NCBI RefSeq assembly: GCF_008364765.1
Contig: NZ_VTUY01000009.1
Location: forward strand, 1-64,000
Origin: Bacillus sp. CH30_1T
GTDB lineage: Bacteria > Bacillota > Bacilli > Bacillales > Bacillaceae_B
DNA: 64,000 bases
Reading direction: 5' to 3'
Both the position numbers and the translations under genes were made by a program. This document shows, piece by piece, positions 1 to 64,000 of the stretch; within the stretch, counting starts at the first letter, position 1, and every line of letters begins with the position of its first letter. Below the pieces are notes generated by a model. It ran no database searches. It was not told where the DNA came from and was given only the letters and a program-made list of their open reading frames with translations.

Positions 1-245
1 GCGCAAAAAAAAGAGGCATTATCACAAGCATGTCCCGACGAGGAAACTGCTTTGATAATGCCGTCATCGAATCCTTCCACTCCTCTTTAAAGTCAGAAGA
101 ATTCAGCCCTCTGGATCGAGGGAAACTAACCAACCATACAGTACGAAAGAAAATAGAATCGTACATGTATTATTATAATTATTGTCGTCCTTTTACAAAA
201 TTAAACTGCCAGACTCCGGTAGAATTTAGAGTCAAGGCAGCTTAG
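1..245 (+). CDS. IS3-family transposase (OrfB), C-terminal fragment
   Basis: This is the last part of the DDE integrase-core transposase of an IS3-type insertion sequence. The reading frame is open to the left edge, so the gene begins outside the window. The segment SMSRRGNCFDNAVIESFHSS is the classic IS3 OrfB signature, with the catalytic Glu in VIES. A second conserved block, YYYNYCRPFTKLNCQTPVEF, ends the protein. An internal ATG at position 30 is unlikely to be a real start because the homologous region continues upstream of it. The fragment gives no information on whether the full element is intact. Confidence 0.9.
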   Translation, partial: AKKRGIITSMSRRGNCFDNAVIESFHSSLKSEEFSPLDRGKLTNHTVRKKIESYMYYYNYCRPFTKLNCQTPVEFRVKAA

Positions 246-281
246 GTGTTTTATTTAGTCTTATTTGACTGTGTCACTCCA
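1..281 (+). mobile_element. right end of an IS3-family insertion sequence
   Basis: The transposase fragment is followed by about 35 bases before composition changes. IS3 elements normally end in CA, and the likely terminal inverted repeat is the ACTGTGTCACTCCA stretch ending near 281. The left end is outside the window, so the inverted repeat and target duplication cannot be checked, and the exact boundary is approximate. Confidence 0.45.
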
Positions 282-305
282 GATACCCTGTGGCTTTTTT
301 GATCT

Positions 306-421
306 AGCTACGGCGGCTAGAGGCTCGAGGTCATAAGCTAAACATGCAAAAAAGGAAAAAGCGCCTTTCCGGCATATTCATCTTATGCTTGTCGCCTCTG
401 AACGAGCCGCCTCCGCTTTTC
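306..421. repeat. imperfect palindromic intergenic repeat
   Basis: Two arms share GGCGGCT, AGAGGC and CATAAG in inverted order (about 311-338 and 381-413). They enclose an AT-rich core with its own small hairpin (ATGC/GGCAT around AAAAGG and CCTTT). I recall similar sequences between genes in other Bacillaceae, which would make this a dispersed non-coding repeat rather than a gene. It lies between the IS end and the MFS gene and may act as a transcript end. Confidence 0.5.
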
Positions 422-450
422 TATTAGCCTTATGTTTATGAGAGGACGAA

Positions 451-1641
451 ATGATAAAGACAAAAAACAATATTTATCTGCTATATTTATATATATTTTT
501 TGCCCAGTTATTCTTTGACCGGGCGTTGTGGGTCATCTACCTTGGCGATAAGGGGATGACATTTGGTGAAATCGGTATATTGGAGGCGTTTCTCCATTTA
601 GCCATCGTCCTGTTTGAGGTTCCGACAGGGATGATCGCAGATTTGTATGGGAGGAAGGTCAGTCTGGTGATCGGGAATGTGTTCAGTCTCCTTTATGGGC
701 TGTTCATGCTGATGAGCGGTACGTTTTCGATGTTTACCTTGGCCTTTCTATCCATGGGTCTCATGGTCACCTTTCATTCCGGCGCCGAGCAGGCGTTTGC
801 TTATGACACGTTGAAAAATGAAAAGCGTGAGAAGGATTATACGAGGGTAATTGGAAGCATGACGGCCATTTCCCTCTTATCATTGAGCCTTGCCAAATTC
901 CTTGGGGGATTCATGGCAGAGATCAGCTGGGAATGGGTATACGGTGCAACCATAGTTACCCATGTCCTTGCTGTGATTCCACTGTTTTTCATGAAGGAAC
1001 CGGAACGTGAAAAGACGGAGGATATCGGCGGACGATGGTATAACCAGTGGGTTCATCAATTTAAATTAGGGGTTGCCGTTTGGAGAAATAACAAGGTCAT
1101 TCACCAGCCTGTTGTGCTATTCATCTTAGCGAGTGCAGTCATGGTGATCATGGTGTTCTACGGACAGGAATACTTCATTCAATTAGGTTACTCCCCTGTT
1201 GTCGTGGGAGCTGTGTTTACAATTGAAGGGTTCCTTGGCGTCGTGATGGCGAAGATCGCTTACAGGGTGGAGGCGCGATTTAAGTTCTTTAATATTTTAT
1301 ATTATGGCTTAGGTCTTTTCCTCTTCTTTTTCATCCTGTTCATCTTCGCCACGGACTGGGCGATCCTGTTATCGTTTCTGATCCTTGCACAGCTCTTGAG
1401 TCTGTTCGAACCGATCTTCAGCTCATTCGTGCAAAACTTTCTGCAGAGCAATATCAGGTCAACTTTCCTTTCCCTGATCGGATTAATGGAGAGCTTCGTC
1501 ATCATGATCAGCTTTCCGATATTCGGATTTGCCATTGAACGTACGGGGTTTACCGACGGGTTTGTGGGCCTGCTTCTGATTTTCTTCGTGCTGGCAGGCG
1601 GGTATTTGGTTGGTAAGAGATTTATTGAACGGATAAGGTAA
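451..1641 (+). CDS. MFS transporter
   Basis: A 396-residue polytopic membrane protein of the major facilitator superfamily. About twelve hydrophobic segments are visible. The loop between helices 2 and 3 carries the MFS motif-A style ADLYGRKVSL with its conserved Gly-Arg-Lys. A charged central loop (about residues 180-205) divides the two six-helix halves. It probably exports a small molecule or drug by proton antiport, but nothing in the sequence identifies the substrate. The ATG at 451 follows an AGAGGACGAA ribosome-binding site. It is a single gene, closed by a hairpin terminator immediately after its stop. Confidence 0.88.
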   Translation: MIKTKNNIYLLYLYIFFAQLFFDRALWVIYLGDKGMTFGEIGILEAFLHLAIVLFEVPTGMIADLYGRKVSLVIGNVFSLLYGLFMLMSGTFSMFTLAFLSMGLMVTFHSGAEQAFAYDTLKNEKREKDYTRVIGSMTAISLLSLSLAKFLGGFMAEISWEWVYGATIVTHVLAVIPLFFMKEPEREKTEDIGGRWYNQWVHQFKLGVAVWRNNKVIHQPVVLFILASAVMVIMVFYGQEYFIQLGYSPVVVGAVFTIEGFLGVVMAKIAYRVEARFKFFNILYYGLGLFLFFFILFIFATDWAILLSFLILAQLLSLFEPIFSSFVQNFLQSNIRSTFLSLIGLMESFVIMISFPIFGFAIERTGFTDGFVGLLLIFFVLAGGYLVGKRFIERIR

Positions 1642-1647
1642 AGAAGG

Positions 1648-1679
1648 AGCTTCTCACATTTAGGTGGGGGGCTTTTTTT
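1648..1679 (+). terminator. intrinsic terminator of the MFS gene
   Basis: A ten-pair stem (AGCTTCTCAC with GTGGGGGGCT, using G-T pairs) and six-base loop is followed by seven T residues, six bases after the MFS stop codon. Confidence 0.8.
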
Positions 1680-1773
1680 ATCATCAGAACAGGGAAATTA
1701 TGTTAAAATTAAGAGGTTAGAACTCAACTAGGGGGTCAAAATGAAACTATCCTAAATAAAAGGAGAGATTAAT

Positions 1774-2217
1774 GTGCATGGTGAAAAAATGAAAAAAACG
1801 TTCCGAGTAGTAGGGCTAAAAGGGGAAGGAGCTTTCACTGATTTTAGCACGGAGGTACCAAAACGTGCCCGGCAATTTCTAGAGAGGTTACATGAAATCG
1901 AATCCGTGCATGGTCCTGAAGTCACCCTTTATGAACCTAAGAGGGATACGGACCATTTGGAAGGGATCTATTATGTCGGGATCATGGTGGACGAAGCCCT
2001 CACAAAAGTTCCGGTGGGAATGGAATATATCGAACTGGACGATGAGTATGTTACGGCGAGTGGGAACGTACAACAAATTGGCGAGCTTCATAACGATCTT
2101 TTGAATTGGATGGATGACCAGGGATATAAAAGGAAACCTGAGTCTTATATTGTGGAGACCTATCATCCTTTGGAAAATGGCGAGGAAGAAGTAGCGATAT
2201 ACTTACCTATTCAATAG
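1774..2217 (+). CDS. GyrI-like small-molecule-binding protein
   Basis: A 147-residue soluble protein resembling the GyrI-like / AraC effector-binding fold used by DNA gyrase inhibitors and by the ligand domains of MerR and AraC regulators. Family-typical segments are GIYYVGIMVD in the middle and a C-terminal PESYIVETYHPL followed by EEVAIYLPIQ. It has no DNA-binding domain and stands alone. I chose the GTG at 1774 because AGGAG lies eight bases upstream. An ATG five codons later (1789) is an alternative start. Its ligand and partner are unknown. Confidence 0.75.
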   Translation: MHGEKMKKTFRVVGLKGEGAFTDFSTEVPKRARQFLERLHEIESVHGPEVTLYEPKRDTDHLEGIYYVGIMVDEALTKVPVGMEYIELDDEYVTASGNVQQIGELHNDLLNWMDDQGYKRKPESYIVETYHPLENGEEEVAIYLPIQ

Positions 2218-2399
2218 TAGGATTCTCCCCACGTCATTTTTCAACAAAAAGATCATAAAAAGAAAAAGTGGATCTTAAGCCGTGAAACCGGTTCATATAT
2301 TGGATGAGAGGATGCTTATCTACTCAAATAAGCTCATTGATAATCATAAACGTGATATTTTCATAGGTTTTGATCAAAAACAATTGAAGGGGTGTTTAG

Positions 2400-2522
2400 T
2401 TGAAAGATTATTATGGTCCTTATTTTAGTAGGTTCATGGAGCCCCGGGGAAAGGCACCTTGGCTTTTGGTGAAAAAGGATACCAACGGGAATGTCTCTGT
2501 GGTTTTTTTTAGAATAGCTTAA
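2400..2522 (+). CDS. possible 40-residue ORF
   Basis: A TTG-started frame of 40 codons preceded by GAAGGGGTG at a workable distance. The product has no recognisable domain and is rich in aromatic and basic residues. The 180 bases between the GyrI-like gene and this ORF show nothing else I can support. The only argument for translation is the upstream purine stretch, and a run of eight T residues near the 3' end is prone to length error. Confidence 0.25.
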   Translation: MKDYYGPYFSRFMEPRGKAPWLLVKKDTNGNVSVVFFRIA

Positions 2523-2567
2523 ATATACATGACCTATCTTATCGTGTGACCAGAAAGGGGGAATTTC

Positions 2568-2684
2568 GTGTTTTTATTTATCGCATTTGCGCTGCTATTT
2601 CTAAATGTGGCGTTTCTTATATTAAAGCTAGTGGCTCCTTATTCTGAAATGATGAACTCTTTTAAAACAGTGAATGGATTTTGA
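2568..2684 (+). CDS. short membrane ORF, possibly 5' part of a disrupted gene
   Basis: A GTG start preceded by GAAAGGGGGAA opens a 38-residue product with one clear transmembrane helix (residues 2-22) and a short tail. It ends at TGA 2682-2684. The same reading frame then continues open to 3086 without its own good start, so this may be the N-terminal piece of a two-helix membrane protein cut by a nonsense mutation. It could also be a genuine small protein. I cannot decide between these. Confidence 0.4.
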   Translation: MFLFIAFALLFLNVAFLILKLVAPYSEMMNSFKTVNGF

Positions 2685-2693
2685 AAAGCTCAA

Positions 2694-3086
2694 GTGGCTT
2701 GTTTGGCTTTTGTCTTGCTCTTCGTATTTCTCCATTTTTCAGGGGAGGAGAGGGCCAAATGGCATACTAGCCCTGACTATGTTTCAGATGGCAATTTGTA
2801 TTTAGGTGATGAGAAGGGGAGCATCGAATACAATTCATTTGTGATGGAGGAAGAAAACTTTGAAACGAATCTGATACTTCCTGAGAAAGCCGTAGGTGCA
2901 GATAAAGTGCGCCTTCTGTTCACTCACGATGGCCGCGGAAAAAAAGCACCGATCGCGTTACCGCATTCTCGGGAGAAGGAACAACCAGTGACGCTGTGGT
3001 TTCCTGACAGTGGGAAATGGAGAATGGATATTGAAATTAATGGTTCCGTCCATTCTTCAGTTGTGTTGCCCGTCAAAGAGAAATAA
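2694..3086 (+). CDS. hypothetical membrane-anchored protein, possible 3' part of a split gene
   Basis: About 130 residues in the same frame as the preceding 38-residue ORF. It begins with a hydrophobic helix (CLAFVLLFVFLHFSG), followed by a soluble extracytoplasmic region of beta character with no family I recognise. The only start is a GTG at 2694, ten bases after the upstream stop and with no convincing ribosome-binding site. Translation could occur by coupling, or the piece may be a remnant of one original ORF spanning 2568-3086. Its function is unknown. Confidence 0.45.
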   Translation: MACLAFVLLFVFLHFSGEERAKWHTSPDYVSDGNLYLGDEKGSIEYNSFVMEEENFETNLILPEKAVGADKVRLLFTHDGRGKKAPIALPHSREKEQPVTLWFPDSGKWRMDIEINGSVHSSVVLPVKEK

Positions 3087-3180
3087 CCGAATCACAGGGA
3101 TAGGTCCCTTGGCTTTTTTCCGGAATAAGAGCCAAAGGGCCTGTCCTTATGGTCTTGAGAAAGAGAAAAAGGAGGTCCCC

Positions 3181-3687
3181 ATGAAAAAGGTTGTACTTAT
3201 TGGTTCAGGTGGATCGGGGAAATCTACACTGGCAAGGCAATTAGGTGAAAAACTAAAGATAGATGTTTATCATCTTGATGCGATGTTTTGGAAACCTAAT
3301 TGGGTTGGTGTTCCAAAGAATGAGCAGAAAAAAGTTCAAAATGATTTAGTTAGACAAGAAGAATGGATCATTGATGGGAACTATGGCGGGACCATGGAGA
3401 TAAGACTGAATGCAGCAGATACCATCATCTTTCTCGATATTTCCAGAATAATTTGTGTCTACCGTGCTTCCAAAAGATTGTTGAAGTACATAAATAAAAC
3501 AAGACCGGATATGGGGGAAGGTTGCGAAGAAAGATTTGACTTAAAATTTTTTAAATGGATATGGAATTATCCGAAAACCAGCAGACCGGAAATTTTAAAT
3601 AGACTTAAACAATTGCCTAAAGATAAACAAGTCATCATGTTGAAGTCACCAAGAGAAGTTCAACAGTTCTTGGAAAAATTAAGATGA
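3181..3687 (+). CDS. P-loop nucleotide kinase-like protein (topology modulation/FlaR family)
   Basis: A 168-residue adenylate-kinase-like P-loop ATPase. The Walker A motif GSGGSGKST lies at residues 8-16. It is followed by the HLDAMFWKPNW segment typical of proteins annotated as DNA topology modulation protein FlaR, then EEWIIDGNYGGT and a hydrophobic Walker B strand IIFLDI. The real substrate of the family is not established. The start is the ATG at 3181, preceded by AAGGAGGTCCCC. A longer upstream in-frame extension overlaps the previous gene and is not needed. It is a single gene with no partner. Confidence 0.85.
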   Translation: MKKVVLIGSGGSGKSTLARQLGEKLKIDVYHLDAMFWKPNWVGVPKNEQKKVQNDLVRQEEWIIDGNYGGTMEIRLNAADTIIFLDISRIICVYRASKRLLKYINKTRPDMGEGCEERFDLKFFKWIWNYPKTSRPEILNRLKQLPKDKQVIMLKSPREVQQFLEKLR

Positions 3688-3828
3688 CTTTATTTATCTA
3701 AAGGGAATGAACGTCGTGAATTGCAAATTTTCATTATCTTATCAATCCTTTGTAGGGTTTCATTAGGAGCTTCATTTTCTTCTTGTTCAAAGTATTTTTT
3801 GAAACAGCCAAAGAAAATTTAACACGCT

Positions 3829-3951
3829 GGCATGATTACGATGGAAAGTGGCATGATTATTATCATTTCGGCACGATAAATCTGAAACTGGCATGATTAT
3901 CCGAAATCATGCTTGAAAGTAGCCTAAACCGGCATGATTACCGCGTAAAGA
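3829..3951. repeat. cluster of ~20-bp periodic repeats with GGCATGATTA core
   Basis: The ten-base core GGCATGATTA starts at 3829, 3850, 3890 and 3931, with a two-mismatch copy (GGCACGATAA) at 3870 and a badly degraded unit near 3910. The spacing is therefore 20-21 bases throughout, about two helical turns. The sequence between cores is not well conserved apart from a tendency to AAA. No gene lies in 3688-4066, and apart from this cluster I see nothing there. Confidence 0.7.
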
Positions 3952-4059
3952 TTACAATTTTCTTTTAAATCGCTTGTTTTTTTATACATAGTTGTTTTCA
4001 CTTGGCGAATAGCAGGTTCAAATTAGAAAATCTTGAACACTCCCTGCGCTTCTTGAATT

Positions 4060-4110
4060 AAAAAGCAACCCAAAAATGGCTTGGTTCAAACCTCAAGCCA
4101 TTTTTGGGTT
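4060..4110 (-). terminator. strong hairpin terminator of the small minus-strand gene
   Basis: A perfect 17-bp stem (4067-4083 with 4094-4110, core CCAAAAATGGCTTG) and ten-base loop. On the minus strand it is followed by GCTTTTTAA, and it lies seven bases past the stop of the 57-residue gene at 4118-4291. Confidence 0.85.
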
Positions 4111-4117
4111 GAACCAG

Positions 4118-4291
4118 CTATTCATTGATCTGTTGTTGCACCTGTTGGATTTTCTGTTGTGCTTTTTCAAGTTCGCTTTGAGCAAAATGACACGCTTCTG
4201 CTTCAGTACTGTTTGAATTAACTTGCTTTAAATGAAGATGTGCTTTATGGATAATATCTTGGGCTTCTTGTAATTCGCTTTTAAAGTTCAT
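4118..4291 (-). CDS. small Gln-rich coiled-coil protein (57 residues)
   Basis: A minus-strand ATG at 4291, preceded by GAAGGGATGAACGG, opens a 57-residue protein. It is almost entirely helical and rich in Gln, Glu and Lys, ending in KAQQKIQQVQQQINE. A heptad pattern is visible, so a short coiled coil is likely. The Bacillaceae genomes contain many small proteins of this style, some linked to spores, but I do not recognise this one. A strong terminator directly follows it, which supports it being a real one-gene unit. Confidence 0.65.
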   Translation of the reverse strand: MNFKSELQEAQDIIHKAHLHLKQVNSNSTEAEACHFAQSELEKAQQKIQQVQQQINE

Positions 4292-4403
4292 AGCCGTTCA
4301 TCCCTTCATTAACTTTTTCTCCATTATCATGCGCAAGTCTTTAGTGAATTACTCACTTCTTATCATTGGGAGAGGATCATGTATCTCTTTCAGGTGAAAA
4401 TGA

Positions 4404-4452
4404 AAAAGGAGAGAAACTCCTGCCAAATTCAGCAAGAGAATTCTCTCCTTTT
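4404..4452 (-). terminator. hairpin terminator downstream of the IDEAL gene
   Basis: A perfect 12-bp inverted repeat (AAAAGGAGAGAA at 4404-4415 and its complement at 4441-4452) gives T-rich ends on both strands. On the minus strand it follows the IDEAL-domain gene by about 50 bases, and it could work in both directions. Confidence 0.7.
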
Positions 4453-4503
4453 CATTATCCATAAAAACCAATGGCTTATTTATATCTAATCAATCGTTTA
4501 GCG

Positions 4504-4719
4504 TTACATCTTTTCCTCGTGATCTTTACGGATCTGATTTAACTCCTCCGTGAACCGCAGGAATTCTTCTTTGTTTCGATCACGTAATGATTGGTCGATT
4601 TTCTGTTCGAGTTGCTCTTTCCGGAAAGTTAGCAGGGCCTTGTCCAAAATCATTTCTGCAAAAAGAGAGTCTATGCCGGGTACCTCGGACTGTGGTGAAT
4701 TTAGCAAATACTTCTTCAT
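4504..4719 (-). CDS. IDEAL-domain protein
   Basis: A 71-residue soluble protein. Residues 20-62 match the short helical IDEAL domain found in Bacillales proteins such as the YpiB family: a Leu-rich first helix (LFAEMILDKALLTF), the segment KIDQSLRDRNKEEFLRFTEEL, and a charged tail. The domain is named for a sequence motif, and its biochemical role is not settled. The start ATG at 4719 follows CAAGGAGTTG. It is a single gene with its own terminator. A second IDEAL-type protein occurs at 31065-31400. Confidence 0.8.
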   Translation of the reverse strand: MKKYLLNSPQSEVPGIDSLFAEMILDKALLTFRKEQLEQKIDQSLRDRNKEEFLRFTEELNQIRKDHEEKM

Positions 4720-5021
4720 GAAAAATCAACTCCTTGACCTTTTTTATATTATACTAACCATTATCTCAATATTCAAACATTTTAATCGAAAAAAATAAAT
4801 TAATTGAAGGGAAGGAAGTTGGAATCAAGTTTCATTTAAGATTTTGTTAAGTTTGCTTTTCACTATTCAGTTACTAATCCTCGATGTTAAAACCGCCATT
4901 TACTCAGGTTTCGTATCAAAATTAATGAACTTTAAAAAATATTTCCCCGTGGCTTGGAAGTATTTAGCTGATTAGCTTGTTCCATACAAAAAAACTTCAG
5001 ATTTAAAAAGGAAAATATATC

Positions 5022-5040
5022 AAACAATAAAATTGTTTGT
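5022..5040. promoter_or_regulatory. candidate operator palindrome upstream of the B12 riboswitch
   Basis: CAAACAAT-AAA-ATTGTTTG is a perfect 8-3-8 palindrome about 50 bases before the riboswitch. A partial second symmetry exists between ATATCAAA at 5018 and TTTGATAT at 5055. It may bind a regulator of the propionate/valine operon. I cannot name the protein. Nothing else is visible in the roughly 370 bases between the IDEAL gene and the riboswitch. Confidence 0.4.
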
Positions 5041-5055
5041 AATTTTTAGAAATAT

Positions 5056-5084
5056 TTGATATGTTTGATTGGAAAACTGAATAC
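5056..5084 (+). promoter_or_regulatory. candidate sigma-A promoter for the methylcitrate/valine operon
   Basis: TTGATA (5056-5061), a 17-base spacer and GAATAC (5079-5084) lie just before the riboswitch, so transcription would start at its 5' edge. The -10 box is weak, and this is a best guess by position. Confidence 0.35.
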
Positions 5085-5089
5085 GTGTA

Positions 5090-5265
5090 GAAGCAGGTGT
5101 AGAGGGATATGACGATCCTCTACTTAATAGGGAAGTTCGGTTAGAGTCCGACGCTGTCCCGCAACTGTAATTGGGAGCGATTCGAAAAAGCCACTGTCTT
5201 TAGAAATTTGAAGATGGGAAGGTTCGGAGAGTGATGATCATAAGTCAGGAGACCTGCCTGTTTCA
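5090..5265 (+). promoter_or_regulatory. cobalamin (AdoCbl) riboswitch aptamer
   Basis: The expected landmarks appear in order on the plus strand: a 5' P1 strand GCAGGT (5093-5098), GGGAAGTTCGGTTAGAGTCC (5130-5149), CCCGCAACTGTAA (5158-5170), GAGCGA, AGCCACTG (5189-5196), ATGGGAAGG (5214-5222), and the B12 box AAGTCAGGAGACCTGCC (5242-5258), whose ACCTGC closes P1. This class binds adenosylcobalamin or related cobalamins and shuts off expression when B12 is plentiful. A terminator 115 bases downstream indicates transcriptional control of the operon starting at 5452. Confidence 0.93.
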
Positions 5266-5295
5266 GCACACATCAATACCTACGAGGATAGGGGG

Positions 5296-5411
5296 TGTTA
5301 AGTGCGAACGAGTGATCAACATTTTTTGTTTTGGCTTTTTGGGGGAACAGAAAATGTTTATTTAAGCATCAGTTCGATCTTAACAACTTCTTTTTAGAAG
5401 TTGTTTTTTTA
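5296..5411 (+). terminator. riboswitch expression platform: antiterminator and terminator
   Basis: A ten-pair terminator stem (AACAACTTCT 5382-5391 with AGAAGTTGTT 5396-5405) is followed by a T run to 5410. An alternative stem can form between 5296-5309 (TGTTAAG..CGAAC) and 5372-5385 (GTTCG..CTTAACA). It uses the first four bases of the terminator stem, so the two are mutually exclusive. With B12 bound, the terminator should win and the operon should stay off. Confidence 0.75.
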
Positions 5412-5451
5412 TTGTCCATTTTTAAACAAGACGGATTCGAGGTGAACTTCT

Positions 5452-5676
5452 TTGTATGGAACAGTTGAGTATTTTACCGATTACTTCAAAACGTGCATTA
5501 TGAACAACTTCAGTGGAGAAAAGCCACTTATGCTTCCTTCTAATTATCAGCGATTGACAGAAGAAATCATAATGCGGATAGAAAAAAGAGAAGAAAAAGA
5601 AGTTTGTCTGAGTAATCTTGAAAGGGCTTACAACAAAATAAATGATGAGTTATTTGGAGATAGGAGGAAGAGATGA
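5452..5676 (+). CDS. hypothetical 74-residue protein, first gene of the operon
   Basis: A TTG-started frame behind GAGGTGA, located between the riboswitch terminator and mmgD and ending at the base before the mmgD start. The product is soluble and charged, with a helical C-terminal half (EEIIMRIEKREEKEVCLSNL) and one other Cys. I do not recognise a family. Its position suggests it is co-transcribed with, and translationally coupled to, methylcitrate synthase. It could be a regulatory or assembly factor, or only a leader ORF. An alternative 15-codon ATG frame begins at 5455. Confidence 0.5.
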   Translation: MYGTVEYFTDYFKTCIMNNFSGEKPLMLPSNYQRLTEEIIMRIEKREEKEVCLSNLERAYNKINDELFGDRRKR

Positions 5677-6792
5677 TTGGAAGCTAAAGAAAAATTTTTC
5701 CCCGGACTTGATGGTGTTGTTGCAGCAGAAACAAAGATCTCGTTTTTAGATACGATACAAAGTGAAATTGTCATCCAGGGTTATGACCTTATTAAACTAT
5801 CACAATCTAAAGAGTATATGGATATTGTCCATTTACTGCTGGAAGAGAGTTTACCTGATTCTGCAGAGAAAGAAGCTCTGGAAAAGGTGTTGAAAGGTGA
5901 ATATAAGATACCTGGGGAACTGATTGAAATATTCAAACAGCTTCCTGGAAATACACATCCCATGGATGGGCTTAGAACAGGAATTTCAGCTCTTGCAGGA
6001 TATGACAACAAACTCGATGATCGTTCATTACCCGTGAATAAAGGGCGGGCTTATCAACTTCTTGGGATGGTGCCCAACGTTGTGGCGAATAGCTATCGGA
6101 TCATTCAACAAATGGAGCCGATCCGTCCAAACGAAGATCTATCATACAGTGCAAATTTCTTTTACATGATCACTGGGCGAGTCCCTTCTCTACTGGAAGA
6201 AAAGATATTTGACCGCTCTTTAGTCCTTTATAGTGAGCATGAGATGCCGAATTCCACTTTCACGGCAAGGGTGATCGCGTCTACTCATTCTGATTTATAC
6301 GGTGCCTTAACCGGTGCGGTGGCTTCCTTAAAAGGGAACCTGCACGGAGGAGCGAATGAAGCGGTTATGTACATGCTTAATGAAGCAGGCAGTGTGGAAG
6401 CATTTGAAGAGTTGCTCGAAATGAAAATGATGAAAAAAGAAAAGATCATGGGGTTTGGGCATCGCGTGTATATGAAGAAGATGGACCCGAGAGCATTAAT
6501 GATGAAGGAAGCGTTAAAAGAACTATGTGATGTAAAAGGCGACCACCTTTTATATGAAATGTGTGAAGCCGGTGAGAGAGTAATGGAGAGAGAGAAAGGA
6601 ATCTATCCGAATCTTGATTATTATGCAGCTCCGGTCTATTGGATGTTGGGGATACCGATTCCACTATATACTCCAATCTTCTTTAGTGCCAGAACAGTCG
6701 GACTTTGTGCGCATGTTATTGAGCAGCACGCCAATAATCGACTCTTCCGTCCGCGAGTACATTATACAGGCGAGCGACGTGTATTTAATTAA
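5677..6792 (+). CDS. mmgD: 2-methylcitrate synthase / citrate synthase
   Basis: This enzyme condenses propionyl-CoA with oxaloacetate to give 2-methylcitrate, the entry step of the methylcitrate cycle in the cytosol. Its 371 residues match type-II citrate synthases, and the sequence follows Bacillus subtilis MmgD closely throughout. The active-site histidines are visible in LHGGANEAV and FGHRVYMKKMDPRA, and a conserved Asp-bearing block follows in LYPNLDYYAAPVYW. Translation starts at TTG 5677 behind AGGAGGA. The ATG five bases upstream is out of frame. It is the first enzyme gene of the operon. Whether it prefers propionyl-CoA or acetyl-CoA cannot be read from the sequence. Confidence 0.93.
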   Translation: MEAKEKFFPGLDGVVAAETKISFLDTIQSEIVIQGYDLIKLSQSKEYMDIVHLLLEESLPDSAEKEALEKVLKGEYKIPGELIEIFKQLPGNTHPMDGLRTGISALAGYDNKLDDRSLPVNKGRAYQLLGMVPNVVANSYRIIQQMEPIRPNEDLSYSANFFYMITGRVPSLLEEKIFDRSLVLYSEHEMPNSTFTARVIASTHSDLYGALTGAVASLKGNLHGGANEAVMYMLNEAGSVEAFEELLEMKMMKKEKIMGFGHRVYMKKMDPRALMMKEALKELCDVKGDHLLYEMCEAGERVMEREKGIYPNLDYYAAPVYWMLGIPIPLYTPIFFSARTVGLCAHVIEQHANNRLFRPRVHYTGERRVFN

Positions 6793-6894
6793 ACAACTGG
6801 GGAGTTGTAACGTCGCCCACCTGATGAAAATGGATATTTTGGCGAATACCCATTTATATCATAAATAACTTTTAACAGAAAAGGAAGGTATCTC

Positions 6895-8328
6895 ATGCTG
6901 AAAACGAACGAAACGACGAAAACCGATGTGTTATTGGAAGAAATAGCCGATTACGTATTAGATAGAGACATCACAAGTACGGAAGCATATGAAACGGCAC
7001 GCTATGTATTGTTTGATACGCTTGGATGCGGAATTCTCGCTTTGAAATACCCGGAATGTACAAAGCTTCTGGGACCTGTCGTACCCGGGACAATTGTACC
7101 GAATGGGACTAGAGTGCCAGGTACATCGTTCGTCCTTGATCCTGTGAAAGGGGCATTCAACATAGGGTGCATGATCCGCTGGCTGGATTACAATGATACG
7201 TGGCTCGCTGCGGAATGGGGACATCCATCTGACAACCTTGGAGGCATCCTTGCAGTAGCGGATTATGTAAGCCAGGTACGGATTTCGGAAGGGAAAGAAC
7301 CCTTACAAGTTCGGGATGTGCTCGAAATGATGATCAAGGCCCACGAGATTCAGGGAGTACTGGCTTTGGAAAATAGCTTGAATCGTGTAGGTCTCGATCA
7401 TGTTCTATTTGTGAAAATCGCAACGACAGCTGTTGTAACGAAGATGTTGGGTGGATCTCGTCAGGAAATCATTAATGCGTTATCGAATGCATGGATTGAC
7501 AATTCAAGCTTGCGAACATATCGACATGCACCCAATACAGGCTCGCGAAAATCCTGGGCAGCAGGAGACGCAACAAGCAGGGGCGTTCACTTGGCAATGA
7601 TGGCTGTAAAAGGCGAGATGGGCTATCCAACCGGACTTTCAGCACCTGGATGGGGATTCCAGGATATACTCTTCAATAAAAAAGAATTGGTACTGGGCCG
7701 TCCACTTGAATCGTATGTAATGGAAAATATACTGTTCAAAGTATCTTATCCGGCAGAATTTCATGCCCAGACAGCAGCCGAGTGTGCGGTAAAGCTCCAC
7801 CCATCAGTGATTAACCGACTTGACGAAATCGATGAAATCAGGATCATGACCCATGAATCAGCTATACGCATCATTGATAAAACAGGTCCTCTCCATAATC
7901 CGGCGGATCGCGATCATTGTTTGCAGTACATCACAGCCATCGGATTGCTTAAAGGCGATATCAAAGCGGAAGATTATGAAAATGAAACAGCCCTGGATCC
8001 AAGAATTGATTCCTTGCGTGAAAAGATGACCGTGGTAGAAAACAAACAATACAGTGAAGATTACCTTGATCCGAGCAAGCGCTCAATCGCAAACAGTGTA
8101 CAAATTCGTTTCACAGATGGATCCGTTACCGAAAATGTAGAATTAGAGTTTCCATTAGGACACCGATTCAGAAGAGACGAAGCGATTCCAAAGATTAAGG
8201 AAAAATTCATGAACAATATCAAGACCCACTATTCAAGCAAACAACAGAAATTGATTGAAGAAGCCTGCTATGACAGGGACACATTAGAAAACATGAAAGT
8301 GAATGAATTTGTAGATTTGTTCATCTAG
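6895..8328 (+). CDS. mmgE: 2-methylcitrate dehydratase (MmgE/PrpD)
   Basis: This iron-sulfur-independent dehydratase removes water from 2-methylcitrate to form 2-methyl-cis-aconitate. Its 477 residues fit the MmgE/PrpD family. Recognisable segments are FDTLGCGI near the N-terminus, [20 protein letters not shown], the Gly-rich loop around [18 protein letters not shown], and the C-terminal lid with KYPAEFH-type [23 protein letters not shown] 6895 follows AAAGGAAGG. About 100 bases separate it from mmgD. That gap holds a short ACAACT/AGTTGT hairpin without a T run. Rehydration to methylisocitrate would need an aconitase encoded elsewhere. Confidence 0.93.
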
Positions 8329-8346
8329 AAAAGGAGGATGACCAAG

Positions 8347-9261
8347 ATGGCATGGATTGTAGACCAACCGTTAGCACAAACAGAGCTTGCCGACCAATTT
8401 CAAAAAAGTATGTCCAGTGAATCCATTTTGCAAATACCTGGCGCTCATGATGCGATGGCTGCCCTCATTGCAAAGGAGGCGGGTTTCTCAGCGCTTTATT
8501 TATCGGGAGCCGCTTATACAGCAAGCAGGGGACTCCCGGATCTTGGGATGCTGACGTCAACTGAAGTTGCAGAACGCGCCAAAGACCTTGTTCGTGCTAC
8601 TAATTTGCCGGTATTAGTCGATATCGATACGGGATTCGGAGGATATCTGAACGTAGCACGTACGGCTAGAGAAATGGTGGAGGCCCATGTAGCTGCGGTT
8701 CAATTGGAAGATCAGCAATTGCCTAAAAAGTGCGGACATCTAAATGGGAAACAACTCGTATCTCCGGAAGAGATGGTTCAGAAGATCAGGGTGATCAAAG
8801 AGGTGGCTCCTTCATTAATTGTCGTAGCGCGTACGGATGCCCGCAGCAGCGAAGGACTGGAAGGTGCGATAGAAAGAGCGGCTATGTATGTAGAAGCAGG
8901 TGCCGACGCAATCTTCCCTGAAGCCCTTGAATCTGAAGAAGAGTTTCGACTGTTCCGAAACCGAATCCGAGTTCCACTTCTTGCTAACATGACAGAGTTC
9001 GGGAAGACCCCTTACCATACTGCTGAAGAGTTTCAGGACATGGGTTTTCAGATGGTCATTTACCCTGTGACTTCATTGCGGGTGGCGGCGAAGGCATATG
9101 AACGGATCTTCCAGCTAATCAAAAAGGAAGGCACTCAAAGAGAAGGAATCCAGGACATGCAGACTAGAAGCGAGTTATATGACACCATTTCCTATTATGA
9201 CTTTGAAAATCTGGATAATGAAATTGCAAAGACTCTCCTAACCGATGAACATAAATCGTAA
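8347..9261 (+). CDS. mmgF: 2-methylisocitrate lyase
   Basis: This enzyme cleaves 2-methylisocitrate into pyruvate and succinate, the last step of the methylcitrate cycle. It belongs to the isocitrate lyase/PEP mutase superfamily, is 304 residues long, and matches B. subtilis MmgF (YqiQ). Diagnostic motifs are the substrate loop PKKCGHLNGK with its catalytic Cys, the metal-binding DIDTGFG, and VARTDAR. I place the start at ATG 8347, nine bases after AAGGAGG. The ATG at 8338 touches the Shine-Dalgarno sequence and is unlikely. It is separated from mmgE by 18 bases. Confidence 0.93.
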   Translation: MAWIVDQPLAQTELADQFQKSMSSESILQIPGAHDAMAALIAKEAGFSALYLSGAAYTASRGLPDLGMLTSTEVAERAKDLVRATNLPVLVDIDTGFGGYLNVARTAREMVEAHVAAVQLEDQQLPKKCGHLNGKQLVSPEEMVQKIRVIKEVAPSLIVVARTDARSSEGLEGAIERAAMYVEAGADAIFPEALESEEEFRLFRNRIRVPLLANMTEFGKTPYHTAEEFQDMGFQMVIYPVTSLRVAAKAYERIFQLIKKEGTQREGIQDMQTRSELYDTISYYDFENLDNEIAKTLLTDEHKS

Positions 9262-9366
9262 AGCACAAATGGTAAAAGGGAATCGTGATTCGCATCAATT
9301 GTAGGATGTAATCGATTCAACGCTTTTGGTAAATAGGTATAACAAGTCAAAGCGAGGAGGAAAGGG

Positions 9367-11082
9367 ATGGGCGAAGCAGAACTTCAAGCTAGTGAACGTT
9401 TATTTACTCATCATGGAGAGGAAGATGAAGTATTTACTCCGGAAGATTTTAATGAGGAAGGTCATCTCATATCGAAAACAACAGAACGATTCGTCAAAAA
9501 CGATGTAATTCCCTTGCTTGATTCGATTGATCATCATGATTATGCCAACGTTAAAAAATTGTTTAAAGGAGCAGGGGAGCTCGGCTTGCTCAGTATTGAG
9601 GTTCCAGAATCGTATGGTGGCCTGTCACTGAACAAAAAACTTTCAGGCCTTGTAGCAGAGAAGATGGGATTTGGCGGTTCGTTCAGCGTATCCTTTAATA
9701 TTCATGCAGGTGTAGGTACACTTCCATACGTATATTATGGAACAGAGAAGCAAAAACATATGTACCTGCCAAAGCTCATATCGGGAGAATGGATTGGAGC
9801 CTATGCTTTAACGGAACCTGACGCAGGATCGGATGCACTAAAGGCTAAAACGACTGCAGTGTTGAACGAAGAAGGGACATCCTGGCTGTTAAATGGTGAA
9901 AAACAGTGGATAACCAACGCACAAGTGGCGGATGTCTATGTCGTCTTTGCCAAAACCGGTGACGGCATGACTGCCTTCATTGTAGAGAGGTCTTTCAATG
10001 GGGTTTCAGTTGGCCCAGAAGAGAAGAAGATGGGGATAAAAGGATCTTCGACCGCCACTTTAATCTTGGAAGATGTCAATGTGCCGTCACAGAATGTCCT
10101 GGGAAAAGTTGGGCAGGGACATCATGTAGCGTTAAACATTTTAAACATGGCGCGGTTGAAGCTCGCCTTCTCGAACATCGGTACATCGAAGCAGGCACTG
10201 AAGCTTGCAGTGGGCTACGCGAATCAGCGTAAGCAATTTGGTAGACCAATCATCCGTTTTTCCATGATACAAGAAAAGATTGCGGATATGGCGATTTCGA
10301 TTTATGGGGCGGAGAGTGCCGCATACAGGACGGCTGACAGCTTAGACCAAGTGTTGGACTCCGCCGCCCCCTTAGATGATCGATTGAGAGAACTCGCACA
10401 CTACGCAACAGAATGTGCAATCAATAAAGTAAACTGCTCCGAAGTCCTTGACGGGATTGTAGATGAGGCCGTACAGATTCATGGTGGGTATGGATACATG
10501 CAGGAATATGAGGTGGAAAGACTTTATCGGGATGCACGGATAAGCCGGATTTTCGAAGGAACCAATGAAATAAACCGACTGACGATTGCTAAGCTTTTGA
10601 TCAAAAAAGCATACCAATCTGCCGATTCAAGGAAGGAACACCTAATCCATAAGCATATAAACCGAAATCAGGAATACATCCACTTGTCTAAAATGCTTCT
10701 CGACAAATCTTTGAGAGCACTTACACATTTCCACATTAACATCCAGCAGGAACAAGAATATTCCCGCTTGCTCGCCAACATGATGAAAGAAATCTATGTG
10801 ATGGAATCTGCGTTCATTCGCACAGAAAAAGCCATACAAAAGAACGGGATAGACAAAGAGCTATTGAAAACGAACATGACGAACATCATCTGTGAAGAGG
10901 GTTATCGAAGAATGGAAGAGATGACAGTCTTGATCTTATCGGGAACAGAAGCAGATGAAGCCCGCAGAAAAGGGATATTGGATGAAATCAAAAGTCTTCC
11001 TGTTCCCCTTTACAGGAATCTGTTTATTCAAAAGCGGGAAATCGCAGAACGCGTGTCTGAACATGAAAAATATATCGTGTGA
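9367..11082 (+). CDS. acyl-CoA dehydrogenase, probable isobutyryl-CoA dehydrogenase
   Basis: A 571-residue FAD-dependent acyl-CoA dehydrogenase that passes electrons to an electron-transfer flavoprotein. The first ~400 residues form the ACAD core: YALTEPDAGSDALKAKT and KQWITNA for flavin and substrate contacts, and ARISRIFEGTNEINR carrying the likely catalytic Glu. About 170 extra C-terminal residues resemble the helical extension of long ACADs such as FadE. In this operon its expected job is oxidation of isobutyryl-CoA (from valine) to methacrylyl-CoA. That is inferred from context, and a fatty-acyl substrate remains possible. ATG 9367 follows GAGGAGGAAAGGG. The 105 bases upstream show no terminator. 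Confidence 0.88.
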   Translation: MGEAELQASERLFTHHGEEDEVFTPEDFNEEGHLISKTTERFVKNDVIPLLDSIDHHDYANVKKLFKGAGELGLLSIEVPESYGGLSLNKKLSGLVAEKMGFGGSFSVSFNIHAGVGTLPYVYYGTEKQKHMYLPKLISGEWIGAYALTEPDAGSDALKAKTTAVLNEEGTSWLLNGEKQWITNAQVADVYVVFAKTGDGMTAFIVERSFNGVSVGPEEKKMGIKGSSTATLILEDVNVPSQNVLGKVGQGHHVALNILNMARLKLAFSNIGTSKQALKLAVGYANQRKQFGRPIIRFSMIQEKIADMAISIYGAESAAYRTADSLDQVLDSAAPLDDRLRELAHYATECAINKVNCSEVLDGIVDEAVQIHGGYGYMQEYEVERLYRDARISRIFEGTNEINRLTIAKLLIKKAYQSADSRKEHLIHKHINRNQEYIHLSKMLLDKSLRALTHFHINIQQEQEYSRLLANMMKEIYVMESAFIRTEKAIQKNGIDKELLKTNMTNIICEEGYRRMEEMTVLILSGTEADEARRKGILDEIKSLPVPLYRNLFIQKREIAERVSEHEKYIV

Positions 11083-11097
11083 ACGGAGTGAAGTCTT

Positions 11098-11985
11098 GTG
11101 AAAAAGATCGGATTTATCGGTTTGGGCAATATGGGTCTACCTATGTCGCAAAATTTGCTTCTGTCTAACTTTACAGTGTATGGAATGGATCTGAATAAAG
11201 AAGCTGAGTTGTCCTTTCTTAAATCGGGAGGTACGGTCGGCGTATCGCTTGATGAGATGGTTGAACGATGTGATGTAATCCTGACAAGCCTTCCATCGAC
11301 AAACGCAGTGGAGGAGATTTTCTTGGGGGAAAAAGGACTCGTTAACATCTCGGGTCCAAGTGTTATGCTCATCGATACGAGTACGGTAGCTCCAGAACTG
11401 AATAGCCGGATAGAAGAGGCGGCTAAGAAAAAGGATGTGGAATTTCTGGCGGCACCAGTCAGCGGGGGTGTAGTAGGGGCAGTAAATCGAACACTCACTT
11501 TCATGGTCGGTGGTGTAAGGTCTGCCTTCGATAAGGCACTGCCTGTATTCAACGCGATGGGTGAGAATATATTTCATGTGAGTGAAAAGATCGACAGCGG
11601 TACAAATACGAAGCTCATCAATAATCTACTGATCGGATTTTATACAGCGGGTGTAAGTGAAGCCCTCCATCTTGCTAAGAATAGTGATCTTGATCTTGAA
11701 AAATTGTTCGAGATGCTCAACGTCAGTTATGGACAGAGCAGAATCTACGAGCGCAATTATAAAAGTTTCATAGCTGATGATACTTATGAGCCCGGTTTTT
11801 CTTTAAAGCTGCTGAGGAAGGATCTCGGGTTTGCTCTTGGACTTGCCGAAAAAAACAACGTGGAACTGCCGGTCAGCAAAATCCTCTTCGACCTATATGA
11901 AGAAGCCGAAAAGAACGGTTGCGGTGAAAAAGACATGTCCATCCTATACAAAAAAATTAGTGAAAAGACGACGACCATTTTATAA
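11098..11985 (+). CDS. mmsB: 3-hydroxyisobutyrate dehydrogenase
   Basis: This enzyme oxidises 3-hydroxyisobutyrate to methylmalonate semialdehyde with NAD+ in valine breakdown. It is 295 residues long and of the HIBADH family. The Rossmann motif IGFIGLGNMGLPMSQNL is at the N-terminus. The substrate-binding signature APVSGGVVGA follows near residue 120, and the catalytic Lys sits in TKLINNLLIGF near 175. It starts with GTG 11098 behind GGAGTGAAG, 15 bases after the dehydrogenase stop. The same family includes tartronate semialdehyde reductases, but the neighbouring mmsA makes the valine role much more likely. Confidence 0.9.
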   Translation: MKKIGFIGLGNMGLPMSQNLLLSNFTVYGMDLNKEAELSFLKSGGTVGVSLDEMVERCDVILTSLPSTNAVEEIFLGEKGLVNISGPSVMLIDTSTVAPELNSRIEEAAKKKDVEFLAAPVSGGVVGAVNRTLTFMVGGVRSAFDKALPVFNAMGENIFHVSEKIDSGTNTKLINNLLIGFYTAGVSEALHLAKNSDLDLEKLFEMLNVSYGQSRIYERNYKSFIADDTYEPGFSLKLLRKDLGFALGLAEKNNVELPVSKILFDLYEEAEKNGCGEKDMSILYKKISEKTTTIL

Positions 11986-12001
11986 GAAGGGGTGAGAATA
12001 G

Positions 12002-13456
12002 ATGATTACAACAAATATTAAAAAAATGCAGAACAACATCAACGGAGAATGGGTAGATTCTACCGGAACGGATGTTGAAGAAGTAATCAATCCTGCGAAT
12101 GGAAAAATCATTGCCTATGTACCTCTATCGACGAGAACGGATGTCGATCACGCCGTACAGGCCGCTCAAAAGACGTATGAGACTTGGACATTAGTCCCTG
12201 TGCCGAACCGGACAAGACTATTATACAATTACTTAAGGGTTCTTCAAGAACAGAAAGAACAATTGGCTGAAATCATCACGATGGAAAATGGAAAAACGCT
12301 AAAGGATGCTCGTGGAGAGGTTCAGCGAGGGATAGAAGTCGTTGAGCTTGCGACTGCGACACCAACTCTAATGATGGGAGAGTCACTACCTGGGATTGCG
12401 GATGGAATTGATGGTTCGATTTGGCGTTATCCATTAGGAGTCGTTGCAGGAATTACACCTTTTAACTTTCCGATGATGGTACCACTTTGGATGTTCCCAC
12501 TTGCGATTTCCTGTGGAAATACGTTTGTTCTGAAGGCATCAGAAAAAACTCCGATCCTAGCAGGTAAACTTGTAGAGCTGTTCTATGAATCAGGTTTCCC
12601 TAAAGGTGTCCTTAACCTCGTACACGGAGCAAAAGACGTGGTGAACGGTTTACTGGAGAACGAAGACATCAAAGCCATTTCTTTCGTTGGTTCCGAACCT
12701 GTGGCAAAGCATGTTTACCAAACGGGTACAGCTAACGGAAAACGTGTCCAGGCACTTGCCGGTGCAAAAAACCATGCTGTAGTCCTATCGGATTGCCAGC
12801 TTGAGAAGTCGGTTCAAGGCATTATCGGTGCCGCGTTCGGCAGCAGTGGAGAACGCTGTATGGCGTGCTCAGTCGTTGCAGTCGTAGATGAGATCGCTGA
12901 TGAGTTTATGGAAATGCTCGTTTCTGAAACACGCAAGCTGAAAACAGGAGACGGCAGGTCAGAAGATAACTTTGTAGGTCCCTTGATCCGGGAAGTTCAC
13001 AAAAACCGTGTGCTCCATTATATTGACACCGGGGTAAGAGAAGGGGCTTCATTACGAGTGGACGGACGGGATCCTGAAGTAGGGGAAGGATACTATGTCG
13101 GGGCGACCATTTTCGACCATGTGAAACCGGATATGAAAATATGGCAGGAGGAACTCTTCGCGCCAGTATTGAGTGTCGTACGAGTAAAAGACCTTGATGA
13201 AGGAATCAAACTCACCAATCAATCCAATTTTGCCAATGGAGCTGTTATCTATACGTCGAGCGGCAAAAGTGTCCAGAAGTTTCGCGATAAAATTGATGCC
13301 GGCATGATCGGTGTGAATGTCAATGTGCCAGCTCCAATGGCATTCTTCTCATTCGCCGGAAACAAAGCATCATTTTATGGAGACCTTGGAACAAATGGAA
13401 AAGACGGTGTCCAATTTTACACACGGAAGAAAGTAGTAACAGAACGCTGGTTCTAA
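12002..13456 (+). CDS. mmsA: methylmalonate-semialdehyde dehydrogenase (CoA-acylating)
   Basis: This enzyme converts methylmalonate semialdehyde, NAD+ and CoA to propionyl-CoA, CO2 and NADH, linking valine breakdown to the methylcitrate cycle encoded upstream. It is a 484-residue aldehyde dehydrogenase of the MMSDH group. [16 protein letters not shown] is typical of the group, [12 protein letters not shown] follows, and the catalytic Cys lies in [15 protein letters not shown] 12002 follows AAGGGGTGAGAAT, 16 bases after mmsB. The same family contains the IolA enzymes of inositol breakdown, but no inositol genes are present here. Confidence 0.92.
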
Positions 13457-13468
13457 ACCTGACTGTAG

Positions 13469-13515
13469 GATCCCTCTATTTGTAGGATATAGGCATTTAG
13501 AGGGATCTATTTATC
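13469..13515 (+). promoter_or_regulatory. intra-operon hairpin between mmsA and the enoyl-CoA hydratase
   Basis: GATCCCTCTA (13469-13478) pairs perfectly with TAGAGGGATC (13498-13507) around a 19-base loop. A weak TATTTATCTT tract follows. It may be a leaky terminator or an mRNA-stabilising end that lowers or separates expression of the last two genes. Confidence 0.5.
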
Positions 13516-13544
13516 TTGAAATCTTTCAACTGGAGGGAAAAATC

Positions 13545-14330
13545 TTGAGTTACACATACGCGACGATTAGAAAAGAAAATGATATCACAATGGTTACATT
13601 GAACAATCCGCCGGCGAATACATTATCTTCTTCCTGTATCACCGAATTGCGTTCCCTTTTCCAGGAACTGGTCAGGGATGATGAAACAAAAGCCATCATC
13701 CTTACAGGGGAGGGCCGTTTCTTCGTTGCGGGAGCAGACATTAAAGAATTCGTATCTAAATTAGGGGATCAGGAACAGGGGTTGGAACTGGCGAAAAATG
13801 GTCAGGCTCTTTGCGATGAAATCGAAGGTCTTCAGAAACCTGTCATTGCCGCGATAAATGGGCCATCTCTTGGGGGAGGCCTAGAGTTGGCGATGAGCTG
13901 TCATTTCAGAATCATGTCAGATCATGCTACGGTTGGTCTTCCTGAATTAAAGCTTGGGCTGATTCCGACTTTCGGCGGCACACAACGGCTTCGCAAGATA
14001 ACAGATACAGCAACCACACTGGATATCATCCTTACAGGGAGGACCCTCTCTGCAAGAGAAGCCGTAGATCTTGGGATAGCTCAGTTAGCTGTAAAAGAAA
14101 GTGAATTGTTACAGACGGCAAGAGCAATTGCAACTTCGTTTGTGGAAGGGAAAAGCATGACCAGTGTGATGCGGGCAGTGGAGTGTATTGTACAGGGCAG
14201 TAACGTAAGTATGGAACAAGGATTAGAAAAGGAACGTAGAAGATTTGCTGAGTTGTTCCTGACAGAGGATGCGAAAGAAGGGATTCACGCATTCATCGAA
14301 AAACGCAAACCAGACTTCACACATTCATAA
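13545..14330 (+). CDS. enoyl-CoA hydratase, probable methacrylyl-CoA hydratase
   Basis: A 261-residue crotonase-fold protein expected to hydrate methacrylyl-CoA to 3-hydroxyisobutyryl-CoA in this pathway. The oxyanion-hole regions are present as GRFFVAGADIKEF (CoA binding) and NGPSLGGGLELAMSCHFR, and the catalytic Glu region is GLPELKLGLIPTFGGTQRL. The start is TTG 13545, ten bases after CTGGAGGG. It is followed after 14 bases by another crotonase-fold gene. The exact acyl-CoA preference is inferred from neighbours. Confidence 0.88.
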   Translation: MSYTYATIRKENDITMVTLNNPPANTLSSSCITELRSLFQELVRDDETKAIILTGEGRFFVAGADIKEFVSKLGDQEQGLELAKNGQALCDEIEGLQKPVIAAINGPSLGGGLELAMSCHFRIMSDHATVGLPELKLGLIPTFGGTQRLRKITDTATTLDIILTGRTLSAREAVDLGIAQLAVKESELLQTARAIATSFVEGKSMTSVMRAVECIVQGSNVSMEQGLEKERRRFAELFLTEDAKEGIHAFIEKRKPDFTHS

Positions 14331-14344
14331 AAGGAGGAGATAGA

Positions 14345-15415
14345 ATGTCCGACGAAGTATTGTTTTCCGTTAACCCAAATGGTGTTGCTACGATTTTACT
14401 TAATCGCCCGAAAGCACTCAATTCTCTATCTCATGAGATGGTCATCGCTATCGGTGAAAAATTAAGAGAATGGAAGAGAGACAATAGTGTATCAATCGTC
14501 GTCATGAAAGGTGCGGGTTCAAAAGCGCTATGTGCAGGCGGTGATATTAAATCACTCTATGAAGCGCGTTTGTCTGAATCCGCACGGCGAAAAGCAGAGA
14601 ATTTTTTTGCTGAAGAATATGAGGTCGATATGGCCGTGTATCAATTTCCGAAGCCAATCATTGCCTGTTTAGACGGAGTCGTAATGGGTGGGGGCGTTGG
14701 TCTAACATATGGGGCTAGTCATCGCATTGTAACGGAGCGGACAAAATGGTCGATGCCCGAGATGAATATCGGTTTCTTTCCGGATGTTGGCGCAGCTTAC
14801 TTCTTAAATAAAGCTCCCGGGCACGCAGGTCGTTATCTCGCTTTAACGGCCTCAGTCATACAGGCTCAGGATGTTCTATATGTAAACGGTGCAGACATTT
14901 ATATGGAAAGTGAGGCATTAGAACGTTTTATTGAAAAAGTGGATAATACGGATTGGCGTCATGTGAAGGTGGAGGATATTCTTGATCAACTGATTGATGA
15001 ATACAAAACATATTCATCTAATGAAAGAAAGATTGCCCCTATTCAAAGTGAAATCGATCGGCATTTCGCGTTTGAGACAGTTGAAGAAATTCTTCAATCC
15101 CTCGACAGTCAGACAAGCGATTTTAACTTGAATGTGAAGAAATTGCTCCTTTCAAAGTCCCCTTTTTCATTGAAGATCACGTTAAAACAAATGATTGACG
15201 GCAAACAAAAGACAATGAAAGATTGCTTTGCAACCGATCTTCTTCTAGCCAAGAACTTCTTAAAACACGGAGACTTTTATGAAGGCGTTCGGTCTGTCCT
15301 CATTGATCGGGACCAGTCACCGAATTATGAGTACAAACATATTTCAGACGTTACGAACGATGTGGTGGATTCATTTTTCAAACCGATTTCTCCTGTTTCA
15401 AAAGTTGATAATTGA
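14345..15415 (+). CDS. 3-hydroxyisobutyryl-CoA hydrolase
   Basis: This enzyme releases CoA from 3-hydroxyisobutyryl-CoA to give the free acid used by MmsB. It is 356 residues, the usual length of HIBCH enzymes, and longer than hydratases because of its C-terminal extension. Signatures are ALCAGGDIKSLYEA, GVVMGGGVGLTYGASHRI and WSMPEMNIGFFPDVGAAYFL. The last of these carries the Glu and Asp characteristic of the hydrolases rather than the hydratase pair. ATG 14345 follows AAAAGGAGGAGAT. It is the last gene of the operon. The strong terminator at 15553 probably ends the transcript. Confidence 0.92.
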   Translation: MSDEVLFSVNPNGVATILLNRPKALNSLSHEMVIAIGEKLREWKRDNSVSIVVMKGAGSKALCAGGDIKSLYEARLSESARRKAENFFAEEYEVDMAVYQFPKPIIACLDGVVMGGGVGLTYGASHRIVTERTKWSMPEMNIGFFPDVGAAYFLNKAPGHAGRYLALTASVIQAQDVLYVNGADIYMESEALERFIEKVDNTDWRHVKVEDILDQLIDEYKTYSSNERKIAPIQSEIDRHFAFETVEEILQSLDSQTSDFNLNVKKLLLSKSPFSLKITLKQMIDGKQKTMKDCFATDLLLAKNFLKHGDFYEGVRSVLIDRDQSPNYEYKHISDVTNDVVDSFFKPISPVSKVDN

Positions 15416-15552
15416 TTTAATTCTAGTCATTGAGTAGTTAAAAGAGATGCTTAATTTACTGAGGGACTACCCGCTTGGAATTGAAAACGACAAAGTCTAT
15501 GGGTGAGGGGTCTGTCTGACTGCAATAAAAGTGAAAATGTAGACGGAATCTG

Positions 15553-15589
15553 CCTTCCCCTCACTATGTAGAGGGGAAGGTTTCTTTTT
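15553..15589 (+). terminator. intrinsic terminator ending the valine/methylcitrate operon
   Basis: CCTTCCCCTC (15553-15562) pairs perfectly with GAGGGGAAGG (15571-15580), followed by TTTCTTTTT. The 135 bases between the hydrolase stop and this hairpin contain no other feature I can support. Confidence 0.85.
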
Positions 15590-15674
15590 GATGCTAGCTA
15601 GAAGACCCCCTGATAGAAAACAAGATATGAGGGTAGCCCCTTTTTCCTAATTATGCTTATTGGATAAAATCCGA

Positions 15675-15703
15675 TTGACAGAAACTAAAAAAAGTCATAG
15701 CAT
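15675..15703 (+). promoter_or_regulatory. candidate sigma-A promoter of the cnt operon
   Basis: TTGACA (15675-15680), 17 bases, then TAGCAT (15698-15703) put the start of transcription near 15710, directly at the first Zur box. The -35 box is perfect and the -10 box is moderate. Confidence 0.65.
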
Positions 15704-15712
15704 AATAAAGGT

Positions 15713-15733
15713 AAATCGTAATTATTACGCTTT
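15713..15733. promoter_or_regulatory. Zur box 1
   Basis: AAATCGTAAT-TATTACGCTTT closely matches the Bacillus Zur operator (AAATCGTAATnATTACGATTT) with only the distal right arm off. It overlaps the predicted transcription start, so zinc-loaded Zur would block the cnt operon. Confidence 0.85.
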
Positions 15734-15763
15734 AATGCCGTTCCTTATATTTTTTTACATAAT

Positions 15764-15784
15764 AAATCGTAATGGTTACGAATT
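15764..15784. promoter_or_regulatory. Zur box 2
   Basis: A second copy, AAATCGTAAT-GGTTACGAATT, is centred 51 bases downstream of the first and about 55 bases before cntK. Two boxes spaced close to five helical turns suggest cooperative repression. Confidence 0.8.
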
Positions 15785-15838
15785 AATGATTTATCCTTTC
15801 AGTATCTCATTACCAAAAGAAGCAGAGGGGTCGAAATA

Positions 15839-16684
15839 ATGCAGGAGATCGAGTTTATCAAATTCAACCCGACGGAGAATATGACGGTACTTGTAAAGAC
15901 CAAACACCTCAAAGAAGAATATCATCAGATTGCGTCAAGGCTTATGGCATATGACAGTTTATATGCTGAACAGGTGGGGTTCATTGAAGAGTCAAAGAAT
16001 ACGGGTGCGGATACCAGACTGCAGATGGCCGGGGGAGAATTCTGTGGGAATGCCTGCATGTCGTTGGCTGCCTTCATTGCTTCGGGAAATGCGCTGCCCC
16101 TCGGTTGTTCGACCACCATCCTGATGGAGGTCTCGGGCACCGACGAGTTAGTCCGGTGTGATGTGAAGAATGATATGGGCTTGTACCGTTGCAGCATGAC
16201 AATGCCTATTCCCGCTAGGATCAAGAAACAAATGTGGGTGGTGGATGGAAAAGAACTTCCCGTCACGATGATCCATTATCAGGAGGCGGTTCACGCTGTA
16301 TGGGAAGCGGGACAAGTGGACCCTTCATTGCGCCGGTCGGCGGAAACACTTGCGCGAATGATCAAGTCGTCCTATGAAGGGAATCTGGTCGGTGTTTTGC
16401 TCTATGATCCCCAAACCCACGAACTTGCCCCCCTCATCCATGTACCGGATGTAAACAGCATGATGTGGGAACGGGGGTGCGGATCAGGGACCGGATCATT
16501 GGGTGCTTATCTTGCATGGAAGCAGAAACGCTGCATCTCGTTGCAGGTCAAACAGCCAGGAGGGGAAATGCATGTAACCGCAGATTGGGATGAAGGGTCC
16601 ATAACAGCGGTCAGGATTGAGGGGACCGTCGGGATTGTAGCAGAAGGGAAAGCATTTATACACATGATTGAGGAGGTTATATGA
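15839..16684 (+). CDS. cntK: histidine racemase of opine metallophore synthesis (CntK-like)
   Basis: A 281-residue protein of the diaminopimelate-epimerase fold. Its predicted job is to turn L-histidine into D-histidine, the first building block of staphylopine-type metallophores. The two catalytic cysteines sit in GGEFCGNACM (Cys69) and ERGCGSGTGS (Cys214), the same two contexts as in Staphylococcus aureus CntK. A DapF enzyme is the main alternative, but the next two genes (nicotianamine-synthase-like and opine dehydrogenase) fix the role. ATG 15839 follows AGAGGGGTCG and is the first gene after the two Zur boxes. Its stop overlaps the cntL start by four bases. Confidence 0.9.
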   Translation: MQEIEFIKFNPTENMTVLVKTKHLKEEYHQIASRLMAYDSLYAEQVGFIEESKNTGADTRLQMAGGEFCGNACMSLAAFIASGNALPLGCSTTILMEVSGTDELVRCDVKNDMGLYRCSMTMPIPARIKKQMWVVDGKELPVTMIHYQEAVHAVWEAGQVDPSLRRSAETLARMIKSSYEGNLVGVLLYDPQTHELAPLIHVPDVNSMMWERGCGSGTGSLGAYLAWKQKRCISLQVKQPGGEMHVTADWDEGSITAVRIEGTVGIVAEGKAFIHMIEEVI

Positions 16685-17487
16685 TGAAGGCGAGCAAGAC
16701 CTTTGAAGAAGATCTGCGCATCTATTTGGAACGATTTGATGAAGCCATTCAAAGAAATAGCCTTATGGAAGAGGAGGCTGTGGCGTTAGAGGAATTAATC
16801 AACGAGTATTCACGATTCATTCTTAATGAAGAGTACATAAAGAGGTGGGATCAGTTAGCGGATCCACACCTGGTAGATCAGTTAAGAAATCTATCCGCCT
16901 TATCCGTGGCCAAGATGGAGAAGTATCGGGCCCGGAAGCTATTGAGGGGAGATGGAGTGATAGCAGATTACTTTCAAAACATCGAGTCCTGCATTGAAGA
17001 GGAGTTCGGGCAGTTTCAGGTGACACGGGAATCGACTGTACTCCTTGTCGGCTCAGGTTCTTTTCCGATGACACCGCTCCTTATTGCGGGGCGCACATGC
17101 TCGAAGGTAATCGGGATCGACATTGACGAAGAGGCGGTCACCATGGGACGGCAGGTTGTTGATCGGTTAGGCAAGGGTTTGAACATCACGCTGGAATTTT
17201 CGTTAGTAGAACAGCTCAGAGATCTCAAGGAAGTGTCGCATATCATCTTCAGTTCGACGGTTGAAGCGAAATATGACATCCTGGATCAGCTATATGAGCT
17301 GACCAATGAAGAGGTAGTTGTGTCGATGAGGTACGGTGATGGTCTGAAATCCCTCTTCAATTTCCCTTCCCGTGAAGTAGATAAGAAGAAGTGGAGAATA
17401 GCAGAAAATAGTCTGCGTCCCCAGCAAATATTTGATATCTTAATCTATGAAAAAAATCGTCCCGCTAAAAGTCAGGAGGGTAATTGA
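16681..17487 (+). CDS. cntL: nicotianamine synthase-like enzyme (CntL-like)
   Basis: Expected to transfer an aminobutyrate group from S-adenosylmethionine onto D-histidine, giving the xNA intermediate. It is 268 residues long. The SAM-binding core is TVLLVGSGSFPMTPLLIAG followed by IGIDIDEEAVTMG, which matches the bacterial CntL/NAS fold rather than ordinary methyltransferases. A helical N-terminal domain of about 100 residues precedes it. It is tightly coupled: ATG 16681 overlaps the cntK stop, and a second ATG directly follows at 16684, either of which could be used behind GAGGAGG. The 3' end overlaps the region where cntM begins. Confidence 0.9.
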   Translation: MMKASKTFEEDLRIYLERFDEAIQRNSLMEEEAVALEELINEYSRFILNEEYIKRWDQLADPHLVDQLRNLSALSVAKMEKYRARKLLRGDGVIADYFQNIESCIEEEFGQFQVTRESTVLLVGSGSFPMTPLLIAGRTCSKVIGIDIDEEAVTMGRQVVDRLGKGLNITLEFSLVEQLRDLKEVSHIIFSSTVEAKYDILDQLYELTNEEVVVSMRYGDGLKSLFNFPSREVDKKKWRIAENSLRPQQIFDILIYEKNRPAKSQEGN

Positions 17488-18803
17488 TGAAAATGGGTAA
17501 ACGGGTGCTGGTCATAGGCACTGGACCCGCTTCGTTGCAACTTTGTATGATCGTAAAGAACCACCTGGGATGCGAGGTGGGGCTCGCAGGGAGGAATTCC
17601 GTCCGGTCGGAATCATTTTTTAAATCGTTAAAGATGAATGGAAATCAGATTCGGGTGTCCGTTCAAAATCACCAGAATGAGAGATTACAAGGTGAATGCC
17701 TGATTGATCATGTGTACCGCGGTCTCGACACGATAAGGGGAGAGTGGGATGTCGTCGTATTGGCCGTCACTACAGACGCGTATCTGGACGTGCTCCACAC
17801 TATTCCGAGGGAAGTATTCAAAGACGTCCGGTCGATCGTATTGGTTTCACCGACTTTCGGATCCAATAGTCTTGTGAAGCATGATCTGGCTGACGTCCAA
17901 CCCGAGGCGGAAATCATCAGCTTCTCTACTTATTTAGGAGATACGAGGTGGATGGAGAGGGATCCTTCTCACCATATCGTTACGACGGCGGTGAAGAATA
18001 AGCTCTATATCGGATCGACCCATCGTCAATCGAAGACGGTTCAAAAACTGATTTCGTTAGGGCAGGAGCTCGGGGTAGAGTTAGTGCAGACTGAATCCCC
18101 ATTAGAGGCAGAAACACGCAATATTTCCCTCTATGTCCATCCTCCGCTCTTTATGAATGATGTGACACTGCAGGAGATATTTGACGCGGGACCTTCCATG
18201 AAATATGTGTATAAGCTGTATCCCGAAGGACCGATCACCCAGCATCTGATCAGGGATATGCTAGCCCAATGGCAGGAAATGATGGAGATCCTGAAAAGAG
18301 TGAATATCAAGCCACTCAACCTACTTCGATTCATGACGGACGATAACTATCCAGTAAGATTGGAAAGCTTATCAAGGAGTGACATTGAAGAGTTTGAACA
18401 GCTGGATAGTATACATCAGGAGTATTTACTATACATACGCTATACCTCACTGTTGATCGATCCCTTTTCCACTCCTGACGAGGCAGGGAGGTATTTCGAC
18501 TTCTCGGCCGTACCGATCAGGAAGATGTACAGGAACTTAGAGGGCGAGCTGGATATTCCGAGAATGCCTAAGGAGGATTATTACCGGATCAAGATCATCC
18601 AGGGGATTGCTCGTTTCCTGGAAGTACAGAGCCCTACCATTGACAAGCTGATCAGGACCTATGAGGACAAGCTGGCAGAAGTCGCGGTAGTCCATCATGA
18701 TCAAAAATTTTCCGAAGCCTTTTCCATTCGAAGCTTCGAAGAGGATTTAACGAGGATTACTAGTGAGATGGGAAAAGAGTGGGTTACAAAATTTAAATCG
18801 TAA
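17487..18803 (+). CDS. cntM: opine metallophore dehydrogenase (CntM-like)
   Basis: Catalyses the last biosynthetic step, reductive condensation of the histidine-aminobutyrate intermediate with an alpha-keto acid. It is 438 residues with an N-terminal Rossmann motif (VLVIGTGPASLQL). Two residues match the specificity rules published for the family. The Arg in GLAGRNS aligns with Arg33 of the S. aureus enzyme (NADPH preference). The Asp in STYLGDTR aligns with Asp150 (pyruvate preference over alpha-ketoglutarate). Other conserved blocks are VHPPLFMNDV, YKLYPEGPIT and YFDFSAVPI. I use ATG 17487 behind CAGGAGGG, which overlaps the cntL stop. The alignment is from memory. Confidence 0.92.
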   Translation: MKMGKRVLVIGTGPASLQLCMIVKNHLGCEVGLAGRNSVRSESFFKSLKMNGNQIRVSVQNHQNERLQGECLIDHVYRGLDTIRGEWDVVVLAVTTDAYLDVLHTIPREVFKDVRSIVLVSPTFGSNSLVKHDLADVQPEAEIISFSTYLGDTRWMERDPSHHIVTTAVKNKLYIGSTHRQSKTVQKLISLGQELGVELVQTESPLEAETRNISLYVHPPLFMNDVTLQEIFDAGPSMKYVYKLYPEGPITQHLIRDMLAQWQEMMEILKRVNIKPLNLLRFMTDDNYPVRLESLSRSDIEEFEQLDSIHQEYLLYIRYTSLLIDPFSTPDEAGRYFDFSAVPIRKMYRNLEGELDIPRMPKEDYYRIKIIQGIARFLEVQSPTIDKLIRTYEDKLAEVAVVHHDQKFSEAFSIRSFEEDLTRITSEMGKEWVTKFKS

Positions 18804-18847
18804 TGATTTTGTTTTATAGAGAGAGTACAAAAGGAGAGAAAAATGGG

Positions 18848-20440
18848 ATGAAGAAGAGATGGACATTAAGCGTAATGATTCTTTTGATGATGATCCTCAC
18901 TGCCTGCGGAGCGAAAACAGAAGGTGAACAGGACGCAGATAAGGATGAACTGGTTTATGCGACAGCCAAGGATATCAATGATATGAACCCTCATTTATAC
19001 ACGGGGTCTATGGCGGCTCAGGGAAAAGTGTATGAATCATTGGTTGAAAATACAGAGGATGGCATCCAGCCCCTGCTTGCTGAGTCCTGGGAGATTTCAG
19101 ATGACGGCAAGGTGTATACATTCCATCTTAGGCAAGATGTTACCTTCCATGATGGGGAGCCGTTCAATGCCGAGGCAGTGAAGAAGAACATTGAAGCGGT
19201 ACAGCGGAATGCGGAGAAGCACGCGTGGATCAAGCTTTCCACTAAAATCGAGGAGGTTCGGGTCATTGACGAGCATACGGTGGAACTTGCCCTGTCTGAA
19301 TCCTATTATCCTGCCCTTACAGAGCTTTCGATGACAAGGCCTTATGTGTTCCTGTCACCCAATGACTTCAAGAATGGAGAAACGAAGGATGGAGTGAATG
19401 GTTATCATGGCACCGGACCTTATATCCTCGGGGAACATAAGGTAGACGAGTTCGCCCGGTTTAAAGCAAACGAAGACTATTGGGGAGGGGCGCCTTCCAT
19501 CAAGGAAATTACGGCGAAGGTGCTTCCTGCAGGGGAGACGACATTCCTGGCTTTACAAAAAGGGGAGGTCAACTTTGCCTTCACAGATGATCGCGGTGCA
19601 GACAGCCTGAATGTGGAAGCGATGAACCAGCTGGTCGATTCAGGAAATCACCAGGTCGAAAGAAGTGAGGCGATGAATACGAAGATGATTGTCGCCAATA
19701 GCAGCAAAACGGATAGTCCCGTTACTGAGACGGCGGTTCGGGAAGCGATCTGGTACGCCATTGACAGGAAGACGATCTCAGAAGATATTTTGGACGGGAC
19801 GGAAACAGAAGCCCATACCTTATTTTCATCCAATGTCCTTTATGCAGATATTGATCTGGAGAAGAGGGACTTCGATGTCAATAAAGCTAAAAAATTGTTA
19901 GAAGAAAATGGCTGGAAGTCCGGTGGTGATGGAGTCCGTCAAAAGGATGGCCGTCCTTTGACCATGAAGCTATATTATGACGTCAATTCACCTTCTCAAA
20001 AAACAGAGGCTGAATTCATCCAAAGCTCATTGAAACAAATCGGTGCGAGTCTTGAAATCGTCGGTGAGGAATCCACATCCATCGCAGGTAGACGATCAAC
20101 AGGTGAATATGACTTATTATTTAATCAAACATGGGGTCTCGCGTATGATCCGGTCAGTACGATCGCGGCGTTCACTTCCGATGCTTCTTACCTTCATACA
20201 ACCAAAGGCATCAGGCAGGCGGATGAACTTTATAGAAAAATCGAAGAAGTGATGGTGGCGACGGACGAAGGAAAGAGAAAATCCCTCTATAAGGATATTT
20301 TAACGATCGTCCACGATGAAGCCGTATTTATCCCGATATCGAATGGCCGGATGACGGTGGTGGCTCCTGAAGGATTAAAGGGCGTATCATTCAAACAAAC
20401 ACAGTTTGAGCTGCCATTCGAACAGATGAGATTCCAATAA
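18848..20440 (+). CDS. cntA: metallophore ABC transporter substrate-binding lipoprotein (CntA-like)
   Basis: An extracytoplasmic binding protein of the nickel/oligopeptide (SBP_bac_5) family, expected to capture the metal-loaded metallophore. It is 530 residues with a lipoprotein signal peptide: positively charged start MKKRW, hydrophobic stretch, and lipobox LTAC with the acylated Cys near residue 20. The mature part shows the family signature GTGPYILGEHK and FHDGEPFNAEAVKKNIEAV. I place the start at ATG 18848, nine bases after AAAAGGAGAG. An upstream ATG at 18803 would spoil the signal peptide. The family also binds peptides and nickel, so the ligand is inferred from the operon. Confidence 0.9.
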   Translation: MKKRWTLSVMILLMMILTACGAKTEGEQDADKDELVYATAKDINDMNPHLYTGSMAAQGKVYESLVENTEDGIQPLLAESWEISDDGKVYTFHLRQDVTFHDGEPFNAEAVKKNIEAVQRNAEKHAWIKLSTKIEEVRVIDEHTVELALSESYYPALTELSMTRPYVFLSPNDFKNGETKDGVNGYHGTGPYILGEHKVDEFARFKANEDYWGGAPSIKEITAKVLPAGETTFLALQKGEVNFAFTDDRGADSLNVEAMNQLVDSGNHQVERSEAMNTKMIVANSSKTDSPVTETAVREAIWYAIDRKTISEDILDGTETEAHTLFSSNVLYADIDLEKRDFDVNKAKKLLEENGWKSGGDGVRQKDGRPLTMKLYYDVNSPSQKTEAEFIQSSLKQIGASLEIVGEESTSIAGRRSTGEYDLLFNQTWGLAYDPVSTIAAFTSDASYLHTTKGIRQADELYRKIEEVMVATDEGKRKSLYKDILTIVHDEAVFIPISNGRMTVVAPEGLKGVSFKQTQFELPFEQMRFQ

Positions 20441-20491
20441 TGAAAAGGGGAGTAGTTTCCCTATATTGGAATATCCGAGAGGAGGATTGAC

Positions 20492-21424
20492 TTGATACGC
20501 TACATCATTAGAAGATTGTTGATTTCGATTCCGGTCCTATTGATGATCTCCTTTTTAACCTTCGTGTTGATGAGTCTGTCCCCCATGGATCCGGCTGAGG
20601 TCGTCCTCAAGTCCCAGGGGGTACCGGTCATTACGGATGAACTGAGGGAAGAAACGAGGGAGGATCTCGGGTTTAACCAGCCCTTCCTCCTTCAGTACGG
20701 GGACTGGCTGTTGGACTGTCTCCGATTGGATTTTGGAACGTCCTTTGTTACGGGTCAGCCGGTATGGTCGCTCCTTGGACCGGCTTTAATCAATACAGTG
20801 AAATTGACGCTCATTTCATCTGTTGCGGTCATGGTCCTGTCGGTTCTCCTTGGAGTGATCTGTGCATTGCAGCAGGACAAAGCGGTGGATCAGTTTGTCA
20901 GGGGCATCTCGTTCTTCTTGACGGCCATGCCTTCCTACTTACTGGCATCTTTATTGATCTGGTATTTTTCCGTGAAGCTCGATCTATTTCCGACAAATGG
21001 CATGGACTCCTATACAAGTTACATCCTCCCTGTCCTGGTCATTACCATCAGTTATGCGGGGATATACTTCCGGGTCGTCCGAAGCTCGATGCTCCGTCAA
21101 TTAAGTGAGGATTATGTACTTTATGCCAGGGCATGCGGCTTGAAGGAATGGCGAGTCACCGTCTGTATCATACGTAACTCCCTACAGGTCGCCATTTCGG
21201 TCTTCTGTATGGCTGTACCGATTATATTAGGGAGTACGGTCGTCGTGGAAAGTGTGTTTGCCTGGCCGGGAGTAGGAAGTTTGAGTATCAGATCCATTGT
21301 CAGCAGGGACTTTCCGGTCGTTCAGGCGTATGTACTGATTGTGGCGGTGGCATTCGTGATGTTCAATGCCATTTCTGACATCTTGAATGCCGCTATGAAT
21401 CCTAGAGTAAGGAATGATCATTAA
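20492..21424 (+). CDS. cntB: metallophore ABC transporter permease (CntB-like)
   Basis: A 310-residue inner-membrane permease of the DppB/NikB type with six predicted helices. The N-terminal signature MIRYIIRRLLISIPVLLMIS is typical of the first permease of these systems. The loop DYVLYARACGLKEWRV that docks onto the ATPases lies near residue 205. It starts at TTG 20492 behind GAGAGGAGG. It should pair with the following permease to form the import channel for the metal-metallophore complex. Confidence 0.9.
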   Translation: MIRYIIRRLLISIPVLLMISFLTFVLMSLSPMDPAEVVLKSQGVPVITDELREETREDLGFNQPFLLQYGDWLLDCLRLDFGTSFVTGQPVWSLLGPALINTVKLTLISSVAVMVLSVLLGVICALQQDKAVDQFVRGISFFLTAMPSYLLASLLIWYFSVKLDLFPTNGMDSYTSYILPVLVITISYAGIYFRVVRSSMLRQLSEDYVLYARACGLKEWRVTVCIIRNSLQVAISVFCMAVPIILGSTVVVESVFAWPGVGSLSIRSIVSRDFPVVQAYVLIVAVAFVMFNAISDILNAAMNPRVRNDH

Positions 21425-22324
21425 ATGAGACAATTAACGAATTTACGTCATGATAAGCTGGCGATGGTATCGTTGATCGTCATTTTCCTGACCCTTCTGA
21501 GTGGTCTGTTTGCGCCATTCATTGCTCCACATGATCCTGCGGAAGTCGATATGGGCTTACGTTATGCACCCCCTTCATGGGATTATCTGTTAGGGAATGA
21601 CCATTTGGGACGCTGTATCTTATCGAGGATCCTTTATGGCATCCGGCCGAGTGTCTTGTGGGTGTTGCTGGCACTGGCCATTTCCGTGGTGATCGGGGCG
21701 ATCGTCGGTTTCCTGTCGGGATATTTCGGGGGAAGAGTGGATGCGGTTCTGATGAGAGCCTGTGATATCATGCTGTCGTTTCCGGGATATGTCATGGCTC
21801 TTGCCATTATCGGTGTACTTGGGGTCGGGCTTGAAAATATATTGATTGCCTTTATTGTCACAAAGTGGGCCTGGTTTGCCCGGGTCATCCGGACTTCGGT
21901 CAAACAATTTACGGAATCTGATTATGTGAAGTATGCAAGGGCCATCGGGGTGGGACACGGCAGGATCATGCTGAAGCATATCGTACCCGTGACGTTTGCC
22001 GATATCGCGGTCATTTCCAGCAGTTCGATTTCCTCGATGATTCTGCAGATTTCAGGTTTCTCATTTCTCGGATTGGGGGTCCAGGCCCCTACTGCGGAGT
22101 GGGGGATGATGCTGAACGAAGCCCGCTCCGTGATGTTCACCCGGCCGGAGCTACTGCTTGCACCAGGGGTTGCTATCATCGTCATTGTAATGGCCTTCAA
22201 TTTTCTCTCGGATTCCCTGCAGATTGCATTGGATCCAAGGAGCCGGGGCACAAAGGTTCCCAGGAGGAGCAACCTGCCATTTATCAACCCGGTATCAAGA
22301 AAAGAGGTGGCTGAATCAAAATGA
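21425..22324 (+). CDS. cntC: metallophore ABC transporter permease (CntC-like)
   Basis: The second permease, 299 residues, of the DppC/NikC type. The N-terminal helix is followed by the extracytoplasmic segment APHDPAEVDMGLRYAPPSWD, which ends in the GNDHLGRCILSRILYGIRPS block conserved in DppC proteins. The ATPase-docking loop is SDYVKYARAIGVGHGRIM. The ATG follows the cntB stop with no gap, and its own stop overlaps the next ATG by four bases, so the two are translationally coupled. Confidence 0.9.
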   Translation: MRQLTNLRHDKLAMVSLIVIFLTLLSGLFAPFIAPHDPAEVDMGLRYAPPSWDYLLGNDHLGRCILSRILYGIRPSVLWVLLALAISVVIGAIVGFLSGYFGGRVDAVLMRACDIMLSFPGYVMALAIIGVLGVGLENILIAFIVTKWAWFARVIRTSVKQFTESDYVKYARAIGVGHGRIMLKHIVPVTFADIAVISSSSISSMILQISGFSFLGLGVQAPTAEWGMMLNEARSVMFTRPELLLAPGVAIIVIVMAFNFLSDSLQIALDPRSRGTKVPRRSNLPFINPVSRKEVAESK

Positions 22325-23127
22325 ATATTCTCGAGGTAAACGGACTGTCCATCGTCGATGAAATTACGGACCAATGGCTTGTGAAGGATAGCTCCTTCCA
22401 CGTGAAGAAGGGGAGGACACTCGCCATAGTCGGGGAAAGCGGAAGTGGTAAATCCCTGACATGCCGGTCGCTGATGAGGTTGAACCAACCATGGCTGAAA
22501 GAAACCGGGACCGTCCTTTTTAAAGGGGAAGATCTCCTTACCCTTTCGAAAAAAGGAATGAGGAAGAAACGGGGCAAACAGATGTACATGATCATGCAGA
22601 ATGGGATGACCGCATTTGATCCATCCCGTGTCATAGGCGTTCATCTACGTCAGGCGACAACGGAACATTTCAACTGGTCTAAAAGGGAGACGGAACGAAA
22701 ACTGAAACTCGCCATTGAAAGCGTCATGATCAAGAATCCCGACGAAGTGCTGAACAAATATCCTCATCAATTATCGGGAGGTATGCTCCAGAGGATCATG
22801 ATTGCTCTTGCCCTTATCTTGGAACCAGATCTCATCATAGCCGATGAGCCGACGACAGCACTTGATACCATCACCCAGTATGAAGTGGTGAATCAGTTGA
22901 TCGAGTTACGGGAAAGAATGGGGTGCTCCATGATCTTCGTCTCCCATGATCTGGGAGTGGTCCGTCACATAGCAGATGATCTATTGGTGATGAAGAACGG
23001 CAGGATCATTGAACGGGGGAAGGCTCAATCGGTGTTCAGAGAGCCGGAAAAGGAGTATACGAAATATCTGGTATCCACCCGGAAATCGTTGAGTCACCAT
23101 TTTAACAGTCTGATGGGGAATCCTTAA
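22321..23127 (+). CDS. cntD: metallophore ABC transporter ATP-binding protein (CntD-like)
   Basis: A 268-residue ABC ATPase. Walker A is GESGSGKS near residue 40, the signature is QLSGGMLQR, Walker B is [12 protein letters not shown], and the switch region ends in FVSHDLGVV. It corresponds to the NikD/DppD subunit but lacks the long C-terminal oligopeptide-transporter extension. With cntF it should power import of the loaded metallophore. Its start overlaps the cntC stop. Confidence 0.9.
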
Positions 23128-23128
23128 T

Positions 23129-23875
23129 ATGCTGAACGCTAATCATGTAAACAAATCATATCAACGTGGAGGCCTCTTTTCGAAAGAGAGGAAGCAAGTG
23201 CTGACTGATGTCAGCTTTGAAGTGAAGCGAGGAGAATGCCTGGGCATCATCGGGGAAAGCGGCAGCGGCAAATCAACACTGGGGCGGCTCCTGATTGGGA
23301 TTGAAAAGCCGGACCGGGGAAACGTTACCCTTGATAGTGTCGATATAGCAAACATTAACCGACGAATCGGGAAGATCAGCGCGGTGTTCCAGGATTACAA
23401 ATCCTCCATCAATCCATTTTTTACAGTGGAGCAGGCCATCCTTGAGCCTCTTGAGCTGCAGAGGATATCAGAGGATCAACAGACCAAAAAGGTCGACGGA
23501 TTGTTGAGTGAAGTTGGGTTGCCTCATACATTCAAGCATAAATATCCCCATGAATTGTCCGGTGGAGAGATTCAAAGGGTGTGCATCGCAAGAGCAATCT
23601 CCACTGAGCCTTCTTGCATCCTCTTTGATGAGGCGATCAGTTCCCTTGATGTGTCGGTTCAATTACAGGTATTGGATCTCCTCCGGAAACTGAAAGAAAC
23701 ACATAGCATTACTTATGTGTTCGTCACCCATGATATTCAGGCAGCTGCCTATATCTGCGACCGCATCCTCATTTTTCGCCACGGACAGGTGGAAGAGGTG
23801 GTGGAAACTGAGAGCTTAAAGGACGTTCAATCCGATTATGCGAAACAGCTGTTGCGGGCATTGGTCACGTTTTAG
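23129..23875 (+). CDS. cntF: metallophore ABC transporter ATP-binding protein (CntF-like)
   Basis: The second ABC ATPase, 248 residues, of the NikE/DppF type. Walker A is GESGSGKST, the signature is LSGGEIQRV, and Walker B is CILFDEAISSLD, where the usual DEPTSALD Pro is replaced by Ala, a change also common in this subgroup. A His switch lies in FVTHDIQAA. It begins one base after the cntD stop and completes a transporter of one binding protein, two permeases and two ATPases. Confidence 0.9.
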   Translation: MLNANHVNKSYQRGGLFSKERKQVLTDVSFEVKRGECLGIIGESGSGKSTLGRLLIGIEKPDRGNVTLDSVDIANINRRIGKISAVFQDYKSSINPFFTVEQAILEPLELQRISEDQQTKKVDGLLSEVGLPHTFKHKYPHELSGGEIQRVCIARAISTEPSCILFDEAISSLDVSVQLQVLDLLRKLKETHSITYVFVTHDIQAAAYICDRILIFRHGQVEEVVETESLKDVQSDYAKQLLRALVTF

Positions 23876-23912
23876 TCCCGAAAATCATCAAGATGTCAGG
23901 AGGCGATAGACA

Positions 23913-25106
23913 GTGTATGGAGCATTATCGTGGCCATTCTTACGACTATATTTGGTAGTCCTTTGTTATTTCAGTTCCAACGCCATCCTGAATGTGCTCA
24001 TCCCCCTTCAAGGAAAAGAGTGGGGAGCAAGCAACACGACGATCGGACTGGTGATGGGGGCATATCTATTTACGACGATGTTCTTCCGTCCCTGGGCTGG
24101 TCAGATCATTCAAAAGTACGGACCGACCCGGATCCTGCGCATCATCCTGATCCTGAACGGGCTTGCCCTTGCCCTATACGCTATTTCTGGCCTGGGAGGC
24201 TATTTAGTGGCACGGATGCTGCAGGGGGTGGCGACTGCCTTCTTTTCCATGGCCATGCAGATCGGGATCATTGATGCACTGCCTGAGAAAGACCGGTCGC
24301 AAGGGATTTCGCTTTATTCTTTATTTTCCTATATCCCGGGAATCCTTGGTCCGCTACTAGCCATCGGAATCTGGCAGGAAGGAATGGATTCATTCGGTTA
24401 CGTTATGATTGGGCTTGCCGTTGTGACGGGCTTATTTGGGTACAGCGCCAAGTTGGAAACGAAAGAAGATGAACCGATACCTGTAATAGATGGAAAAGGG
24501 GGAAAGATGCTTGCATCCTTTTCCCAATTGGTGGAAAATCCTTTCTTATTTAAATGCAGCGTACTCATGCTTGGTTCTTCAATCATTTTCGGGGCAATCA
24601 CCACCTTCATCCCACTATACGCATTACAGATGGAGAGTGGAAGTGCCGGTGTATTTCTCATGCTGCAGGCTGCAACCGTTGTGTTTGCACGGTTCACCTT
24701 GAGAAAACATATTCCATCTGACGGTAAATGGCATGCCCCCTTTGTCATGGGGACCATGCTTCTTCTAGCACTGGCAGCCCTATGCATCAGCTTCTCACAG
24801 ATGTTCGGCAGCGTCCCGTTCTATGTGGGGGCTGTCGGGATCGGAATGGCTCAGGCGTTGATTTATCCAACGCTCACCACGTATTTATCTTTTGTGCTTC
24901 CGAAAGTGGAACGGAATGTCCTTCTGGGGCTCTTCATTGCAACGGCCGACTTAGGAGTTTCCCTTGGTGGGGTGCTGATGGGGCCACTTGCCGATCTCTC
25001 GTCTTACTCGTTCATGTATGGGATGTGTGCCATATTGGGGGGCATGATGACCTTCTTTTCTTTCAATAGAGGCAAAAGGGTATCGGTAAGGGAGGAAACA
25101 TCTTGA
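23913..25106 (+). CDS. cntE: metallophore MFS exporter (CntE-like)
   Basis: A 397-residue, twelve-helix MFS protein at the end of the cnt operon, the same place cntE holds in S. aureus, where it exports newly made staphylopine. Visible MFS features are the loop ATMFFRPWAGQIIQKYGPTR type motif between helices 2 and 3 (FFRPWAGQIIQKYGPTRILR) and a central charged loop near residues 180-200. It starts at GTG 23913 behind AGGAGGCGATAG. Its substrate is inferred from position. It is followed by the terminator that ends the operon. Confidence 0.88.
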   Translation: MYGALSWPFLRLYLVVLCYFSSNAILNVLIPLQGKEWGASNTTIGLVMGAYLFTTMFFRPWAGQIIQKYGPTRILRIILILNGLALALYAISGLGGYLVARMLQGVATAFFSMAMQIGIIDALPEKDRSQGISLYSLFSYIPGILGPLLAIGIWQEGMDSFGYVMIGLAVVTGLFGYSAKLETKEDEPIPVIDGKGGKMLASFSQLVENPFLFKCSVLMLGSSIIFGAITTFIPLYALQMESGSAGVFLMLQAATVVFARFTLRKHIPSDGKWHAPFVMGTMLLLALAALCISFSQMFGSVPFYVGAVGIGMAQALIYPTLTTYLSFVLPKVERNVLLGLFIATADLGVSLGGVLMGPLADLSSYSFMYGMCAILGGMMTFFSFNRGKRVSVREETS

Positions 25107-25142
25107 TATGTTCAAGAGGTGGAAGTTCAAGTCAATAGAAAT

Positions 25143-25178
25143 AAACGATCAGGGATTTATAGCCCCTGATCGTTTTTT
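25143..25178 (+). terminator. terminator of the cnt operon
   Basis: AAACGATCAGGG (25143-25154) pairs with CCCTGATCGTTT (25164-25175), followed by T residues. It lies 36 bases after cntE and, being symmetrical, can also serve the convergent spo0M gene. Confidence 0.88.
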
Positions 25179-25201
25179 AGTGGTTATGTTAATGTTCTTG
25201 G

Positions 25202-25990
25202 TTAAAGAACCTCATCAATAATCTCTTCAAACACATCACTCACACAGCTCCTCTTAAGCAGGATTTCCTGGTTATTGAGTGTCACATTTCCTCTATGTTC
25301 ATCCAAGTTGAACTTTTCTTTTAAGACCGCCATCGATCCTTTGCTGCGTTTGTCGATTTCGAAGTAGATGGTGGAATCGTGGTCGCCCTGAAGGATATAG
25401 ACTTCGAGTTCGTCGAGCTTCCGACTGTATTTGCCGAAGGATGGAGTGAATTCATATTGCTGCACGAAAGGACGATTCGTTTTCACCCATGCAGGGGCGT
25501 TCTGACTCTCCATCTGCTTGAATTTAAACCCGATGACCTTGATGGCATCCATAATATTTTCATGTACGGTTGTCGGGGCAACGGATATATAATCCCTGTC
25601 CTTTGGGTCAACAGCATTCTTGATATCGACACCCGTATCAATCCAGACTGGTGGAACACTCTTCTGCGTTTCAGGGTGTATCATCGTGACCGGCGTATCC
25701 AGAGGGACCTTGAATGAGAATGGAATGTGCTTTTTTTCTCCCTTAGAAATAGTGAAGGGCTCATTGAGCTGGTGGACTTCAACAACGGCAGGTGACAGTC
25801 GATCTCCACCTTCATGACCGAACATCGTCATCAGCTTCAGATCGATCGATTCGATTCGCTGATCCGAATTCCCGCCTTTCACCTCTACGACTCCCTCGAG
25901 CAGCTCACCCTGCTGAATATAAGCCCGCTTCACCTTCGTATCAACTGTGGCGGAACCAATCCCAATACTCGCAATCACTTTATTGAACAT
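25202..25990 (-). CDS. spo0M: sporulation control protein Spo0M
   Basis: A 262-residue arrestin-like beta-sandwich protein of the Spo0M family, which influences sporulation and cell-shape control by a mechanism that is not fully settled. The N-terminus MFNKVIASIGIGSATVDTKV matches B. subtilis Spo0M. Two beta domains follow, with a PVTMIHPE segment at the junction, and the acidic tail DVFEEIIDEVL. I set the start at ATG 25990 by homology. An ATG at 26002 abuts the GAAGGGGG ribosome-binding site and is too close. It is a single gene convergent with the cnt operon. Confidence 0.9.
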   Translation of the reverse strand: MFNKVIASIGIGSATVDTKVKRAYIQQGELLEGVVEVKGGNSDQRIESIDLKLMTMFGHEGGDRLSPAVVEVHQLNEPFTISKGEKKHIPFSFKVPLDTPVTMIHPETQKSVPPVWIDTGVDIKNAVDPKDRDYISVAPTTVHENIMDAIKVIGFKFKQMESQNAPAWVKTNRPFVQQYEFTPSFGKYSRKLDELEVYILQGDHDSTIYFEIDKRSKGSMAVLKEKFNLDEHRGNVTLNNQEILLKRSCVSDVFEEIIDEVL

Positions 25991-26158
25991 GGACAAGTGC
26001 ATTCATCCCCCTTCTTATTATTCCTATCGTAGCATAGATTGTCAGATTGAGAGGAAGGGGAAGTGTTCAAGATATATGAACACTTCCGATAAGCATCTAT
26101 GATTGTCACGCCGCCGGAAATGCGTTACGCCAATCAGATTCTCCTTATTAGACTAATG

Positions 26159-26176
26159 TATGAAACGCGTTTCATA
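26159..26176. promoter_or_regulatory. perfect 18-bp palindrome, possible operator
   Basis: TATGAAACG-CGTTTCATA is perfectly symmetrical and lies between spo0M (150 bases from its start) and the small gene at 26278. Its size fits a TetR-type operator, but no such regulator is adjacent. The rest of 26003-26277 shows nothing I can support. Confidence 0.4.
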
Positions 26177-26277
26177 GCAAGGGGAAAATAAAATAATGAG
26201 TCAAGCAGCTGGGCCTGTCATGTAAACTCCAATCCTCTCATATTCATAATAAAGACATCATAAGGGGGTGTGACATT

Positions 26278-26520
26278 TTGAATAACGTGATGATACCTGC
26301 ATTCATCGTGCTTATAATCCTTATTTTTATTATCTGTATCTACTTTATGACCAGGTACAAGCAACAGGCTGTTCAAGTCTTTACATTAGAGAGTTTCCTT
26401 CATTCGTCTAAACTGGGTGATGATGAGGGGAAGGATCATAGCTTAATAGAAAAGGTGAATGATTATTTTGATGATGGAGATAGCGGTGGGCATGGAGATG
26501 GTGGGGATGACGGGGCGTGA
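26278..26520 (+). CDS. small membrane protein with acidic Gly-rich tail
   Basis: An 80-residue product started by TTG 26278 behind AAGGGGGTGTGAC. Residues 3-26 form one transmembrane helix (VMIPAFIVLIILIFIICIYF). A basic linker follows, then a cytoplasmic or external region that ends in an unusual Asp/Gly/His tail (DGDSGGHGDGGDDG), which could bind metal. I recognise no family. The stop codon lies inside the stem of the terminator that follows. Confidence 0.55.
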   Translation: MNNVMIPAFIVLIILIFIICIYFMTRYKQQAVQVFTLESFLHSSKLGDDEGKDHSLIEKVNDYFDDGDSGGHGDGGDDGA

Positions 26521-26538
26521 AATTCCCCGTCTTTTTTT
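26510..26538 (+). terminator. terminator overlapping the end of the small membrane gene
   Basis: ACGGGG (26510-26515) pairs with CCCCGT (26525-26530), followed by seven T residues. The 5' arm encodes the last residues of the preceding ORF. Confidence 0.75.
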
Positions 26539-26671
26539 ATCCATGGAAGCGAGTTGCATAGGCCCCTGGATGGGCAAAGCATGTAAAGATTTAAAGGGAA
26601 TTCGACACAGATGCTCAATTATTCGAAAAGCGGCACAATAAAACATCGAAAGCTGGATACGTTCTTTCTAA

Positions 26672-26971
26672 CTAGCCAGGCTCATTATCTGCATCTTCTA
26701 TTGTATTCTCTCCGCCATCTCTAACAACCTGTCCAAACTGGTTGGCATTTTGACCACCTTTATCCGCGATCTGTCCGCCTTGGCTTGCATTCTCCCCATC
26801 TTTTCCAGTCAGGTTCTGCGACCCTTCCGATGCGATTTGTTCCACACCGGCATTGCCGCCTTCATTTGCAAGATTATTCGTATTATAAATATTGATATAA
26901 ATTTTAATTCCATCTTTATCGTGCTTGAAGGAAACTTCTGACTTTTTAGGATCATCTTTATGTTTACCCAA
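26672..26971 (-). CDS. Gly/Asn/Gln-rich repeat protein
   Basis: A 99-residue protein whose C-terminal 60 residues are low-complexity short repeats of the type GGxNAxxxGQIA (for example SQGGQIADKGGQNANQFGQV), with no aromatic core. The N-terminal 40 residues are Lys/Asp-rich and contain the strand DGIKIYINIYN. I place the start at TTG 26971, nine bases after GGGAGGTGAG. An upstream ATG at 27016 lacks a ribosome-binding site. Such repeats occur in spore-surface and matrix proteins, but I cannot assign a function. Confidence 0.55.
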   Translation of the reverse strand: MGKHKDDPKKSEVSFKHDKDGIKIYINIYNTNNLANEGGNAGVEQIASEGSQNLTGKDGENASQGGQIADKGGQNANQFGQVVRDGGENTIEDADNEPG

Positions 26972-27331
26972 GTTACACTCACCTCCCGTCTGGTATGTTA
27001 CTACTAAAATATTCATTGCACTCGTAAGTGATTGTGAACTTGTCCTATTGTTTCTGTTTTCTTTCTATTAACAGAAACACTGGTTTGTATATTGCAAAAA
27101 AGAAGGAACTCTTCTTCCATTTAATAGAGATAACAAATAGCAGGATGTTTCAAATAAATGTAGAAGCATAAACAAAGGAGTTTCCTGGATATACCAATTT
27201 ATAAAGAGACTGAAATAATTATTGAAAGAGATGATCTCATACCTTTGCTTATTTTGCGGAAAGGTTATCTGAAGAATAATTCATGGAGACTGATTGCATG
27301 AGTACATAAACAGAAAAAGGTTTGGGGGATA
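26972..27331. other. intergenic stretch with no supported gene
   Basis: These 360 bases are AT-rich. A 36-codon open stretch (about 27194-27301) behind AAAGGAGTTT lacks a usable start codon, so I do not call it. No hairpin with a T run or clear operator is visible. The promoter for the DUF402 gene presumably lies here. Confidence 0.5.
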
Positions 27332-27877
27332 ATGATGCTTAAAAGAAAATATGGAGACCGTGCGGATTGGAAACGAGTGATCAAACGAAAATATGCACAG
27401 ACGTATCTCGATAACGGGGAATATAAGGGCTATATCACATTATTGAATACAATAAAAGTAACGGAACCATTATCTGTTCGTTATGTGGAAAAGAGTGTAT
27501 GTATTGTGGATGATGGTTATATGTGGCTGCAGCAATTTCCAATCGGTAAGAATCATTCAGTAACGACGATGTTTGATGCAGGTGGTGATATCGTTCAATG
27601 GTATATCGATGTTTGCCTTTGCAATGGAATAGAAAATGATATTCCCTGGATGGACGATTTATTCTTAGATATTGTCCTATTACCAACGGGAGAAATCATT
27701 GAAAAGGATGCGGATGAGCTTGAAGATGCTTTATTGAAAGGAATCATTGATAAGCCTCTATACGATCTGGTATGGAATGAAGTGAAAACCCTAAAAGGTC
27801 TCATAAGGAAGGGCAGCTTTGACTTGATAAAATGGTCACATAGCCATAAGGAAATCTTATCTAACCTTTGGCAGTAG
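27332..27877 (+). CDS. DUF402 family protein
   Basis: A 181-residue soluble protein of the DUF402 (FomD-like, UPF0374) family. Such proteins are proposed nucleotide or phosphate-ester hydrolases that use divalent metal. Family features visible are VCIVDDGYMWLQQFP in the middle, the Asp-rich motif IPWMDDLFLDIVLLPTGEIIEKDADEL, which supplies likely metal ligands, and a C-terminal Leu-rich helix. ATG 27332 follows TTTGGGGGAT. A second in-frame ATG directly follows. It is a single gene with a hairpin terminator just after the stop. Confidence 0.82.
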   Translation: MMLKRKYGDRADWKRVIKRKYAQTYLDNGEYKGYITLLNTIKVTEPLSVRYVEKSVCIVDDGYMWLQQFPIGKNHSVTTMFDAGGDIVQWYIDVCLCNGIENDIPWMDDLFLDIVLLPTGEIIEKDADELEDALLKGIIDKPLYDLVWNEVKTLKGLIRKGSFDLIKWSHSHKEILSNLWQ

Positions 27878-27885
27878 CATGCATT

Positions 27886-27919
27886 AAAGCATTTCTTTAT
27901 CATAAGGAATGCTTTTTAT
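27886..27919 (+). terminator. terminator of the DUF402 gene
   Basis: AAAGCATT (27886-27893) pairs with AATGCTTT (27908-27915), with further pairing inside (CTT/AAGG), and T residues follow. Confidence 0.7.
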
Positions 27920-28025
27920 ATTGTCTAATACAATAATAATAAACTTATTTTCAATAATTTTTTATTGTAAAACAATAAACTATATATTAAGATTAAATTG
28001 AATTTAAATAAGCGAGGTGCTTTTG

Positions 28026-28499
28026 ATGAAACGAGAAACACTCTTTTTGAAAATAGCTGTTTTTCTTATAGGAACCCCGGTTCTTGCTTTATGCGTATTC
28101 GGGTTGCCCTGGTTAGCGAAGGATGCGGCTGGTTCGGAGCTGGCATATTTGATATATGGTATCTTAGTTGTGATGTATGTATCGGCGATCCCGTTTTTCG
28201 TTGCCTTGTATCAGGCGATCAGACTATTAAGCTATATTGACAAGAACAACGCGTTCTCGGAATTATCGGTCAAGTCGTTAAAGAATATTAAATATTGTGC
28301 AACCACCATCTCGATCGTGTATGTGGCAGGGATGCCTCTCTTCTATCTCATGGGAGAGAAAGACGACGCCCCAGGGGTCATATTGATCGGGATGATGTTT
28401 GTTTTCGCTCCGTTGGTAATTGCGGTATTTGCGGCAGTTCTTCAAAAGCTATTAAAAAATGCCATCGATATAAAATCAGAAAATGACTTAACGGTCTGA
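28026..28499 (+). CDS. yoaS: DUF2975 membrane protein (YoaS-like)
   Basis: A 157-residue membrane protein with four predicted helices, typical of DUF2975. This family is almost always encoded directly before a small HTH regulator of the YozG type, as here. Its role is unknown, and it may sense or relay a membrane signal to the regulator. The start is ATG 28026, seven bases after GCGAGGTG. A TTG nine bases earlier is not needed. The next gene begins ten bases after the stop. Confidence 0.82.
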   Translation: MKRETLFLKIAVFLIGTPVLALCVFGLPWLAKDAAGSELAYLIYGILVVMYVSAIPFFVALYQAIRLLSYIDKNNAFSELSVKSLKNIKYCATTISIVYVAGMPLFYLMGEKDDAPGVILIGMMFVFAPLVIAVFAAVLQKLLKNAIDIKSENDLTV

Positions 28500-28508
28500 G
28501 GTGAAAAT

Positions 28509-28727
28509 ATGGCGATTATAATCAATATTGATGTGATGCTGGCGAAAAGGAAAATGAGCGTGACAGAGCTATCGGAGAGGGTTGGAATCACGATGGCGAA
28601 CCTTTCTATATTGAAAAATGGAAAGGCAAAGGCGGTTCGATTATCCACTTTAGAGGCGATCTGTAAGGCATTGGAGTGTCAGCCCGGAGATCTTTTAGAA
28701 TACCAAAGTGAGGAAGACATTCAATAA
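28509..28727 (+). CDS. yozG: small Xre/Cro HTH regulator (YozG-like)
   Basis: A 72-residue protein that is almost only a helix-turn-helix domain: MSVTELSERVGITMANLSIL is the HTH and KAKAVRLSTLEAICKALECQ follows, matching the Cro/C1 group that accompanies DUF2975 proteins. It probably controls its own operon. ATG 28509 follows GAGGTGAAAAT, ten bases after the DUF2975 gene, in the same order as yoaS-yozG of B. subtilis. Confidence 0.88.
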   Translation: MAIIINIDVMLAKRKMSVTELSERVGITMANLSILKNGKAKAVRLSTLEAICKALECQPGDLLEYQSEEDIQ

Positions 28728-28749
28728 ATAGGGTTTGGAGGCAAAAATC

Positions 28750-29556
28750 ATGAGAGCATTAAAACAACTCGTTCGATTTGGTTGGGAGCAGGCCCTGTCC
28801 TGTTTGTTCCCTGTCGTCATTTTTGCCTCTTTGGCTTTGACACAAGTCATCCCGCTGCCCTTCTTGCCGCGGTATGACTGGCTGCTCATCATCTGCCTCC
28901 TGATGCAGTGGGGGATGCTGCGTTCCGGGCTTGAAACACGGGATGAACTCAAGGTGATCACCTTGTTTCACCTCATCGGGCTTGCCCTTGAACTTTTTAA
29001 GGTCCATATGGGCTCATGGTCTTATCCTGGGGAAGGGTATTCCAAAGTGTTCGGGGTGCCTTTGTACAGTGGATTCATGTACGCAAGTGTGGCGAGTTAT
29101 CTTTGTCAGGCGTGGAGGAGGCTTAGGGTGGAACTGGTGAAGTGGCCACGGTTTTTAATCGTTTTCCCTCTTGCTGCTGCCATTTATTTAAATTTTTTCA
29201 CCCACCATTACTGGATCGACGTTCGCTGGTGGTTATCGGGACTCGTTCTGATCGTCTTTTGGCAGACATGGGTCCTGTACGAAGTGGGCGGAATCCGTTA
29301 CCGCATGCCACTTGCCCTTTCATTTGTGCTCATCGGATTTTTCATATGGATAGCTGAAAATATCGCCACGTTCTTTGGCGCATGGGAATATCCAAATCAA
29401 ACCGATGCCTGGAGTCTCGTTCATCTAGGGAAGGTGAGCTCTTGGCTCTTACTGGTGATCGTCAGCTTTCTGATCGTGGCGATGTTGAAGCGGGTGAAGG
29501 GGAACGGTTCGGTTCAGGTTGGGACGGATCCACTTTCCACCGGACATAACCAATGA
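28750..29556 (+). CDS. yoaT: DUF817 membrane protein (YoaT-like)
   Basis: A 268-residue membrane protein of the DUF817 family with about eight helices. Recognisable segments are FKVHMGSWSYPGEGYSKVFG, VPLYSGFMYASVASY, and the late FIWIAENIATFFGAWEYP. The function is unknown. The block yoaS-yozG-yoaT occurs in the same order in B. subtilis, which supports the names. I choose ATG 28750, six bases after TTTGGAGG. The upstream TTG at 28735 is part of that ribosome-binding site. Confidence 0.85.
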   Translation: MRALKQLVRFGWEQALSCLFPVVIFASLALTQVIPLPFLPRYDWLLIICLLMQWGMLRSGLETRDELKVITLFHLIGLALELFKVHMGSWSYPGEGYSKVFGVPLYSGFMYASVASYLCQAWRRLRVELVKWPRFLIVFPLAAAIYLNFFTHHYWIDVRWWLSGLVLIVFWQTWVLYEVGGIRYRMPLALSFVLIGFFIWIAENIATFFGAWEYPNQTDAWSLVHLGKVSSWLLLVIVSFLIVAMLKRVKGNGSVQVGTDPLSTGHNQ

Positions 29557-29573
29557 GGTCAGGAGAGATAGGT

Positions 29574-29828
29574 TTGAAAAATATAGCTTTCTTTATCATC
29601 CTGGTACATACCATCATTTTTATTCTGTGGATCATGAACTCAGGGTACTTGTTTTCAACGGTTGGAACGACATTTTGGATTGCGTCGGTAGCTTTAGGGT
29701 TCCTCATTCAAAAACAGCTGGATGATGTCATGATGTTAAGAAAGATATTGGTTATATCTAATTGGTGGATGGTGTTTTTGATGATCATGACTGTGGGAAT
29801 TTATTTTGTTGTGAGTTCAATGCCTTAA
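29574..29828 (+). CDS. small three-helix membrane protein
   Basis: An 84-residue hydrophobic protein with three predicted transmembrane helices and no family I recognise. I place its start at TTG 29574 behind CAGGAGAG. A longer version from ATG 29553 overlaps yoaT and lacks a site. It sits 17 bases after yoaT and is probably part of the same transcript, ended by the hairpin at 29907. Confidence 0.6.
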   Translation: MKNIAFFIILVHTIIFILWIMNSGYLFSTVGTTFWIASVALGFLIQKQLDDVMMLRKILVISNWWMVFLMIMTVGIYFVVSSMP

Positions 29829-29906
29829 CCTTGATGAATGATTAATTGTAGATAAAAAGATTATTCAGGTAAATGGTAAAAATAATTTCTACTTTTTGTA
29901 GAGGAG

Positions 29907-29940
29907 GAATCCTTCCTTTAGTCGGGAAGGGTTCTTTGTT
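29907..29940 (+). terminator. terminator of the yoaS-yozG-yoaT operon
   Basis: GAATCCTTCC (29907-29916) pairs with GGAAGGGTTC (29925-29934) around a short loop, followed by TTTGTTTTG. Confidence 0.75.
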
Positions 29941-29954
29941 TTGAAAAAAGATAG

Positions 29955-29989
29955 TTGACAAATCAAACTGTAAATTATATTATTACAGT
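29955..29989 (+). promoter_or_regulatory. promoter and operator 1 of the spx paralog
   Basis: TTGACA (29955-29960), 17 bases and TATTAT (29978-29983) form a strong sigma-A promoter. The perfect palindrome ACTGTAA-N9-TTACAGT (29967-29989) covers its spacer and -10 box. Identical spacing recurs at 30499, and near copies are at 30024 and 31008, so this is probably the binding site of the Rrf2 regulator encoded next door. Confidence 0.85.
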
Positions 29990-30023
29990 GTATCCAAAAG
30001 ACAACAAATATTTTTTTAGGGAA

Positions 30024-30046
30024 ACTGTTACTTTTTTTATTACAAT
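30024..30046. promoter_or_regulatory. operator 2 upstream of the spx paralog
   Basis: ACTGTTA-N9-TTACAAT is a two-mismatch copy of operator 1, located 57 bases downstream in the leader just before the ribosome-binding site. It could assist repression by looping or as a roadblock. Confidence 0.6.
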
Positions 30047-30066
30047 TAAGAAGGAGTGAGTAAATA

Positions 30067-30462
30067 ATGGTCAATTTATATCTGACACCGAGCTGCGCAT
30101 CCTGCCGTAAAGCAAGAGCATGGCTTGATGAACACTCAATCGAATATGTGGAACGAAATATGCTGACAGAACCGTTGACACCTGACGAGATCAAATCGAT
30201 TCTTCGCCTGACGGAAAATGGAACAGAAGATATTATTTCCACTCAATCAAAGGCTTTCCAAGAATTAAATGTAGACGTTGATTCGTTGCCACTCCAGGAT
30301 TTATATACATTAATCAGAGAGAATCCGCAAATGCTGAAGAGACCTATCATCCTGGATGAAAAAAGATTGCAGGTTGGTTATAACGACGAAGAAATCCGCA
30401 GCTTTCTTCCGAGAAAGGTTCGTACTTTTTCATACAAAGAGTTGCAAAAAATGGCCAACTAG
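30067..30462 (+). CDS. spxA2: Spx paralog (SpxA2-like) transcription regulator
   Basis: A 131-residue ArsC/thioredoxin-like Spx protein. Spx binds the RNA polymerase alpha C-terminal domain and changes promoter choice during disulfide stress. It has the redox switch CASC (Cys10 and Cys13), the block RRPIIL-type [20 protein letters not shown], and ends MAN like classical Spx, so it should be a ClpXP substrate. It differs from the main Spx at many positions and is followed by an Rrf2 gene, as spxA2-saiR is in Bacillus anthracis. ATG 30067 follows AGAAGGAGTGAG. Two operators lie upstream. Orthology to SpxA2 is inferred. Confidence 0.85.
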
Positions 30463-30486
30463 GAGCAAGTATCCCATGCGGTATTC

Positions 30487-30521
30487 TTGACTATTTAAAC
30501 TGTAATATGTAAAATTACAGT
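30487..30521 (+). promoter_or_regulatory. promoter and operator 3, in front of the Rrf2 gene
   Basis: TTGACT (30487-30492), 17 bases and TAAAAT (30510-30515) form a good promoter. The perfect palindrome ACTGTAA-N9-TTACAGT (30499-30521) overlaps its spacer and -10 box exactly as at the spx promoter, indicating autorepression by the regulator. Confidence 0.85.
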
Positions 30522-30559
30522 AAGAGTCACAAAGCAGCTTTTGATTTAGGAGGCAGGCC

Positions 30560-30973
30560 ATGAATAGCGACTTTACTTTAGCCATTCACAGTTTAACGTA
30601 CCTGGCACTGAAGGCAGATCGCATGTCGACAAGTGATGCGATTTCAGAAAGTGCCGGGGTCCATCCAGTCCGCATTCGTAAAGTCCTGAGTTTGTTAAAA
30701 AAACAAGGATTTATCACATCAAAAGAAGGAACGGGCGGTGGATTTATCTTTGTCAGGGAGTTAAGAGAGATCAATCTTTGGGATATCTATAAGATCACCT
30801 CTGAAGGCTCACTGCAGCCGAAATGCACGGATTCTAATGAAGAGTGTGTGGTAGGGGCCAATATGAAAAGCGTTCTTTTTCACATTTTCCTAGGTGCAGA
30901 AGAAAAACTGGGGGACTATTTAAAGCAATACACCATCAAAGATATTGTCGATTTGATCAATAAAGGAAAATAG
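30560..30973 (+). CDS. saiR: Rrf2-family regulator (SaiR-like)
   Basis: A 137-residue winged-helix Rrf2 protein. The N-terminal HTH is LAIHSLTYLALKADRMSTSD plus SAGVHPVRIRKVLSLLKKQG, and the wing is SKEGTGGGFIF. Instead of the three-Cys iron-sulfur site of IscR it has two Cys (Cys89 and Cys96) in LQPKCTDSNEECVVGANM, fitting a thiol switch like that proposed for B. anthracis SaiR, which represses spxA2. Identical operators precede it and the spx paralog. ATG 30560 follows TTAGGAGGCAGGCC. A short GCTG/CAGC hairpin with a T run follows it (30981-30999). Confidence 0.85.
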   Translation: MNSDFTLAIHSLTYLALKADRMSTSDAISESAGVHPVRIRKVLSLLKKQGFITSKEGTGGGFIFVRELREINLWDIYKITSEGSLQPKCTDSNEECVVGANMKSVLFHIFLGAEEKLGDYLKQYTIKDIVDLINKGK

Positions 30974-30980
30974 AGGAAGG

Positions 30981-30999
30981 CTGGGAGACAGCTTTTTTT
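30981..30999 (+). terminator. weak terminator after the Rrf2 gene
   Basis: GCTG-GGAGA-CAGC is a four-pair hairpin followed by seven T residues. The short stem makes it leaky or partial. Confidence 0.5.
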
Positions 31000-31007
31000 C
31001 TGGTCCA

Positions 31008-31030
31008 AATGTAATTAAAAATGTTACAGT
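31008..31030. promoter_or_regulatory. operator 4, in front of the small IDEAL gene
   Basis: AATGTAA-N9-TTACAGT differs from the perfect operator at one base and keeps the nine-base spacing. It is 35 bases before the next gene, placing that gene in the same local regulon. Confidence 0.7.
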
Positions 31031-31064
31031 TAAGTTGAAATTTTTTATAAGAAGGTGAATAAGG

Positions 31065-31400
31065 ATGATGTCAAACAATCAATCGATCTTAAAAACGGGA
31101 GATTGGATCAAGGGTAAATCACACTCAGGTGAATTAATCATCGGATACATTGAGAACCTTGATATCCAAGGCACAACCGTAAAAGCCAAAGTTGTGACCA
31201 GTGATAATAAAACCATTGAAGGCAGGACCATCCCCCTATTGAGCAAACAGGTGAAAAAAATACCAGAAGCGAATGTGAAAAACAAGGAACAAATCCAGTA
31301 CCTGATTGACCTGGCGCTTGCAACGGGTGATCAAGAGTGGTTCTTGGAACTGACTACCAAGTTGAATTCCATAAGGGAGCTTGCAGAGGGTATAAAGTGA
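31065..31400 (+). CDS. IDEAL-domain protein under the same operator as spx/saiR
   Basis: A 111-residue soluble protein. The first ~65 residues look like a small beta barrel (KTGDWIKGKSHSGELIIGYI and following strands). The C-terminal 40 residues (IQYLIDLALATGDQEWFLEL) match the helical IDEAL motif. I know of no characterised protein with this exact arrangement. ATG 31065 or 31068 follows AGAAGGTGAATAAGG. An Rrf2-type operator stands 35 bases upstream, so it should be induced together with the spx paralog by oxidant stress. Any role in Spx function or turnover is only a suggestion from context. Confidence 0.7.
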   Translation: MMSNNQSILKTGDWIKGKSHSGELIIGYIENLDIQGTTVKAKVVTSDNKTIEGRTIPLLSKQVKKIPEANVKNKEQIQYLIDLALATGDQEWFLELTTKLNSIRELAEGIK

Positions 31401-31405
31401 ACGTC

Positions 31406-31446
31406 ATGAAAAGGAGCTGATGAGCGGGATTCTTCACCTTTTCATT
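31406..31446 (+). terminator. possible hairpin after the IDEAL gene
   Basis: ATGAAAAGG (31406-31414) pairs with CCTTTTCAT (31437-31445) around a 22-base loop. There is no T run beyond TT, so it may only protect the 3' end. A true terminator follows at 31499. Confidence 0.4.
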
Positions 31447-31498
31447 TAGCGCGCAAATATAAACAGCGTATTAATGCTATCCCTCAATTCCAACTATA

Positions 31499-31541
31499 AA
31501 GAAGCTGCTGATCCATTTTATTGGGTCGGTAGCTTCTTTTT
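31499..31541 (+). terminator. intrinsic terminator
   Basis: AAGAAGCTGCTGATCC (31499-31514) pairs with GGGTCGGTAGCTTCTT (31523-31538), with G-T pairs, and a T run follows. It ends the spx/saiR/IDEAL region. Confidence 0.8.
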
Positions 31542-31682
31542 TCATAAGAATTTACCATATAGGGAGTCAACCACCTTTTCCTTCTAAAGTCGTAGAATAC
31601 ATTTGACCATTCGGTGGAAGAGGATTACTAGAAAATGGAATAGAATAAAAGAAGTGGTTAATAAAAAAGGAGGAGCTTTACG

Positions 31683-32495
31683 ATGAACAAATATGTGTGT
31701 TCAACATGTGGAACCCAATACCCTAAGAGTCAGGAAGAACCTGAAAGATGCCCCATTTGTGAGGAAGAACGTCAGTATGTCAATCCAAATGGTCAAAGCT
31801 GGACGACTCTCGATGAAGTGATCTGGAGCGGAATCTATCAAAATACCATTCTGCAAGAAGAACCGGGACTGTACAGCATCACCACTACGCCGAAATTCGG
31901 CATCGGACAGACGGCTTACCTGATATCGACTGGCGGCTACAATGTTTTATGGGACTGTGTCACGTATCTGGATGAAGTGACGATCCAGACCATTGAAGAG
32001 TTGGGCGGCATCGATGCAATCGCGGTTTCCCATCCGCATTATTACTCTGCACAGCTGGAGTGGGCTGACCGGTTTGATGCGGACGTTTATCTTCATCGGG
32101 ATGACCAGGCTTGGGTCATGGAACCGGGAAAGAGGATCAGGTTTTGGGACGGGGAAGAGCTGACGTTGAGCGAAGGGATTTCACTGCACCGTCTCGGTGG
32201 GCATTTCAAAGGAGGAGCAGTCCTTCACTGGAGTCAGACAGGGGTTCTCTTGACAGGAGATATCATTCAGGTGGTGGCGGATACGGACTGGGTCAGCTTC
32301 ATGTACAGCTATCCCAATCTCATTCCCCTGCCGGCAGGTAAAGTGAAGGAAATGGCTGAAAAAGTAAAGCCTTTATCTTTCCACAAGCTGTATAATGCCT
32401 TTCATCGGGTGATAGAAAAAGATGCCGATCAAGCGGTCCAACGATCTGCAGAACGATATATTAATGCTTTAGAAGGGAAACTGTTCTCTACATAA
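31683..32495 (+). CDS. metallo-beta-lactamase-fold protein with N-terminal zinc ribbon
   Basis: A 270-residue protein. Residues 1-30 form a rubredoxin-like zinc ribbon (CSTC at 6-9, CPIC at 23-26). The rest follows the MBL hydrolase fold: TTPKFGIGQTAYLI, the metal loop SHPHYYSAQ (residues 116-124), RLGGHFKGGAV and LTGDIIQV. The metal loop keeps the first two His (117, 119), but the Asp-His of the usual HxHxDH is Tyr-Ser, so metal binding or catalysis must differ from the norm. ATG 31683 follows AAAGGAGGAGC. It is a single gene. The substrate is unknown. Confidence 0.8.
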   Translation: MNKYVCSTCGTQYPKSQEEPERCPICEEERQYVNPNGQSWTTLDEVIWSGIYQNTILQEEPGLYSITTTPKFGIGQTAYLISTGGYNVLWDCVTYLDEVTIQTIEELGGIDAIAVSHPHYYSAQLEWADRFDADVYLHRDDQAWVMEPGKRIRFWDGEELTLSEGISLHRLGGHFKGGAVLHWSQTGVLLTGDIIQVVADTDWVSFMYSYPNLIPLPAGKVKEMAEKVKPLSFHKLYNAFHRVIEKDADQAVQRSAERYINALEGKLFST

Positions 32496-32579
32496 TGGAA
32501 GGGTCCCCTCACTCTATTCGAATTATAGTGAATATTATAAAAAATTGGTATAAAATAAAATTTTGTGAGGGGGTCAATC

Positions 32580-34319
32580 ATGAACTTATTAAAAACAACT
32601 CTAAATCATTTTAAGCCTTATTGGCGGAAGCTATTAGTGGCTCTTGTGTTTTCCATCATCGGCGGGCTCTTTACGATCGTGCCATCGATTCTAGTGAAGC
32701 GGTTGGTGGATGATGTGATTGTTGGTGGGGACTTGAATTTCTTAGTCTGGGTCGTGGCCGGGATTCTCGGTGCGTACTTAGGAAAGTCCCTGTTTGAAAC
32801 GATGCAGGAATATGTGCAGGTGAAAATCGGGCTCGATGTGATTACAGATATGCAGATCCGTGCGTTCAGAAAGCTACACCGGACTCCGATGTCGTTCTTT
32901 TCAAAGACACCGAGGGGAGATATGCTATTCCGTCTGACTCATGATGTGGAATCGATCCAGAATCTGAACAATACGGTTGTTCCCCGTATCCTCCAGCAGG
33001 TTGTAGGTGCAATTGCGGCCTTTTCCACGGTGTTTGTTTTATTCTGGCCTGCTGCCATCGTGATGTTTGCCGTATTTGCGATTTATATCGTTCCTTCTTT
33101 TACATTGGGGAAGAAGATGCGAAAGATGAGCGCGGTCCAGCGTGAGATGAGTGCTGATATGTATCAGCATCTGCAGGAAAGCATTGAGAGTGTGAGATTG
33201 GTGCGGACTTATCAGACACAGGATGTAGAAGTGGGAACCCAAGAGAAGAAGCTCTCGGATTGGAAGCAGTTCTCGATTCGGGCGGCCCTCATCGGGAAGG
33301 TGAATTGGCGCTTGGGGAACCTATTCAATATCGCAGCTCCTGGTGTCGTTATGCTGATCGGTGGATGGGCGATTTGGGACGGGACGATCACGGTCGGAAC
33401 CCTCGTTGCGTGCCTGAGCTTCATCCCCATCATGTTTCTGCCGGTCAGGTCCATGGCGGAGCATGCCTTGACGATTCAGCAGGCGATTCCGGCCCTGCAG
33501 CGAATTTATGAATATTTTGATCTGCCGGAAGAACATGAGGAGAAACTTCCTTCTTTTGGTCCGGTAAAAGGAAAGATTGACTTGGAGAATCTATGGTTTT
33601 CGTATCCTGGAAGTGATAAGCCGGTCTTGAAAGGTGTTTCCTTATCATTGAATCAGGGGAATCACATCGGGATCGTCGGTACGAGCGGCGGAGGAAAAAG
33701 TACCCTGGTCCAGCTTTTATTGGGGCTGTATGAACCTCAGCAGGGCTCCGTGATGATCGATGATAAGAATCTATTAGAATACAACCGGAACAGCTTTCGC
33801 CAGCAGGTTGGGGTGGTGTCTCAGGAAACCTTCCTATTGAATAGCACGCTCCGGCAAAATCTGTTGTACGGAAAAACAGACGCAACAATGGAGGAATTGG
33901 AGAGGGCTGTGGAAGCTGCGGGCTTGAAGGAATTGATTGATTCCCTGGACGAGCGATATGAAACGCTCGTCGGGGAGCGGGGCTTGAAGCTTTCAGGTGG
34001 TCAACGACAGCGCGTGGCCCTTGCCCGGGCGATCTTGAGACAGCCGCCTGTGCTGATCTTCGATGAAGCGACTTCTTCCCTGGACGGGGAAACGGAAGAA
34101 CGGGTGCAGGCATCCTTAGAGAAGCTGATTCCGGGCCGGACGACGATCACGATCGCCCACCGTCTCGTCACGGTGAGGAATGCCGATGTGATCATCCTTC
34201 TCGATCAGGGAGTGGTGGCTGAAAAAGGAACGCATGAAGAGCTGCTCCTCATGAGGGGCAAGTATTATGAATTATACAAAGCCCAATACAGCGAGCTTGA
34301 AAAGGAGATGATCGGATGA
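32580..34319 (+). CDS. ABC exporter half-transporter (permease-ATPase), first subunit
   Basis: A 579-residue fusion of six transmembrane helices (residues 1-310) and an ABC ATPase. Walker A is GTSGGGKST, the signature is KLSGGQRQRVALARA, Walker B is VLIFDEATSSLDG with the catalytic Glu, and the switch His is in TIAHRLVTV. It resembles multidrug or lipid exporters of the YfiB/YfiC and BmrCD kind. ATG 32580 follows GTGAGGGGGTC. Five extra upstream codons have no site of their own. The last four bases overlap the start of the partner gene, implying a heterodimer. Confidence 0.88.
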   Translation: MNLLKTTLNHFKPYWRKLLVALVFSIIGGLFTIVPSILVKRLVDDVIVGGDLNFLVWVVAGILGAYLGKSLFETMQEYVQVKIGLDVITDMQIRAFRKLHRTPMSFFSKTPRGDMLFRLTHDVESIQNLNNTVVPRILQQVVGAIAAFSTVFVLFWPAAIVMFAVFAIYIVPSFTLGKKMRKMSAVQREMSADMYQHLQESIESVRLVRTYQTQDVEVGTQEKKLSDWKQFSIRAALIGKVNWRLGNLFNIAAPGVVMLIGGWAIWDGTITVGTLVACLSFIPIMFLPVRSMAEHALTIQQAIPALQRIYEYFDLPEEHEEKLPSFGPVKGKIDLENLWFSYPGSDKPVLKGVSLSLNQGNHIGIVGTSGGGKSTLVQLLLGLYEPQQGSVMIDDKNLLEYNRNSFRQQVGVVSQETFLLNSTLRQNLLYGKTDATMEELERAVEAAGLKELIDSLDERYETLVGERGLKLSGGQRQRVALARAILRQPPVLIFDEATSSLDGETEERVQASLEKLIPGRTTITIAHRLVTVRNADVIILLDQGVVAEKGTHEELLLMRGKYYELYKAQYSELEKEMIG

Positions 34320-36094
34320 CAACCACCCAAGTGAAGAATCGTGACGGACGAAGGGTGCTTAGCTTCCTTCGTCCCTATAAAAAGTGGGTAATAGCAGACT
34401 CCATCGTCATTGCGATCAGTCAGGTATTCTCTGCCCTGATCCCGACACTCGCCCTCAGCTGGCTAGTGGATACGATCCTCCCGAATGAAAACTATAATTG
34501 GCTTTGGGGTCTCATGTGGCTCCTAATATTATCAGCGGTATTGGATCTTGTTATGATGGTGATCGACGAATATTTCTGTCACCAAACCGCGAAGACTGTG
34601 ACGAATTGGCAGAAGTTGAGGTTGTTCCGTCATCTGCAGATCATCCCGTATTCGTTTTATCACCATAATTCCACAGGGGAAATGCTTGCGAGGGTGTCGG
34701 ATGATCCGGATACGCTCCATAATTTCCTGGCGTGGGAAGGCTCGACGTTCATGGCGAGCGTGCAGGGTGTCTTCATTTACAGCCTGGTGTTGTTATGGAT
34801 TCATCCTTACTTGATGATTACTAGTGCTGTCCTTGGCGTGATTTTCTATTGGACTTCTAATTATGTGGGGGCAAGAACAAGGTCTGCTTCTGCTGATGCA
34901 AGAAAAGAAGCGTCGAGATACCTGGAGAGATTAAGAGAATCGGTGACGGGGATTCACCTGTCGCGTGTGATGGGTGTCTCTGAAAGTGAAGTGGAAAGTG
35001 TCATCTCCATCCGGGATACCTTCGTTCAGCACTCGGTCAAGGAACTAAAAGCAAGAATGCAGTCGGTGGTGGTGATTGCTAGTTACAACGGATTCGCTTT
35101 GGGGCTTGTGTACTTAATCAGTACTCTATTGATATGGAATCAAGGTCTGACGAGCGGACAGATGCTGACGGCCGGAGGACTCGTGACCATTGCGGCGAAT
35201 GAAATGCAGAAACTGCTCCGGAACTGGCTTTCTGTCAGGAGGACAGGGCCGGCACTGGATCGTTCTGAAATCCTGCTTTCTGAGGAAGTTTCTGAAGCCG
35301 AGGTTTCAGAAGGATTGCGTGGTGAACGGGCAAGCGGGAGCATCCGCCTCCAGGACGTGGCATTTGCTTATCCGGGGAAGGAAGAAAATGTGTTAAAAGG
35401 CGTGTCATTTTCCATTGGTGCCGGGGAGAAATGTGCATTGGTCGGTCCGAGTGGGTCGGGAAAATCGACGATAGTCGATCTGCTATTTAAGCTCTACGAT
35501 ACAGGAGTCGGACGAATTGAAGTCGACGGCAAGGATATCCGGGAATGGGATACAGCGTGGCTCCGTTCGCAAATGGCCATTGTGACCCAGGATGTGATGC
35601 TAAGAAGCGGGACACTCGCAGAAAACCTGCGCATCGGAAAGCGGGAAGCGACGGATGAAGAGCTCTTGAAAGCAATGGAAGATAGCGGCTTGGGCGAACT
35701 CATGGACACCCTGCCGGACGGACTCAATACCGCAGTCGGGGAGAGGGGAAGCCTGCTATCAGGAGGGCAGAAACAGCGTTTATCGCTGGCTAGAGCGCTC
35801 TTAAAGGACGCTCCGATTTTGATTCTTGATGAAGCGAGTTCGGCACTGGATCCAATCACAGAAACCAAGATCAACGAAGCGGTGATGAAAGCAGGGAAGA
35901 ATCAAACAATCATCATCGTTTCCCATCGATTATCAACGGTTCTTTCTGCGGATAAAATTGTGGTGCTGGAGGATGGAAGGATTGTGGAAGAAGGAAAACA
36001 TGCGGATTTGCTTCTGAATCAAACAGGAGTGTATTCAAGACTGTTTGGCAGGGAAGCTGAAATTGGCGGGAAGACGATTGATCATGTGTCGTAA
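34316..36094 (+). CDS. ABC exporter half-transporter (permease-ATPase), second subunit
   Basis: A 592-residue partner with the same layout: six helices up to about residue 310, then Walker A GPSGSGKST, signature LLSGGQKQRLSLARALL, Walker B ILILDEASSALDP, and switch VSHRLSTV. The catalytic Glu after Walker B is present in both subunits, whereas many bacterial heterodimeric exporters have lost it in one. The ATGA overlap with the first subunit points to coupled translation and a two-gene operon. The substrate cannot be inferred. Confidence 0.88.
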   Translation: MTTTQVKNRDGRRVLSFLRPYKKWVIADSIVIAISQVFSALIPTLALSWLVDTILPNENYNWLWGLMWLLILSAVLDLVMMVIDEYFCHQTAKTVTNWQKLRLFRHLQIIPYSFYHHNSTGEMLARVSDDPDTLHNFLAWEGSTFMASVQGVFIYSLVLLWIHPYLMITSAVLGVIFYWTSNYVGARTRSASADARKEASRYLERLRESVTGIHLSRVMGVSESEVESVISIRDTFVQHSVKELKARMQSVVVIASYNGFALGLVYLISTLLIWNQGLTSGQMLTAGGLVTIAANEMQKLLRNWLSVRRTGPALDRSEILLSEEVSEAEVSEGLRGERASGSIRLQDVAFAYPGKEENVLKGVSFSIGAGEKCALVGPSGSGKSTIVDLLFKLYDTGVGRIEVDGKDIREWDTAWLRSQMAIVTQDVMLRSGTLAENLRIGKREATDEELLKAMEDSGLGELMDTLPDGLNTAVGERGSLLSGGQKQRLSLARALLKDAPILILDEASSALDPITETKINEAVMKAGKNQTIIIVSHRLSTVLSADKIVVLEDGRIVEEGKHADLLLNQTGVYSRLFGREAEIGGKTIDHVS

Positions 36095-36101
36095 AGGGAC
36101 G

Positions 36102-36242
36102 ATGGAAGGGAACCACACGATTCCTCATAGGTTAGACATGATGCGGGAGCAGGAAAAAAACGTACTCCGGCAAATGGAAGATACGAAAGTAAATCTAAAG
36201 AAAATAAATCGGAAAATTAAAAGGTATGAAAGTGAAATCTAG
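36102..36242 (+). CDS. 46-residue coiled-coil ORF resembling a MerR C-terminus
   Basis: A small ORF seven bases after the exporter gene. Its product (RLDMMREQEKNVLRQMEDTK and following KINRKIKRYES) has the heptad pattern and closing K-I-x-x-Y-E of the dimerisation helix at the end of MerR-type regulators. It lacks a DNA-binding domain. It may be the stump of a lost regulator for the exporter or an independent small protein. AAGGGACG upstream is a weak ribosome-binding site. Confidence 0.4.
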   Translation: MEGNHTIPHRLDMMREQEKNVLRQMEDTKVNLKKINRKIKRYESEI

Positions 36243-36250
36243 TAGGTGAA

Positions 36251-36288
36251 AAACCCGACTCCTGGTTAAAGCAGAAGTCGGGTTTTTA
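36251..36288 (+). terminator. terminator after the ABC exporter operon
   Basis: AAACCCGACT (36251-36260) pairs perfectly with AGTCGGGTTT (36276-36285), with T residues following. Confidence 0.85.
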
Positions 36289-36416
36289 CTTTAAAAGGTC
36301 GAAAGAAACGCAGGAACTGTATCACGCCTTGGTCTCCAATAGGAGGATTTTTGAGACGTTTTATCGAATTATTAAACATCGCATAGTTAGAAATATCTAT
36401 TTATTGGAGGATCCAT

Positions 36417-36833
36417 ATGAAACAGTATGAAATGCTGCCTAATACAACCCCGACCCTGGATGAATACGTAACCTTATGCTCAAGTGTAGGATGGAAAGAA
36501 TATATGAATTTTGACGTTGCCGAGGCCTCGCTGGCTCATTCGGTTTACTCTGTCATGGTGAAGGACCGGAATGAAGTGATCGGGATGGGAAGGATCGTAG
36601 GAGATGGTGCTATTTATTTCTACATTCAGGACGTGGTGGTCCGTCCCGACTATCAATATAAGGGAATCGGGAAGGAAATCATGGATGACTTGATGCGCTA
36701 CATCAAAGAACACGCCCCCAGTAAGGCCTTCGTGGGGTTGTTCGCTTCAGAAGGAAAGGAAGCTTTCTATGAAAAATACGATTTCAAGGATTACTCACCG
36801 AATATGACAGGGATGTTTAAAGTGAATCCATAA
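36417..36833 (+). CDS. GNAT-family N-acetyltransferase
   Basis: A 138-residue Gcn5-related acetyltransferase. The acetyl-CoA-binding strand and loop are IQDVVVRPDYQYKGIGKEIM, matching the R/Q-x-x-G-x-G/A motif, and the fold ends with FYEKYDFKDYSPNMTGMFKV. Such short stand-alone GNATs acetylate small molecules or peptides. The substrate is unknown. ATG 36417 follows TTGGAGGATCC. The stop codon is directly followed by one arm of the GGGACGGACC repeat. Confidence 0.88.
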   Translation: MKQYEMLPNTTPTLDEYVTLCSSVGWKEYMNFDVAEASLAHSVYSVMVKDRNEVIGMGRIVGDGAIYFYIQDVVVRPDYQYKGIGKEIMDDLMRYIKEHAPSKAFVGLFASEGKEAFYEKYDFKDYSPNMTGMFKVNP

Positions 36834-36847
36834 GAGGGACGGACCTC
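36834..36847 (+). repeat. single arm of the GAGGGACGGACCT repeat
   Basis: GAGGGACGGACCTC begins at the base after the GNAT stop. No complementary arm follows within 60 bases, so this copy cannot form the hairpin seen at the other four sites. Confidence 0.6.
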
Positions 36848-36887
36848 ATCTGCATTCGACCAAAGACCTGAAATTTTGGAGGCTTAC

Positions 36888-38168
36888 ATGATGAACCATT
36901 CAGCGTTATTTAACGGATTACTGATCAACCTCCTTGTCATTCTGATCATTGTCTTATTAGTAAACTTCTATCATTTATCGAAGCATAGTTTGAATAAAGC
37001 TCATATGGGGCCCTTCCAAGTTTTTCTCACCAATATGGTGCTGATCATTCTGAGTGTGTTGCTATCGCACCAATTACATAGTGGTTTCCTTTATGATTTA
37101 CGTTTCATTCCTTTTTTAATTGGCGGGATATACGGGGGAAGAAAGGTCCTGCTAGGATTGGCCGTCACGATGATCGCCGTCCGGGTCCCGTTTATGGGGC
37201 ATGGATTGATTGTCACGATCCTCCTCACAGTCCTATCAAGTGTTGTAATCTACTATTTGTCTCCGAAACTATCTGAAAAGCCGTGGAGGATCAGAGTGTA
37301 CTGGTTTACCCTCTTTTCCTTCTGTTACTCGATTCTTGGCCAACTGATCCCTTCGTTGTTCTTTGATTTTAAGGATTATCTGGCGTTCGTTATTTATTCT
37401 GGAGTTCTGACGGTATCTACCTTCCTTGTCTTGTATCTTTGTGAGATGATCAGGCTCACCGTGATTCTTCAATTGGAATCCATTAAATATGAAAAGATGC
37501 AGGTCGTCAGCCACCTGGCAGCAAGCATCAGTCATGAGATCAGAAACCCCTTGACGACGGTCAAAGGCTTTCTGCAATTAATCAATGAAGATCCAGCAAA
37601 TCCTTCGACCAATATCGAATTATCGAAAGTGGCTGTCAGTGAAATCGACCGGGCGACGGAAGTGATCAATCATTATTTATCCTTTGCCAAGCCCCATCCG
37701 GAAGAAGATACGAAGCTGGATGTGACCATGGAAATCATGCGATCAAAAGACATCATCATGCCCCTTGCCCTCAAAAAAGGAGTAACGATGGATGTCGAAT
37801 TATCTCATACTCATACCATAATGGGGGACTCCAACAAGCTTCAGCAAGTCCTCATCAATGTTCTGAAAAATGGCATCGAAGCAATGGAGTCAGGCGGAGC
37901 ACTGAGTGTCATCAGCTATGAAGAAAGGGATCGGTTGTTGATTGCGATCAACGACACGGGGATCGGGATGACCCATGAACAAGTCACCCGCCTTGGCGAG
38001 CCCTACTTTTCCCTAAAAGGATCAAAAGGCACGGGTCTCGGTATGATGACAGTCTTTCAATTGGTTGATGCGATGAGTGGTACGGTAAACGTTCAAAGTA
38101 AGGAATATCAAGGTACGACGATCACTCTATCATTCCCTGTTGTACGGGATGAGGGACGGACCTCTTAG
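36888..38168 (+). CDS. KinB-like sensor histidine kinase (orphan)
   Basis: A 426-residue membrane kinase: about five or six N-terminal helices (residues 5-195, of the 5TMR-LYT type), then the phospho-acceptor helix HEIRNPLTTVKGFLQL, and an ATP-binding domain with NVLKNGIEAM (N box), NDTGIGM (G1) and GTGLGMMTV (G2). No response regulator is adjacent, so it probably feeds the sporulation phosphorelay like KinB. The start is ATG 36888 after TTGGAGGC. The last residues, EGRTS, and the stop are encoded by the first arm and loop of the GGGACGGACC hairpin. Confidence 0.87.
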   Translation: MMNHSALFNGLLINLLVILIIVLLVNFYHLSKHSLNKAHMGPFQVFLTNMVLIILSVLLSHQLHSGFLYDLRFIPFLIGGIYGGRKVLLGLAVTMIAVRVPFMGHGLIVTILLTVLSSVVIYYLSPKLSEKPWRIRVYWFTLFSFCYSILGQLIPSLFFDFKDYLAFVIYSGVLTVSTFLVLYLCEMIRLTVILQLESIKYEKMQVVSHLAASISHEIRNPLTTVKGFLQLINEDPANPSTNIELSKVAVSEIDRATEVINHYLSFAKPHPEEDTKLDVTMEIMRSKDIIMPLALKKGVTMDVELSHTHTIMGDSNKLQQVLINVLKNGIEAMESGGALSVISYEERDRLLIAINDTGIGMTHEQVTRLGEPYFSLKGSKGTGLGMMTVFQLVDAMSGTVNVQSKEYQGTTITLSFPVVRDEGRTS

Positions 38169-38181
38169 AGGTCCGTCCCTC
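38151..38181. repeat. GGGACGGACC hairpin shared by two convergent gene ends
   Basis: GAGGGACGGACCTC (38151-38164), TTA, and the exact complement (38168-38181). The kinase stop TAG (38166-38168) and the hydro-lyase stop (38180-38182 on the minus strand) both fall in it, 11 bases apart. It probably also ends transcription, though neither side has a long T run. Confidence 0.8.
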
Positions 38182-38956
38182 ATTTTCCTTCCTTCAGATA
38201 CTCCTCATTGCTCCAGTCCGTGACGAACATATGTCCGGGGGCATGGGTCATTATGAAGGGGATCTTTGCATGTAGGGCCACTGCTTGAGGTGTCACGCCG
38301 CAAGCCCAGAACATCGGTGTTTCTCCATCCTTGATGCCGACAAAATCACCATAATCGGGCCGGGTGATATCCCCGATGCCGATTTCTGTCGGGTCACCGA
38401 TATGGACAGGAGCCCCGTGCATTTTAGGGAATAATGAGGTGATATCTGCTGCTTTTTGTACCAGATGATTAGGGACCGGCCTCATGGAAACGACCATTGG
38501 ACCTTGGAACACACCGGATTTCTCCGTCTGGATATTCGTCTTATACATGGCAACATTCTTATTCTCCTCGATATGCCGCAAAGGGATCTCTCCCTTGATC
38601 AGCTGACTTTCAAACGTGAAGCTGCACCCGATGAGAAAAGTGACGAAATCATCTCGCCATACATCATCTATCCGCGTTTTCTTTTCCACCAATTCACCAT
38701 GCTCATACACGTGATAGAGGGGGATATCCGTTCTGATGTCGGAACCTTTTCCATACGTCGATTCGAATTCACCAGCTTCCAGCACTTCGACAATCGGGCA
38801 GGATTTAGGATTCCGTGTGGTGAAAAGTAAAAAATCAAAGGCGTATTCCTTAGGCAGGACGACTAGATTGGTCTGGACATAATCCTGGCACACACCGGAC
38901 GTATGGGATTGGTGCTCCCCATTTCGGATGCGGTTTCTTAGTTCTGACGGTAACAT
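38180..38956 (-). CDS. ycsI: YcsI-type putative hydro-lyase (DUF1445)
   Basis: A 258-residue soluble protein of the DUF1445 / D-glutamate cyclase-related family, annotated as putative hydro-lyases. Typical family segments are SHTSGVCQDYVQTNLVVLP at the N-terminus, FLIGCSFTFESQL, VSMRPVPNHLVQKA, and the Cys-bearing FWACGVTPQAVAL with FIMTHAPGHMFVTDW near the end. The physiological substrate is not settled. ATG 38956 lies after a GAAAGGAAGC stretch. The gene converges on the KinB-like kinase and shares the repeat hairpin at its end. Confidence 0.88.
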   Translation of the reverse strand: MLPSELRNRIRNGEHQSHTSGVCQDYVQTNLVVLPKEYAFDFLLFTTRNPKSCPIVEVLEAGEFESTYGKGSDIRTDIPLYHVYEHGELVEKKTRIDDVWRDDFVTFLIGCSFTFESQLIKGEIPLRHIEENKNVAMYKTNIQTEKSGVFQGPMVVSMRPVPNHLVQKAADITSLFPKMHGAPVHIGDPTEIGIGDITRPDYGDFVGIKDGETPMFWACGVTPQAVALHAKIPFIMTHAPGHMFVTDWSNEEYLKEGK

Positions 38957-39077
38957 GGATTCAGCTTCCTTTCTTTGTTGATCGAATTTTCTCTATTTTA
39001 ACACAGGAGGTCCATCGATAATGAAGTCGTTTCCTGAAAGGGACCAATTCTCCGGCTTCTCTTAATCAAATAAATCA

Positions 39078-39218
39078 TCAAATAGCCAAGGAATATCCTT
39101 GCACTCTAGGGGAGGATAAACGAAAAATCCACCTTTCGACCAAGAACAGTCCGAGAAAGGCGAAGATCCCGACCAGGAACGGAAAATACCAGCAGTGAAT
39201 GATGATCACCTCATTCAC
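39078..39218 (-). CDS. possible 46-residue single-helix membrane protein
   Basis: A minus-strand GTG frame whose product has one strong transmembrane helix (WYFPFLVGIFAFLGLFLV) followed by a basic stop-transfer segment. The ribosome-binding site is weak, and a second in-frame GTG lies three codons later. It is the only candidate gene in 38957-39367. The rest of that stretch shows nothing else I can support. Confidence 0.3.
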   Translation of the reverse strand: MNEVIIIHCWYFPFLVGIFAFLGLFLVERWIFRLSSPRVQGYSLAI

Positions 39219-39367
39219 TATATTTTTCCAAATCGATCCGCTGATTTACTATAGCCGGCTGATAGATTGTTAATCTCTTGAACGTCGATCCGTTCAAATA
39301 GGTATGTGCACACTTACCTGGCACTTACATAAGATATCTTGGTAAAAATCTGAAGGGAATGAGCAGC

Positions 39368-40282
39368 ATGTACAATGTTCCGATGACATATTCATATCAT
39401 CCTTATGCGAATCCAAACCCCATGGCAAGAACCGGGGAGGAAGCGAATCAGCCAATTGCTGAAATCCTTTTCGACGGAATCAGGGGAAAAGCGGCAACAG
39501 TCGATCTGTACAGCCGATTAGCCCATGCAGCCCCGAATCAATACCACCAGTATGAACTTCTTCAACTGATGGAAGACGAACAGCGTCACTGGTGGGAACT
39601 GACCAATCTATATACTTCGCTTACGGGAAGTCAGCCTGTTTACCAGGTTGAGAGTGTTCCATTCTGTTCTTACCAGGAGGGACTGCAGAGAGGATATGAA
39701 GCGGAATTGGCAGATTATGAACAGTTCCGTGTCGGATGCTTGCAGGCCCAGCATCAACCTGTGTATGAGGTGTTCGCGAATGCATGTAAGGATGAATGGG
39801 AGCATGCGAGGCGCTTGAGTGTGCTTGGGGCGGATGAGGACAGTCGGATGATATCGATGGATTTTGGTCCGTCACCGTTTGTCGTGGATATCGACGAGGC
39901 AACGGTTCAAATTGACACATTCCGCACCGCCATTTGGACGGGAGAGCATCTGCAAGTGACATTGATGAGTATTAATCCGGGAGAAGATATCGGGTTGGAA
40001 AATCATCCGAATCTGGATCAATTCCTGCGTCTGGAGCAAGGTCAGGGAATCGTCCGGATGGGAGACCGGCAGGATAACTTAACCTTTGAAAGAGAAGTGA
40101 AGGAAGATTATGCGATCGTGATCCCGGCTGGTACGTGGCATAATTTGATTAATACGGGTAATACGCCGATTAAACTTTATTCGATTTATGCTCCGCCTCA
40201 GCATCCTCGGGGGACGGTTCATGTGACGAAGGCGGATGCGGAGGCTGCCGAGGCAGGTCGCGGGTATTTTTATTCGGAATAG
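39368..40282 (+). CDS. ferritin-like / cupin fusion protein
   Basis: A 304-residue two-domain protein. Residues ~30-150 form a four-helix ferritin-like domain with candidate metal ligands in LMEDEQRHWWEL and KDEWEHARRL. Residues ~165-285 form a cupin barrel with HPNLDQFLRLEQGQG and the second motif IPAGTWHNLINTGNTPIKLY, of the mannose-6-phosphate-isomerase-like type. Both parts could bind iron or manganese. The function is unknown. I use ATG 39368, nine bases after GAAGGGA. ATG 39359 is too close. It is a single gene with a symmetrical terminator at 40416. Confidence 0.8.
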   Translation: MYNVPMTYSYHPYANPNPMARTGEEANQPIAEILFDGIRGKAATVDLYSRLAHAAPNQYHQYELLQLMEDEQRHWWELTNLYTSLTGSQPVYQVESVPFCSYQEGLQRGYEAELADYEQFRVGCLQAQHQPVYEVFANACKDEWEHARRLSVLGADEDSRMISMDFGPSPFVVDIDEATVQIDTFRTAIWTGEHLQVTLMSINPGEDIGLENHPNLDQFLRLEQGQGIVRMGDRQDNLTFEREVKEDYAIVIPAGTWHNLINTGNTPIKLYSIYAPPQHPRGTVHVTKADAEAAEAGRGYFYSE

Positions 40283-40415
40283 GGATTCATGTGAGAACGA
40301 GATTTGAACAGGGAAGGACGTTTTAAGGTGTAGATAGATAACCTGGTCTCATTCCTGATTCCACGGCCTTACCAGTTCCAATCAATAGATTAAAGACGAG
40401 GGATTATTGACAAAC

Positions 40416-40453
40416 AAACGCATTGAACTCGAGTTGAGCCCAATGCGTTTTTG
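40416..40453. terminator. bidirectional terminator
   Basis: AAACGCATTG (40416-40425) pairs with CAATGCGTTT (40441-40450), followed by T residues. It separates the converging cupin fusion and epimerase-like genes and can serve both. Confidence 0.85.
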
Positions 40454-40458
40454 TGTGG

Positions 40459-40884
40459 TTAGATATTTTCCCCATCCGGATAATCACAATACTCGATAAT
40501 CGTGCCTTCTGTATCAGCAGGATTCAAATAGATCAATCTTCTGCCATGCTTGTTGATGCGAAGACTATCCTCCAATGTGCGGATCCCCTTTAGCTTCAGT
40601 TCCTCGAGAGCGGCATCAAGGTCATACACACGATAGGCGATGTGATGGACCCCCTTACCTTTTTGCTTGATGAACCTGGCGATCGGGGACGTATCATTAT
40701 TCGTCGGCGCAAGTAATTCGGTTCTGGCGCCGTCCACCTCCATGATCGCAATCTCACTTTCGACACCCTTGGCATCACTTCTGTAGCGGTCGATCAGTTT
40801 AGCCCCGAGCACATTCTCGTAGAAGCGGATGGTATCTTCAATGTTTCTGACTGCTACCCCGATATGGTCGATTGTCTTTTTCAT
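40459..40884 (-). CDS. methylmalonyl-CoA epimerase-like VOC protein
   Basis: A 141-residue vicinal-oxygen-chelate protein. The layout IDHIGVAVRNIEDTIRFYEN, TELLAPTNNDTSPIARFIKQKGKGVHHIAY and the final TIIEYCDYP follows methylmalonyl-CoA epimerases, including the three metal ligands His, His and Glu in HIG, HHIA and IIEYC. No mutase subunits are nearby, so the role could instead be a related glyoxalase or lyase. The start is ATG 40884, seven bases after TAGGAGA. ATG 40890 abuts that site. It is a single gene. Confidence 0.75.
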   Translation of the reverse strand: MKKTIDHIGVAVRNIEDTIRFYENVLGAKLIDRYRSDAKGVESEIAIMEVDGARTELLAPTNNDTSPIARFIKQKGKGVHHIAYRVYDLDAALEELKLKGIRTLEDSLRINKHGRRLIYLNPADTEGTIIEYCDYPDGENI

Positions 40885-41023
40885 GGTCATTCTCCTAAAG
40901 TCTTATCAGTTTATGTGCTATCTTACCATATCCTTTCGATGACGTGAAAGAATCGGTTCGTCCCAGTGCTTTTTATTCGAAGTTTCGAATAGCAGTCAAC
41001 TGTGTTTTTTCTACAAAAGGATC

Positions 41024-41066
41024 AAAAGAAGCTAACAACCTATACTACGGGCCGTTAGCTTCTTTT
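41024..41066. terminator. bidirectional terminator
   Basis: AAAAGAAGCTAAC (41024-41036) pairs perfectly with GTTAGCTTCTTTT (41054-41066). It ends the YibE/YibF operon on the minus strand. Confidence 0.85.
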
Positions 41067-41080
41067 ATAAAAAGTTTTAT

Positions 41081-41863
41081 TCAACGTTCAATCCTGTCCC
41101 TCGACCCGCTTCTCCGCTTCACCAAATAATAAGCCGTGATCCAGGAAGTAACCGGAATCGCAAGGGCGACGCCAATTCCCGCAGAACCGATGAAAATCAT
41201 TTCGGAACTGAATACTTTGGAATTCACGATTTCCCCGATCGAGTAGGATAGGTCCTTGAACCAGATCAGCAGGCCCATATATCCTCCGAAGAAAGCAAAA
41301 AACAGTGTATTCGTGCTGGTTCCGAGGATATCCCTGCCAATGCTGAGCCCCGACGTGAATAGATCTTTTTTGCTGATGGTGGGATTATGATAAGCGATTT
41401 CCCGCATAGGCGAGGAAATCGAGATGGATAAATCAATGATGGCACCGATGGTACTCATGATGATCATGGAAGCCCCGATTTTCACAAAATCCACTCCGAC
41501 AAAAAGGGATAGCGCCCCGATTTCCTCGGTTTCCTCTTCACTGAATCCCTGGATCATCGCCTGATCGGTCAACATCAGGATGAAGAAGAGCAGTAAGCCG
41601 GTGGTGATGATTGTCGAAAGAAAGGCTGTCACCGTTTTGATGTTGATCTCACTGATGAAAAACAGGGAAATGCAGCTGATCAGAGTGCAGGCGATCAGCG
41701 TCAGGATAATCGGATTCATATTCGGATCGTTCATCAAGATGATGGTAAAAAGAAGCACGCCGAAGTTCAGAAATAAGGCGACAAAGGACCGGGCACCTTT
41801 TTTTCCACCAATCGTGATCATTAAGATGAAAAGGATGGCTGCGAGATACAGTTGTACAGTCAT
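41081..41863 (-). CDS. YibF-like membrane protein (YibE/F family)
   Basis: A 260-residue polytopic membrane protein with about seven helices. It carries the YibE/F-family signature of a conserved Gly/Asp-rich region (GAIIDLSISISSPMREI and GLSIGRDILGTSTNTLFFAFFGGY). The function of the family is unknown, and its pairs are thought to form a two-part membrane complex. The ATG overlaps the stop of the preceding gene by four bases (ATGA), so the two are co-translated. The paralogous motif in the upstream gene shows they arose by duplication. Confidence 0.82.
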   Translation of the reverse strand: MTVQLYLAAILFILMITIGGKKGARSFVALFLNFGVLLFTIILMNDPNMNPIILTLIACTLISCISLFFISEINIKTVTAFLSTIITTGLLLFFILMLTDQAMIQGFSEEETEEIGALSLFVGVDFVKIGASMIIMSTIGAIIDLSISISSPMREIAYHNPTISKKDLFTSGLSIGRDILGTSTNTLFFAFFGGYMGLLIWFKDLSYSIGEIVNSKVFSSEMIFIGSAGIGVALAIPVTSWITAYYLVKRRSGSRDRIER

Positions 41864-43002
41864 AGTCTAGCCTTCTTTAGGTTGACAAAAAAGATGGATG
41901 TATAGATGGCGATCGGGATCGCCAGTACAATGCCGATTCCCCCGGTCAGTGCCCTCGCCATTTCCAGTGAAAGATTCATGGAAAGGGTGAATCCCAGTGG
42001 GGAAGCATTTTTGAAAAACAAAATGAGCATGGGAATAGCTCCGCTTATATAGACGAAGAACAAAATATTCGTCATCGTTCCCATGATGTCCTTGCCGATA
42101 TCGAATCCCGACTTCCTCAACGCTTTGATTGGGATATCGGGATTCTTCTCGTACAGTCCGAAGATGGAAGACGATAGAGTGATGGCGACATCCATCACCG
42201 CTCCCAAACACCCCACGAGTATCCCTGCCATGAACACCATTTCATATGGACGGGTCAGGAATTGCATCTCCTCGTAACGGAGGCCGTTACCAGCGGTGAA
42301 TCCTACCACAACATAAGCAATCAAAAGTGTCATGAACGTTCCGATCAAGGTCGCGACAACCGCTGCATACGTTTTTTCATTAAAGCCATTGACGAATAAA
42401 AGGGATATGCCGGTGAATATAATCACCCCGATGCTGCATACCACCAACAGGCTTATATCAGCTGAGTTCAGGTATATGTCCAGGGCATAGGACAGGATGA
42501 CGGCGTTGACTCCAAGGGTGATCAGTGAGAAAAGCCCCTGCTTCTTCCCGACCACCAATAAGAGAAGGATAAAAACCCAACCGATGATCATCATGTATGT
42601 ATCCCGTTTGACGTCTTCTATGTTCCCGGTCAACACCGTGGTCCCGGATGAAGATGAATCGATGCTTATGAATAATTCATTCCCGGGGTGATATTCCTGA
42701 TCTGTTGCCCCTGAGAAAGAATATTCGTTGGTTAAATGGATTGTCTCACCCTTTTGATCCCCGTTCTTCAGCTCAGCTACGATTTGCTGGGAGTAGAGCT
42801 TATCCTTATTTCCATTCATATCCTCCATCTCCGTCGTTTCCACAATCTTGGTACTAATCACTTCGGCAATCGGTCGATCATACCATTCATGATTGTGATA
42901 GACGAAGTAGAGTGAAGCGGCAACACATAATGCGAGGATGATGTAGACAAAAAGATGTTTGAAACTTATGTTCTTCCGTTCAGTGATTTGTGCAAACAAC
43001 AA
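41860..43002 (-). CDS. YibE-like membrane protein (YibE/F family)
   Basis: About 380 residues: an N-terminal helix, an extracytoplasmic beta domain (residues ~40-130, ending in the DSSSSGTTVLTG region), and a C-terminal block of about seven helices containing GAVMDVAITLSSSIFGLYEK and GFDIGKDIMGTMTNILFFVYISGA, matching the partner gene. I place the start at TTG 43002, just after TGGAGGT. An ATG at 43080 gives 26 extra residues but no ribosome-binding site. It is the first gene of a two-gene operon. The role is unknown. Confidence 0.8.
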   Translation of the reverse strand: MLFAQITERKNISFKHLFVYIILALCVAASLYFVYHNHEWYDRPIAEVISTKIVETTEMEDMNGNKDKLYSQQIVAELKNGDQKGETIHLTNEYSFSGATDQEYHPGNELFISIDSSSSGTTVLTGNIEDVKRDTYMMIIGWVFILLLLVVGKKQGLFSLITLGVNAVILSYALDIYLNSADISLLVVCSIGVIIFTGISLLFVNGFNEKTYAAVVATLIGTFMTLLIAYVVVGFTAGNGLRYEEMQFLTRPYEMVFMAGILVGCLGAVMDVAITLSSSIFGLYEKNPDIPIKALRKSGFDIGKDIMGTMTNILFFVYISGAIPMLILFFKNASPLGFTLSMNLSLEMARALTGGIGIVLAIPIAIYTSIFFVNLKKARL

Positions 43003-43146
43003 TTCATACCTCCATGATTTGAATAGAAAATAGTATATGTATGGGATGAAAGTAAATTTTCCATCCTTCCGGTCTTCCATTGGTTTCTTGGACTAATGGA
43101 ACGAGCATTTATTCATTATTCCATAAAAGGGGCGGTTAATCAAAAG

Positions 43147-43195
43147 AAGGGACGGACCTTGTGCTTCCATAAGAAAGCATGAGGTCCGTCCCTTT
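43147..43195. repeat. GGGACGGACC hairpin between divergent genes
   Basis: AAGGGACGGACCT (43147-43159) pairs with AGGTCCGTCCCTT (43182-43194) around a 22-base loop with some internal pairing. It lies between the starts of the YibE-like gene and the Csp gene, where neither needs a terminator. Apart from this hairpin, the 400 bases 43003-43402 contain only presumed promoters. Confidence 0.75.
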
Positions 43196-43402
43196 TTATA
43201 ACGGATAAACCGGGGTGTTCCCCTGCCTAATACAAGGGGCGCGCTTCCAAGATGACCATGTTTACCCTCTATTTTTGCAAAAAACATGCAAATGAAACTA
43301 AACTTCTTTCTTATTAAATATATTCAACTTATCCGTTTATAGCAAAATGAAAGGGATATAGTAAACGTGTAGGAAATACTAATCTTAAAGGAGGAACTCA
43401 AC

Positions 43403-43729
43403 TTGTCTCACGAAAAATTTCAATCTGCCATCAACGCATTACATGAATGTATGGTGGCTTGTAATCATTGTTATGATTCTTGTTTAAAGGAAGAAGACCT
43501 CAACATGATGAAAGAATGTATCCGATACGATCGGGAATGTGCGGATATGTGTGCATACTTAGAACAATCCTTAGTAAGAGGAACACCATTTGCATCGGAA
43601 CTCGCTGGAGTATGTGCTGCGATTTGTGATGCATGTGGGGACGAATGCAGGAAACATGATCATGATCATTGTCAGGCATGTGCCGATGCTTGCTTCAAAT
43701 GTGCAGAAGAGTGTAAGAAAATTGCCTGA
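43403..43729 (+). CDS. four-helix bundle copper-binding protein (Csp-like)
   Basis: A 108-residue Cys-rich helical protein of the Csp/DUF326 family, which stores many Cu(I) ions through Cys lining a four-helix bundle. About thirteen Cys are spaced along the helices (CMVACNHCYDSC, CADMC, CAAICDACGDEC, CQACADACFKCAEEC), and a His/Asp-rich loop (KHDHDHC) follows the third helix. There is no signal peptide, so it resembles the cytosolic Csp3 type. TTG 43403 follows AAAGGAGGAAC. The two-component system and the YdhK-like lipoprotein nearby support a copper theme. Confidence 0.88.
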   Translation: MSHEKFQSAINALHECMVACNHCYDSCLKEEDLNMMKECIRYDRECADMCAYLEQSLVRGTPFASELAGVCAAICDACGDECRKHDHDHCQACADACFKCAEECKKIA

Positions 43730-43751
43730 AAGTTTAAAGAATGAACATAAG

Positions 43752-43787
43752 AAAAGATCAAAGGACTGGGATCCTTTGATCTTTTTA
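43752..43787. terminator. bidirectional terminator
   Basis: AAAAGATCAAAGG (43752-43764) pairs with CCTTTGATCTTTT (43773-43785). It separates the convergent Csp gene and response-regulator gene. Confidence 0.88.
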
Positions 43788-43796
43788 TTGTTTTCT

Positions 43797-44480
43797 TTAT
43801 ATTTTCCACTGATATCCGATACCCCATATCGTCTTTAAATGATGTTCGATGGGAAAGCATGATTTCTTCAATTTTTCCCTTAAATTCCTGATATGGGAAT
43901 CCACGGTTCGGATATCGGTCGTGGAATGGATATCCCATACCATGAGAAGAAGCTGTTCCCGAGTGTATACCCGTTCTGTGTTCTTCATCAAGGAGTGCAG
44001 GATTTTGTATTCTTTTAACGTCAGAGGGCTGACTTCATTCTCATATTTTAACGTGTAGGAGTCTCCATCCAACGTAAAAGCCCCTCTGGTCAAGTGATGC
44101 TCATCTACTTGGTCATATTGGTTAATCCTTCTGAATTGTGCAATCACACGTGCGACAAGTTCACCTTCGTCAAACGGTTTCGTGATATAATCATCAGCCC
44201 CGGCGCTTAAGCCTTTAATGGTGTCTTCCTTATCCCCTCTGGCCGTTAACATGATAATCGGGATATTTGAAAACTTCCTGATTTTTTCACAGGTCTGAAA
44301 GCCGTTCAGCTCAGGCATCATGATATCTAAAATGACCAGGTCAATAGAGTGTTTCTTAACAGCCTGAATGGCCTCATAACCATTATTTTTCTTTTTGCAT
44401 ATATACCCATGAGGCTTTAGATAAAGCTCCAGAAGATTCAGCATCCTGCTTTCATCATCGATTAATAATATAGTATTCAC
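43797..44480 (-). CDS. OmpR/PhoB-family response regulator
   Basis: A 227-residue regulator. The receiver domain has the acidic pair DDE near residue 10, the phospho-acceptor Asp in LVILDIMMPELNGF, the Thr in MLTARGD and the Lys in YITKPFDEGELVARV. The C-terminal winged helix has PLTLKEYKILHSLM, YTREQLL and TVDSHIRNLREKL. I choose GTG 44480, eight bases after TTGGAGGTC. The kinase gene lies 18 bases upstream in the same operon. The target genes are unknown, but the divergent lipoprotein gene is a natural candidate. Confidence 0.9.
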   Translation of the reverse strand: MNTILLIDDESRMLNLLELYLKPHGYICKKKNNGYEAIQAVKKHSIDLVILDIMMPELNGFQTCEKIRKFSNIPIIMLTARGDKEDTIKGLSAGADDYITKPFDEGELVARVIAQFRRINQYDQVDEHHLTRGAFTLDGDSYTLKYENEVSPLTLKEYKILHSLMKNTERVYTREQLLLMVWDIHSTTDIRTVDSHIRNLREKLKKSCFPIEHHLKTIWGIGYQWKI

Positions 44481-44498
44481 CAGACTGACCTCCAAGCG

Positions 44499-45860
44499 TC
44501 ACAGAATAATGTTGATTGATGTCCCTTTGTTTCGTTCACTTTGTATAGAGATATGACCACCATGTGCTTCCACCAGTTCTTTCACAATGGATAGGCCGAG
44601 ACCTGATCCACCAAATTCCCTGGAACGTGATTTTTCCACCCGGTACATCCTGTTGAATACGTGTGGAAGTTCATCCGGTGGGATGCCCATTCCCTGGTCG
44701 TTAATCAAGAGGCTCAAATTCCCTGATTCGTTTCGCTCAACCGTAACCTCAGTTATTGAATGAGGGGGCGAATGTTTTAGGGCATTATCCAATAGGTTCA
44801 TAACAATTTGTTCAAGACGTATGGGATCGGCCTGGAACGGGAAATCCTCCTTTACAGTCAAAATGAGATCGATTCCCTTTCTTTTAAAAACAGGAGCTAC
44901 TTTGTTTATGACTTTTTGAAAAAAAGAGCCCGAATCGATGGTTTCAGATTGAATGGAGAAATTGTTTTCATCAATCTTTGCGAGCTCAAATAAATTTTCG
45001 ATCAACGTCAGGATGGTTTTGGATTCTTCTTGAATGATGTTCAAATATTCTTTTCGTTCAGCTTCCGGGATGTCCTCTCGAAGAGCCACATTGGCATACC
45101 CTTGAACATAGGTCAGCGGGGTCCTGAGCTCATGAGAAATATTCGCTAAGAATTCAGTACGCTCCTGTTGTATGGTTTCTAAATCATTCGCCAGCCTCTG
45201 AATGGAATCCGATAGATCCCCAAGTTCATCCTGACCCAGATCGGGAAGTTTCACCTCGAATTTTCCCTTGCTCAATTTTTCCGTCGCCTGCTTCATTTTT
45301 AACAAGGGGCGCGTCAGGAGTTTCGACAGGAGAAAATGGATCCCCGTTAAGATGATGAGACTCAGTATTCCTGCGAGAAGGAAATGGCTGTTCAATTGGC
45401 TGATCAGATTCCGTAACGGTGCGGCGCTCTTGAACATATAGACATATCCTTCGTTCGGTTCACTTTCGAAGGATGTGACGGTAGCTAAATAATTCATATC
45501 CTTCCAGTTTGATTCGATCACCCTTCCTTCACGGGGCAAGGATTGCGGGGAGACATGGATGAGTTTACGCATTCCATCGGTTAATTCCCTGGAACCTATG
45601 ATGACATTATGGTTTTGATCCGTGATCACGACTTCTGTTTCCGTTTTGGATTCCATGAGGGCTATGTGATGGAGTGTCGTTTCTGAATAACGATCTTCTA
45701 ACACATCACGATGACTGTTTCCCCGGGATAAAATCGATTCAAACTCCTCTTCGATCCGTGTATCTATAATATTGTCATGTAGATAAAGCATCAATAACCC
45801 TTCCATCACGAGAACCGCGATTGTAAAGTAGAGGGCTAATTTGGTTGAAATTTTATTCAT
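44499..45860 (-). CDS. sensor histidine kinase, partner of the response regulator
   Basis: A 453-residue kinase: a first transmembrane helix (residues 8-27), an extracytoplasmic sensor of about 125 residues, a second helix (~155-178), a HAMP linker (TRPLLKMKQATEKLSKGKFE), the acceptor motif FLANISHELRTPLTYVQGYA, and an ATPase domain with NLLDNALKHS, NDQGMGIP and GSGLGLSIV. ATG 45860 follows TGAGGTTTT. It shares an operon with the response regulator and is divergent from the YdhK-type lipoprotein. The signal is unknown, with copper suggested by the neighbourhood. Confidence 0.9.
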   Translation of the reverse strand: MNKISTKLALYFTIAVLVMEGLLMLYLHDNIIDTRIEEEFESILSRGNSHRDVLEDRYSETTLHHIALMESKTETEVVITDQNHNVIIGSRELTDGMRKLIHVSPQSLPREGRVIESNWKDMNYLATVTSFESEPNEGYVYMFKSAAPLRNLISQLNSHFLLAGILSLIILTGIHFLLSKLLTRPLLKMKQATEKLSKGKFEVKLPDLGQDELGDLSDSIQRLANDLETIQQERTEFLANISHELRTPLTYVQGYANVALREDIPEAERKEYLNIIQEESKTILTLIENLFELAKIDENNFSIQSETIDSGSFFQKVINKVAPVFKRKGIDLILTVKEDFPFQADPIRLEQIVMNLLDNALKHSPPHSITEVTVERNESGNLSLLINDQGMGIPPDELPHVFNRMYRVEKSRSREFGGSGLGLSIVKELVEAHGGHISIQSERNKGTSINIIL

Positions 45861-46039
45861 GGTAAAACCTCATTTTGGCATTTCCTTTATTTTACCGAAA
45901 AAATATGAAAAAACTATGCACAATGCCTGAAAGCCGGATGGCATTTATCATAAACTCTTCATGTTTCTTTTCCCTTTCTCCATATAAATTGCAATTTTAC
46001 AGGATAAACTTTATTGAGAAGATGAAAAGGAGGATGACC

Positions 46040-46633
46040 ATGAGTAGTAATAGTAAAAAATCGATCCTGTTCCTCGTTACAGCACTGTTTCTCCTATTGG
46101 GAGCCTGCTCCAACAATGGAGAGGATACAGGAAACCATGAAGGCGGAAATAACCAGGAGAAAAAGGAAGAAATGGACGGGATGGATCATGATGACATGAA
46201 TCACTCCAGTTCAGGAGAAGTACCGGAAGGCTTGAAGGAAGCGGCCAATCCGACATATCCAGTAGGAAGCAAAGCCACCATCCAAGATGACCATATGAAA
46301 GGGATGAAGGGAGCCGAAGCCACGATCACTGGTGCTTATGAGACCGTCGTATATACCGTTACCTATACACCGACCACTGGCGGAGAAAAGGTGGAAGATC
46401 ATAAATGGGTCATACATGAAGAGATTGAAGATCATGGAGAGGAACCCTATGAATCGGGGGATGAGGTCGTCTTGGATGCCGACCATATGAAAGGGATGGA
46501 AGGAGCGACTGCCACCGTTGAATCTGCTGAAGAGATGACGGTGTATATGGTGGATTTCACACCCGTGACAGGTGGAAAAGCAGTAAAGAATCATAAATGG
46601 GTGACGGAGAGCGAGTTGTCACCGGCTGAATAA
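46040..46633 (+). CDS. YdhK/CopL-type lipoprotein with two DUF1541 domains
   Basis: A 197-residue lipoprotein. The signal ends in the lipobox LLGAC, with the acylated Cys near residue 22. A Glu/Met/His-rich linker follows (KEEMDGMDHDDMNH), and then two DUF1541 repeats, each with the hallmark DHMKGM..A and a closing DHKWV or NHKWV. Relatives include B. subtilis YdhK and S. aureus CopL, a surface copper-binding protein. I place the start at ATG 46040, nine bases after AAAAGGAGG. The Met and His content fits copper binding at the cell surface. Confidence 0.87.
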   Translation: MSSNSKKSILFLVTALFLLLGACSNNGEDTGNHEGGNNQEKKEEMDGMDHDDMNHSSSGEVPEGLKEAANPTYPVGSKATIQDDHMKGMKGAEATITGAYETVVYTVTYTPTTGGEKVEDHKWVIHEEIEDHGEEPYESGDEVVLDADHMKGMEGATATVESAEEMTVYMVDFTPVTGGKAVKNHKWVTESELSPAE

Positions 46634-46659
46634 AGGGTAGTTTAGTAAACCATAAAGCA

Positions 46660-46696
46660 AGAGTTTATTCTAAAAAAAGGATAAGCTCTTTTTTTA
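46660..46696 (+). terminator. terminator of the YdhK-type gene
   Basis: AGAGTTTATTC (46660-46670) pairs with GGATAAGCTCT (46679-46689), using G-T pairs, with a long T run after it. Confidence 0.82.
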
Positions 46697-47064
46697 TGAT
46701 ACAAAGAATTGGAGGAATCCTGAACACTTGAAATAATTAGGAGGGAAGGGAGGGAACAAGAGTACAGTTTCTCCTTTTAAACTTTTTTTATAAATGTTTA
46801 TTAAAAGCGATAAGAAAGAGAGAGTGTCATTCTAGCAAAACAGCATGGTGATGAATCTAAAGAATGGAAGGTAGAAGACGGCTTTTCTAGACTTGTTCTT
46901 AGCCATTGTTGCCCTGGGTGTTTTAATGTGGGGAGGTATTGGCTATTTATATTAAGCTCATGACGGAGTATCAAAGTCGTTCACATACTAATGAAAAAAA
47001 GCGAGATCCTTCTTCGATCATCGCCTTCTGTTAATATGTGGGATTTATCTTAATTTCAATTATA
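46697..47064. other. intergenic stretch with only a short hydrophobic frame
   Basis: No gene can be supported in these 370 bases. A frame around 46889-46953 would encode about 21 hydrophobic residues (FLAIVALGVLMWGGIGYLY) ending in TAA, but it has no convincing start or ribosome-binding site. It may be the remnant of a small membrane protein. Confidence 0.4.
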
Positions 47065-47529
47065 TTACAAATCAGAGATCTTCAGTAGACGTTCCATCGC
47101 CTCAATGTGTCCTATATGAACCGATTCATGCAAAACAGAAAACGAAGCGGCATCCATCATGGTCGTGAATCCATGTACAGGTTTCTCCAAAATCTGATGG
47201 AAAGTTTCAAATGGATTTTCATTTACCCGCTTTAATTGATCCTTCAATTCATTGATCAGCTCCGTCAATGGTGGTGCCTGTCCTATCCAATTGGCCGGTT
47301 TCGTACCCGGGGCAAAGAAATCGTTGTAATGGTCCGGAATATTCATGGGACGTTTAGATAGTTCAAACATGAAGTATTCTGTTTCCGTAACCAAATGACC
47401 TAAATGCCATTTGATCGTATTGTTGAAGCCCTCTGGTTGAATGTTCACCATTTCTTCCGATAGCTTTTCAGAAATCTGAATAGTCCAGCCCCTTACTTTA
47501 TTGAATTGACCCAGTACAATTGAAGACAT
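47065..47529 (-). CDS. DinB-family protein
   Basis: A 154-residue four-helix-bundle protein of the DinB/YfiT group, which bind a divalent metal through three His and often act as thiol transferases with bacillithiol. The His ligands are visible in IKWHLGHLVTET (His47 region) and the late LHESVHIGHIEAM. ATG 47529 is preceded by ATGGAGGGAATAC. The longer frame from 47550 includes the ribosome-binding site itself. The gene stands alone, and its specific substrate is unknown. Confidence 0.85.
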   Translation of the reverse strand: MSSIVLGQFNKVRGWTIQISEKLSEEMVNIQPEGFNNTIKWHLGHLVTETEYFMFELSKRPMNIPDHYNDFFAPGTKPANWIGQAPPLTELINELKDQLKRVNENPFETFHQILEKPVHGFTTMMDAASFSVLHESVHIGHIEAMERLLKISDL

Positions 47530-47580
47530 TGTATTCCCTCCATTTATCATTATTTTGCTAATTTTATCCCAACTTAATAC

Positions 47581-48609
47581 TCAGATCCCGAAATATCCCT
47601 CAATCGCTTTCGTCACCTCAAACGGCCCAGAGTCTCTATTGGATGGAATCGCCAGTTTCAAGTCAAGCTGAGGATAATAAGAGGAACGAAAACTGACTCC
47701 GGGATCATACCCCATCACATGAAACTTGTAGATGTCATCATTTCTTTGATTCATCCAAATTCCATAACCGTAGTGCACCTCTCCATTCACATGGACATGA
47801 GGGGTCAATAGCTTCCTGGTCGTTTCTTCATTTACTAGTTTATAAGAAAATAAAGCTTCCCAAAGACTCATCATATCTGATGCTGTGATAAACGCCCCTC
47901 CGTCCGCCCCGCCTTTTACAGGGATGGAATAGAGGTTGGTTCTCCAAGTATTCTCTTCCTTGTCCTCTATATACCCAAATGCCGTGCTATGAGGAAGGCG
48001 GTCCAATGAAAAATAGCCAGAGCGGTCCATGCCTGCTTTCTGGAAAATCTCAGATTCTATGTAATCAGTAAAAGACTTCCCAGTTTGTTGTTCAATGATT
48101 AATCCCAAAAGGATGAATCCCGCATTATTGTAATGAAATCGATCGCCTGGAGTGAATTTCATCTTACTGGATTGAAAGAATGGTAGAAAGTCCCCGAGAG
48201 ATCTCATATGATAAACCGGTCTCTCTTTCCACAACTCTTCAAAATCAGACATGACTTCTTCATCGAAATAATCCGGGATTCCTGACGTATGCGTCAAAAG
48301 ATGATGGATGGTCACGCCGTCATCAAAATGAGGAAAGTCGATATCCAAACAATCCTTTAAACGGGTGTTAAAAGAGAGTACCCCCTTTTCAACTAATTGA
48401 CCTATCCCTAGACTTGTAAATAACTTACTTCCAGAAGCAATCCCGAATCGTGTGCCTGGGGTGTTCGGAAGGCGATCTGATCGATTCGCAAAGTCATGGG
48501 CGAATTCTGATAATACTTCTGTCCCTTGTTTGACAAGGACGACACCAGAAAAGTCGAGTTCTTTGCAGCTTTCATGTATTAGATTAAGGAGCTCGATATG
48601 TTTGCTCAT
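47581..48609 (-). CDS. serine hydrolase of the beta-lactamase/D-peptidase family
   Basis: A 342-residue class C beta-lactamase-like hydrolase without a signal peptide, so probably cytosolic. The catalytic SxxK is in GIASGSKLFTSLG, the Tyr-x-Asn in HYNNAGFILLG, and the third motif probably in VMGYDPG. HHLLTHTSGIPDYF is the usual segment between them. Members include esterases and D-amino-acid peptidases, and the substrate cannot be told. ATG 48609 follows ATGGAGGAAAC. The gene ends 52 bases before the DinB gene start on the same strand, so the two may be co-transcribed. Confidence 0.87.
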   Translation of the reverse strand: MSKHIELLNLIHESCKELDFSGVVLVKQGTEVLSEFAHDFANRSDRLPNTPGTRFGIASGSKLFTSLGIGQLVEKGVLSFNTRLKDCLDIDFPHFDDGVTIHHLLTHTSGIPDYFDEEVMSDFEELWKERPVYHMRSLGDFLPFFQSSKMKFTPGDRFHYNNAGFILLGLIIEQQTGKSFTDYIESEIFQKAGMDRSGYFSLDRLPHSTAFGYIEDKEENTWRTNLYSIPVKGGADGGAFITASDMMSLWEALFSYKLVNEETTRKLLTPHVHVNGEVHYGYGIWMNQRNDDIYKFHVMGYDPGVSFRSSYYPQLDLKLAIPSNRDSGPFEVTKAIEGYFGI

Positions 48610-48810
48610 TTAAGTTTCCTCCATTATAGGCTATGACTTTACTAATCTTTTTATAAATTTTAACATAAATTTCCTGTTGTGTGTGATCAAAGGGGACTAA
48701 GTAACATAGATCACTTTGGAAATAACCCTTCCCCCTGAATTTCTGCTATACTACATACAATTACATTTTTTCCCTGTCGGAAAATTAACAAATGATTGGA
48801 GGAATTAATC

Positions 48811-49428
48811 ATGGACAGCATCATCTTCGACTTGGACGGCACGCTTTGGGACCCAATAGAATCCGTTCTGGAAGCATGGAACAACGTCATCAACGAACAT
48901 ACCCAGTTAAAAGAAGGTATAACAAGGAAGCATCTTGAGGGAACCATGGGGCTTCAAATGAAGGAAATCGGGAAGAAATTGTTCCCTGAATTGAACGAAG
49001 AGGAGCGGGAACAGCTTCTGAAAGATTTGTCACGTCATGAAATCCCGCACTTAAGTAAACATGGAGGGAGTCTCTATAATCATGTGGAAGAGGTGATTGT
49101 AAAGCTGTCAAAGAAGTACAAGCTGTTTATCGTGAGCAACTGTCAGGACGGGTACATCGAGGCGTTTTATGACTATCACGGACTGGATAAGCATTTTATC
49201 GATTATGAGAACCCCGGCAGGACAGGCCTTTCAAAAGGTGAAAATATTAAACTGATCATCGAGCGCAACCATTTAGATGACCCTGTATACGTAGGAGATA
49301 CAGAAGGAGATCAAAAGGCGGCAAAAGAAGCGGGGATTCCATTTATATATGCACGGTATGGTTTTGGGGAAGCGGAAGAATATACGCAAGTTATTGATTC
49401 ATTTGATGAGTTACTTAAAATCTTCTAA
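48811..49428 (+). CDS. HAD-superfamily hydrolase
   Basis: A 205-residue phosphatase-like protein. HAD motif I is IIFDLDGTLWD with both catalytic Asp, motif II is LFIVSNC, motif III includes the Lys of SKGENIKLI, and motif IV is VYVGDTEGDQKAAKEAG. The helical cap (residues ~15-85) places it in subclass I, near phosphoglycolate phosphatase and beta-phosphoglucomutase-like enzymes. The substrate is unknown. ATG 48811 follows TTGGAGGAATT. A GGGACGGACC hairpin closes the gene. Confidence 0.9.
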   Translation: MDSIIFDLDGTLWDPIESVLEAWNNVINEHTQLKEGITRKHLEGTMGLQMKEIGKKLFPELNEEEREQLLKDLSRHEIPHLSKHGGSLYNHVEEVIVKLSKKYKLFIVSNCQDGYIEAFYDYHGLDKHFIDYENPGRTGLSKGENIKLIIERNHLDDPVYVGDTEGDQKAAKEAGIPFIYARYGFGEAEEYTQVIDSFDELLKIF

Positions 49429-49437
49429 TCATGTTGA

Positions 49438-49470
49438 GGAGGGACGGACCTTGTAAAGGTCCGTCCCTCC
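49438..49470. repeat. GGGACGGACC hairpin after the HAD gene
   Basis: GGAGGGACGGACCTT (49438-49452), three bases, and the exact complement (49456-49470), ten bases after the HAD stop. AATTTTAATT follows, so it could work as a weak terminator. Confidence 0.8.
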
Positions 49471-49576
49471 AATTTTAATTGATTTCCAATATTGACTATT
49501 CCCGATTTTTGTAAGATAGTTACTATGTCCTGTCATAGATTGACAGAAATAGAGTTTTCTAGTGGGAGTATTTCTA

Positions 49577-50779
49577 ATGAAGGAATTTCATGGTCGATTA
49601 CATAAAAAATACTATTATATGATTGTTTCGTTCATCATCGTCCTGATGTTGGCTGGTTTGCTGGTGGATAATCCAGTGAATTCACGATTTGCCGTGCATG
49701 GAGTGATGATCGTGGTCATCTCTATCTGTCTATTGGTTTATCCGTGGTATGAGAATGCGTGGATGAAGTATATGACGGTCATTTCGTCGACCGGTTATTT
49801 TTACGCGTTATTTTACTTGTATCCAGAAACTTGGTCGGAGTTTGTTTTGCTCTGTTTTATTCCTGCATTTTCAATTCTCTTTTTTGACAAGAGGCTTTTT
49901 TATTTTTCACTTTTAATCAATTTTGCGTTCATTGCGTTTACATTCGGTTATATCGGGTTCGTGGATAAAGGGCAGGACTATCCTTACATCTTCATAGACT
50001 TGGTAGGGAATGTTGTGAACTTTTTGGCCAGTCAGATCCTCCTGTATTTTATCTTCCATTTAACAAACCTTCGAATACAGAAGCAACGTTTGTATTATGA
50101 ACAGGTGCAGCAGGCGGAGCGGATGAGGACAACGGGGCAGCTGGCGGCGGCTGTCGCCCATGAAATCCGGAATCCCTTGACCGTCGTGAATGGATTTCTT
50201 CAATTTTATGTGGAAGATCCGGCATTCAGTCAAAGCCAGAAGCAGAGTTTTGCCCTGATGATGAATGAACTCGATACGGCGGAGCATGTCATTTCCCAGT
50301 TCCTGTCCGTTTCAAAGCCTGATGAAAGGGAGAAGGTGGACAACGTAGATGTTGAACTGATTTTGCAAGAGGTAACGGATCTCCTCAACATGTACGGTCT
50401 GTTAAATGATAACGGCATTGATCTCAACGTGGAAATGGATTGTCATGTAGCGGCCAATTCTATTGAATTAAAGCAACTATTCATCAATCTAATTAAAAAT
50501 GCCATCGAAGCCTCCCCGCATAGCGGGTCCGTTAAGGTAATAGCTGCCAAAGTAAAAGGCCATGTCTGCATTCAAATTATAGACAACGGACGTGGAATGA
50601 GTCAGGAGGAAGTGAAGAATCTAGGGACTCCGTTCTACTCCTTAAAAAGTAAAGGAACCGGCCTGGGTCTCATGATTTGCTTCAACATTGTGGAGAAATA
50701 CAACGGGAGCATACAGTTTGACAGCGATCCGGGAGATGGTACAACAGTCACTCTGAGATTTCCGCTTATTCCTAATTAA
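49577..50779 (+). CDS. second KinB-like sensor histidine kinase (orphan)
   Basis: A 400-residue kinase with about six N-terminal helices (residues ~15-180) and a cytoplasmic core: acceptor HEIRNPLTVVNGFLQF, N box NLIKNAIEAS, DNGRGMS and GTGLGLMICFNIV. It is similar in size and layout to the kinase at 36888-38168 and lacks a neighbouring response regulator, as expected for inputs to the Spo0 phosphorelay. I choose ATG 49577 after GTGGGAGT. It is followed two bases after its stop by a copy of the GGGACGGACC hairpin. Confidence 0.87.
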   Translation: MKEFHGRLHKKYYYMIVSFIIVLMLAGLLVDNPVNSRFAVHGVMIVVISICLLVYPWYENAWMKYMTVISSTGYFYALFYLYPETWSEFVLLCFIPAFSILFFDKRLFYFSLLINFAFIAFTFGYIGFVDKGQDYPYIFIDLVGNVVNFLASQILLYFIFHLTNLRIQKQRLYYEQVQQAERMRTTGQLAAAVAHEIRNPLTVVNGFLQFYVEDPAFSQSQKQSFALMMNELDTAEHVISQFLSVSKPDEREKVDNVDVELILQEVTDLLNMYGLLNDNGIDLNVEMDCHVAANSIELKQLFINLIKNAIEASPHSGSVKVIAAKVKGHVCIQIIDNGRGMSQEEVKNLGTPFYSLKSKGTGLGLMICFNIVEKYNGSIQFDSDPGDGTTVTLRFPLIPN

Positions 50780-50780
50780 A

Positions 50781-50830
50781 AAGAAGGTCCGTCCCTCAAC
50801 GCACTAAAGCATTGAGGGACGGACCTTCTT
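50781..50830. repeat. GGGACGGACC hairpin after the second KinB-like kinase
   Basis: A perfect 19-bp stem (50781-50799 with 50812-50830) built on AAGGTCCGTCCCTCAA and its complement, in the opposite order to the other copies. It starts two bases after the kinase stop. Confidence 0.85.
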
Positions 50831-50882
50831 GATAAGCATGAAGAAACAGCAAATAAACCGTTTGCTGTTTTGTGTCTTTTAT

Positions 50883-51143
50883 TTAAGAATGGCTTTGAAC
50901 TAACTTTTCGATAGCTGTGACCAATTCGTCTGTATCACCTTGGAACATATGAAAATTAAGTGAGGATTGAAGTTTTGTATTTTGAATGCTAATGTCATCC
51001 TTTTGATTAAATTCTGCAGACCAATGGATTGTAGGTATCGATACGATAAATCGTTTGTCCGGAGTTTTATGGAGATAAACTTCAGCCAGTTTGTTTCCAG
51101 AGAGATTTATTTTCTCATACGAGGTTATCATGACATCACTCAT
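50883..51143 (-). CDS. small protein, possibly YueH-like
   Basis: An 86-residue soluble protein. The central segment LHKTPDKRFIVSIPTIHWSAEF resembles what I remember of the YueH family of Bacilli, and the rest is helical. The family has no known function. ATG 51143 has only a weak AAATGAGTG upstream, and an ATG four codons later is an alternative. It is a lone gene. The 200 bases on its upstream side hold nothing else I can support. Confidence 0.55.
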   Translation of the reverse strand: MSDVMITSYEKINLSGNKLAEVYLHKTPDKRFIVSIPTIHWSAEFNQKDDISIQNTKLQSSLNFHMFQGDTDELVTAIEKLVQSHS

Positions 51144-51344
51144 TTCAGTTTTATGGTAGGTAATGTAAAGTATAACAGGATTAAACTGTGAAGGTGAAGC
51201 ATTGCAGACTGGAGCAATAGCAAAGGAATATTTTAAAGTAGAGATTGACTTATTAAAACATGAATAGAAAAAATGTAGAAATAGCAGGAGGGGTTAAGGA
51301 TGATTGATGGGTCCTTGATCGCTTCAGCATCGTTACAAAGACCA

Positions 51345-51647
51345 TTAACGTTCAACCCGATTTTCAAGATTGAATACACGTTTATCGATTTCTGTTAGTC
51401 TTTTATTCAAATAGAGAAATTCAGATTCCGAGTTCTGTTTGGTCACTTTCAGCAAAGCAATGGCATCTTCTGTTTGTGATGCTTCAATTCTTTTTACCGT
51501 TTCTTTGATGTTTCTTACGTCTACTTGAGTCTCTTTCAAATCGTTACTGATGTTTTTAACATCCAATTTAGTCTCCTTTAGCTCACCTCGAAACTCTTTA
51601 AAATCTTTTTGTAGATCTAATAAAACTTCTATCATTTGCTTTTCCAT
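51345..51647 (-). CDS. coiled-coil protein, 100 residues
   Basis: An almost wholly helical protein with near-perfect heptads throughout (for example KETQVDVRNIKETVKRIEAS), so it should form a long coiled coil, probably a trimer or dimer. I recognise no family. Similar short proteins occur in phage-derived and chromosomal settings. ATG 51647 follows CAGGAGGTGATATCA, which is a strong site. A longer frame upstream is unnecessary. It is a single gene. Confidence 0.7.
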   Translation of the reverse strand: MEKQMIEVLLDLQKDFKEFRGELKETKLDVKNISNDLKETQVDVRNIKETVKRIEASQTEDAIALLKVTKQNSESEFLYLNKRLTEIDKRVFNLENRVER

Positions 51648-51832
51648 TGATATCACCTCCTGGATTCCATTATATAGCATGTAAATCGCTCATTCTACCC
51701 TAATATATTTCCTCTTTTATAAGAAGGATTTACTCTCCCGCGGTCATCAAATCGTTCACAAAATGTTCACTTATGCAGCCTATCCCTCAATCGCTATAAT
51801 GACTAGGTGTTCAAAAGAAGGGATGATGGAAA

Positions 51833-52321
51833 TTGCCAACAACGAAGAAGGAAAATCTTTATTTTGGAATGATGATGTGCGTAGGGATGGTGGTGGTCAT
51901 GACATTTTATAATTTAGTGATCAATAAGATGCTTGGCACTATATCGTTGACAGGAATTCTTGCTCAACTGATCCTGGGCTTTATCGTAGCTTTACTATTG
52001 GAATTATTTATTGTCGGACCGGTGGCGCATAAGATGGTGTTCTCTTTGCCATTCGACAAGTCCAAGGGTTTGTATGTGATTCTGTTCACTTCCCTTTTTA
52101 TGGTGGTGGGGATGGTTTGTATGATGTCGCTGTTTGGATTGGGAATGACGTATTTTTTTGAAGGCCTGGGAGAGAGTACATTAGTTGAAAACTACATTTC
52201 GATTGCTTCTAAAAATTTCATCTTTGCTCTTCCTTTGCAGCTTGTCATCATGGGGCCGTTCATTCGCTTTGTCTTTGCTAAATTTGTTAAGGGGCAGGGT
52301 ATGGCTGAATCGGTTCATTAA
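51833..52321 (+). CDS. DUF2798 membrane protein
   Basis: A 162-residue membrane protein with four predicted helices, arranged as two similar halves. Each half has a helix followed by a V/IxGPxxxx segment (LFIVGPVAHKMVFSLPF and LVIMGPFIRFVFAKFV), typical of DUF2798. The function is unknown. It starts at TTG 51833 after GAAGGGATGATGG. It is followed by a hairpin terminator. Confidence 0.82.
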   Translation: MPTTKKENLYFGMMMCVGMVVVMTFYNLVINKMLGTISLTGILAQLILGFIVALLLELFIVGPVAHKMVFSLPFDKSKGLYVILFTSLFMVVGMVCMMSLFGLGMTYFFEGLGESTLVENYISIASKNFIFALPLQLVIMGPFIRFVFAKFVKGQGMAESVH

Positions 52322-52348
52322 TCCGGGTGAAGACCGGCAAGAATAGAA

Positions 52349-52383
52349 GAAGCTTATCTGTCATTAGGTAAGCTTCATTTTCA
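52349..52383 (+). terminator. terminator of the DUF2798 gene
   Basis: GAAGCTTA (52349-52356) pairs with TAAGCTTC (52369-52376), followed by ATTTTCATT. Confidence 0.65.
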
Positions 52384-52462
52384 TTGAGGTCATACTATAA
52401 AACAAGTCCTTATAGTGGTAAGCTATTGTTTTAGTGTTAGGAAAATCTCAGGAGGTTGACAC

Positions 52463-52966
52463 ATGAACCTAAATAATAACGATATATTAATTCGATTACG
52501 GTATGCACTCGATATCAAAAATACAGAAATGGTAGAGATCTTTAAGCTTGGAGGCATTGAGCTCTCAAAGGAAGAAGTGCTGAAGGTGCTCACCAAATCA
52601 CAAGATAGTGAAGACTTGGATGAAGATATGCTTGAGGATGAAGACCATATCCCATGCGATGATGAAATGTATGAGTCTTTTTTAAACGGATTCATTACGT
52701 TCAAAAGAGGACCAAAACCGGGACAGCCGGATCGACCGGAATTGACGTATGAGCATGTCAATAATCTTCTTTTAAAGAAGGTAAAGATTGCCCTCTCTTT
52801 CACAAGTGAGGATATGATAGAGATCTTGGATCTGGTTGGAGTGGTGATCACAAAAGGAGAATTAGGAGCGATTCTGCGAAGAGAAGGCCACAATAATTAC
52901 AGAGTGTGCGGTGACCGTTATGCGAGGAATTTCTTAAAAGGGTTGGCCATCCGATACAGGGGATAA
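52463..52966 (+). CDS. DUF1456 (YehS-like) protein
   Basis: A 167-residue soluble protein made of two repeats, each starting with an N-x-x-L/I-x-x-LRYAL or KVKIAL helix (NDILIRLRYALDIKNTEMVE and NNLLLKKVKIALSFTSEDMI), with an acidic linker between. This is the DUF1456 layout known from Escherichia coli YehS, whose function is not established. ATG 52463 follows TCAGGAGGTTGAC. The stop is three bases before the next gene, so it is probably co-transcribed with the metallopeptidase. Confidence 0.87.
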   Translation: MNLNNNDILIRLRYALDIKNTEMVEIFKLGGIELSKEEVLKVLTKSQDSEDLDEDMLEDEDHIPCDDEMYESFLNGFITFKRGPKPGQPDRPELTYEHVNNLLLKKVKIALSFTSEDMIEILDLVGVVITKGELGAILRREGHNNYRVCGDRYARNFLKGLAIRYRG

Positions 52967-52969
52967 AAG

Positions 52970-53677
52970 ATGAACCATACTTATTCTGGTGAGACCATAC
53001 AATTTGAGATTATATATAAGAACCGTAGTACGATCGGCATCTATCTGGATGTCTACGGACATATTGAGGTCCATGCACCTAAAGGGATCCCGGATGAATC
53101 GGTGATCCGGCTGCTGGAGGATAAGTGGGATGTGATCCTGCAGAAATCGAGAGAAATGAAGGATCGTCTGAATGGACCGCAGGAGAAGGTCTATGATCAT
53201 GGGGAACCTTTCTTGTATTTGGGGAACTCCTTCCCCATACAGGTTCTTCAAAATCAAGAGATCACAAAGGATCATGTCCTATTTGACGGAAAGACGCTGC
53301 GCATCCAAGTAAAAGAGCTAGAGGATGAACGTATCCAACAGGCTTTGAAGCGTTTTTATTACAAGCAGTGCAAAGCGTTGGTAGAGAAAAGCATTGCGGT
53401 CCATCAACGTCACTTTAAAACCAAGCCCCGTTCCACCCGCATCACAGACAGTCAAACGACCTGGGGAACCTGTGATGGGAGAAGGCAGCTGACATTCAAC
53501 TGGAAGCTTTCCATGGCTCCCCGGGATGTCATCGACTACGTGGTCGTCCATGAAATGTGCCATATGGTTCACCTCAATCACGACCGGTCTTTCTGGCGGC
53601 TTGTCGGGAAGATCGTTCCAGATTATAAAGAAAAAGAGAAGTGGCTGGCGTTGTCCAGTTGGAAGATGACGGTGTAA
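52970..53677 (+). CDS. YgjP-like metallopeptidase (M48/WLM family)
   Basis: A 235-residue predicted zinc metalloprotease. The catalytic motif HEMCH is in YVVVHEMCHMVHLNHDRSFW, with the third ligand probably His in that segment. Upstream is the family-typical WGTCDGRRQLTFNWKLSMAP. The N-terminal half is a beta-rich domain. YgjP-type proteins share their fold with SprT and Wss1-like DNA-protein crosslink proteases. Whether this protein has that role is unknown. ATG 52970 follows GGGGATAAAAG, three bases after the DUF1456 stop. Confidence 0.87.
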   Translation: MNHTYSGETIQFEIIYKNRSTIGIYLDVYGHIEVHAPKGIPDESVIRLLEDKWDVILQKSREMKDRLNGPQEKVYDHGEPFLYLGNSFPIQVLQNQEITKDHVLFDGKTLRIQVKELEDERIQQALKRFYYKQCKALVEKSIAVHQRHFKTKPRSTRITDSQTTWGTCDGRRQLTFNWKLSMAPRDVIDYVVVHEMCHMVHLNHDRSFWRLVGKIVPDYKEKEKWLALSSWKMTV

Positions 53678-53708
53678 GCAGGCCAGTCCCATACAAAAAA
53701 AGAAAGAA

Positions 53709-54107
53709 GTGAGGATATTGATTAAGTATACTTGTCTCCATCACGTAAGTCTTACGGTGACAGATCTGGGAAAAGCGAAAGATTTCTATGGGGAAATGTT
53801 ATGTTTAAACGAGATCACGCGCCCTGACTTTGATTTTCCTGGTGCCTGGTATGAAATAGAGGGGCAGCAGCTTCACTTGATCGTCGACCCCTCGTCGCAG
53901 ACCATCCGTCAGGATAAACGCTTATCCAGCCGGGAAGGTCATTTTGCCCTAAGAGTGGAAAACTACCATGACACTCTTAAATGGTTAAAAAAGAATGAGG
54001 TTGAAATCCTTGAAAAACCTAACTCGAAAAGTGGATTTGCCCAAATTTTCTGTGCCGATCCAGATGGTAATCTGATTGAACTCAATATTGAACAAGAAGA
54101 TCTATAA
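53709..54107 (+). CDS. VOC-family (glyoxalase-like) protein
   Basis: A 132-residue vicinal-oxygen-chelate protein. The first half begins LHHVSLTVTDLGKAKDFYGE and the second ends CADPDGNLIELNIEQ, the common pattern of glyoxalase/dioxygenase superfamily members. Candidate metal ligands are the N-terminal His, a central His in GHFALRV and the final Glu. The substrate is unknown. I list GTG 53709. A TTG three codons later is also possible because the purine stretch AAGTGAGGA precedes it. It has a strong terminator overlapping its stop. Confidence 0.82.
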   Translation: MRILIKYTCLHHVSLTVTDLGKAKDFYGEMLCLNEITRPDFDFPGAWYEIEGQQLHLIVDPSSQTIRQDKRLSSREGHFALRVENYHDTLKWLKKNEVEILEKPNSKSGFAQIFCADPDGNLIELNIEQEDL

Positions 54108-54158
54108 AACCAACAGGAGTGATGGACTCATGAAAGAGTCGCGCTCCTGTTGGTTTTA
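54106..54158 (+). terminator. terminator of the VOC gene
   Basis: AAAACCAACAGGAG (54106-54119) pairs with CTCCTGTTGGTTTT (54144-54157), with further inner pairing (GACTC/GAGTC), followed by ATTTTTG. Confidence 0.87.
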
Positions 54159-54234
54159 TTTTTGAGAAAAACGTATTTAAATAAAATCAGGGGTAAAAAT
54201 AAGGATGTAATCTTTTTATGATAATGCTTATTAA

Positions 54235-54263
54235 TTGATAATTATTATAAATAAGGATATAAT
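54235..54263 (+). promoter_or_regulatory. dps promoter with PerR/Fur-type box
   Basis: TTGATA (54235-54240), 17 bases and a perfect TATAAT (54258-54263) form the promoter. TGATAATTATTATAA (54236-54250) overlaps the -35 and matches the PerR operator TTATAATnATTATAA at all but one base. It also resembles a Fur box. A half-similar TGATAATGCTTATTA lies just upstream (54219-54233). Confidence 0.82.
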
Positions 54264-54296
54264 ACATTTATCACAATCCAAAAGGAGAGAACATAC

Positions 54297-54737
54297 ATGA
54301 ATCAACAATTAGTCGTGGCTCTTAACAAACAACTTGCAAACTGGAACGTCCTTTACACAAAACTACACAATTATCATTGGTATGTAACGGGTCCGGAATT
54401 CTTCACATTACATGAGAAATTTGAAGAGTACTACAACGAAGCAGGGAATTATATTGATGAAGTGGCAGAAAGAATTCTAACGATTAAAGGGAAGCCAATC
54501 GCTACATTAAAAGAGTACCTTGAAACGGCTACCATTGAAGAATCCAATGGAAAAGAATCGTCCACTGAAATGGTCGACTCCTTAGTGAACGATTTTGAAC
54601 AAATCGTAAATGACTCGAAGAAAATCATTGAAGCAGCAGAAGATTCTCAGGATCAACCTACTGCTGATTTATTTATCGGAATTAAAACATCCCTGGAACA
54701 GCATATTTGGATGTTGAATGCATTTAATACCCGATAA
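54297..54737 (+). CDS. dps: Dps-family mini-ferritin
   Basis: A 146-residue ferritin-like protein that should form a 12-subunit shell, oxidise iron with peroxide and protect DNA. The inter-subunit ferroxidase ligands are visible in [20 protein letters not shown] (His and the following acidic residues) and the second helix [10 protein letters not shown]. The short N-terminus lacks a Lys-rich DNA-binding tail. ATG 54297 follows AAAGGAGAGAAC. The promoter carries a PerR/Fur-type box, which suggests it is the peroxide- or iron-responsive member (MrgA-like). It is a single gene with a terminator. Confidence 0.9.
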
Positions 54738-54744
54738 GCCGAGT

Positions 54745-54777
54745 AAAGCATTGACCAAACCGGGTCAATGCTTTTTT
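54745..54777 (+). terminator. terminator of dps
   Basis: AAAGCATTGACC (54745-54756) pairs with GGTCAATGCTTT (54763-54774), followed by T residues. Confidence 0.88.
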
Positions 54778-54932
54778 ATCGTTTGATCCATTCGTCTCTC
54801 TTTTTCCTCGACTTTGTGAAGGGGATCTAGAAGAAGGAAAATGGAAGTATGGTATTGAAGTGAATAGCAGACAGGAGTTTGGAGTGCTTATCTTGAACCG
54901 TAATTATGCTTAAAGAGACAGGAGGTAGGAAA

Positions 54933-55355
54933 ATGATACAATCTGTAGTTCATATAGCCCTAGTTGTGAAAGACTATGATGAAGCTATAGAATTTTATAC
55001 GAAGAAACTTCACTTTACTTTAGTTGAAGATACATATCAACCCGAACAAGATAAGCGATGGGTCGTTGTGTCGCCACCAGGTTCCTCAGGGACCACACTT
55101 TTACTTGCTAAGGCATCTAAGATGGAGCAGGAGCCTTTTATAGGAAATCAAGCAGGCGGAAGAGTGTTTCTCTTTTTAGGTACGGATGATTTTTGGAGGG
55201 ACTATATCGAAATGTCCTCTAAAGGAGTTGAATTTGTAAGAGATCCGAAAGAGCAAGAATATGGGACAGTTGCGGTATTTAAGGACTTGTATGGTAATTT
55301 GTGGGATTTAATACAGTTTAAAGAAGATCATTCCATCGCAAAGCGGGTAAGGTAA
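54933..55355 (+). CDS. VOC-family (glyoxalase-like) protein
   Basis: A 140-residue protein of the glyoxalase/bleomycin-resistance type. It begins VVHIALVVKDYDEAIEFYTK and ends FKDLYGNLWDLIQF. The latter keeps a Trp-Asp instead of the usual metal-binding Glu, so metal binding is uncertain. ATG 54933 follows CAGGAGGTAGG. Nine upstream in-frame codons overlap that site and are excluded. It is a single gene. A CAGGGGCT/AGCCCCTG hairpin at 55411-55438 lies between it and the convergent MATE gene. The function is unknown. Confidence 0.82.
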   Translation: MIQSVVHIALVVKDYDEAIEFYTKKLHFTLVEDTYQPEQDKRWVVVSPPGSSGTTLLLAKASKMEQEPFIGNQAGGRVFLFLGTDDFWRDYIEMSSKGVEFVRDPKEQEYGTVAVFKDLYGNLWDLIQFKEDHSIAKRVR

Positions 55356-55470
55356 GGTCATTCTTATCTTCAATGTTTTATTAAATGACCAATGAGGTCG
55401 ATCGTTATTCCAGGGGCTTATTAATGAAATAGCCCCTGAAAACTTTCTTATAAAGTTCTATTACAATCCA

Positions 55471-56835
55471 TTACGATATAAAAACTTTCTCCCTCGCATT
55501 AAATTTGCTCTGGAAAATGGTTTTTCGTGTGAAAGCAATTATGACCAAAGCGACGACTAATTCTGATGCCGGAAGTGCAACCCAAATACCATTTACGCCA
55601 AACCATTGAGGTAATATCCAGAGGGCAGCAAGCAGAAGGATAAATCCACGCATGATAATGATCATAATTGATGGTCCAATATGTCCGATAGATTGATAAT
55701 ACGTCATATAGATGAAATTGATGCCCATGAATAAATATCCTGTGAAAAACAGCTGAATTCCTTGGATTGCAAGAGATTTAATTTCACCTGTCGTAACACC
55801 AAATAATGAAACAAGAAGAGGAGCTCCCATAAACCCAATAATGAAAAATAAAGCTCCTAATAAGATTGCTGATTTCTCTGCTATTTTAACCGTATCCTTT
55901 ATCCGGTCTTGTTGATCGGCTCCATAGTAGTAGCTGATCATAGGCTGAATCGCTGAACTGATACCGAAAAAGGCGAGAAACATAAAGGCGTGTAAATAGT
56001 TAACAACAGAAAAGGCAGCTACTCCATTCGTACCGGCAAGTCTTTCCATCATCAAATTATAGCCTATGACAAATATCAATGTTCCCATTTCAGCAAGGAA
56101 ACTTGGAAAACCAATTGAAAGGATCCTTAATATAGAATGATTAGACCATTTCAAACGTACAAACGTTAATGTAATGTCTTTTTTCAAAAAATGAGTAAGT
56201 AGCACAAGTAATCCAACCACTCCAGAAAGGACGGTAGCTAAAGCGGCACCTTTGACACCTAACTCCAGAGTGAAAATCATGACGTAGTTTAATACTATAT
56301 TTATGACAGCTGATACCACTAAACTAATCATGGCCAGTTGAGGATTACCATCATTTCGAATGAAAATACTTAGTGCATTTTCCAGTGCCATAAACACTCC
56401 AAAAAGTAGTAGTACGCCAAGGTACTCCATGACAAATACCTTGGTATCCTGGTTAGCACCTAATAATATTGATAATTGCTCTAAGTTAACGTAACCATAT
56501 CCTCCGATAATCAATACGATAAGCGTGACCATCGCCATTGAAAATGTGAATATTCTTCTTGCCTTTTGGACGTTGTTTTCCCCAAGTGACATAGAATATA
56601 GAGCTCCGCCACCTATTCCAATCCAAAGGGAAATAGAAATAATAATGGAAAAGACCGGAACGGCTATATTGATACTTGCCAATGCAATAGATCCTAATGC
56701 ATTTCCTACGAAGATTCCGTCTACAACAATATTGATCGACATGAGCATAAGACCGATTAAAGACGGGATCAAATAGTGGAAGAAGACGTTTTTAACTGAT
56801 TGATTCATTAATTTACCTTGGATGTTCGCTGACAT
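55471..56835 (-). CDS. MATE-family efflux transporter
   Basis: A 454-residue, twelve-helix multidrug and toxin extrusion protein. The two halves show the internal repeat typical of MATE proteins: NVFFHYLIPSLIGLMLMSIN with VDGIFVGNALG in the first, and SNHSILRILSIGFPSFLAEMG with FGISSAIQPMISYYYGA in the second. It exports cationic drugs or metabolites using Na+ or H+. ATG 56835 follows ACAGGAGGGATACTG. It is transcribed from a MerR-type promoter directly behind the regulator gene, which suggests drug-induced expression. Confidence 0.9.
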   Translation of the reverse strand: MSANIQGKLMNQSVKNVFFHYLIPSLIGLMLMSINIVVDGIFVGNALGSIALASINIAVPVFSIIISISLWIGIGGGALYSMSLGENNVQKARRIFTFSMAMVTLIVLIIGGYGYVNLEQLSILLGANQDTKVFVMEYLGVLLLFGVFMALENALSIFIRNDGNPQLAMISLVVSAVINIVLNYVMIFTLELGVKGAALATVLSGVVGLLVLLTHFLKKDITLTFVRLKWSNHSILRILSIGFPSFLAEMGTLIFVIGYNLMMERLAGTNGVAAFSVVNYLHAFMFLAFFGISSAIQPMISYYYGADQQDRIKDTVKIAEKSAILLGALFFIIGFMGAPLLVSLFGVTTGEIKSLAIQGIQLFFTGYLFMGINFIYMTYYQSIGHIGPSIMIIIMRGFILLLAALWILPQWFGVNGIWVALPASELVVALVIIAFTRKTIFQSKFNAREKVFIS

Positions 56836-56867
56836 CAGTATCCCTCCTGTCGTTTCCTACAAGAGAG

Positions 56868-56898
56868 AGTTTAAACCTTCAAGTAACTTGAAGGTCAA
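56868..56898 (-). promoter_or_regulatory. MerR-type promoter and operator of the MATE gene
   Basis: On the minus strand TTGACC and TAAACT are separated by 19 bases, the overlong spacer characteristic of MerR activation. A perfect 21-base palindrome (ACCTTCAAGT-A-ACTTGAAGGT, 56875-56895) fills the spacer. It begins at the last base of the MerR stop codon. Confidence 0.85.
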
Positions 56899-57737
56899 AC
56901 TGTTTTTTTCTTCTGAACAGGAATTTCTATTTCTGTAACGAAATGTTGTTGATCTTTTACAACAGACTCATCAATAATCCCGATTTCAATCGGTGCGCCA
57001 ATCATTTTATAACCAGAGATATTGAGTTCATTCAACAACAATGAATAGCTTTTTGCGACATCTTCATATGGTCCTTTATGAGGATAACAAGCATATAGCC
57101 CTTCTGGTAAATAAGCATCTTCCTCAGTCAGGTTCCTGTTCCACAATAGTTTAAATAGACTTTTATATAAGATTGGTCCATCATGATAAAGGCTATTGGG
57201 ATCGACAGCAGCCCCAATGTCACCGGTGAATACTCCCTGGTTCAAAGAACTTGATTTTTCTTGATTCATCCCTTCAACATAGATTTCTTCAAAGTCAATG
57301 TTTAAATCGATCGGCTCGTCATGATATAAAAATGAAACCGGTCTTTTAGGATACGTCTTGTAGGTGACAACTTGGTGCTCAAATAACCCCATTCCATTTT
57401 CCAAAGTACTTAATTTATGGTTTATTTTCCGAGCTGTCATTTCCAATGTGTACATTTCTTGCTGTACTTTGGTTAATTTTTTTTGTAATAGCTCATATGT
57501 GTTTTCTGGGGTTCTCACTTCCATATGACATTGAATATCTCTAATATGTAATCCGATTTTTCGTAAAAAAATGATGGTCTCAAGATGTACAAACTGATCA
57601 GCTGTATAATACCGATACTGATTCTCCTTATCTGTATATTTTGGTTTAAATAATCCTATCTCATCGTAATACCTTAATGTTGACTGTGGGATGGAGAATA
57701 GCTTGGATACTTCTCCCACCCTAAACCTTTTCTTCAT
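56895..57737 (-). CDS. MerR-family regulator with GyrI-like effector domain (BmrR-like)
   Basis: A 280-residue activator. The N-terminal winged HTH is FRVGEVSKLFSIPQSTLRYY followed by DEIGLFKPKYTD. A coiled-coil dimer helix spans ~80-125. The C-terminal 150 residues form a GyrI-like drug-binding domain (ending GAPIEIGIIDESVV and the FVTEIEIPVQKK strand), as in BmrR. It should bind hydrophobic cations and untwist the long-spacer promoter of the adjacent MATE gene. I place the start at ATG 57737, after AAAGGAGAACTCG. Confidence 0.88.
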   Translation of the reverse strand: MKKRFRVGEVSKLFSIPQSTLRYYDEIGLFKPKYTDKENQYRYYTADQFVHLETIIFLRKIGLHIRDIQCHMEVRTPENTYELLQKKLTKVQQEMYTLEMTARKINHKLSTLENGMGLFEHQVVTYKTYPKRPVSFLYHDEPIDLNIDFEEIYVEGMNQEKSSSLNQGVFTGDIGAAVDPNSLYHDGPILYKSLFKLLWNRNLTEEDAYLPEGLYACYPHKGPYEDVAKSYSLLLNELNISGYKMIGAPIEIGIIDESVVKDQQHFVTEIEIPVQKKKTV

Positions 57738-57940
57738 CGAGTTCTCCTTTCCACTCATACATTTATTTCTTTTATTGAAAAATGAATGCTCTCTGCATTA
57801 TCATTATGGTTGAAAACCATTTAACTATTCAATCAATCAAATCGTAAACTATGGAGGTTAATCAGGAAAAGTAGGTGGGACGAAGGGATAGGCACCTTGT
57901 TCCGCTTGAAAGTAGAGGACGGATTGGAGGTATATAAAGC

Positions 57941-58135
57941 TTGACCATTGTTAGCTTTCTGATCATAGCTTGGGTTCTAAGTTGGTTTAAATTTGAACAA
58001 CTTTTTATCCAAGCATTTAAAGAGCTTTTCAACAAAGAAGTGACAAATGCAAGTTACTATTTCGTCTTTTTTTGTATTGGCACAATAGGTGACATCACAT
58101 TATTTTTTAATGGAACATTTTACGATAAACTTTGA
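57941..58135 (+). CDS. possible 64-residue membrane protein
   Basis: A TTG-started frame behind TTGGAGGTATATAAAGC. The product has two hydrophobic segments (TIVSFLIIAWVLSWF and YYFVFFCIGTIGDITLFF) with a short charged loop between, and no family I recognise. The good ribosome-binding site is the main support. Its 3' end lies 40 bases before the NTF2-like gene. Confidence 0.4.
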   Translation: MTIVSFLIIAWVLSWFKFEQLFIQAFKELFNKEVTNASYYFVFFCIGTIGDITLFFNGTFYDKL

Positions 58136-58175
58136 AACCGTGAGTATGACTCTGGATATTGAAAGGATGATTGAA

Positions 58176-58571
58176 ATGAAAGAAAGACAGCAAATGAATG
58201 CACACTTGAACAAAGAGAAAGCAGTCTCGTTTCTACAACTAGTCGCATCGGGGAAAGTCCGGGAAGCATTCGAGCGTCACGTTGGACCTGACTTTCACCA
58301 CCACAATCCTTATTTTCGCGGGGATGCAGAATCACTCATGGTAGCGATGGAAGAGAATGCAGAAAAGAATCCGAATAAGGTATTTGAGGTCAAACGCGCG
58401 ATCGAAGAGGGGGAGAGCGTTGCCGTTCACTCCTATGTGAGACAACATCCAGAAGACCTTGGAGCTGTTGTGATCCACATCTTCCGATTCCAGGATGACC
58501 GAATTGTTGAATTGTGGGATGTAGGTCAAGCCATTCCGGAAGATTCCCCGAATGAGAATGGGTTTTTTTAA
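58176..58571 (+). CDS. NTF2-like (SnoaL-type) protein
   Basis: A 131-residue alpha-beta barrel protein of the SnoaL / nuclear transport factor 2 superfamily. Typical segments are FERHVGPDFHHHNPYFRGDA early, the VAVHSYVR strand, and VIHIFRFQDDRIVELWDVGQ at the end. Members are small cyclases, isomerases or ligand binders. The specific role is unknown. I choose ATG 58176, eight bases after AAAGGA. Longer frames upstream overlap the preceding ORF. A MITE-like repeat begins 18 bases after its stop. Confidence 0.85.
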   Translation: MKERQQMNAHLNKEKAVSFLQLVASGKVREAFERHVGPDFHHHNPYFRGDAESLMVAMEENAEKNPNKVFEVKRAIEEGESVAVHSYVRQHPEDLGAVVIHIFRFQDDRIVELWDVGQAIPEDSPNENGFF

Positions 58572-58588
58572 TTCTACATAAAGATCTA

Positions 58589-58873
58589 TTTAATAGGCTC
58601 TTTTCGTATAGTTTGTTGCTATTATAAAGGAGTAAATAATAGTTGATTTCCGCTCCAGGATGCTCGCTTTCCGCGGGGCTGGCGGTGAGCTTCCTCGGCT
58701 GCGCCTCCGGGGTCTCACCTGTCCAGCTATTCCCGCAGGTGTCGAGCATCCTCGGCCGAACGCTAGCTGCAAGCGGAGCAGTTCCCCTCACCATCCAGCA
58801 TAAACCGGTTGACAGAGCCCTGGCAGATTGTATTCTTGAAAACAACAATCATTGCGAAAAGAGCCTTTTAATA
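58589..58873. mobile_element. MITE-like non-autonomous repeat element
   Basis: Terminal inverted repeats GGCTCTTTTCG (58596-58606) and CGAAAAGAGCC (58855-58865), with partial matching further in (TTGTTG / CAACAA), bound about 270 bases that encode nothing. TTTAATA flanks both ends (58589-58595 and 58867-58873) and may be the target duplication. The GC-rich core (about 58643-58790, starting GTTGATTTCCGCTCCAGGAT) contains CTTTCCGCGGGG and GGTCTCACCTGTCC blocks that I recall from intergenic repeats in many Bacillaceae. Confidence 0.75.
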
Positions 58874-58903
58874 AGCCGATTCCAATTGGGATCGGCTTAT
58901 TTA
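58870..58903 (+). terminator. terminator downstream of the repeat element
   Basis: AATAAGCCGATTCC (58870-58883) pairs with GGATCGGCTTATT (58889-58901). It probably was the original terminator of the NTF2-like gene before the repeat inserted between them. Confidence 0.7.
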
Positions 58904-58995
58904 TATTCATCAGCAGGATATAAAAAAACGAATGTCATCATATTTGCTGGCATCCATGTGCACTATATAAACAAATCGTAAAGGGTGGTGAAAGA

Positions 58996-59118
58996 ATGTC
59001 TAAGCAGAAGAATAAGGACCTTAAAAATAATAAAGCGATGCCGAAGTCAGATGTGGAATTTGCACAAAATGGACTCGAAAAGGTGGCTATTAAGGCGCAG
59101 GAAAGAAAGAATAAATAA
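58996..59118 (+). CDS. small basic protein, 40 residues
   Basis: ATG 58996 follows AAAGGGTGGTG and opens a 40-residue protein very rich in Lys (SKQKNKDLKNNKAMPKSDVE at the start). The segment MPKSDVEFAQ recalls the YfhD group of small spore-associated proteins of Bacillus, but the match is short and I do not assign a family. A perfect terminator ten bases after the stop supports it as a real one-gene unit. Confidence 0.65.
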   Translation: MSKQKNKDLKNNKAMPKSDVEFAQNGLEKVAIKAQERKNK

Positions 59119-59127
59119 ATAGCAATA

Positions 59128-59160
59128 AAAAATGAGAAGTTACGCAACTTCTCATTTTTG
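59128..59160. terminator. bidirectional terminator
   Basis: AAAAATGAGAAGTT (59128-59141) pairs perfectly with AACTTCTCATTTTT (59146-59159). It serves the small basic-protein gene and the convergent binding-protein gene. Confidence 0.88.
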
Positions 59161-59188
59161 GTCTTACTGAATCATTTCGTTAAAACTA

Positions 59189-60766
59189 TTATTGAATGCT
59201 TATATCATTGATTTCCAAATAACCGGCAGGACTGATAGCAAAATCTTTTACATTGTTTCGAATCGCTGCCATGTTTTCAATCACACGAACCGGGATATAA
59301 ACCGCGTCTTCCATCTCCAGCTCCTGAGACTTCGCATAGAGCTCCAATCTTTTCTCCTGATCCATTTCAGAACGTGCCTTTTCAATCAGTTGATCGACCT
59401 CATCATTACTATAGAAAAATGTATTTCCGGCAGGTCCATGGGAATTACTATGGAAGAGGTTGTATTGATTATAATCCGCATCTCCAGTAGCATTTCTCCA
59501 ACTGATGATAAACATTTCCGAATTTCCACTTGTGGCTTGCTCTACAAAGGTTCCATACTCCTGAATCTGTATTTCTAAGTTAATTCCAATTCCTTTGAGC
59601 TGGGATTGCATGACTTCAGCCAAACTGATTCTTTCTTTACTGTCCATTGTCAGCAATGTGGTTTTAAATCCATCAGGATACCCAGCTTCGGCCAGTAACC
59701 TCTTGGCTTCGTTTAAATTATATTCATATGCTTTCATATCCGGATGATAGCCAAACACTTTAGATCCTAATAAGGAGTTCGCTTTTTTTCCTATATTATT
59801 AAATACACCTTTCATGATGGAATCCATTTCAACCGCATGGGAAATGGCTTTCCGTACGCGAACATCATTGAAGGGCTCCTTCTGTACGTTAAACCCTACA
59901 TACTCAGTACCAAAGCCTTCACTTCGGTATACTTCCACGTTATTCGATGCCTTTACAGAATCCATCATTGTTACAGATAGAGGTTCCGCAATATGGGCTT
60001 CACCCGTTTCAAGCATGGAAATTCTAGTGGTCTCTTCAGGTACTACTTTGAAAACGACTTCGCTTATAGTTGGTTTATCTCCCCAATACTTGTCGTTTCT
60101 ATGAAACACTATCTCTTTTCCTGTTTCCCAGGACTTGAACACAAATGGACCTGTGCCGACCGGCTCTTGGATAATGTCTTTTCCATAATTTTCGATGGCT
60201 TTGGGACTGATGATTCCGCCTTCATGACTCGCCAGGATGGATAATAAGGGTGAAAAAGGCTCAGATAAAAGAAATTGAACAGTATGATCATCGACTACTT
60301 TTACTTCCTTGACCATTTTGAATACAACGGCTCGAGGCGAAGCCACTTTTGGGTCTGATAATCGATCGAACGTTTTCTTCACAGCCTCGGCATTAAATGG
60401 TGATCCATCATGAAACGAGACATCTTCTCTTAGCTTGAACTCCCACGTTGTATCATCCAACTGCTCCCATTCCTTAGCGAGTAACGGCTTGATTTTGGCA
60501 TTTTTATCTCTACCGACAAGCCCCTCGTAAATTTTACCGTGGGTGACACTTGCCGCATTGATGGTTGACATAAAATGATGATCGAGATTCTCCACATCGG
60601 ATAGACGGGCAATGACCAGGCTATTCTCCTTCTTGGAAGCCTGTCCATCAGCCTGGTCACCTGAACTTGCCCCCATATTGGTGGAGCAACCGCTAATCGC
60701 TACCATCAGTACCATTATTACAATCATGAAAAACCTGCTTCTGAAATAATTTACCTTCGTCTTCAT
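59189..60766 (-). CDS. solo peptide-type ABC transporter substrate-binding lipoprotein
   Basis: A 525-residue SBP_bac_5 protein. The signal peptide ends in the lipobox AISGC (Cys near residue 27), followed by a Ser/Gly/Asp linker. Family segments are FHDGSPFNAEAVKKTFDRLS, EPVGTGPFVFKSWETG and the late QLIEKARSEMDQEKRLELY. Such proteins bind di- and oligopeptides, glutathione or metal chelates. No permease or ATPase gene is adjacent, so it must share a transporter encoded elsewhere. Overall layout is like CntA at 18848, but the proteins are clearly different. ATG 60766 is followed upstream by GGGGAGGATGA. Confidence 0.87.
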   Translation of the reverse strand: MKTKVNYFRSRFFMIVIMVLMVAISGCSTNMGASSGDQADGQASKKENSLVIARLSDVENLDHHFMSTINAASVTHGKIYEGLVGRDKNAKIKPLLAKEWEQLDDTTWEFKLREDVSFHDGSPFNAEAVKKTFDRLSDPKVASPRAVVFKMVKEVKVVDDHTVQFLLSEPFSPLLSILASHEGGIISPKAIENYGKDIIQEPVGTGPFVFKSWETGKEIVFHRNDKYWGDKPTISEVVFKVVPEETTRISMLETGEAHIAEPLSVTMMDSVKASNNVEVYRSEGFGTEYVGFNVQKEPFNDVRVRKAISHAVEMDSIMKGVFNNIGKKANSLLGSKVFGYHPDMKAYEYNLNEAKRLLAEAGYPDGFKTTLLTMDSKERISLAEVMQSQLKGIGINLEIQIQEYGTFVEQATSGNSEMFIISWRNATGDADYNQYNLFHSNSHGPAGNTFFYSNDEVDQLIEKARSEMDQEKRLELYAKSQELEMEDAVYIPVRVIENMAAIRNNVKDFAISPAGYLEINDISIQ

Positions 60767-60932
60767 CTAATCATCCTCCCCTCCGTATTTATTTAATTAT
60801 AAGAATTTTCAGACATATAAAATTAAGATATCTTTACTGTTTTTTTTGTTTTGTTGACCTTTTATTTTTGGAGGATGAGTTTATTATGAGGTTCTTTACT
60901 AACAGGTGACGCCTTATGAGGAAAGGGACCGA

Positions 60933-61607
60933 TTAATAAGTTTGTATAAATAATCCGTCATCTTCTAGCCATTCGGCTACAAATATATCTTTATAATCAG
61001 AAATACCTTGTGACTTGAGTTGTTTTTTTAACCAAGATTCATTAAATCCTAAATCAATTAGTTCATTCCATAAAACTTCCCCATCTCGAATTAAAGTAAC
61101 CGGAACATAAACAGATTTTATAGGCATATTAAAATCTTCTTGAGTAGTTTTTTGATACTTTGTTTTTTTTAATATGCTAATGGAGCCGTTCGATTCTAAA
61201 TAACAAAAAGCAACCTCCCGGATAGAAAAGGTTTCGCTTTGCCGAAGTAGGCTTTGCAACTGATTGATATTCATTCGGTTTTTTTTCAATTCTTCTCGAT
61301 CAACTATTCCATTTTTAATAAGGGCAGACGGTTTTCCTTCAAAAATGCCACGAAACGCTAAATACTTTTGTCCAAGATATTCGACCAAGAAAAGTAAACC
61401 TCCCCATAATGCCATTGAGTATATAATATAAAAGACACCGATTTCATGGTCGTATAATGCGTTACCAAGTAATTCTCCCAATACGATAGCGGCAATAAAA
61501 GTGAAGGGTGTTATTTGATTAATGATTTTCTTTCCAACAAACTTAACGATTATAAAAAGAAGGAAAAATCCAACGATAAGTTCAGTGGTAAGATATATGA
61601 CTTTCAT
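60933..61607 (-). CDS. DUF421 membrane protein (YetF-like)
   Basis: A 224-residue protein of the DUF421 family. Three transmembrane helices (residues ~5-85) are followed by a soluble domain with GKPSALIKNGIVDREELKKN and LQSLLRQSETFSIREVAFCYL, the typical block of the YetF/YdfR/YrbG proteins. Several such proteins are sporulation- or stress-linked, and their biochemical role is unclear. I choose ATG 61607 after AATGGAG. Eight upstream in-frame codons include that site. It is a single gene, divergent from the RsbR-like gene. Confidence 0.87.
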   Translation of the reverse strand: MKVIYLTTELIVGFFLLFIIVKFVGKKIINQITPFTFIAAIVLGELLGNALYDHEIGVFYIIYSMALWGGLLFLVEYLGQKYLAFRGIFEGKPSALIKNGIVDREELKKNRMNINQLQSLLRQSETFSIREVAFCYLESNGSISILKKTKYQKTTQEDFNMPIKSVYVPVTLIRDGEVLWNELIDLGFNESWLKKQLKSQGISDYKDIFVAEWLEDDGLFIQTY

Positions 61608-61833
61608 AATATAAAAACTCCATTCAATCAAACACCATGAAGTGTTCTATTTCTAATCTTTTTATGTTTAACAATACAAGCTAAAAAGATTCTTGTTTCA
61701 TTCAAGAAAGGGCGCACATGAATAACATAGGTATAAAATATTCAATTTTCATTTAAAGCCCTTGTTTTTGAAGGATTTTTATTCATAGACACGAATATGA
61801 AATATATCCGGAATAAAAAAGGAGCGTGTAATT

Positions 61834-62682
61834 ATGAGTAATGAATTTAATTATAAGGTAGATATAGCGGATTTTCTTACGGCTAACAGAGGGGATTTTA
61901 AGCAAAAACTCTTATCTGAAGCTGTAAACGTTGGTAGCAAAATCAATGATATTCTAGAAAAAGGAAACATCGATCTATTAAAGAATGCAGAAGTTTTAGC
62001 TCACTACATCGTTGAAAACAGAGAAGAAGAGCTGGTTGAATTTGCAAAAGTAGAGGGTATTGCATGGGCGCAACATTCTCTCACACTTGCATTCAAACTG
62101 GAATGGGTACATGCAATTAGAAGAACATTATGGTATTTCCTTTATCAATATGATATTAAGAATGAGGATAATGAATCTCCACGAAAGAAATTCTTTGATT
62201 TGGAAAAAAGAATTAATGACAGCGTTGATCAGTTCCTGAATAATTTCTTTATCAGTTATTCTAATTACAAAGATGAACTGATATTGTCGCAGAAAAAGCT
62301 GGTGGAAAATCTATCGGTACCTATCATTCCAATCAATAGCTCGATTGCAGTATTGCCTTTAATTGGAAGTATAGATACCTATCGGGTTCATACACTGGAA
62401 GAAAAAGTGTTGATGGGAATCAGTTCTATGAAAATTCAAACCCTTATTATAGACTTATCGGGTATTGCGGAAATGGAATTGGATGTCATTTTTCAATTTG
62501 GGAAGATCTTAAATGGAATTAATATGATGGGATGCAAAGCCATCCTTACAGGACTGCGGGTAGAGCTTGTCAGAAAAATAGTTGATACAGGAGTCGCATT
62601 TGACGGTCAAATAGAGACAAAGGGGACATTACAGCAAACACTCAAAGAACATCTGGTGTTGGAATCGGGAGTGCAAATTTAA
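61834..62682 (+). CDS. RsbR-like stressosome protein (STAS domain)
   Basis: A 282-residue protein. Residues ~1-155 resemble the non-heme globin sensor domain of RsbR paralogs (best remembered match RsbRD/YqhA). Residues ~165-278 are a STAS domain (IAVLPLIGSIDTYRVHTLEE, IDLSGIAEMELDVIF). RsbR proteins form the stressosome that controls sigma-B. Thr182 in GSIDTYR matches the first phospho-acceptor of RsbRA, but the position of the second one, in the VVDT motif, is Leu here. ATG 61834 follows AAAAGGAGCGTG. A single gene with a terminator. Confidence 0.85.
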   Translation: MSNEFNYKVDIADFLTANRGDFKQKLLSEAVNVGSKINDILEKGNIDLLKNAEVLAHYIVENREEELVEFAKVEGIAWAQHSLTLAFKLEWVHAIRRTLWYFLYQYDIKNEDNESPRKKFFDLEKRINDSVDQFLNNFFISYSNYKDELILSQKKLVENLSVPIIPINSSIAVLPLIGSIDTYRVHTLEEKVLMGISSMKIQTLIIDLSGIAEMELDVIFQFGKILNGINMMGCKAILTGLRVELVRKIVDTGVAFDGQIETKGTLQQTLKEHLVLESGVQI

Positions 62683-62696
62683 TTTATAAGAGCGAA

Positions 62697-62731
62697 AAGC
62701 TGAAGATCAATCATCTGATCTTCAGTTTTGT
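62697..62731. terminator. bidirectional terminator
   Basis: CTGAAGATCA (62700-62709) pairs with TGATCTTCAG (62716-62725), flanked by AAAG and TTTT. It separates the convergent RsbR-like and Dph6-like genes. Confidence 0.82.
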
Positions 62732-62737
62732 CTTGAT

Positions 62738-63451
62738 TCAATCATCATGCAGGTTTGTTCTAACGCGATCCAGCTCCAAAGGCAAAAAAGCATAATCTCC
62801 GTCATTCAAAATCTCACGTTTTAAAACGGGGACAGGATGATTGAAAATCGGTCCATCCACTACTGTGGTATGGAACTCTCCACCTTCTCCGCAAGGATCG
62901 ATCCCTCGAGCTTCAAGTTCCTTTATGTATTCATGAGTTAATGTGCGCCCTAAATCTTCAGGGCGCATGCCCAGGGATAAATTAACCGTTACAACGATGG
63001 ATACAAATCCCAGATCGATGAACTCTTCGACAGCTTCACGATGGTTCATTCCCCATAAAGGCATCCCAAGCTTTAAGCCTGCGTGCTTCGCCACTTTTTC
63101 ATGCCAGCAGCCGTGTTCAGGCATATCGAGGTCTCCCGTTACTAATACTTCTGCCCCTTGTTCCTTTGCTTTTTCTAAAAGGGTCATGAAGACTTTTTCA
63201 TAATCTGTCCAACTGGCGGATGCAGTAAATACGGGTAAACCGATCGATTCAGCTTGTGCACGGATAAGCTCCGGAGGCATTCCGTGGGATCTGGACCGCT
63301 TTCCTTCTTCCTCCAGCATCACAATCAGCCCGAGCGCATCTCCATCCTTCGATGCTTTGTATAGAGCTAAAACACTATCTTTTCCTCCGCTAAACGAAGT
63401 AATGAATGAATGCCCGCGAGCACCATGTTTCCATTCCTTTGATTCTGTCAT
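62738..63451 (-). CDS. Dph6-like ATP-dependent amidoligase / PP-loop ATPase
   Basis: A 237-residue adenine-nucleotide alpha-hydrolase of the diphthine-ammonia ligase (Dph6/MJ0570) family. The PP-loop FITSFSGGKDSVLALYKA is at the N-terminus, and the family-specific ELIRAQAESIGLPVF and EVLVTGDLDMPEHGCWHEKV follow. Bacteria lack diphthamide, so the bacterial substrate is unknown. ATG 63451 follows AGGAGGAAAG. A single gene. Confidence 0.85.
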   Translation of the reverse strand: MTESKEWKHGARGHSFITSFSGGKDSVLALYKASKDGDALGLIVMLEEEGKRSRSHGMPPELIRAQAESIGLPVFTASASWTDYEKVFMTLLEKAKEQGAEVLVTGDLDMPEHGCWHEKVAKHAGLKLGMPLWGMNHREAVEEFIDLGFVSIVVTVNLSLGMRPEDLGRTLTHEYIKELEARGIDPCGEGGEFHTTVVDGPIFNHPVPVLKREILNDGDYAFLPLELDRVRTNLHDD

Positions 63452-63582
63452 TCTTATCTTTCCTCCTTAATGGTTTTTGTATTTTTCTAACTAGTTTCAT
63501 CCTTCTTCCATTCTATCACGATGGGGCTTATAGATAACATTATACCAGCCGGTGAAAAGTGGATGCCTTAGTCCATAAAGAC

Positions 63583-63612
63583 AAAGAGTCGCCTATTTGA
63601 CGACTCCTTTAC
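63583..63612. terminator. hairpin terminator before the edge gene
   Basis: AAAGAGTCG (63583-63591) pairs with CGACTCCTTT (63601-63610). On the minus strand it follows the membrane gene at 63635 with TTTGTCTTT after it. Confidence 0.72.
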
Positions 63613-63634
63613 TAGAATCATTACTGGTTTGGTT

Positions 63635-64000
63635 TCATTTTCTATGAATCCGAATCTCATTAACTACTAGCAATATCACCACCATCCCACTCGACACGAA
63701 AAAGCTGATCCAGGTCGATTGAATTGAATCATAGTTTAGGAGAGACAGCAACCCGGTCCCTAAACCTATCAACGAACAATAAGGGACGAGCATCGGGATC
63801 ATTCTTTTATAAAAGATGACCACCAGCATGGTCGGGATGATGGATGCATACACCTGGGCAAAAAAGAAGATGAGCTCCATCAGATTCGGTGACAAGACCG
63901 AGCTGATGAGAAAGAGTGAAAGGGAAAGCATACCGGAGACCAAATAGGTCTTTTTCAATTGCTGGTCTTCACTCCAATCGTACGTATGTTTCAGCATATT
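63635..64000 (-). CDS. membrane protein, C-terminal part, cut by the window edge
   Basis: At least 120 residues with four predicted helices, open to the right edge on the minus strand. The ATG at 63997 could be internal, because the frame stays open. The segment LIFFFAQVYASIIPTMLVVIFYKRMI followed by a Gly-rich helix resembles the last helices of sodium:solute symporters (SSS family), where a similar fall of helices with a Lys-Arg loop ends the protein. It could instead be a complete small membrane protein. Confidence 0.5.
   Translation of the reverse strand, partial: NMLKHTYDWSEDQQLKKTYLVSGMLSLSLFLISSVLSPNLMELIFFFAQVYASIIPTMLVVIFYKRMIPMLVPYCSLIGLGTGLLSLLNYDSIQSTWISFFVSSGMVVILLVVNEIRIHRK

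Follow-up and report, generated by a model that had tools for sequence, protein, structure and literature searches.

A cobalamin riboswitch ahead of methylcitrate cycle and valine degradation genes in Bacillus sp. CH30_1T and the possible joint replacement of two B12-dependent routes

In a 64,000-nt stretch of DNA from Bacillus sp. CH30_1T (hereafter the window), we detected a cobalamin riboswitch and an intrinsic terminator upstream of eight genes assigned to the methylcitrate cycle and to valine degradation. It is probable that an adenosylcobalamin-type OFF riboswitch gates this whole unit, which would serve as a B12-free replacement of two B12-dependent routes. The aptamer, the terminator, a recurrent antiterminator pairing, the gene content, the presence of both mutases and the co-occurrence across genomes were computed, and from the sequence we infer B12 control of operon expression. 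The features, in window coordinates, are:

5037..5065, + strand, putative promoter TTGTAA-17 nt-TATGTT, in a conserved place relative to the aptamer
5078..5275, + strand, cobalamin riboswitch aptamer RF00174, 113.2 bits, full-length model
5279..5309, + strand, P13-like hairpin (CCTACG..ATAGG), just 3' of the aptamer core
5290-5309, + strand, predicted antiterminator 5' arm, overlapping the 3' side of the P13-like hairpin
5372..5391, + strand, predicted antiterminator 3' arm, running into the 5' arm of the terminator
5382..5405, + strand, intrinsic terminator AACAACTTCT(TTTT)AGAAGTTGTT plus T run, from a hairpin scan, with a counterpart in 17/17 leaders
5452..5676, + strand, small leader ORF of 74 aa, TTG start, YvfG-like three-helix, between terminator and mmgD
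5619..5632, + strand, cre-like (CcpA) site TGAAAGGGCTTACA, within the small ORF, one mismatch from consensus
5677..6792, + strand, mmgD, citrate-synthase family, NF009004 'citrate synthase', 707.5 bits (cut-off 508)
6895..8328, + strand, prpD, 2-methylcitrate dehydratase, TIGR02330, 873.6 (cut-off 458)
8338..9261, + strand, prpB, methylisocitrate lyase, TIGR02317, 429.8 (cut-off 354.4)
9367..11082, + strand, acyl-CoA dehydrogenase (acd), NF058590 'FadE', 677.7, above cut-off
11098..11985, + strand, mmsB-like 3-hydroxyisobutyrate dehydrogenase, 2-hydroxy-3-oxopropionate reductase 213.3, HIBADH 206.1
12002..13456, + strand, mmsA, CoA-acylating methylmalonate-semialdehyde dehydrogenase, TIGR01722, 588.6, above cut-off
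13545..14330, + strand, enoyl-CoA hydratase, best model 292.7 (cut-off 313)
14345..15415, + strand, 3-hydroxyisobutyryl-CoA hydrolase (hibch), NF004127, 432.9, above cut-off
15552..15581, + strand, terminator-like hairpin closing the unit, 11 pairs, 7 of them GC, T-rich tail

The RF00174 covariance-model match (model positions 1-189 of 189, E 1.4e-27, gathering score 31.5 bits) was the sole Rfam match above cut-off in the window, and its score and E-value exclude a chance hit. A preliminary description of this DNA had placed a B12 riboswitch with its terminator ahead of the operon and had proposed this covariance-model check. Both elements are confirmed, but the leader start given there, 5090, is 12 nt late. 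The aptamer appears to be of the adenosylcobalamin type, with ligand binding and response predicted. The promoter hexamers on their own were rejected as evidence, as they score no better than shuffles, and only their conserved place counts: TTGnnn-17-TAnnnT occurs 41-44 nt 5' of the aptamer in 15 of the 17 riboswitch leaders.

The terminator is the only terminator-like site within 4900-5700, where shuffles expect 0.3. At this locus the predicted antiterminator arms form 17 pairs (z -4.7). A predicted antiterminator competing with the terminator was found in 17/17 leaders (16-19 pairs, mean dG -18.4, z -2.2 to -5.0), the arms for this test having been picked after the pairing had been seen. These include Anoxybacillus rupiensis (L101), whose terminator sequence differs and was entered as a motif of its own, yet the antiterminator arm pairs with it (dG -25.7), and G191, whose terminator was absent from the hairpin-scan list and was located by its motif. 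Nascent-RNA folds adopted the antiterminator pairing in 12/12 survey leaders. When the 4-bp core of the hairpin at 5279..5309, which we take to be P13, was forced, the nascent RNA kept most of this pairing in 12/12 at a cost of 0-2.9 kcal/mol, and full-length folds formed the terminator in 12/12 with or without forced P13; these folds omit the loop-loop contact, by which P13 is held in known class-I aptamers.

An aptamer, a terminator and a competing antiterminator make up the layout of a B12-OFF attenuator, with a predicted effect of the ligand on read-through. In the presence of B12, the P13 hairpin after the core would keep AGGGGGTGTTAAG off the 5' arm of the terminator, and transcription would stop near 5410. 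In its absence, the AGGGGGTGTTAAG segment would pair with that arm and polymerase would continue into the operon. The transcription-terminating riboswitch would thereby gate the leader ORF, three methylcitrate cycle genes and five distal valine genes.

The preliminary description also listed methylcitrate genes and then five valine enzymes 3' of the riboswitch, and eight genes of this kind indeed occupy 5677-15415, all on the + strand, several of them named by context. Successive gaps from mmgD to the hydrolase gene are 102, 9, 105, 15, 16, 88 and 14 nt. The mmgD product scored 394.3 against the 2-methylcitrate/citrate synthase II model (cut-off 421.3); by context and recall, we take the 5677-6792 gene to be mmgD, encoding the 2-methylcitrate synthase of the methylcitrate cycle. 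A protein search gave one prpD match in the genome, and thus the only methylcitrate cycle seen stands behind the riboswitch. Among the five valine genes, the dehydrogenase (FadE model), MmsA and the hydrolase exceeded their cut-offs, and MmsB and the hydratase did not. The MmsB-like protein, with both best models under cut-off, was named by context; by context too, the hydratase would be methacrylyl-CoA hydratase and the likely substrate of the 9367-11082 dehydrogenase is isobutyryl-CoA. Terminator-like sites lie inside the unit at 10997-11018, 11812-11828 and 13325-13343, and such sites are at chance level over 4000-16000 (12 found, 10.3 expected). The region from the riboswitch to the last gene is predicted to be a single transcript.

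Both B12-dependent counterparts are encoded elsewhere in the genome. The check for mutAB/mcm suggested earlier returned the methylmalonyl-CoA mutase pair MutA/MutB together with MeaB. IcmF, a fused isobutyryl-CoA mutase/GTPase, was also found (NF045497, 2013.9 bits, cut-off 1500), and its gene neighbors encode a thiolase, 3-hydroxybutyryl-CoA dehydrogenase and two acyl-CoA dehydrogenases, i.e., a butyryl-CoA oxidation cluster. Aligned to an IcmF reference chain, presumably that of C. metallidurans, it keeps the IcmF-type substrate residues (Phe598 and Gln742 in what we take to be the reference numbering, with an assumed 20-residue tag offset). Because IcmF lies in such a cluster, isobutyryl-CoA also has a B12 route. 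The valine steps, which had been thought to be needed by both routes, are therefore not necessarily common to them, and IcmF may be used in valine breakdown. It is likely that the valine genes sit in the putatively B12-controlled operon as a replacement for the IcmF route. The operon would then replace two B12 routes together, namely the IcmF route, from isobutyryl-CoA to butyryl-CoA followed by beta-oxidation, and the methylmalonyl-CoA mutase route, from propionyl-CoA to succinyl-CoA.

A second, B12-independent valine set, which the preliminary description had proposed to look for, was not seen around the two closest mmsA paralogs (58%): one lies in an iol operon and the other beside an aminotransferase, which rules out a set at these places; more distant paralogs are at 30-33%. 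Nine further mmsA paralogs of relatives had no mmsB, ech or hibch neighbors in the stretches fetched, one of which (L190) ends at the contig end. A single weak acyl-CoA dehydrogenase match (26%) was observed in another stretch (L189). The genome of Bacillus sp. CH30_1T also has metE- and nrdAB-type cobalamin riboswitch targets.

The survey of relatives envisaged earlier recovered the same leader in 17 genomes in all. A riboswitch was located 388-455 nt upstream of mmgD in 12 of the 54 MmgD-bearing genomes of the order, and at mmgD in 5 of 9 named loci scanned (L096-L098, L100-L104 and L106, among at least 80 loci listed; L099 was taken as the same locus as G181, and L105, a Bacteroidia MAG at 54%, and L107-L175, at 49% or less, were outside the scan). 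In the order survey it was present in 12/15 genomes with IcmF and another mutase, 0/9 with IcmF only and 0/30 with neither. Over all 63 genomes with MmgD, which are not independent of one another, it occurred in 17/21 with IcmF plus another methylmalonyl-CoA-type mutase and in 0/42 others, the mutase calls outside this genome being based on Pfam match and frame length alone. G200, G414, G356 and Lentibacillus halodurans have both mutase classes and mmgD yet no riboswitch. Culturable carriers of the riboswitch include Psychrobacillus soli and Cytobacillus horneckiae. In the 54-genome scan, filters were stricter and no more than 37 candidates per genome were scored, such that misses are possible; a separate scan of 29 of these loci (1.5 kb each side, normal filters) agreed, with 7 positives and 22 negatives. 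G337 was counted as lacking the riboswitch; a cobalamin riboswitch does lie on the same strand 9 kb ahead of its mmgD gene. The contrast also holds within family f23, where G360 has the riboswitch and both mutases, whereas G301 has IcmF only and no riboswitch, and G191 and G216 show the same pattern in family f36. MmsA at 80-100% identity was found in 5/24 mutase-bearing genomes, always inside the riboswitch cluster. Control confined to this genus was rejected, since the leader recurs in other families. The switch logic put forward earlier, with the methylcitrate route taking over from the mutase when B12 is lacking, fits both the genome (mutases with MeaB, one prpD) and the 63-genome pattern, and the regulation itself is predicted.

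The stop codon of the small leader ORF abuts the called mmgD start. This conserved 74-aa ORF, below the 90-aa lower limit of the ORF listing of the window, and the cre-like site were absent from the preliminary description. With the consensus that we assume for cre, matches with at most one mismatch lie within 120 nt 5' of mmgD in 14/17 leaders (0.08 expected), and over the whole window they are at chance (6 found vs 4.88 expected). Pfam and NCBIfam gave nothing near any cut-off for the ORF. Fold and sequence-profile comparisons agreed on YvfG as its best match, with an E-value of only 0.0043 and a small helical fold; YvfG of Bacillus subtilis (PDB 2gsv, 2js1, 9a4s) is the nearest known protein. 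Divergence by codon position among the first 8 of 12 ORF members was 0.45 at the third position vs 0.37 and 0.33, a weak coding signature, and the ORF was not seen by eye in three-frame translations of eight loci. As 9a4s is a ferredoxin-YvfG model, the leader protein might be an electron-transfer partner. A broader reading, which we offer tentatively, is that the riboswitch selects between two complete branched-chain carbon routes (with B12, IcmF to acetyl-CoA; without B12, methacrylyl-CoA, propionyl-CoA and methylcitrate), frees a YvfG-like protein, possibly an electron-transfer partner or regulator of the B12-free route, and is combined with catabolite repression acting on this same leader.

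It is also conceivable, albeit rather unlikely, that the riboswitch governs just the leader ORF and mmgD-prpD-prpB, and that the valine genes are joined by order and have their own promoter, e.g., in the 105-nt prpB-acd gap. Only prp genes follow in 8/17 riboswitch clusters, G074 has a sigma-54-type activator gene between prpB and acd, and passages of PMC12891235 report an internal promoter before prpD in the B. thuringiensis prp genes. However, in our window the genes share one strand with short gaps, the prpB-acd gap has no terminator-like site, a stronger one follows the last gene, and promoter-like matches number 25 against 24.1 expected by chance. In addition, three or more valine genes are retained further downstream, in the same orientation, in 9/17 clusters. 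The clusters of G246 and G218 may extend further, as their contigs stop 5 kb after prpB and just after mmsA, respectively.

A possible, though doubtful, explanation is that the valine genes are present simply as a source of propionyl-CoA for the methylcitrate cycle, with IcmF irrelevant. G293, in which neither a mutase match nor a riboswitch at that locus was found, has mmgD-prpD-prpB-mmsB-mmsA, and thus a valine neighborhood can exist without B12 control. Moreover, since the eight prp-only clusters also have IcmF, this enzyme does not separate prp-only from valine layouts. On the other hand, stopping valine breakdown under B12 would be unexplained unless another route existed, and the IcmF cluster supplies one. 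Finally, MmgD (E at most 1e-120) occurs in 1/36 genomes of the genus, so the operon may be acquired; on this view, its leader could have been copied from a different B12 operon and be decayed or without function. The full aptamer score, the aptamer-antiterminator-terminator order in 17 genomes and the promoter-like pair in the same place in 15 make such a non-functional leader highly improbable. Gating of the whole unit, as a replacement of both B12 routes, is the reading we prefer.

If true, this would mean that B12 riboswitches can govern an entire catabolic pathway and not just individual substitute enzymes, and sequence would predict in which bacteria the fate of carbon from valine and propionate changes with the available B12. 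The operon offers a direct test of the purpose of IcmF in these Bacillales and points to an unannotated, putatively B12-controlled small protein. We found no report in the open PMC literature of a methylcitrate/valine operon as a cobalamin riboswitch target, and this target is not treated in the available portion of PMC2667541. In Mycobacterium tuberculosis, as is predicted here, B12 lowers methylcitrate cycle enzymes, PrpD and PrpC protein being absent with B12 according to parts of PMC10924821. That system differs, however, in that prpDC has a transcription factor, PrpR (named in the same parts), and the two B12 riboswitches lie upstream of metE and PPE2 (excerpts of PMC4428469). Bacillus thuringiensis shares the operon genes, with prpC, prpD and prpB in one operon and a potential CcpA site, but, unlike here, no methylmalonyl-CoA mutase gene was found by the authors (sections of PMC12891235); the word riboswitch is absent from that paper. 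A further parallel is formed by the riboswitches of metE (tandem SAM and cobalamin; the metE/metH case is described in part of PMC9600662) and nrdAB, in which RF00174 represses a B12-free enzyme when the B12-dependent one is usable. Their target is one isozyme, whereas the target proposed here comprises eight enzymes, which form a two-part catabolic pathway and have two B12-dependent counterparts.

Cobalamin riboswitch control of methylcitrate-cycle and valine genes had been proposed in the preliminary description, and both the riboswitch and its terminator were confirmed ahead of these genes:

5078-5275, + strand, cobalamin riboswitch (RF00174), full-length family match, 113.2 bits
5382-5405, + strand, intrinsic terminator, downstream of the aptamer and before the gene set
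15552-15581, + strand, terminator-like hairpin closing the gene set (hairpin scan)

The terminator is followed, all on the + strand, by a citrate-synthase family gene (mmgD), prpD, prpB, an acyl-CoA dehydrogenase gene (acd), an mmsB-like gene, mmsA, an enoyl-CoA hydratase gene (ech) and a 3-hydroxyisobutyryl-CoA hydrolase gene, with intergenic gaps of 9-105 nt. Three of these names come from gene context because the specific family models score below cut-off: MmgD (as methylcitrate synthase), MmsB and the hydratase. Promoter-like (25 versus 24.1 expected) and terminator-like (12 versus 10.3 expected) matches within 4000-16000 were at chance level. By eye, a hairpin without a T run (GATCCCTCTA/TAGAGGGATC) was seen in the mmsA-ech gap (13469-13507); it could serve transcript stabilisation, processing or attenuation. 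Directly 3' of the operon lies a metallophore-type cluster (15839-20440) with CntK-like (230.6 bits, below the cut-off of 300) and CntL-like (306.8 bits, below the cut-off of 350) genes and a staphylopine dehydrogenase gene, followed by an ORF resembling a solute-binding lipoprotein.

MmgD was detected in 54 of the 397 genomes that were taken from the order (E <= 1e-120). At the same threshold, the window's genome was the only one among 36 of the genus to have it, and the operon therefore looks acquired, or else widely lost in the genus. The leader recurred in relatives: in 12 of the 54 genomes, RF00174 was found on the same strand 388-455 nt 5' of where the MmgD match begins, and a repeat scan of 29 of the 54 loci returned the same 7 positives. 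An IcmF-length frame together with a separate mutase was present in 15 of these genomes, an IcmF-length frame only in 9 and no mutase in 30; the riboswitch preceded mmgD in 12/15, 0/9 and 0/30 of them, respectively. Among named genomes, for which 9 of at least 80 loci were scanned, the leader was found in Psychrobacillus soli, Cytobacillus horneckiae, Bacillus sp. HF117_J1_D, Anoxybacillus rupiensis and Lysinibacillus cavernae, all five with both mutase classes. It was not found at the loci of Chengkuizengella marina and Paenibacillus sp. V4I3 (both IcmF only), of an uncultured Marinococcus (no mutase), or of Lentibacillus halodurans, though the latter has both classes. Combined, 17 of 21 genomes with both mutase classes have the riboswitch versus 0 of 42 others (Fisher p 5.9e-12, kinship ignored); the four exceptions are L. 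halodurans and the surveyed genomes G200, G414 and G356.

The 17 leaders share their anatomy. A promoter-like TTGnnn-17-TAnnnT lies 41-44 nt 5' of the aptamer in 15, and a terminator is present in all 17. The segment directly 3' of P13 pairs with the 5' arm of the terminator in 17/17 (16-19 pairs; z -2.2 to -5.0 against dinucleotide shuffles, with the arms chosen after the pairing had been seen). In the Anoxybacillus leader, the terminator sequence is different and the pairing is kept, which supports the predicted antiterminator. When a 4-bp P13 core was forced, the folded nascent RNA still kept most of the antiterminator, and full-length folds formed the terminator in 12/12 cases with P13 forced or not. 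Since folds with and without forced P13 give no simple switch, the choice between the two structures would be expected to be kinetic and to depend on a ligand-held contact outside these folds.

The genome contains six cobalamin riboswitches, including that of the operon. The other five, by contig (C), precede the following genes:

C22, class I ribonucleotide reductase genes
C27, a periplasmic-binding-protein gene with ABC ATPase and cobU/cobS genes
C28, metE (with a tandem SAM riboswitch)
C28, cobalamin adenosyltransferase and a second binding protein
C2, riboswitch at 68910-69101, a 163-aa 4HBT thioesterase (fetched locus L010:4911-5744)

A GCATCT..AGATGC hairpin with a T run was also seen by eye 5' of the thioesterase gene, whose product might release CoA when acyl-CoAs accumulate without B12. 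The mutAB genes, whose presence was to be checked, exist as a MutA/MutB pair, and MeaB is present too; a frame of 1163 aa that includes a B12-binding domain has the length of MetH, and a single copy of prpD was found. IcmF is also encoded (2013.9 bits versus a cut-off of 1500). On the same strand, genes for acetyl-CoA acetyltransferase, 3-hydroxybutyryl-CoA dehydrogenase and two acyl-CoA dehydrogenases precede it, with a 217-aa ORF in between. In an alignment to the solved IcmF (4xc6) that assumes a 20-residue tag offset, Phe 598 and Gln 742, which we take to be the isobutyryl-CoA residues, are both kept.

IcmF bears on the earlier puzzle of why valine steps, taken as needed by both routes, should stand under B12 control: they need not be shared, as IcmF offers a B12-dependent route for isobutyryl-CoA. 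With B12, IcmF would convert isobutyryl-CoA to butyryl-CoA, which the adjoining enzymes, with an enoyl-CoA hydratase also required, would take to acetyl-CoA. Without B12, isobutyryl-CoA would pass via methacrylyl-CoA to propionyl-CoA and on into the methylcitrate cycle. We infer from gene content that the operon is a second, B12-free route for isobutyryl-CoA and propionyl-CoA. The check for another B12-independent valine gene set extended to the two closest mmsA paralogues (58%), one in an iol operon and one in an aminotransferase neighbourhood, and none lies beside them.

Valine genes downstream of the riboswitch at 17 loci (G, surveyed genomes; L, fetched loci)
All five: window's genome, G360, G106, L106 (Bacillus sp. 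HF117_J1_D)
Four, no hydratase: L096
acd, hydratase and hydrolase: G228, L100 (L. cavernae)
acd-mmsB-mmsA: G074, G218
prp genes only, within the stretches fetched: G246, G116, G391, G041, G191, G333, L097, L101 (A. rupiensis)

At least three valine genes follow in 9/17 clusters and the rest have prp genes only, as far as the fetched stretches reach; thus, riboswitch control of the prp genes looks like the core, with valine genes gained or lost in some lineages. MmsA of at least 80% was found in 5 of 24 mutase-bearing genomes, always inside the riboswitch cluster. The G218 contig ends after acd-mmsB-mmsA, and G074 has the other two valine genes on the opposite strand and a sigma-54-type activator gene between prpB and acd (L064:8782-10149). 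The 21-kb L106 locus has no prpD or prpB match; there (L106:10001-17505), riboswitch, a small leader ORF and mmgD are directly followed by the valine genes. Additional riboswitches were seen nearby: four cobalamin riboswitches in a 21-kb stretch of L. cavernae (L100:5945-19071), one before a metE-type gene and one before mmgD; a second one with metE directly 3' of the last valine gene in G228 (L059:5505-8149); and opposite-strand SAM and cobalamin riboswitches back to back with that of mmgD in G360 (L029:1-1108).

In 14/17 leaders, a cre-like site that departs from the consensus at one position at most lies within 120 nt 5' of mmgD (0.08 expected); matches over the whole window were at chance level. 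The site overlaps conserved codons of the small ORF in 9/14, and coding constraint may explain those nine. In the other five (G391, G041, G333, L100, L096), it lies outside the small ORF or there is no such ORF. This pattern suggests carbon source as a putative second regulatory input.

Searches of the open PMC literature found no description of a methylcitrate or valine operon under a cobalamin riboswitch; the main text of a large riboswitch regulon survey (PMC3766115) contains no propion, prpC or mmgD, and its supplement may list such a case. In other systems, M. tuberculosis loses PrpD and PrpC protein with B12, with PrpR given as the transcription factor for both (PMC10924821); C. amycolatum riboswitches control cobalt transport and methionine synthesis (PMC11071462); and X. 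ruminicola propionate genes have no nearby riboswitches (PMC11575231). A conserved and very probably functional B12 riboswitch stands ahead of a B12-free pathway. Control of B12-independent substitutes is a known kind of riboswitch use; the target here and its two-mutase logic appear to be new.
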